A program made the translations under genes and the position numbers. From positions 1-20,340 of IMG/VR virus record IMGVR_UViG_3300009175_000090: a DNA stretch of 20,340 nucleotides. One strand, 5' to 3'. Shown piece after piece: positions 1-20,340 of the stretch (the stretch's first letter is position 1; each line of letters opens with the position of its first letter). This DNA comes from a virus. The notes under the pieces are model-generated. The model was given only the letters and a program-made list of their open reading frames with translations, was not told the DNA's origin and made no database searches.

Positions 1-73
1 CCAGTTGTACGAAGAAAAGCACCCAAGACTAATTTATCTGAAAAACGAAAGACTGCTTAACGAGAATATTTAA
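1..73 (+). CDS. 3' end of an upstream gene (partial)
   Basis: An open frame enters the window and ends at TAA (71-73), giving a C-terminal tail of 23 readable residues rich in Leu, Lys, Glu and Asn. It has no stop in this stretch and is followed by a 23-base gap before the small terminase gene. Nothing in so short a tail identifies the family. Its place just before the terminase pair suggests another late or packaging-adjacent phage gene, but that is inference. Confidence 0.55.
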   Translation, partial: QLYEEKHPRLIYLKNERLLNENI

Positions 74-96
74 AAAATTTTGCTAACTTATAAATT
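71..96 (+). promoter_or_regulatory. Intergenic control element before terminase genes (copy 1)
   Basis: The stop codon opens the sequence taaaaaattttg (71-82), which runs directly into gctaacttata (82-92), five bases before the terminase start. The same two blocks reappear before the portal gene (2132-2143 and 2176-2186), there pushed apart by about 33 bases. The block TAACTTAT fits the Bacteroidota -7 pattern TAnnTTTG only partly, and I see no TTG at -33 here. It may therefore be an upstream translation signal or binding site rather than a promoter. Confidence 0.3.
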
Positions 97-717
97 ATGG
101 CCGAGGATAAGCAATATACACTCAAAGAGCTTAAAAAGAAACTGACAGGGAAAGAGCGCATTTTCTGTCACCAATATATCATTGATTGGAATGGATCAAG
201 AGCCGCAAGAGAGGCCGGATATAGTAAGAATTCAATAACAGAGATAGCCTCCCAAAACTTAGCAAAACTTCATATTCAGCAGTATATAAATTTTATCAAA
301 AATAATATCGAAGAAGAATGTGGTATCAGTAAAATGAAAGTGGTTAAAGAACTTTCAAAAATCGCCTTTTCATCCATAGCGCATCTGCACAATACCTGGA
401 TCGAAAGAACTGAATTTGAAAGCCTGACGGATGATCAAAAAGCTTCCATTGAATCCATTGACACCAAACTACAAAAGCGCAACATCGGCACACGCGAGGA
501 TCCTGATATAGTTGATGTGGAATATGTAAAGATTAAACTGTATAGCAAATTACAGGCTTCTGATTTGATCAATAAAATGTTAGGGTATAATATGCCAGAG
601 AAAAAAGAAATTACCGGAGCCGGGGGCGAGCCCTTGATGCCAAGTCGCGCAATAGATCTCTCTAAATACACTGATGATGAGTTACGAACAATTGCTGAGT
701 TGCAACGTAAGGGCTGA
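97..717 (+). CDS. Terminase small subunit (probable)
   Basis: DNA-recognition subunit of the packaging motor: in known phages it binds the packaging start site and regulates the large subunit. The N-terminal part (about residues 16-66) has the Terminase_2-type pattern: an LTGKERIFCHQYI opening, then an RAAREAGYS turn, then a second helix, which is the helix-turn-helix that opens this family. Length (206 aa) is in the normal range, with a charged, helical C-terminal half likely used for oligomer formation and large-subunit contact. The 3' end overlaps the large terminase gene by 44 bases in another frame, the classic terS-terL arrangement. The start at 97 is the first ATG after the upstream stop and sits behind an AT-rich leader without an obvious Shine-Dalgarno. 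Confidence 0.85.
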   Translation: MAEDKQYTLKELKKKLTGKERIFCHQYIIDWNGSRAAREAGYSKNSITEIASQNLAKLHIQQYINFIKNNIEEECGISKMKVVKELSKIAFSSIAHLHNTWIERTEFESLTDDQKASIESIDTKLQKRNIGTREDPDIVDVEYVKIKLYSKLQASDLINKMLGYNMPEKKEITGAGGEPLMPSRAIDLSKYTDDELRTIAELQRKG

Positions 718-2134
718 ACTGGCAAGACGTAATTTCTTTGACTTTTGCCAATACCTGGAACCCTCTTTTTATAAATCAGAATATCCACACCTAAAGGACC
801 TGTGCGAGACTCTCGAAAAATTTTACTATAACAAACTGCTTGATCCTAAGGGTAAACCTTATCATAAATTAATGATAAGGATGCCTCCGCAACATGGTAA
901 GAGTAGGACCCTTGTAAACTTCACTAAATGGGTCCTTGGCAAAAATAACGAGGAGCGCATTATCACGGCCAGCCACTCAGACTCTCAGGCGTCAGACTTC
1001 TCCCGGTATACGCGGGATGGAATAAGCGAGGTCAAGAACTTGGGGGATCAACCGGTTTATTCTGATATTTTTCCCGAAACAAAAATAAAGCAGGGTAACA
1101 GCTCATTTCAGAAGTGGGCTTTGCATGGCCAGCATTTCAACTATCTCGGCGTTGGGGTAGGGGGCGGAGTTACCGGTAAAGGTGCCACAATCCGTATCAT
1201 GGATGACCTGATAAAGGACGCAGAGGTCGCTTTAAGTGAGAACGCATTGTCAAAAATATGGGTCTGGCTTTCCGGAACGTTCTCCAGTCGTAATGCTGCA
1301 GTAGGTGGAGATGTAAAGGAGATTTTTTGTGCCACTATTTGGGGAGAGCAGGACCCGCAGATGATTTTGGAGCAGACAGAGCCGGGTGAATGGTACATAT
1401 TGGCCATGCCTATTTACGATGCAGAAACAGATCAGATGCTTTGCCCGGATATCATGAGTAAAGAGCAGTATCTTAAACTCAAGCGAAGGATGGAGGTAGA
1501 CAGCAGGACCAAGATGATATTCCAGGCTAACTACCATTGCGTGGCTATCTCAGATGATGAAACAAAAGTATTCCCGGTAAGCAGCCTGAAAAGATATACT
1601 GAGTTTCCTGCCTCAGAGGTTGACCCAAAAGACCCTGAAAAGATCATTCAGAATTATTTTACTATTGGATTCGCGGATACTGCAGATGATGGAACAGACA
1701 GTTTCTCCATGCCAATTGCGAGGGTGTATGGCAATCGTGTTTATGTCTTTGATGCGATATTTGACCAATTTAACCTTACAGTACAGGAAGGTCAGGTGCA
1801 GAGCAAGGTAAAAGAGGATGATATCCGGGAGCTGGTTATTGAGACAAACAGTTTTGGGGCCTATTTCAGCAGAAGAATACGGGAACTTATTCCAAATCTG
1901 AATGTATTTGGGCAATACGCAAAAGCCAACAAAATGGGAAGGATCCTGGCCAATGCGGGGCTGGTGAAATTCTACTTTTATTTTCCAGAGAATCCTAATC
2001 CTACCCTTCAACGATTCATTAACCAGGTATGCAAACTCATGAAAACCTCTACCAAAGAGGATGACGCCCCAGATTCACTCTCCGGATTAGCGGCTTATCT
2101 TGAGAAATACCACGGATTATTTAAGAATGAATAA
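674..2134 (+). CDS. Terminase large subunit (packaging ATPase and nuclease)
   Basis: Motor protein that pumps DNA into the prohead and cuts the concatemer. The ATPase half has a Walker A-like loop PPQHGKS at residues 71-77, an adenine/strand motif around residues 95-106 (IITASHSDSQ), and a Walker B strand IRIMDD ending in Asp177-Asp178. The C-terminal RNase H-like nuclease is visible as three acidic clusters: Asp335 (FADTADD), Glu390 (VIETN) and Asp464/Asp467 (DAPDSLSG), which supply the metal-binding residues. The length of 486 aa is typical and the protein looks intact. Two ATGs (674, 677) start it inside the small-subunit gene, so translation is probably coupled. The family is clear; the exact packaging type (cos or headful) cannot be read from this. 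Confidence 0.95.
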   Translation: MMSYEQLLSCNVRAELARRNFFDFCQYLEPSFYKSEYPHLKDLCETLEKFYYNKLLDPKGKPYHKLMIRMPPQHGKSRTLVNFTKWVLGKNNEERIITASHSDSQASDFSRYTRDGISEVKNLGDQPVYSDIFPETKIKQGNSSFQKWALHGQHFNYLGVGVGGGVTGKGATIRIMDDLIKDAEVALSENALSKIWVWLSGTFSSRNAAVGGDVKEIFCATIWGEQDPQMILEQTEPGEWYILAMPIYDAETDQMLCPDIMSKEQYLKLKRRMEVDSRTKMIFQANYHCVAISDDETKVFPVSSLKRYTEFPASEVDPKDPEKIIQNYFTIGFADTADDGTDSFSMPIARVYGNRVYVFDAIFDQFNLTVQEGQVQSKVKEDDIRELVIETNSFGAYFSRRIRELIPNLNVFGQYAKANKMGRILANAGLVKFYFYFPENPNPTLQRFINQVCKLMKTSTKEDDAPDSLSGLAAYLEKYHGLFKNE

Positions 2135-2208
2135 AAAATTTTGTTAGGACAAATGTTGTTAGTTTAAAAACTTTCGCTAACTTATAGATGAACGCAATAC
2201 GTTAGCAG
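2135..2208 (+). promoter_or_regulatory. Intergenic control region before portal gene (copy 2, possible promoter)
   Basis: This 74-base gap repeats the blocks seen before the terminase gene: taaaaaattttg (2132-2143, starting on the stop codon) and gctaacttata (2176-2186). A TTG at 2156-2158 lies 19 bases before TAACTTAT (2178-2185), close to the Bacteroidota TTTG-N19/20-TAnnTTTG promoter layout, although the -7 box matches only in part. GTTAG occurs at 2143, 2158 and 2201 and its complement CTAAC at 2177. These give possible hairpins (2158-2162 with 2177-2181, or GCTAAC 2176-2181 with GTTAGC 2201-2206). A promoter, an operator or an RNA element would all fit. Confidence 0.4.
2188..2205 (+). 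other. Five-codon leader ORF before portal gene (putative)
   Basis: ATG at 2188 opens Met-Asn-Ala-Ile-Arg-stop and ends 3 bases before the portal ATG. The ATG stands 10 bases after the start of TAACTTATAGAT, close to the 12-13 base spacing seen before the genes at 97 and 17090, where the same motif precedes the true start. It could be a translated leader that hands ribosomes to the portal start, or a chance ATG. There is no protein-level evidence. Confidence 0.25.
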
Positions 2209-3585
2209 ATGTTTGAACAAACCTTTCAGCAGTTGGCAGACTATTTCTACAGACGTTCAGGAATACACAGAAGCCCGATGAATTCAATGAATTATCAGTG
2301 GCTTGTTGATAAACCTGCTTGGTTGTCTCTGTCAAATGCCCATGAATACCGGAAGGCCGTTGCCGAGAATCCGGTTCTTAACGGCTGTATATCGATCCTT
2401 GCGAATGGTATGGCCAATGGAAGGAAATATCTGGTCGATTTAAACGGAAAAGAGTTACCCTGGTCATCCGGGAAAACAGGTGTAAAAAACGCCAGGAAAC
2501 TATTTGTTGAACGTCCCAACCCCTTACAGTCAGTAAAAGAGTTTAATTACGAGAGGGCCTACATGTTTTTTACTTTCGGTAACAATTACGTATACCTTAA
2601 TAATCCTTTGGACACGTTTGAAACAGACATAGTTTCTGTTCAAACAATGCTCAATCTACCTTCAGAATATGTAACTATCCATCAGACGGGTAAGATATTT
2701 GATCAAGTTGATATAAAGGGAATCATTGAAAAATATTCACTTATCAACTATTCCCCGGCCAAAGAATTCTCATCAGATAAGATCATCCACTTTAATGATA
2801 TCAATGTTTCCGAGATTGGAAATTCAATTATTGGGTCTTCAAGGCTTGAGAATTTACGCTACCCCATAACCAATACCCAGTTGGCATTTGAAGCAATGAA
2901 TGTGATCCTGAAAAGCAGGGGCATGCAGGGCATCATTAAGGCCAATAATAAAGACGCACAAGGTACACAGATCACTTTAAGTGCTGATACCAAGAAAGAG
3001 ATTGACAATACTTTCAAGGCAGACTATGGATTAAGGGAAGGGCAAAAACAATTCCTGATTAGCTACTCAGATATCGAATTCATTAAAACAATCATGAGTT
3101 CAGAAGAACTTGGCATATACAAAGAGTTCTCAAATAATGCCATGATCATCAGCAATGGATTTAACATTCCGTCTGAGCTGTATAAAACATATACCCAGGG
3201 TGCGACATTTGAAAATCAAGTACAGGCGGTAAGAAGACTTTACCAGGATACCATCATTCCGCTTGTGGACAATGAGGATTTGTACTACACCGAACGCCTG
3301 AACATGCGGAAATACGGATTTGAGCTTAAAACTGATTTTTCGCACATCCAAGCCCTTCAGGAAGCATATAGAGAAAAGGCGCTGGCCATGTCCTTAAACA
3401 CAAAAAGCGCTGAGGTAGCCTATAACAATAGCGTTATCACCTGGAACCAATATCTGGGCATCATTGGCATGGAACCTATTGTAGGAGGAGATATTTATAA
3501 GTATGAACGACCAGAAACCTTTAAGGCTGACGCCAAAGCAACATTACGAGAAGATCCAATAACAACTGAAACGCAAGCACTATGA
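2209..3585 (+). CDS. Portal protein (HK97-type)
   Basis: Portal subunit: a dodecameric ring of this protein forms the DNA channel at one head vertex and docks the terminase. The call rests on overall portal character: a helical N-terminal part with the pattern AVAENPVLNGCISILANGMA (about residues 50-70), a conserved P-N-P-L segment soon after (RPNPLQS), a central alpha/beta region, and a C-terminal stretch with SNGFNIPSELY and ATFENQVQA, typical of phage_portal family members. The position directly after the large terminase and before the protease/capsid pair fits exactly. At 458 aa it is of usual length. The start at 2209 is forced because the upstream ATG at 2188 hits a stop after five codons. 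The stop overlaps the next mini-gene (ATGA). Confidence 0.85.
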   Translation: MFEQTFQQLADYFYRRSGIHRSPMNSMNYQWLVDKPAWLSLSNAHEYRKAVAENPVLNGCISILANGMANGRKYLVDLNGKELPWSSGKTGVKNARKLFVERPNPLQSVKEFNYERAYMFFTFGNNYVYLNNPLDTFETDIVSVQTMLNLPSEYVTIHQTGKIFDQVDIKGIIEKYSLINYSPAKEFSSDKIIHFNDINVSEIGNSIIGSSRLENLRYPITNTQLAFEAMNVILKSRGMQGIIKANNKDAQGTQITLSADTKKEIDNTFKADYGLREGQKQFLISYSDIEFIKTIMSSEELGIYKEFSNNAMIISNGFNIPSELYKTYTQGATFENQVQAVRRLYQDTIIPLVDNEDLYYTERLNMRKYGFELKTDFSHIQALQEAYREKALAMSLNTKSAEVAYNNSVITWNQYLGIIGMEPIVGGDIYKYERPETFKADAKATLREDPITTETQAL

Positions 3586-3665
3586 AGCCAACAAAAGAGG
3601 ATATCGAAAAGCTCAAAGAGCAGAAAAAGAAATTAATCGAAGGAAAGAAACCTATTGATAAATAA
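3582..3665 (+). CDS. 27-residue charged mini-protein
   Basis: A short frame starts by a 4-base ATGA overlap with the portal stop and ends three bases before the protease gene, filling the gap exactly. The product is 27 aa, predicted to be one amphipathic helix with ten lysines and six acidic residues, and no membrane segment. The tight overlap, matching that of proven gene junctions in this cluster, argues that it is translated. Its role is unknown: a small head-assembly factor is possible by position, or it may simply keep ribosomes moving between portal and protease. Confidence 0.55.
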   Translation: MKPTKEDIEKLKEQKKKLIEGKKPIDK

Positions 3666-3668
3666 ACT

Positions 3669-4628
3669 ATGGAACCTCAATTTAGCTACGGAACAAAGGA
3701 ATTCCAGACAAAACATGATTTGTTTGATTTCCTGTTTACCCATAAAAAACAACTCATTGCTCAAAAAAGGGCGATGCTGAAAAAAGCTGATTGTTTTTCT
3801 ATGCCTCCGGTAATCGTATGGGATAAATCTGTGGCAGCAGACAAGGATCAGGTTGACCCAACAATCCTTGAATCACTACCAGATACTATGAAGGTGGTTG
3901 TTATCATCAATACTACAAATTTCCTTGATGGCCATGGCGATGTTCATATCCCCGGACTATGGACCAAAAGTTTATCTGAAAATAAAATGATAATGCACAT
4001 TCAGGAGCATGAGATGGAATTTGAAAAGATTATCTCTGATGGCCAGAACCTGAAAGTCTATACACGCTCATACACCTGGAAGGAATTAGGTTATTCCTAC
4101 GATGGCGTAACAGAGGGTTTGACCTTTGAATCAACTATCGAAAAGAAGCGCAATGAATTCATGCTGAATCAATACAAAAATGGTTGGGTAAGAAATCATT
4201 CTGTTGGCATGTATTACATAAAAGTGGATATGGCTATCAATGACGAAAAGTATCCTAACGAATACGCGGCATGGCAGAAGTATTACCCAATGATTGCCAA
4301 TGCCGATGTCGCCGATCTGAAAGGCTATTTCTGGTATGTCCTCGAGGCCAAGTGTGTAGAAGGATCCGCTGTCCCAATTGGAAGTAATACTGCCACGCCT
4401 ACCCTAACCATGGAAGGCATGGAAGGCATCGACTGCGTAACAGTCAAATGCGAAAACTGTGGTTCAGATGTTGTAATTCCGATAGGTGAATCAAGCGCAT
4501 TTTGTACTAAATGCGGAACACAAAATTCAAAAGAGCCGCCAACGGGCACTCAAAATAAACATGAGCCGGTTTCAACCACTCAACGAGCTGTTGATTACGA
4601 TTATTTATTAACCCATTTAAAAAATTAA
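3669..4628 (+). CDS. Putative prohead maturation protease with C-terminal zinc ribbon
   Basis: By position (portal, this gene, capsid) and by sequence this is probably the head maturation protease that trims the capsid arm. The core looks like the HK97/U35 serine protease group: a strand region TTNFLDGHGDVHIPGLW (from about residue 78), a NHSVGM segment with His177-Ser178 resembling the family's histidine region, and EAKCVEGSAVPIGSN with Ser233 where the family has its E-S-V-x-x-x-A-N-P-like segment. After a short linker the C-terminus carries Cys261-x2-Cys264 and Cys279-x2-Cys282, a standard zinc ribbon, which this protease family does not normally have. The tail after residue 285 is low-complexity. 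The catalytic assignment is inferred from pattern only. It could instead be a protease-derived scaffold protein. Confidence 0.65.
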   Translation: MEPQFSYGTKEFQTKHDLFDFLFTHKKQLIAQKRAMLKKADCFSMPPVIVWDKSVAADKDQVDPTILESLPDTMKVVVIINTTNFLDGHGDVHIPGLWTKSLSENKMIMHIQEHEMEFEKIISDGQNLKVYTRSYTWKELGYSYDGVTEGLTFESTIEKKRNEFMLNQYKNGWVRNHSVGMYYIKVDMAINDEKYPNEYAAWQKYYPMIANADVADLKGYFWYVLEAKCVEGSAVPIGSNTATPTLTMEGMEGIDCVTVKCENCGSDVVIPIGESSAFCTKCGTQNSKEPPTGTQNKHEPVSTTQRAVDYDYLLTHLKN

Positions 4629-4630
4629 AA

Positions 4631-5956
4631 ATGGACCCGAAAGATGAATTGTTGAAAGAAATCAAGGGTTTGATTGCCGACTCGCAGAAAGAAACTGTGA
4701 CAGCAAAAGAACTCGATGCAAGAATCGAAGCGATCAACAAAAGTATCGCTGAAAAACTCGATAACGCTGAAATCAAGGCTCTTAAAGAGAGTGTTGATAA
4801 GCTTATTGAGGCTACTGTAAGTAACGCCGCTGCTATCAAAGCTATGAATGAAAAACCTGGTGCAAAAAATGCTGAAAAACCAGTATCATTCAAACAGGCT
4901 TTGATGGATTCTATTTTGGAAAAAGCGTCTGTTTCCGGTCTTTTGACCGATAAAAATGACGACTATGGTCAACGCAAATCTCTGAAAGAGTTTTTCACTG
5001 AAAAGGGAAATCAAACATCTCCGACCTTTACCGTTAAGGTAGCTGTTGACATGCTTGAGAGTTCTATCGTTCAGAGCAACGTTGCTACGGTGCGTTTGAC
5101 GGAACTTGATCCGCAGAGGGTTGGAATCCCATTGACCCTTTATCCCCACGTTACTGACTGGGTACCTTCTAAGACCATTCAGAAACCTTACATGAGTTTG
5201 TTGGTTGTGTATAGTTACACTGACGGAGCCGCAACAAAAACTGAAGGTTCTGCTTCTGGCCAGTCAAGTTTCTTGCTGAAGACTGTTGAGTTCAAGTCTT
5301 TCTACATCGCAACATTTTTCACGCTGTCTGATGAAACATTGGACGACCTGAATGAGGCAATGGAAGAGCTTGCGGTTACTGCTCCTTCAAAGATCCTGGA
5401 CAAAGTTGACGGGTATGTCCTCGGCACTGCCGGAGATGACTCCAGTGCTATTGCCGGTCTTTTGACTGCCAATAAGAAAACTGATTTCACTGGCGCATCA
5501 ACCTACGCTGCCTCTATTAAGGATGCAAATGAGGTTGACGTTTTGGCCACAATGAAACTGCAGTGTGAAGTCAACAAGTACATGCCGGACGTAGTCTTGT
5601 TGAATCCTGCTTACATCAGCAAGCTCGGAGCCAAAAAAGATGAGCTAAACAACTCTATCACTGACCGCAGGGTTGTATTCTCCCTCACTGGTGAGCCTAC
5701 AATGGTTTGTGGTATGAAGGTTATCAAGAGTACTGCCATTGCCTCAGGAGCCGCAGTTGTCCTTGATTCCAAACAGCTGATGATCGGTAAACGTAAGGAT
5801 ATGACCATGGAGATTCTGTACAATGGTACGGATGCAACTGAAGGTCAGAAAACTGTTGTCATCAAAGTCCGTTTAGCCTTTGGCGTCCGCGATGCTGCCG
5901 CAGTTATCTATGCTTCGAATGTTGATCAGTCAATCACCGATATTACTGTCAATTAA
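4631..5956 (+). CDS. Major capsid protein (HK97 fold)
   Basis: Main shell protein. Residues 1-75 form a charged, Ala/Lys/Glu-rich coiled coil, the delta arm that serves as built-in scaffold in HK97-type capsids and is removed by the protease encoded just upstream. The remaining ~350 residues match the fold in outline: an N-arm, a long E-loop region (about 180-215), a spine helix region with ETLDDLNEAMEELAV, and a P-domain/A-domain end with PDVVLLNP, a GKRKDMTMEI strand and the closing VKVRLAFGVRDAAAVIYAS, typical of phage capsid family C-termini. No separate scaffold gene is present, consistent with the arm doing that job. Two bases separate it from the protease gene. Confidence 0.88.
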   Translation: MDPKDELLKEIKGLIADSQKETVTAKELDARIEAINKSIAEKLDNAEIKALKESVDKLIEATVSNAAAIKAMNEKPGAKNAEKPVSFKQALMDSILEKASVSGLLTDKNDDYGQRKSLKEFFTEKGNQTSPTFTVKVAVDMLESSIVQSNVATVRLTELDPQRVGIPLTLYPHVTDWVPSKTIQKPYMSLLVVYSYTDGAATKTEGSASGQSSFLLKTVEFKSFYIATFFTLSDETLDDLNEAMEELAVTAPSKILDKVDGYVLGTAGDDSSAIAGLLTANKKTDFTGASTYAASIKDANEVDVLATMKLQCEVNKYMPDVVLLNPAYISKLGAKKDELNNSITDRRVVFSLTGEPTMVCGMKVIKSTAIASGAAVVLDSKQLMIGKRKDMTMEILYNGTDATEGQKTVVIKVRLAFGVRDAAAVIYASNVDQSITDITVN

Positions 5957-5958
5957 TC

Positions 5959-6906
5959 ATGAAAAAGGTACTTTTACTTTTGTCATTGATTTTTATAGTA
6001 ATTATCAGTGACGCGGCAAACAGGACAGGAGCAATCCGGCCAGGTGATACGATGTTAAGTCAGCCAATGACTTTTGATGCGAGTGATACCATCGTTACTA
6101 GCGGAACTTATACTATTACGATTTCAAATCCTCAGAAGTATATCCAGAATCAGACTTTTACTTCAACAGTAGCTACTGTGTCGGGAAGTCCCTCTGTGAC
6201 TATTACCGCCTATGGTAAAACAACTTCCGGGGGTAGCTGGGTACAAATTGGAAGTCCTGTAACTTGGACAAGTTCCTCTAATAACCCTATTGAAATCTCA
6301 TCCGCTACTCAGGTAAACTACAATTATTTAAAGCTTGCTTATGTCTGCTCAGGTGCAACACAAAAGGTTAAGGTAACTGCCTTTGACGTGCGAACTGCTA
6401 ATTTGACCTATACAATGCCGGGGATGTCCTCTGTTACATGGGCGAAAGGAGGGGCAGTTGTTTCAGCAACTACAGGTACCGACGCGGCATGTACAAGCGG
6501 AGGTAGGTTCTGGTCTGAATTAGGCGTAGGAAATACCGTTACCCTGACTGGCGTAGCTTTCTTGGTTGGGTCAGTTGGGGGTACAGACTCAGTCGTGGTT
6601 CAGTTGTGTAATTCGTCTGGTGTTCAGGTAGCAACAAGTAAGTTAACCGGGGCGCATCATGGGGCTTTGATAGGCACTGCGGCACAATTTCAAAGCGTTC
6701 CATTCAGTTCTACTTATACTGCTGCTCCGGGTAAATACTATGTTGTTTTGCAATTTAGTGGTACTACGGCAAAGTTCAGAACGTATCCTATTCCTGGGTC
6801 TAAGTTTATTGCAAATACAGCGACCGGAACATGGGATACAAAATCAGATATTACTCCTGGAACAACCTTTGTGGCGGATAAAGGGCCAATACTTATGGCT
6901 TATTAG
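5959..6906 (+). CDS. Signal-peptide-bearing beta-rich structural or secreted protein
   Basis: 315 aa. Residues 1-19 are a clear Sec signal peptide: Met-Lys-Lys, a Val/Leu/Ile core of 12-14 residues, then SDA with likely cleavage after Ala19 or Ala20. The mature part is Ser/Thr/Gly-rich and beta-predicted, with two halves: an Ig-like N-terminal domain (about 35-140) and a C-terminal domain (about 150-315) with the LTGVAFLVGSVGGTDSVVVQL and PGKYYVVLQFSGTTAKFRT patterns. I recall the latter as a recurrent beta-sandwich module in phage-associated proteins. It follows the capsid gene by two bases, where head decoration proteins usually sit, but an export signal does not fit a cytoplasm-assembled decoration protein. 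Decoration or fibre protein, or a secreted late-expressed protein: unresolved. Confidence 0.6.
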   Translation: MKKVLLLLSLIFIVIISDAANRTGAIRPGDTMLSQPMTFDASDTIVTSGTYTITISNPQKYIQNQTFTSTVATVSGSPSVTITAYGKTTSGGSWVQIGSPVTWTSSSNNPIEISSATQVNYNYLKLAYVCSGATQKVKVTAFDVRTANLTYTMPGMSSVTWAKGGAVVSATTGTDAACTSGGRFWSELGVGNTVTLTGVAFLVGSVGGTDSVVVQLCNSSGVQVATSKLTGAHHGALIGTAAQFQSVPFSSTYTAAPGKYYVVLQFSGTTAKFRTYPIPGSKFIANTATGTWDTKSDITPGTTFVADKGPILMAY

Positions 6907-6908
6907 CT

Positions 6909-7235
6909 ATGGAAGCTATATCCAAAAAGTCTGGAAAGAAGTTTACTGGAAATGTTGCAACCCTGATGATACGCATTGGGGTTGCAACTCCGGTTGACGA
7001 AGAGATTCCGGAAGTACCGGACGCAGTTGAAGTGCCAAAATCTGAAAGCGATGATGTTAATCAGGTGACTGCTGAAACAGAAGTACCTGATACAACTGAA
7101 ACGAAAGAGGAGGTGATTGAAACTGAAGTACCGGAAGTACCGGACGCAGTTGAAAAACTGACAGAGGAAATCCAATCAGAAAATCAAAGTGATTCTGCAC
7201 TTGTGATCAAACCTGAAAAGCAAAAAAGAAAGTAA
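6909..7235 (+). CDS. Small acidic protein with internal repeat
   Basis: 108 aa. The N-terminal ~28 residues (KKSGKKFTGNVATLMIRIGVATPV) look like a small folded cap, and I believe similar caps occur in small post-capsid proteins of related phages. The rest is disordered, dominated by Glu, Val, Pro, Asp and Thr, and contains the decapeptide E(I/V)PEVPDAVE twice (about residues 32-41 and 73-82). It ends in a basic KPEKQKRK tail. The underlying 24-base DNA repeat is exact (7008-7031 and 7131-7154). The place between capsid and connector genes suggests a head-tail joining or assembly accessory role, but there is no direct evidence. Confidence 0.6.
   Translation: MEAISKKSGKKFTGNVATLMIRIGVATPVDEEIPEVPDAVEVPKSESDDVNQVTAETEVPDTTETKEEVIETEVPEVPDAVEKLTEEIQSENQSDSALVIKPEKQKRK
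7008..7154 (+). repeat. Pair of exact 24-base direct repeats
   Basis: The 24-base unit at 7008-7031 recurs identically at 7131-7154, 123 bases apart (41 codons, in frame). It encodes the duplicated PEVPDAVE segment in the disordered tail of the 108-aa protein. Identity at the DNA level, including third positions, indicates recent duplication or ongoing recombination. Confidence 0.8.
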
Positions 7236-7246
7236 AAAAGTAAGCC

Positions 7247-7855
7247 ATGCTGATCGTTACATCATATTTCACCGGGGAAATAGCTATTCCAAACGTCAGA
7301 GAAAATGCCAATGCCTTGAATCAGGCAATCGAGCAATATGAAAAAGAAATCCTTATTCAGCTTCTCGGTTACAAACTGTATTCATTGATGGTTGCTGACC
7401 TGGTAAACGGCGAACCACAAAGTCAGATATTCATTGATCTGGTCAATGGTGCTGAATTTACCCATGTGATTCATGGTGAATCGATGCTAATGAAATGGGA
7501 AGGGCTTAAAAATGATGCATGCCAGTCCCTATTGGCCTACTACACGTTTTATCAGTTCGTTCAAAGGGAGGTTACTCATCTTTCCGGCAGCGGGGTTATT
7601 GTAACTCCAACCGGGCAGGGCACAAGGGCCTCATCCATGAATAAACTGTGCAACGCCTGGGAGCGCATGCGGACACTCTATGGCAAGGTTCCACCAACGT
7701 TTAAGCAATTCTTTGCGCATCCGGTGAAAGGGTCCAATCTGCCTTGTGTGTTCAATTATGACCCTTCTGCTTACAACTTTCTGTTTGCCAATAAAGCCAA
7801 CTATCCTGACTGGATCTTCACACCGCAATGGAATACTAATGCCTTCTGTATATGA
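7247..7855 (+). CDS. Probable head-tail connector/adaptor protein
   Basis: 202 aa, no signal peptide. The N-terminal 60 residues are helical, with the IPN-x-x-x-NANALNQAIEQYEKEILIQLLGYKLYSLM pattern spread over residues 15-48; I associate this arrangement with head-tail adaptor-like proteins of Bacteroidota phages. A second helical block follows (WEGLKNDACQSLLAYYTFYQFV, about 83-105), then a Pro/aromatic-rich C-terminus (HPVKGSNLPCVFNYDPSAYNFL). It lies after the capsid group and before the tail tube, where the connector (gp6-like) gene is expected. Family membership is not certain; the call leans on position. It overlaps the next gene by ATGA. Confidence 0.5.
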   Translation: MLIVTSYFTGEIAIPNVRENANALNQAIEQYEKEILIQLLGYKLYSLMVADLVNGEPQSQIFIDLVNGAEFTHVIHGESMLMKWEGLKNDACQSLLAYYTFYQFVQREVTHLSGSGVIVTPTGQGTRASSMNKLCNAWERMRTLYGKVPPTFKQFFAHPVKGSNLPCVFNYDPSAYNFLFANKANYPDWIFTPQWNTNAFCI

Positions 7856-8346
7856 ACACCCAATTCAATGACTTCCCTCAAATCTTCAAGGAGATGGTTG
7901 ACATGGCCAAAAATGAATTTGGCTCTGTCTTCCCTCTGTTTGAGTATGGCACCTATTTTGAGTTAATGCAGAAATGCACCATTCGAGACAATAACCAGGA
8001 GGATAAGTACCCATTGCTTTGGCTAGTTTGGGACCAGAATGAAAATAAAATGAACTGGATCGATCCGTATATCTATACCATTTCTCCCAGAATCTTCATC
8101 TGCGCTTATGCCAAGTTGGATGATTCTACGGAAGACAGGTATGAAAACACGATTAAACCGGTACTATTTCCAATTTTCAATCTGATCGCCGATTGGATCC
8201 AGCATCATCCGAATATTTGCTATCAGGACAATTTCAATTACGACGTGAAGGACCACCCGTTTTGGCTTAATAATGCAGCCGGAAACTTCGACACTCTTTC
8301 GGCTATCGAAATTCAGTTCCAAAATTTAACAATCTATAAAGATTAA
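7852..8346 (+). CDS. Probable tail completion / neck protein
   Basis: 164 aa, starting in a 4-base overlap with the connector gene. The protein is aromatic- and Asp/Asn-rich, alpha/beta, with WLVWDQNENK and a central ISPRIFICAYAKLDDSTEDRYENTI stretch, and ends with SAIEIQFQNLTIYKD. Lying second after the capsid block and directly before the tail tube gene, it fits the slot of the head-closure or tail-terminator protein, which has the same size class in other siphoviruses. I do not recognise specific family motifs. Confidence 0.45.
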   Translation: MNTQFNDFPQIFKEMVDMAKNEFGSVFPLFEYGTYFELMQKCTIRDNNQEDKYPLLWLVWDQNENKMNWIDPYIYTISPRIFICAYAKLDDSTEDRYENTIKPVLFPIFNLIADWIQHHPNICYQDNFNYDVKDHPFWLNNAAGNFDTLSAIEIQFQNLTIYKD

Positions 8347-8350
8347 GAAT

Positions 8351-9244
8351 ATGACTACCTGGAAAAATCAAGGTAACGGTGATGCCAAAAGCTTCCTGAA
8401 GGATGTTAAAGGCTTGATCGTTGTCACCAAGAACACCACTCAGACCGTTGCGGCGGCCAAAACCCTTGCGGGATGGCAGACGATTATCAATCCGGCTACT
8501 ACCGGAGCGATCAAAGCGACTTACATAGACTTCGAAAGAGGGTTTGAATTACAGACACCTAAACCTGAGATGGCTACATCCAATACCGGATTCAAGGAAA
8601 AGACGAAAGACTTTCCCCCTGAATTTACCGGATACGGAAACATGTCCTATGATGATTACAAAACGTGGTTTGCCGCTGATGGTAAGGAATTTGATTTTGT
8701 TCCTGTTATGCAGGACGGGAAGATCCTTGCTCCGACAACTACGGCTGGACTTCAGATCGGATTTTTCGGACGGCTGTTCGTTAATTACGATTTGCCAAAA
8801 GCCGGAGGGGCCGAGAAGCAAAAGGCCCACGAATTCACCATTATGTTTGACGACGTGGATCAGATGAAATCCGCACTCCCACTAAAGACTGATTTCTCTC
8901 GCAGGGAGCTGGCTTCTGTTGTACCGGTTGGTATCAATATCGAAATCGTTACCCCGTATGAAATTACTGGGGGTACTGTTGTCGTAAAAGCTACCAAACG
9001 TGCGACAAGTGAGCCTTACAATGGACTTGGCACAACTGCAAACTGGGAAGTTGTTTCACTCAGTGCTGATACCGGAGGTGCTTGCACCGCTATTTCTGCC
9101 ACTCAGTCTGCTTTGGGTATTTATACCCTGACCTTTCTGAACACTGCAGCCAAAATGACCGGAGCATTCGAGATCCAGGCCAATTCCGTTGCCGCTTCTC
9201 ACATTACCTATCTCTCCAACGTCATTAACGTTGTCACGCCGTGA
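8351..9244 (+). CDS. Probable major tail tube protein with C-terminal Ig-like domain
   Basis: 297 aa. The first ~205 residues are mixed beta structure with FERGFELQTPKPEM and a mid-region GLQIGFFGRLFVNYDLP, consistent with a tail tube subunit. From about residue 205 a Thr/Ala/Ser-rich domain begins (GTVVVKATKRATSEPYNG, ending in NVINVVTP) that looks like the immunoglobulin-like decoration domain often fused to tail tube proteins. The gene stands between the neck genes and the tape measure, four bases after the previous gene, and is followed a short way downstream by a strong terminator, as expected for an abundantly expressed tail gene. No clear conserved motif was recognised, so the call is positional. 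Confidence 0.55.
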   Translation: MTTWKNQGNGDAKSFLKDVKGLIVVTKNTTQTVAAAKTLAGWQTIINPATTGAIKATYIDFERGFELQTPKPEMATSNTGFKEKTKDFPPEFTGYGNMSYDDYKTWFAADGKEFDFVPVMQDGKILAPTTTAGLQIGFFGRLFVNYDLPKAGGAEKQKAHEFTIMFDDVDQMKSALPLKTDFSRRELASVVPVGINIEIVTPYEITGGTVVVKATKRATSEPYNGLGTTANWEVVSLSADTGGACTAISATQSALGIYTLTFLNTAAKMTGAFEIQANSVAASHITYLSNVINVVTP

Positions 9245-9417
9245 AATTTGGCAATATAGATGTAGACGAGACGCTCGATTGGGCTAAATGGGAGTGGGAA
9301 GAGTTTCTTTCCTTCTACGAGATTAGCCTGAAAGAGATCAAGGAGGCTCCGGAAGAGATCGCAAAGATCCTCGGAGTGAAGGTTCCTGAGAAGAAACCCA
9401 AAAAAGCAGAAGCGTAA
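9241..9417 (+). CDS. 58-residue GTG-start acidic protein
   Basis: Opens with GTG in a GTGA overlap with the tail tube stop and runs 58 codons to TAA at 9415-9417. The product has a Trp-rich motif (DWAKWEWEEF, residues 13-22), an acidic helical middle and a lysine-rich tail (KKPKKAEA). Coupling to the tube gene, absence of overlapping alternatives and the compact amphipathic composition support a real gene. It occupies the slot of tail assembly chaperones, but is small for one, and I found no workable frameshift to a longer product. Function unknown. Confidence 0.65.
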   Translation: MKFGNIDVDETLDWAKWEWEEFLSFYEISLKEIKEAPEEIAKILGVKVPEKKPKKAEA

Positions 9418-9425
9418 TTTAAAAT

Positions 9426-9462
9426 AAGGGGGGATTTGTTTGATCATTTCCCCCTCTTTTTT
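9426..9462 (+). terminator. Intrinsic (Rho-independent) terminator inside the tail module
   Basis: GGGGGGA (9428-9434) pairs with TCCCCCT (9449-9455), a seven-pair stem with one G-U closing pair and a 14-base loop, followed by a T run (9457-9462). It lies in the 54-base gap between the 58-residue gene and the cysteine-rich gene. It should end or attenuate transcripts after the tail tube gene, lowering expression of the tape measure and downstream tail-tip genes relative to head and tube genes. Confidence 0.8.
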
Positions 9463-9471
9463 GAAAAGAAG

Positions 9472-9765
9472 ATGGCAAAAGTAAGAGAGAATGAAGAGGG
9501 CGGGTATCATTTCGAATTTAATTGTCCGGGATGTGGATACGTCCATGGATTTTATACCAAACGAGAAGGATGGAATGGCCCAACTTGGCTTTTCAACGGT
9601 AATCTTGAATATCCTACCGTAAGCCCTTCTATTTTGATGACTACGAGTCAGTCAGGAGCTCCATATATCTGCCATTCATTCATTACCTGCGGAATTATCC
9701 AGTTTCTTGGTGACTGTACTCATAAGCTTTCCGGGCAAACAATTGAACTTCCTGAAATCGAATAA
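9472..9765 (+). CDS. Small Cys/His-rich protein (DUF6527-like)
   Basis: 97 aa from ATG at 9472. An in-frame ATG at 9436 would lie inside the terminator hairpin and add an uncharacteristic hydrophobic lead, so 9472 is chosen. Cysteine/histidine sites suggest metal binding: Cys18-x2-Cys21 (NCPGCGYVHG), Cys67-His68 and Cys82-x-His84. The body matches the pattern W-F-N-G-x-x-E-x-P-T-x-x-P-S-I-L, then CHSF...G.IQFLGDCTH.L.GQT..LP, which I recognise as a small phage-encoded family called DUF6527 and sometimes misnamed ammonia monooxygenase. The biochemical role is unknown. Lying right behind a terminator and between tail genes, it may be an accessory (moron-like) gene rather than a tail part. Confidence 0.7.
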   Translation: MAKVRENEEGGYHFEFNCPGCGYVHGFYTKREGWNGPTWLFNGNLEYPTVSPSILMTTSQSGAPYICHSFITCGIIQFLGDCTHKLSGQTIELPEIE

Positions 9766-9767
9766 AG

Positions 9768-10205
9768 ATGACAAGGATCCTGGACATACAAAGAAAGTCA
9801 AACCAGTATTTGAATTCATTCAATGAAAGGGCTATCAATGCCATTGAGTCAAATGGTGACTTGATGGTAAATATGAACAGGCGACAGATGCTTTCCTCCT
9901 TGGATGCCGATGAACGGCCATTGATTAACAAACGAACAGGATCGGCAAGGCTTTCAGCTGCCTATGCAAAAAGAACAGGTAAAAGCACTCCAAATTTATT
10001 CTTAAGAGGGGATTTTCAATTTGCGATGTTCTTTACTATGCCAACTATTAAGGATTACATCATCACTTCTGATAATGATTTGGTTAAATACTTGCCGGTG
10101 AATTATGGGAAGATATTTGGAGTATCTCCGACCAACCAGCCAAAGGTGCAGGAGATCAACAATAAAGCAATTATAGATGACTACTTAAATTCTGTATTCA
10201 GATGA
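9768..10205 (+). CDS. Small tail- or neck-associated protein, function unknown
   Basis: 145 aa, two bases after the previous gene. The helical N-terminus (residues 1-45, NERAINAIESNGDLMVNMNRRQM) is followed by a basic loop (NKRTGSARLSAAYAKRTGKSTPN) and LFLRGDFQFAMFFTM, resembling the 'L.L.G.F...MF' segment of small virion-morphogenesis or minor tail proteins seen in Bacteroidota phages. The closing part contains KYLPVNYGKIFGVSPTNQPKV. It could be a tail-completion protein placed late, or a minor tail protein. It overlaps the next gene by ATGA. Confidence 0.45.
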   Translation: MTRILDIQRKSNQYLNSFNERAINAIESNGDLMVNMNRRQMLSSLDADERPLINKRTGSARLSAAYAKRTGKSTPNLFLRGDFQFAMFFTMPTIKDYIITSDNDLVKYLPVNYGKIFGVSPTNQPKVQEINNKAIIDDYLNSVFR

Positions 10206-10831
10206 TCAAAGCGTTTCATGATATTACCATTTCCGATGTGATCCTACTGGATGCCACAAAATCAGCCAAATCACTGAAAAAGTATTGGTTTGTGCCGTTG
10301 TGGATGATTAGGAAAGTAGAACTTGAAGACCTAACAAAACAGATTTTTGATGCAATTGGAGGCGATACGGTGCAGGATATTTCTTATGACTTTGACAAGT
10401 TATCAGCATATCGAAAATTACAGATTTACGAGGCTCTGCATAAGGCCTTGTTAATTGAAATTAGTTTGAAAAATAGAATCAATGCCTGGAAGTTAATATT
10501 GAATAAAACCTTTTCAGAATCCAAAAATCTTGAAGATGTTATTGCCAAAGTTAAGGAGTATACCGGAATTGAGATCAATAACCCTCGCGACCTTAGAACC
10601 TTTGAGGATTATATCCAACATAGAGCCGACAAGTACAAAGAGATGTTTCCGGAAAAGGAAATTGAAGGAAAAACCGAAGTGAGCCTAACAAAGGTACTTT
10701 ATTCTGTATTCAACTTTTTGGGGGAACCCTTCAAAGAAGATACGCGGCTAATAACCTTCGTTGAGATGAAACAGATGGCAGAGGATAAGATAAGACAATC
10801 AAAACAACAAAGCGATGGCCAATTCGAATGA
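10202..10831 (+). CDS. Protein upstream of tape measure, possible tail assembly chaperone
   Basis: 209 aa, mostly helical, no signal peptide or membrane segment. Notable parts are WFVPLWMIRKVELEDL (about 29-44), a KLQIYEALHKALLIEISLKN helix (about 76-95) and a charged C-terminus (EMKQMAEDKIRQSKQQS). It overlaps the tape measure start by 17 bases in a different frame. Immediately upstream of the tape measure is where tail assembly chaperones sit, and its helical character fits, but no slippery site joining it to another frame is visible, so the assignment is tentative. Confidence 0.4.
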   Translation: MIKAFHDITISDVILLDATKSAKSLKKYWFVPLWMIRKVELEDLTKQIFDAIGGDTVQDISYDFDKLSAYRKLQIYEALHKALLIEISLKNRINAWKLILNKTFSESKNLEDVIAKVKEYTGIEINNPRDLRTFEDYIQHRADKYKEMFPEKEIEGKTEVSLTKVLYSVFNFLGEPFKEDTRLITFVEMKQMAEDKIRQSKQQSDGQFE

Positions 10832-13103
10832 AATAGCTCAGATAGATCAGATAAATAAAGGTCTGACAGATCTTAATGCGACGCTGAATACTACTGCTTC
10901 AAGTTATTTGAAGTTGGTCAAAACGATTGAGGACGGGAACAAGGTCATTAAGAATAGCGCACAGACAACGGAAGAACTGGAACGCGCCAAGAAGAAGACA
11001 GCCGATACAAGCAAGGAGCTAGATGCTCTTGGAAAACAGTTAGCGGCTAGTGAAGCTAAATTAAAACAGACCGAGGATGAAAGGCTAAAAACCATCATTC
11101 AGAACCGCATTGCAACAGAGGAAGCCACCAAAGCAATTAAAGATAAAATCAAATCAGAGGAAGCAGCTGAGGGATCTTTGGTTCGCATGAGACAAGAATT
11201 GTCAAGATTAACGAAAGAGTATGACCAATCAGCCGTCAGGACAAAAGAAGCAGCCAATCAGATAAACAATCTAAGCAAGAAAATTGAAGAGGCTGAAAAA
11301 GCTACCAATAGACACCAGCGAGGAGTAGGAGGGTACAAGGAAGCTATAAAGGATACGGCCAAAGAATTCTTAGGATTCACAGGGGCCGTGGGAATTGCAA
11401 TTGTAGTCGTGGATAAACTTAAAGAGGCTTTTGCAGAAACTGAGGCTGGGGTTAGATTTTTCAAAAGGATAGGAGAGGCTTCAACTACTTTCTTTCAAAA
11501 TATGCTTTCCGGAAATACTCAATTGATGGGTGTAAATGCATTGATTTCAGCTGATGTAGGTAAACGATTGGATGATCTTCGTATTGAAGAACGGCAAGAA
11601 CAAATAAAAGTTGCCGGATTAAATACCGAAGTAAAAATGCTAAGACTAAAAGCGGTCACAACAAAGGACTTGACTGAGCAATTGGCGATATATAAAGAGG
11701 CAGATGCTAAAGAAAATGAATCGATAGCTATCAGAAAAGAACATCTGACAAAAGAAATTGAACTGCTCACCGAGTTGAGCCTTGTTAGACCGAAGGATAC
11801 AAAATTACTCGATGAACTGAGTCAGAAGAAAGTTGAAATAATTACCCTGGAAGGTGATAAAAATCTTCGTATTCAAACCAAGATTGCTGCCGATCAAGAA
11901 AAGATTGAAAAGAAAAAAGAGGATGACGCTAAAGCAGCAACAGAAGCTGAAAAGAAAAGATTTGAATCAAAAGTATTGGCTTTTGAGTTGGTAGGTAAAA
12001 AAGAAGTGGAGACAATCAATGAGAGCCATATTAAAGGTTTGACAAGCGATGCAGAATACAAAGGTCAGTTAGTCGAGCAGGAAATGTCCTTCCTGACACG
12101 TAAGCAGGCACTTTATAAAGCCGATTCAAAAGAGTATGCAGACTTAGAGCTCGCAAAACAGGAACTGACTATCAAGGGTATTGACGATAAAAAGAAAGCC
12201 TATGATGATACAGCTAAATGGCAGAAACAAGCCGATGAAGATGCTTTTGCATCACTTGAAAAGCAATTGCAAGATCAGGAGAGCTTTGCAGAGAAAACCA
12301 AAAAGGAACAAGATCAGATTAATGCTGAAAAGTTAAAGGCAGAAGAAAAACTTGCAGAAAAGAAAAAGGAGTTGAAACAAAAGGAGCATGAACTTGAGCT
12401 TCAACTTGCCAGAACGGCTTTGGATGGAATCTTTAATTTGAATAAACAAAAATTAGATGCTCAACTCTCAGATCTCGAGAAAGAAAAGGAAGCCAAACTA
12501 TCCAATACAAATCTGACTGCGGCTCAGAAAGCCAATATCGAGAAAGAGTATGCTAAAAAAGAAGCAGAGGTCAAGACCAAGCAAGCCCATAATGATAGGC
12601 TTAAAGCCATGTTTGATATTGCCATTAATACGGCTGTCGGAATAGTTAAGGCTTCTCCTAATCTCGTTCTGATGGCATTAACCGCAGCTGTAGGGGCTAT
12701 GCAAGAGGCATTTGTAATAGCTCAACCTATTCCAAAATTCGCCAAAGGAACAAATAGCGCACCAGAACGCGGTTTATTCGGTGAGGCCGGTCGTGAATTA
12801 ATGCTACTCCGTGATAATTCAGTGATGTTAGCCGATAAACCGACCTATTTTGAAGGAGGCAGATTCAAGGGGGCAAAGATTTACAGCAATCCGGAAACAG
12901 AGCGCATGATAGGGATGGCAGACAGACGCATTTCAGGGCAATCAATCAACGATGAAAGGATCCTTGCAGGACTTGAAAAGCTTAACACTACAATTCTGTC
13001 AAAACCTGTTGCTATCTACGATAATGATCATAGGGCTATTGGGCTGGCCACAAGTCGTCATCAGGAAATTTATCTTAACCGTCTAACAAGAAATCAGTCA
13101 TGA
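10815..13103 (+). CDS. Tape measure protein
   Basis: Sets tail length and enters the cell during DNA ejection. 762 aa. Long heptad-rich coiled coil fills residues 10-180 and most of 230-590 (Lys/Glu/Ala-rich). Hydrophobic segments occur at about 184-205 (GAVGIAIVVV) and 598-640 (AINTAVGIVKASPNLVLMALTAAVGAM). The end carries KFAKGTNSAPERGLFGEAGRELMLL (about 641-665), matching the Gly-rich F-x-x-G...G-L-x-G-E-A-G-x-E signature of tape measure C-termini. At roughly 0.15 nm per residue the length predicts a tail near 115 nm, a siphovirus size (inference). No lysozyme or peptidase domain is seen. Confidence 0.9.
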   Translation: MANSNEIAQIDQINKGLTDLNATLNTTASSYLKLVKTIEDGNKVIKNSAQTTEELERAKKKTADTSKELDALGKQLAASEAKLKQTEDERLKTIIQNRIATEEATKAIKDKIKSEEAAEGSLVRMRQELSRLTKEYDQSAVRTKEAANQINNLSKKIEEAEKATNRHQRGVGGYKEAIKDTAKEFLGFTGAVGIAIVVVDKLKEAFAETEAGVRFFKRIGEASTTFFQNMLSGNTQLMGVNALISADVGKRLDDLRIEERQEQIKVAGLNTEVKMLRLKAVTTKDLTEQLAIYKEADAKENESIAIRKEHLTKEIELLTELSLVRPKDTKLLDELSQKKVEIITLEGDKNLRIQTKIAADQEKIEKKKEDDAKAATEAEKKRFESKVLAFELVGKKEVETINESHIKGLTSDAEYKGQLVEQEMSFLTRKQALYKADSKEYADLELAKQELTIKGIDDKKKAYDDTAKWQKQADEDAFASLEKQLQDQESFAEKTKKEQDQINAEKLKAEEKLAEKKKELKQKEHELELQLARTALDGIFNLNKQKLDAQLSDLEKEKEAKLSNTNLTAAQKANIEKEYAKKEAEVKTKQAHNDRLKAMFDIAINTAVGIVKASPNLVLMALTAAVGAMQEAFVIAQPIPKFAKGTNSAPERGLFGEAGRELMLLRDNSVMLADKPTYFEGGRFKGAKIYSNPETERMIGMADRRISGQSINDERILAGLEKLNTTILSKPVAIYDNDHRAIGLATSRHQEIYLNRLTRNQS

Positions 13104-15244
13104 CCTGGCCACAAGATATACAATCGGCAACCCCTGCAAAATATCTGTTCAAATTGATCAGTGCAACGGAAACGATCCTCTGTGATCCGGAGCCGCTTGA
13201 ATGGGCTTCAGGTGAACTTACCATCAAGCGCGATCTTGATGCAGGGGGAGTGTTCTCTTCCTTCCAACTTGACTCCCTGACCTTCGTCGGAAATGGCGCC
13301 GAGATGCTTAGAAAATTATTTGAGGCCTATGAGTTGAACGCCTCCTGCACGCTTGTGATTGGATGGTGGAAAGGATTAATTAGGGACTATGTAGAATTCC
13401 CTGTAAGGTTTGATATCAACTTTGCTTTTTACGAGGTTGTAAATGTCGGAACTGCAGCATTCGGGATTAAGATAAAGGCCATCAATAGCAGCACGCAAAC
13501 CAAATTAGACAATCGTCAGGATGTTGATGTGGATCTGATGAAGCTTACCTCTATCGGAGGAGTAAAGTTTACTGACTATTCACAATTGAAAAAAGAACTG
13601 TATTACGCCGCTACAAACGTCAGTTATAAAGCTGAATTGAATGGAGCAAAGGGAAATTTCGGGCTGAATCATCTCTATCATAAGGTCAGTTATTCTTCTT
13701 TCCCGTTTGAGGTAAAAACAAATGATTTTACAGACGAAATAAAATCTACCGGCTTTATCAATAACACGATATATACGGCAAACGTGCCCTCTTTTTTTAA
13801 GGAGGCGAAGTTTGATCATGACTTGGATATTCATTACGATATAGCCATTAAGGTAACAAATCGGTATGTTGGGTCATTCCCCTGGAGAGTTCAAATCTTG
13901 GAAACTCTTTCCAACGGAGATATCAACACACTTTATGATATCGCCGGATTCGGAGGAACCGTAATGACGTACGGAATTTCGGGGGATATCAGTGTTCATA
14001 TCGCCAAAGGAAACGATCTGAAGTTTGTGATCAGGTCTGAGGGTATTGATTCATCCTACATGGCTTTTTTAGTTTACAATGATATTACAGTTACTGAACA
14101 AGTAGCCAATGCCCCGGCAACGCTAACTGAAGGATTTCCGCTATATGAAGCGCTTGAAAGGACCTGTCAGCATATGCTGGATACGCAATATCCGATTTAT
14201 TCAGAATTCTTTGGCAGAGTAGACGTAGCATATGATCCATTTGGAAATAAGTACGTTTCTGAAAATCAATTTCGGTTTGCGCATATCCAATCGGGCATGA
14301 ACCAACGTGGCATTAGCCTTGACAATCCTGATAGCCCTTTGGCGCTTAACTTTAAAAAGCTATTCGCTGCGATTAAGTCTCTATATAATGTTGGCTATTC
14401 CTTTGAGGTAGTTTCCGGAACTGTACGTGTCAGAATTGAGGAGTATGCGCATTTCTTTCAAAGCCTTGAGGCCTTGAACATCTCAGACAGGCTAAGCAGA
14501 TACGATATTCAGTCTCAGGTCATGCCCGAACTTGTTCCGGTTGATATAAAAAGCGGTTTTGACTCTTTTGAATATCTGACGATAAACGGCAGGGCTGAAC
14601 CCAATACTACCAACCAACGCACAAGTATCATGAACACGGCCACGAAGTTTGAAGCCATCTCTCCGCTTCGCGGGGATACGAAAGGGATAAGCGTGAATCT
14701 ATCAAATCCGGTTGACAATTCGTTGGGGAGCACAGATACCAAGAGTGACAGTGCGATATTCATAGTTAAAACGCAAAGGGATTCAGAACATCAATGGAAA
14801 CCGGAAAAGGGAGAGAATATTTCCATCGTGGGCGATACGAGCCTTTTTAAGAATGATCTATTAAACAGGTATTTCACTCCAACCCGAATGCTCCTACGGC
14901 ATGGTAACAGGCTGAAAGCCGGGATGACGAAGTTCCTTGACGGCGTTCTTACCTTTCAGACGAGTGATAAGAACTGTTCCCTAATCACCTCGGATGACGG
15001 AGGAGTCACCGCGCTTGCAGAAAATGGGGATATCCCGGTATCGTCACTCTCCGACCCGATCTATAAACCGATGAAGCACACTGTAAACTGTGTATTCACA
15101 TTTTCCGATCTGGAGGCCATTCAAGCCAACCCATTTGGATACATCACCTTTTCAGACACTGTAAAAGGATATTTACTCAGTTTGAAGAAGAAAAACAACG
15201 AGGACAAAGCCGAAATTATCATCATTGAAAAATACGAGCCATGA
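13100..15244 (+). CDS. Tail tip / baseplate hub protein
   Basis: 714 aa, starting by ATGA overlap with the tape measure. The N-terminal part (1-150) is beta-rich and begins with PAKYLFKLISATETILCDPEPLEW, resembling a distal-tail-like domain. The middle (about 180-335) looks like a beta-sandwich insertion, possibly carbohydrate-binding (IKVTNRYVGSFPWRVQIL). The C-terminal 250 residues include FTPTRMLLRHG, MTKFLDGVLTFQTSDKN and NPFGYITFSDTVKGYLL, followed by a basic end (SLKKKNNEDKAEIIII). I believe this layout is shared by tail-tip hub proteins of Bacteroidota siphoviruses. Being next after the tape measure, it likely forms the tail tip and contacts the host surface. No enzyme motif was seen. 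Confidence 0.6.
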   Translation: MTWPQDIQSATPAKYLFKLISATETILCDPEPLEWASGELTIKRDLDAGGVFSSFQLDSLTFVGNGAEMLRKLFEAYELNASCTLVIGWWKGLIRDYVEFPVRFDINFAFYEVVNVGTAAFGIKIKAINSSTQTKLDNRQDVDVDLMKLTSIGGVKFTDYSQLKKELYYAATNVSYKAELNGAKGNFGLNHLYHKVSYSSFPFEVKTNDFTDEIKSTGFINNTIYTANVPSFFKEAKFDHDLDIHYDIAIKVTNRYVGSFPWRVQILETLSNGDINTLYDIAGFGGTVMTYGISGDISVHIAKGNDLKFVIRSEGIDSSYMAFLVYNDITVTEQVANAPATLTEGFPLYEALERTCQHMLDTQYPIYSEFFGRVDVAYDPFGNKYVSENQFRFAHIQSGMNQRGISLDNPDSPLALNFKKLFAAIKSLYNVGYSFEVVSGTVRVRIEEYAHFFQSLEALNISDRLSRYDIQSQVMPELVPVDIKSGFDSFEYLTINGRAEPNTTNQRTSIMNTATKFEAISPLRGDTKGISVNLSNPVDNSLGSTDTKSDSAIFIVKTQRDSEHQWKPEKGENISIVGDTSLFKNDLLNRYFTPTRMLLRHGNRLKAGMTKFLDGVLTFQTSDKNCSLITSDDGGVTALAENGDIPVSSLSDPIYKPMKHTVNCVFTFSDLEAIQANPFGYITFSDTVKGYLLSLKKKNNEDKAEIIIIEKYEP

Positions 15245-16416
15245 TAGCAAGTTCAATTTTAAACAGTATTTCTTTCAAAAACTTATCAGGAAGTTTTCCA
15301 AATATGTGGAATACTCTCCATGCTGATCGAAGGCAGGGCAATGCCCGGATCATCCCCTATGCGCAGAAATTCCAGAAGGATCATGTAGTTTACCTCCAGT
15401 TCATGTCGGATATACCTGATACAATAACGCTGAAATCATATTATGGCACCGTACAGGTAGAGTCATTCACGGTTGCTTATGCAAGCCATTACGGAACTAC
15501 AAATAACAGGTATTTCACCAATTTCACGATAACCCTTGGTGCAAGTTATTACGACAAACAGATCACATTTAAGGCTGCTCAGGGAGCCAATACGCTTGTC
15601 AGCGAGCCGGTCTTTATAACCGATCTGGCGTATCTGATCGGTAAAGGCCTGATGAAGTACGTCAAGTACACCAACCTGAATAGAATTGAAGCTGATCTCG
15701 ATGATCGTATGATCGACTGGTCTGTATTGCCATCAACGGGAAACTATCTTGACTTCTACATAGAGGCCTTAGACTCTGATCCAAATGATACGGACAAATC
15801 AGAGGTACTTGAGGGGTCGCAAAGTCAGACTATCATTTCTTCCGTTTTCTACTCCGGAAGGGTTTTAAAGACCGGCCCCATTCCGGATTACATAGCCACA
15901 AAGCTAGGGATGATCAGCAACCTGGATATTTTCACGATCAACGATCTGCAGTACATAAAATCGGGTGAAATCACCCAGTCTGCCTTCGCCGGAAGCACAC
16001 TCTACCAGGCAGAGCTTAAACTAACACAGAAAAATGCTATTGGAATCAATGTTGATTCACTTGGCATCAGCGCCGGAGTAAGCGTTCCCATATCGGGAAC
16101 CCCAATGTATATCGGATCTGTCACTGGTGTAACCCCTACGGAAACAGATGTAAAGGTCATAACTTCTATTTCGGCGGTTAAGACCAATCAGGCAAAGACG
16201 TACACGATATCAGGCGCTCGTTTCTGTTTTGCCTATCCGGCGAGCTTTGGTAGTCTGGTTAGCATTTTGGACAACATTGGCGATGAAATCCTCTCAGGAT
16301 TTAACGTCCAAACGCTCAATTTCACCATCTCGGGAAGCGCTGTTTCATATAAAATTTATACCCTGAAATCATCTGTAATAGTTAGTTCATACACAGTAAC
16401 TTTTAAATTTTCTTAA
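15241..16416 (+). CDS. Tail tip / baseplate protein, function unknown
   Basis: 391 aa, coupled by ATGA to the hub gene. The N-terminal domain (to about 135) contains RQGNARIIPYAQKFQKDHVVYLQF and an all-beta pattern. A central acidic region follows (DSDPNDTDKSEVLEG). The C-terminal ~100 residues (from about 295: AKTYTISGARFCFAYPASFGSLVSILDNIG) resemble a small beta domain that I recall at the ends of tail-fibre-like proteins. The order suggests a baseplate component attached to the hub. I do not recognise the family with confidence. Confidence 0.5.
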   Translation: MIASSILNSISFKNLSGSFPNMWNTLHADRRQGNARIIPYAQKFQKDHVVYLQFMSDIPDTITLKSYYGTVQVESFTVAYASHYGTTNNRYFTNFTITLGASYYDKQITFKAAQGANTLVSEPVFITDLAYLIGKGLMKYVKYTNLNRIEADLDDRMIDWSVLPSTGNYLDFYIEALDSDPNDTDKSEVLEGSQSQTIISSVFYSGRVLKTGPIPDYIATKLGMISNLDIFTINDLQYIKSGEITQSAFAGSTLYQAELKLTQKNAIGINVDSLGISAGVSVPISGTPMYIGSVTGVTPTETDVKVITSISAVKTNQAKTYTISGARFCFAYPASFGSLVSILDNIGDEILSGFNVQTLNFTISGSAVSYKIYTLKSSVIVSSYTVTFKFS

Positions 16417-16418
16417 TC

Positions 16419-17087
16419 ATGGCAACAGGAACGCCCAAAGCAATCGGATTTCTTATGGCTTCACAGAGGCCACTTGACGAGCATTATCTTAATGAGGGAG
16501 CTGATTGGGCCGATGTAGCAACCGCATTGGCCGGAATTCCATCCGGATCACGTAGTTCAGGGAAGTTAGTAATGATAGCCGGAGCTCTGTACAAGTTTAA
16601 AGCCAATCTTACTGAATTGGAATTGGCCAACGCGCAGACAACTTTAGCCTCCGGGATAACCATTGCCGATGCCGGGGGTCTTTATGGATCCAGCAATGTG
16701 GAGGATGCCCTCGCGGAGGTAAAGACTCAGGCGGATACCCTGCAAACAGCCATTGAAAATATCGCATCAGGTGGAAGCATTGCCACCATTATGCTTCCGG
16801 CAGGATCCTTGGCCGCTAAAGTTGCAGGGGCTGTATCAGGAACTGATTACCCTACCGGATGGACGCTAGCAGTGGATAGCAGCGTAAATTTATCCATTAC
16901 CCATGGCTTAACCGGAAAGAAGGTAGCTGGAATAAACGTATTTGAAATATCCGGTTCGGACGAAAGGATGCTCCCTCCATTCGCAGAAGCTTATAGTGGG
17001 GTAGTGGGTAACGGATTAAATGTAAAAATTGAAGGATTTGCACCTACAACTTTAGCTGTTCGTATCGAAATTTTTTTTAACTTATAG
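16419..17087 (+). CDS. Tail fibre-like / receptor-binding candidate 1
   Basis: 222 aa. An N-terminal domain (about 1-60) with RPLDEHYLNEGADWADVATALAGI, then SSGKLVMIAGALYKF, has the look of the attachment domain that opens many phage tail fibres ('start-up parameter, grid, visible value' pattern). It is followed by YGSSNVEDALAEVKTQADTLQ (about 86-106), a helical linker common in such fibres, and a beta-rich Gly/Ser/Thr-rich tip (ISGSDERMLPPFAEAY). Together they suggest a short fibre or tail-tip spike. Its last codons lie in the TAACTTATAGAT motif that precedes the next gene. Confidence 0.5.
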   Translation: MATGTPKAIGFLMASQRPLDEHYLNEGADWADVATALAGIPSGSRSSGKLVMIAGALYKFKANLTELELANAQTTLASGITIADAGGLYGSSNVEDALAEVKTQADTLQTAIENIASGGSIATIMLPAGSLAAKVAGAVSGTDYPTGWTLAVDSSVNLSITHGLTGKKVAGINVFEISGSDERMLPPFAEAYSGVVGNGLNVKIEGFAPTTLAVRIEIFFNL

Positions 17088-17089
17088 AT
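17078..17089 (+). promoter_or_regulatory. TAACTTATAGAT motif before the 17090 gene (copy 3)
   Basis: The motif taacttatagat at 17078-17089 lies directly before the ATG at 17090 and is identical to 2178-2189; the terminase copy reads taacttataaat. It overlaps the end of the preceding coding region, so part of it may be constrained by the protein sequence. With three copies placed close before starts at block borders it is a candidate translation or transcription signal. Confidence 0.3.
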
Positions 17090-17773
17090 ATGAGCATCGC
17101 GACTAAATATAACCCCGTTGTAGCCTGGAGGACCATTGCCAAGGACGTCTTCCAATTGACGCGTGAAACGACGCTTTTGCCGGCTACTTACCGGATGACT
17201 GTCGGAGTTATTGACAGCACAAATCCGGGGGCTGGGCAGAAAGGAATCGGTTATTTTTTAGCTGACTATATGGGCGTTCCTTACTCAATAATTGCGGTAA
17301 ATACCAACTCCATAGACGTTCAGGATGATTTTAGAATTGGACGTTGCCCGACAAGTGGAAAGATGGCAATCGTTTATCAATCGGTTTTCGGGGGCAGAGC
17401 CTTGTTCCTGGGTCCTGAAGATTTTCAGTTCCTGCATCCCCTTGCGCTATCAAATTCACAACGTTTCTTGACTGCCCTACTTTGGGCCAATGATCCAAAT
17501 GCGAAAAAGGTGCCATTCACCTCGCAGGACACGCCGACGATCAGCACCTACCAGGCAGATCAGACGGACCCGGAGGATGGTACAAAGACGATCAACTTTG
17601 CATCTGATTTTGGCGAGAATCCGCTCGTCAGGTTGATTATTAATGTAGACTCAAACAATCAATATCAGCGCCAGCAAACTCCCTTGTTTACCTATTCTGC
17701 CGGCAAGCTTGATACTATTCGTTTCGAACTTGGAGAATCATTATCAGGATATTTTTTAATCAGTAAGGCATGA
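17090..17773 (+). CDS. Tail tip protein, function unknown
   Basis: 227 aa. It contains a recognisable mixed alpha/beta core with GYFLADYMGVPYSIIAVNTN (about 54-73), a loop IGRCPTSGKMAIVYQSVFGGRALFLGPEDFQFLHPL (about 83-118), and a DQTDPEDGTKTI segment. No signal peptide and no obvious enzyme motif. It is flanked by fibre-like genes, so a tail-tip or fibre role is likely. The Gly/aromatic-rich loop could be a binding surface. I do not know the family. Confidence 0.45.
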   Translation: MSIATKYNPVVAWRTIAKDVFQLTRETTLLPATYRMTVGVIDSTNPGAGQKGIGYFLADYMGVPYSIIAVNTNSIDVQDDFRIGRCPTSGKMAIVYQSVFGGRALFLGPEDFQFLHPLALSNSQRFLTALLWANDPNAKKVPFTSQDTPTISTYQADQTDPEDGTKTINFASDFGENPLVRLIINVDSNNQYQRQQTPLFTYSAGKLDTIRFELGESLSGYFLISKA

Positions 17774-18792
17774 AAAATTTATTTATAATCATATTTATTT
17801 TTTCTGTTTTTTCATCAATGGGGCAATACAACCGCCCAATCGGAACAAATATCAAGACCTTATCGGCCTTTGCTTTTTATTACAATACGAACGATTCAAC
17901 TATTGGAATGTTCAAGGGGAATACTTACCTGAACAACTATTTTTGGAGCAAGCAAGACACTTTAAAACTAAAATCATTAGCCACTCTTTACCGATTGTCA
18001 AAGTACGTTGCATTGAAAGATACAACCGTAAATCTAAAGGGATATACTTCGTTTTATAAAGGCTCTTTGATGAAACTAAAATCTGACAGTACAACAAATT
18101 CTGGATATGCTACAAGATATCAGGTTACTGGCCTTTCTCGTTTAGCAATAAGTCTTACTACATCGGGCACTTCTGGTGCTGCAACCTATAGCAACTCAAC
18201 AGGAGTTTTAAATATTCCAAATCTATCATTACCAACGGTGAACAATGCTACTCTTACCTTGGCTGTAAGTGGAACCGGCCTGAGCGGAGCGCAATCATTT
18301 ACTGCTAATCAAAGCACGAATGCAACATTTACGGTCACTTCCAACGCAACCACTTCAAACAGCGCTGGAACCATCGTCGCCCGTGACGGATCGGGATATG
18401 TGGCACTAACCGGAACATTCTGCAGCTCATCGGACAGTACACTGAAACGCAGAATCCAGCCCTTGAGTGAGACCGATTTTAACAACGTATCGAAAATTGA
18501 CTTTCGAAAATTCGCCTTTAAGTCAGACCAGAAGGACCATACCCATTTCGGGGTGATGGCACAGCAGGTGGAGACGCTGGTGCCTGAGGTAGTGCAAACC
18601 AATGAGGTAACCGGAAAAAAAGAGGTCAATTACATTGAGATGCTCGTCCTGGTGGCTGCTCAGCAAAAAGAAGCAATCACCCTGCAAAACCAACTGATCG
18701 AGAAACTTGAAAAACGAATATCCGAACTTGAAAGGACAACAAGAAAAAAGAATATCTGGAAATCTCAGCAATGTAAAATATTACTTCCGTGA
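17770..18792 (+). CDS. Tail fibre with signal peptide and S74 self-cleaving chaperone
   Basis: 340 aa. Residues 1-18 are a Sec signal peptide (MKNLFIIIFIFSVFSSMG) with Gln19 next, the Bacteroidota style of cleavage. Residues 20-215 are Thr/Ser/Asn-rich repeat-like beta sequence typical of a trimeric fibre stem. The C-terminal domain (about 218-340) is the intramolecular chaperone (peptidase S74) of endosialidase-type fibres: Ser221-Asp222 and Lys226 (SDSTLK) supply the Ser-Lys dyad. They are followed by HFGVMAQQVETLVPEVV, NYIEMLVLVAAQQ and a closing coiled coil. In known members the domain cuts itself off after the trimer folds. The signal peptide is unexpected for a virion fibre. It starts by ATGA overlap, and the following gene overlaps it by GTGA. 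Confidence 0.8.
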   Translation: MKNLFIIIFIFSVFSSMGQYNRPIGTNIKTLSAFAFYYNTNDSTIGMFKGNTYLNNYFWSKQDTLKLKSLATLYRLSKYVALKDTTVNLKGYTSFYKGSLMKLKSDSTTNSGYATRYQVTGLSRLAISLTTSGTSGAATYSNSTGVLNIPNLSLPTVNNATLTLAVSGTGLSGAQSFTANQSTNATFTVTSNATTSNSAGTIVARDGSGYVALTGTFCSSSDSTLKRRIQPLSETDFNNVSKIDFRKFAFKSDQKDHTHFGVMAQQVETLVPEVVQTNEVTGKKEVNYIEMLVLVAAQQKEAITLQNQLIEKLEKRISELERTTRKKNIWKSQQCKILLP

Positions 18793-19289
18793 AAAAATTC
18801 ATAGTCATAGCATTCATTTTACTATTTGGCAGGTCCTTCGGCCAGCACTTACCTACATCCGGTCTGTGTCTTTCAGATGTTTTAGCAGTTACAGGGGGAT
18901 CCTGTCTCGCTGATGCTTTTACCTACGCCAATTCAACATATTTTGATCCGGCCTATGCTGTTGCCGGAGGAAATTATTTAGATGATTTCAGAAATTACGG
19001 CCCAACTGCTTGTACAAGACCGGGCGGCCTTTATACCGTTACTTTTTATAGTAAAGATAACGGTGTTGTTGTTACAAGTGGTAACGCCTGCGGTACTTGG
19101 CGGACATGTACTTCTGACTGTATTTCGGTTGTAGGCCAAACAACAGGTTATGAAGGCGCAGATGTTTATTCGGGCACGGGTACAGATTGCACAAAATTAA
19201 CTGATGGATATTATGTTGTTGCAAGCGGGGGAGATACTTACACAGCCGTCCATATCGTTAGTGGCGTGTTACATTACGTACCATGTTAA
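18789..19289 (+). CDS. Secreted eight-cysteine protein
   Basis: 166 aa from a GTG start that overlaps the S74 gene by 4 bases. The signal peptide (KKFIVIAFILLFGRSFG) ends at Gly18 with Gln19 after it, the same cleavage geometry as the S74 fibre. The mature part has eight cysteines (27, 39, 75, 101, 107, 111, 134, 166), enough for four disulfides that would form only outside the cytoplasm. An early motif LPTSGLCLSDVLAVTGGSC and a later DDFRNYG recur in phage tail and secreted proteins of this host group, to my knowledge. An ending DGYYVVASGG...VLHYVPC suggests a small beta domain. Likely a secreted phage-encoded factor or an exported structural protein. Confidence 0.6.
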   Translation: MKKFIVIAFILLFGRSFGQHLPTSGLCLSDVLAVTGGSCLADAFTYANSTYFDPAYAVAGGNYLDDFRNYGPTACTRPGGLYTVTFYSKDNGVVVTSGNACGTWRTCTSDCISVVGQTTGYEGADVYSGTGTDCTKLTDGYYVVASGGDTYTAVHIVSGVLHYVPC

Positions 19290-19301
19290 AAATTTAAAGC
19301 G

Positions 19302-19646
19302 ATGAGTAAAGATGAAGAAAAAGATATCCACGAAACTCTGAGAGTGATTGTAAAGGAGGAAGTAGGTCCAATTATTAGAATGGTAAAATGGATTCTTGCT
19401 TTATTTTCCTCGTTCATTTTTGGGGGAATTATTTTCATTGTAACTATTTCAGTTCGTCAGTCTCAGTGTATTACATCTGAGGAAACGTACAATAATTTTC
19501 TTTTAAAATCTGACTATCATCAATATCAAAAGGATGAGCATATCAGCGATATAGAAGCAATACATAACCCGGATAGGGCATCAGATATTTATATGCGCCA
19601 GGATGCAAGGGAGTCGGAAAAAATAGAATCAAGTCATAAAAAATAA
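19302..19646 (+). CDS. Single-pass membrane protein, function unknown
   Basis: 114 aa. A charged N-terminal amphipathic helix (residues 1-29) is followed by one hydrophobic segment (about 30-51: WILALFSSFIFGGIIFIV) and a hydrophilic, Asp/Glu/His-rich C-terminal part of about 60 residues. This topology fits an inner-membrane protein. Candidates are a holin-like or spanin-like lysis protein or a superinfection-exclusion protein, but the sequence has no decisive motif, and no endolysin gene lies nearby in the window. It is 12 bases after the cysteine-rich gene and 4 before the next gene. Confidence 0.5.
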   Translation: MSKDEEKDIHETLRVIVKEEVGPIIRMVKWILALFSSFIFGGIIFIVTISVRQSQCITSEETYNNFLLKSDYHQYQKDEHISDIEAIHNPDRASDIYMRQDARESEKIESSHKK

Positions 19647-19650
19647 GGCC

Positions 19651-20025
19651 ATGCCAGCAATAATTGAAGGGATAATAAATTTTAATCGGGTGATCAGGAA
19701 CGATGTTTTTGATTTTGCTTTTGATCTAAAAACAAATATAGATCTATCTGGTAAGAATATTGTTTGCCAAGTTCGTCTTAACGCAAATGATAAATTACTC
19801 CTTGAATTTAAAGAATCTGATGAAAGTCTCAGGGTAGGAGATCCGGTAACAATTGAAGGTACAGACAAAACGCAAAGGACCATTTCCTTGCATATGGATG
19901 CAAATAAAATGCTGCTATCGGCTAATGTATATCGTCATGGTTTTATGATTTACTCCAATGCCACAGATAGGCAGGTAATAATTACAGGAGTTTTCAAAGT
20001 AGTTGACGAAATCCCTAAAATCTAA
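19651..20025 (+). CDS. Small beta-sandwich fibre/baseplate protein (BppU-N-like)
   Basis: 124 aa. The pattern of alternating strands, with VIRNDVFDFAFDL, SGKNIVCQVRLNANDKLLLEFK and a later MLLSANVYRHGFMIYSN, matches the small beta-sandwich domain that often precedes or anchors fibre proteins (the BppU N-terminal type, 'dltG..i..qvR'). No signal peptide or enzyme motif. It stands four bases after the membrane protein and directly before the heptad-repeat fibre gene, which fits a role as its attachment partner or stalk. Confidence 0.5.
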   Translation: MPAIIEGIINFNRVIRNDVFDFAFDLKTNIDLSGKNIVCQVRLNANDKLLLEFKESDESLRVGDPVTIEGTDKTQRTISLHMDANKMLLSANVYRHGFMIYSNATDRQVIITGVFKVVDEIPKI

Positions 20026-20029
20026 GGAC

Positions 20030-20340
20030 ATGAATGTAGATGTAATTCAGCAAGAAAATTCAGCGATTGAAATAATTCAAAAGGGAGATACTGGTCTGTC
20101 TGCTTATCAGATTGCGGTTTTGCATGGTTACGAAGGCACGGAAGAAGAATACGCAATTGGGGAAACCGAAAGAGTAACCGCGGAAGATTTGCGCGTGACC
20201 GCTGAAGGCAATCGGGCATCGGCTGAAACGACTAGAGGTAATAATGAATCGACTCGACAGACAAATGAATTAGGGCGTACTGATGCTGAGACTTCTCGAG
20301 TATCGGCTGAAACGACTAGAGGTAATAATGAATCGACTCG
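20030..20340 (+). CDS. Heptad-repeat tail fibre (5' part only)
   Basis: Starts at ATG 20030, four bases after the previous stop, and stays open to the window end (103 codons seen). Residues 18-44 (QKGDTGLSAYQIAVLHGYEGTEEEYAI) match the G-x-x-G-x-S-A-Y-x-I-A-V-x-x-G-x-x-G-T-E-x-E motif found at the head of many tail fibres. From about residue 46 the chain becomes strict heptads of the form E-x-x-R-x-x-A/N, predicted to form a long trimeric coiled-coil stalk. The repeat is also exact at the DNA level (84-base period). The C-terminus, probably a receptor-binding or chaperone domain, lies outside the window. Confidence 0.75.
   Translation, partial: MNVDVIQQENSAIEIIQKGDTGLSAYQIAVLHGYEGTEEEYAIGETERVTAEDLRVTAEGNRASAETTRGNNESTRQTNELGRTDAETSRVSAETTRGNNEST
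20218..20340 (+). repeat. 84-base tandem period in the fibre stalk
   Basis: The 39 bases at 20218-20256 recur exactly at 20302-20340, a spacing of 84 bases (28 residues, four heptads). The window stops at the last base of the second copy, so the array probably continues. Exact identity including silent positions points to recent expansion. Confidence 0.75.

Follow-up and report, generated by a model that had tools for sequence, protein, structure and literature searches.

Predicted Sec signals in the late operon of a tailed phage sit on exactly the parts that would cover the outer surface of the particle, namely the capsid-adjoining protein and the tail fibers. The best overall explanation, to which we give a probability of roughly 0.7 jointly with a Bacteroidota host and with the fiber-partner role of the last exported protein, is that outer parts of the virion are exported, cleaved and docked onto particles made in the cytoplasm.

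Gene order and features of the window

The window, meaning the whole stretch of DNA that was analyzed, is a whole IMG/VR record of 20,340 bases, and its genes are named here by their start positions. From 5' to 3' it carries terminase, portal, a pre-capsid gene, an HK97-type capsid, 5959, connector-like genes and the tape measure (10815), followed by 13100, 15241, 16419, 17090, 17770, 18789 and a small membrane protein at 19302. We read this order as the late operon of a siphovirus-like tailed phage that probably infects Bacteroidota. A Shine-Dalgarno-like motif was absent upstream of 21 of the 21 genes, which fits such a host, as this is expected there. Bacterial genome contigs scanned with a tail protein of the window lineage and with a phi10:1 lyase contained no copies. 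The features discussed below are as follows.

4631..5956, plus strand, major capsid protein (HK97 type), PF05065 at 2.7e-13, no signal peptide
5959..6906, plus strand, exported putative capsid-decoration protein of 315 aa, directly 3' of the major capsid gene
5959..6015, plus strand, signal peptide of 5959, predicted cut after Ala19, MKKVLLLLSLIFIVIISDA followed by A
6016..6408, plus strand, conserved N-terminal domain of 5959, residues ~20-150, present alone in homologs of 145-147 aa (alignment, model)
6436..6903, plus strand, C-terminal domain of 5959, swapped for unrelated-looking parts in many homologs (alignment)
10815..13103, plus strand, tape measure protein, PHROG tape measure at 4e-17, no signal peptide
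13100..17773, plus strand, four tail-tip genes (13100, 15241, 16419, 17090), no signal peptide; 13100 is a virion structural protein by its match to PHROG 15220
17770..18792, plus strand, exported tail fiber of 340 aa with an S74 (endosialidase-type) chaperone domain at the C-terminal end (PHROG tail fiber families)
17770..17823, plus strand, predicted signal peptide of 17770, cut at Gly18/Gln19, MKNLFIIIFIFSVFSSMG followed by Q; Gln19 is invariant in 7 aligned fibers
17824..17949, plus strand, conserved post-cleavage segment of 17770, residues ~19-60 (alignment)
18430..18594, plus strand, S74 intramolecular chaperone domain, residues 221-275 (Pfam PF13884, 1.2e-11)
18789..19289, plus strand, exported 166-aa protein with 8 Cys, its start overlapping the fiber gene stop
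18789..18842, plus strand, predicted signal peptide of 18789, cut at Gly18/Gln19, VKKFIVIAFILLFGRSFG followed by Q

Three further stretches of the window deserve mention. The gene just upstream of the capsid gene (3669-4628, plus strand) has a zinc-ribbon-like CxxC...CxxC near its C-terminus and no confident family match. Between genes 8351 and 9768, an unassigned plus-strand ORF at 9436-9765 contains a CPGCG motif with its cysteines, and it is overlapped by a minus-strand ORF at 9208-9546; a similar ORF lies at the same place in locus L026 (6166-6405, minus strand, 37% identical), and the minus-strand ORF is possibly an antisense shadow of a conserved gene. At 20003-20338 on the plus strand, an ORF cut by the contig end has repeated coiled-coil-like segments (AETTRGNNESTRQTNELGR) and no signal peptide, and could be a further fiber or neck part.

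Signal peptides and start codons

An earlier note on this DNA had proposed that 5959, 17770 and 18789 open with Sec signal peptides and that their neighbors do not. Scoring was done with our own scorer of n, h and c regions (not SignalP) at a threshold of 4, which gives occasional false positives (1 in a set of 36 virion genes from three phages outside Bacteroidota). All three starts showed the n, h and c regions of a Sec signal peptide and scored above threshold (6.0 for 5959, 5.2 for 17770 and 4.7 for 18789), and no other called window gene did, which bears out the proposal and leaves these three as the window's Sec/signal peptidase I (SPase I) substrates by prediction. The Gly18/Gln19 junction described for 17770 and 18789 was also right, and Gln19 stands at +1 in both, in line with the established Q-rule for proteins of Bacteroidetes, by which Gln immediately follows the cut (PMC5837995, PMC10653852). 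In 5959 the cut after Ala19 was placed by alignment, with Ala at -1 in 19 of 20 homologs and A, Q, T or G at +1; the +1 residue is Ala20 in the window and Gln in 8 of the 20 aligned homologs. None of the three proteins has an SPII lipobox with Cys at +1, and none of them matched a type IX secretion C-terminal sorting domain in NCBIfam. Type IX secretion cargo was thus rejected, as the sorting tail is absent.

The starts themselves are firm because the junctions are tight or overlapping: 17770 and 18789 overlap the end of the preceding gene, stop codon included, by four bases (ATGA and GTGA, respectively), and 5959 starts 2 bases after the capsid gene stop. The earlier note had named translation from a start downstream of the hydrophobic part among the findings that would refute its proposal, and this was ruled out by homolog conservation and the gene overlaps. 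There is no downstream in-frame start in the first 60 codons of 18789; 17770 has an ATG at codon 17, a position that is Met in no homolog listed for it, and 5959 has one at codon 32, which sits within the conserved mature domain.

Conservation in relatives

Conservation was surveyed in 66 IMG/VR loci by counting complete distinct homologs. Signal peptides were present in 20/20 homologs of 5959 (a 21st was cut by a contig end and left out), 6/6 of 17770 and 2/2 of 18789, compared with 2 of 287 homologs of all other window gene families pooled (20/20 versus 2/287, Fisher p about 2e-29, for homologs that share ancestry and so do not count as independent). Of the two exceptions, one is a 16419 homolog in L075 (19626-20441), from a tail-tip family that elsewhere has no signal peptide, and its N-terminus (MKNLIVFVFLILSIGAFS followed by Q) reads plausibly as a Gln-rule signal peptide.

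The position between capsid and connector genes, if filled, usually holds a gene with a signal peptide even when homology to 5959 is not detectable, as in the more distant relatives L009, L065, L073-L075 and L077; in L029, L060, L061, L069 and L072 it either has no gene or contains just a short 6909 homolog. At the fiber position, the first gene has a signal peptide in 11 of 13 lineages, the window included, and is followed by up to five more such genes (L027); the signal is missing in two relatives, L005 and L023. Each exported family follows a common plan of signal peptide, conserved post-cut segment and variable distal part.

The earlier note had offered secreted cargo as one of two options, and beta-rich secreted proteins of unknown function with variable C-termini would suit moron or lysogenic-conversion genes placed in the late operon by chance. 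This origin is disfavored to the point of being very improbable, as the genes occupy two fixed slots in divergent phages, a signal peptide was kept 20/20 in one of these slots, the start codons are tied to structural genes, the N-terminal module is conserved, 17770 has tail-fiber homology, and equivalent proteins of other phages carry virion mass spectrometry notes (see below).

Two side observations came from the same loci. Extra short genes with signal peptides (85-98 aa, starting MKRI[QK]LL) lie beside the 5959 homolog in L044 (9299-9586), L056 (8263-8559) and L068 (9546-9803). In Riemerella phage RAP44 (L033, 12853-13545), a CDS annotated as 'structural protein with Ig domain' has a lipobox and looks like a lipoprotein, and may be a lipid-anchored counterpart.

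A probable capsid-decoration protein and a fiber module

The position of 5959 directly after the major capsid gene, its beta fold and its modular C-terminus together suggest that it is probably a capsid-decoration protein. In its AlphaFold model, residues 21-150 form a beta-sandwich with pLDDT about 90 and a second beta domain follows, so the description of the mature parts as beta-rich in the earlier note holds for this protein. Its fold matched tandem CBM22-like modules and phage proteins. By sequence, 5959 had no PHROG match to a known decoration family and only a below-threshold match to Golvesin_C, with no match in the phage collection and no meaningful match among PDB sequences. We propose that the conserved N-terminal domain is the capsid-binding part.

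The S74 assignment of 17770 is clear (45.2 bits for PF13884 against a cut-off of 22), and the protein had no meaningful match among PDB sequences. We propose its post-cleavage segment as the part that docks onto the virion. S74/endosialidase-type fibers elsewhere share the C-terminal chaperone domain, but those checked outside Bacteroidota (PG7, BcepIL02, CRP-227) had no convincing signal peptide. The next protein, 18789, has the eight cysteines that the earlier note counted in one of the three, and several genes at the same position encode 8-9 Cys as well. Its homologs conserve 50-60 residues after the cut and then vary, its predicted structure has a pLDDT of 38, and it had no match in the phage collection; the best explanation, at the strength given for the main reading, is that it is a Cys-rich partner of the fiber 17770.

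Virion proteins of Cellulophaga phages

GenBank CDS notes that cite experimental MS/MS as showing virion structural proteins provided evidence on virion membership, with a sample of 74 such CDS from seven Cellulophaga phages. Fourteen of these scored as having a signal peptide, one of which, phi4:1 gp57, probably has a membrane segment instead. The remaining 13 are fibers, pectate lyases and other adhesion-module proteins of phi10:1, phi19:1, phi39:1 and phi18:3, and 12 of the 13 have Gln at +1, in a set that includes near-identical orthologs and about 9 distinct N-termini. Mature N-termini predicted for such proteins include pyroGlu-VEQVEAVVLAK in phi39:1 gp25, pyroGlu-TTDVVK in phi10:1 gp091 and pyroGlu-TVEGTVGSDGSLIPYNVSGGLDETAVDTK in phi10:1 gp094. 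Signal peptides were absent from the noted CDS that are named as portal, capsid, connector or tape-measure proteins. These phages resemble the window phage in having Gln-rule signal peptides on the fiber/depolymerase module, by which analogy 17770 would also belong to the virion. They differ in that phi19:1 shares one tail gene with it at 18% identity, no gene with a signal peptide was seen directly after their capsid gene, and their GenBank notes are silent on signal peptides.

The N-termini of these proteins and of the three window proteins might instead be hydrophobic segments that are never used for export and are retained for oligomerization, membrane insertion or docking, a reading that accommodates the virion notes of the Cellulophaga proteins. 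We consider it improbable, given that the n, h and c regions are all present, with Ala or Gly in the -1 position and Gln in the +1 position, that [AGS]Q falls within positions 15-31 in 47 of 69 proteins with signal peptides versus 13% of ORFs without, and that Gln19 is invariant in the fibers. A domain swap also speaks against it: phi14:2 and phi4:1 have noted virion proteins in which the pectate lyase domain of phi10:1 gp093 follows a different N-terminus that lacks a signal peptide. Conversely, phi18:3 and Nekkels_1 carry the signal peptide plus first 118-132 aa of gp093 on different C-terminal parts. This pattern suggests that the export signal travels with the N-terminal (docking) module and not with the enzyme.

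No signal peptide was seen on the fibers of the Bacteroidota phages phi12:1, phi18:1, phi38:1, phi14:2, phi4:1, crAss001, B40-8 and JQ, indicating that export is not obligatory but a recurrent option.

Discussion

We favor a reading in which the capsid and tail core would be made in the cytoplasm, and the outward-facing 5959, 17770 and 18789 would be synthesized as preproteins for Sec export, with host signal peptidase I removing the signal peptides. Cleavage would leave an N-terminal Gln on 17770 and 18789, which a host cyclase could turn into pyroglutamate. As there is no type IX sorting tail, the exported proteins would fold in the periplasm, and they may dock onto finished particles via their conserved N-terminal module once the inner membrane and wall are breached at lysis. 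In other phages, complete particles can take up decoration proteins and several tail spikes or fibers in vitro, which makes such late joining physically reasonable. The evidence supports both export and virion membership well. The earlier note had rightly invoked the Bacteroidota Gln rule and posed export as a problem for virion proteins, and its other option, that part of the structural set acts outside the host cell, is better worded as probable virion parts that are exported and then joined to the particle. Possible reasons for export include a pyroglutamate-protected N-terminus, periplasmic folding aids and keeping adhesins from cytoplasmic targets. A need for disulfides was rejected as a general reason, with 0.56 Cys per 100 residues in exported proteins versus 0.57 in core proteins.

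Alternatively, these proteins could be free, non-structural factors whose site of action is the periplasm, the host surface or the medium, for instance in polysaccharide degradation, receptor blocking or superinfection exclusion, and that co-purify in virion mass spectrometry. Proteins of this kind are ordinarily exported by Sec, and Gln-rule signal-peptide genes of the 'Nixviridae' prophages of P. gingivalis, likewise phage genes in a Bacteroidota host, were described by their authors as of function unknown and potential host outer-membrane modifiers, not as virion parts (PMC10367356). We regard this account as unlikely here. The genes occupy fixed slots beside capsid and tail-tip genes, conserve the post-cut segment while the ends vary, and include an S74 fiber chaperone; after the window tail-tip genes, the sole other fiber candidate is the cut ORF at 20003. 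Moreover, the other signal-peptide genes of phi10:1 and phi19:1, which lie outside the adhesion module, have no MS note, as would not be expected if secreted proteins contaminated the virions in general.

The proteins that are exported, cleaved and docked in our preferred reading share the Sec signal peptide and, in 17770 and 18789, Gln after the cut with Q-rule SPase I substrates of Bacteroidetes, which differ in being host proteins (PMC5837995, PMC10653852) and not, as here, probable capsid-decoration and tail-fiber proteins of a tailed phage. A search of the open-licence literature, with subscription journals mostly outside it, returned no description of signal peptides on tailed-phage fibers or decoration proteins. 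The coat proteins of filamentous phages (M13 pIII and pVIII) are familiar examples of virion proteins whose signal peptides are cleaved off; these assemble in the membrane and leave the cell by extrusion instead of lysis, whereas the particle here is tailed with a core that lacks signal peptides. To our knowledge, tailed phages are taken to assemble entirely in the cytoplasm.

We put at slightly better than even the chance that particle assembly is split between two compartments in tailed phages of several Bacteroidota-infecting lineages, with a cytoplasmic core and an outer decoration and adhesion apparatus that would pass through Sec, SPase I and glutaminyl cyclase before the two are joined at lysis. 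Phage genes with signal peptides are easily mistaken for host contamination or secreted cargo, and the annotation of such phages would change if this holds. If many Bacteroidota phages have receptor-binding proteins that mature outside the cytoplasm, this would change where and when a particle turns infectious, how its fibers fold, and which host factors (Sec, SPase I, glutaminyl cyclase) limit burst quality.
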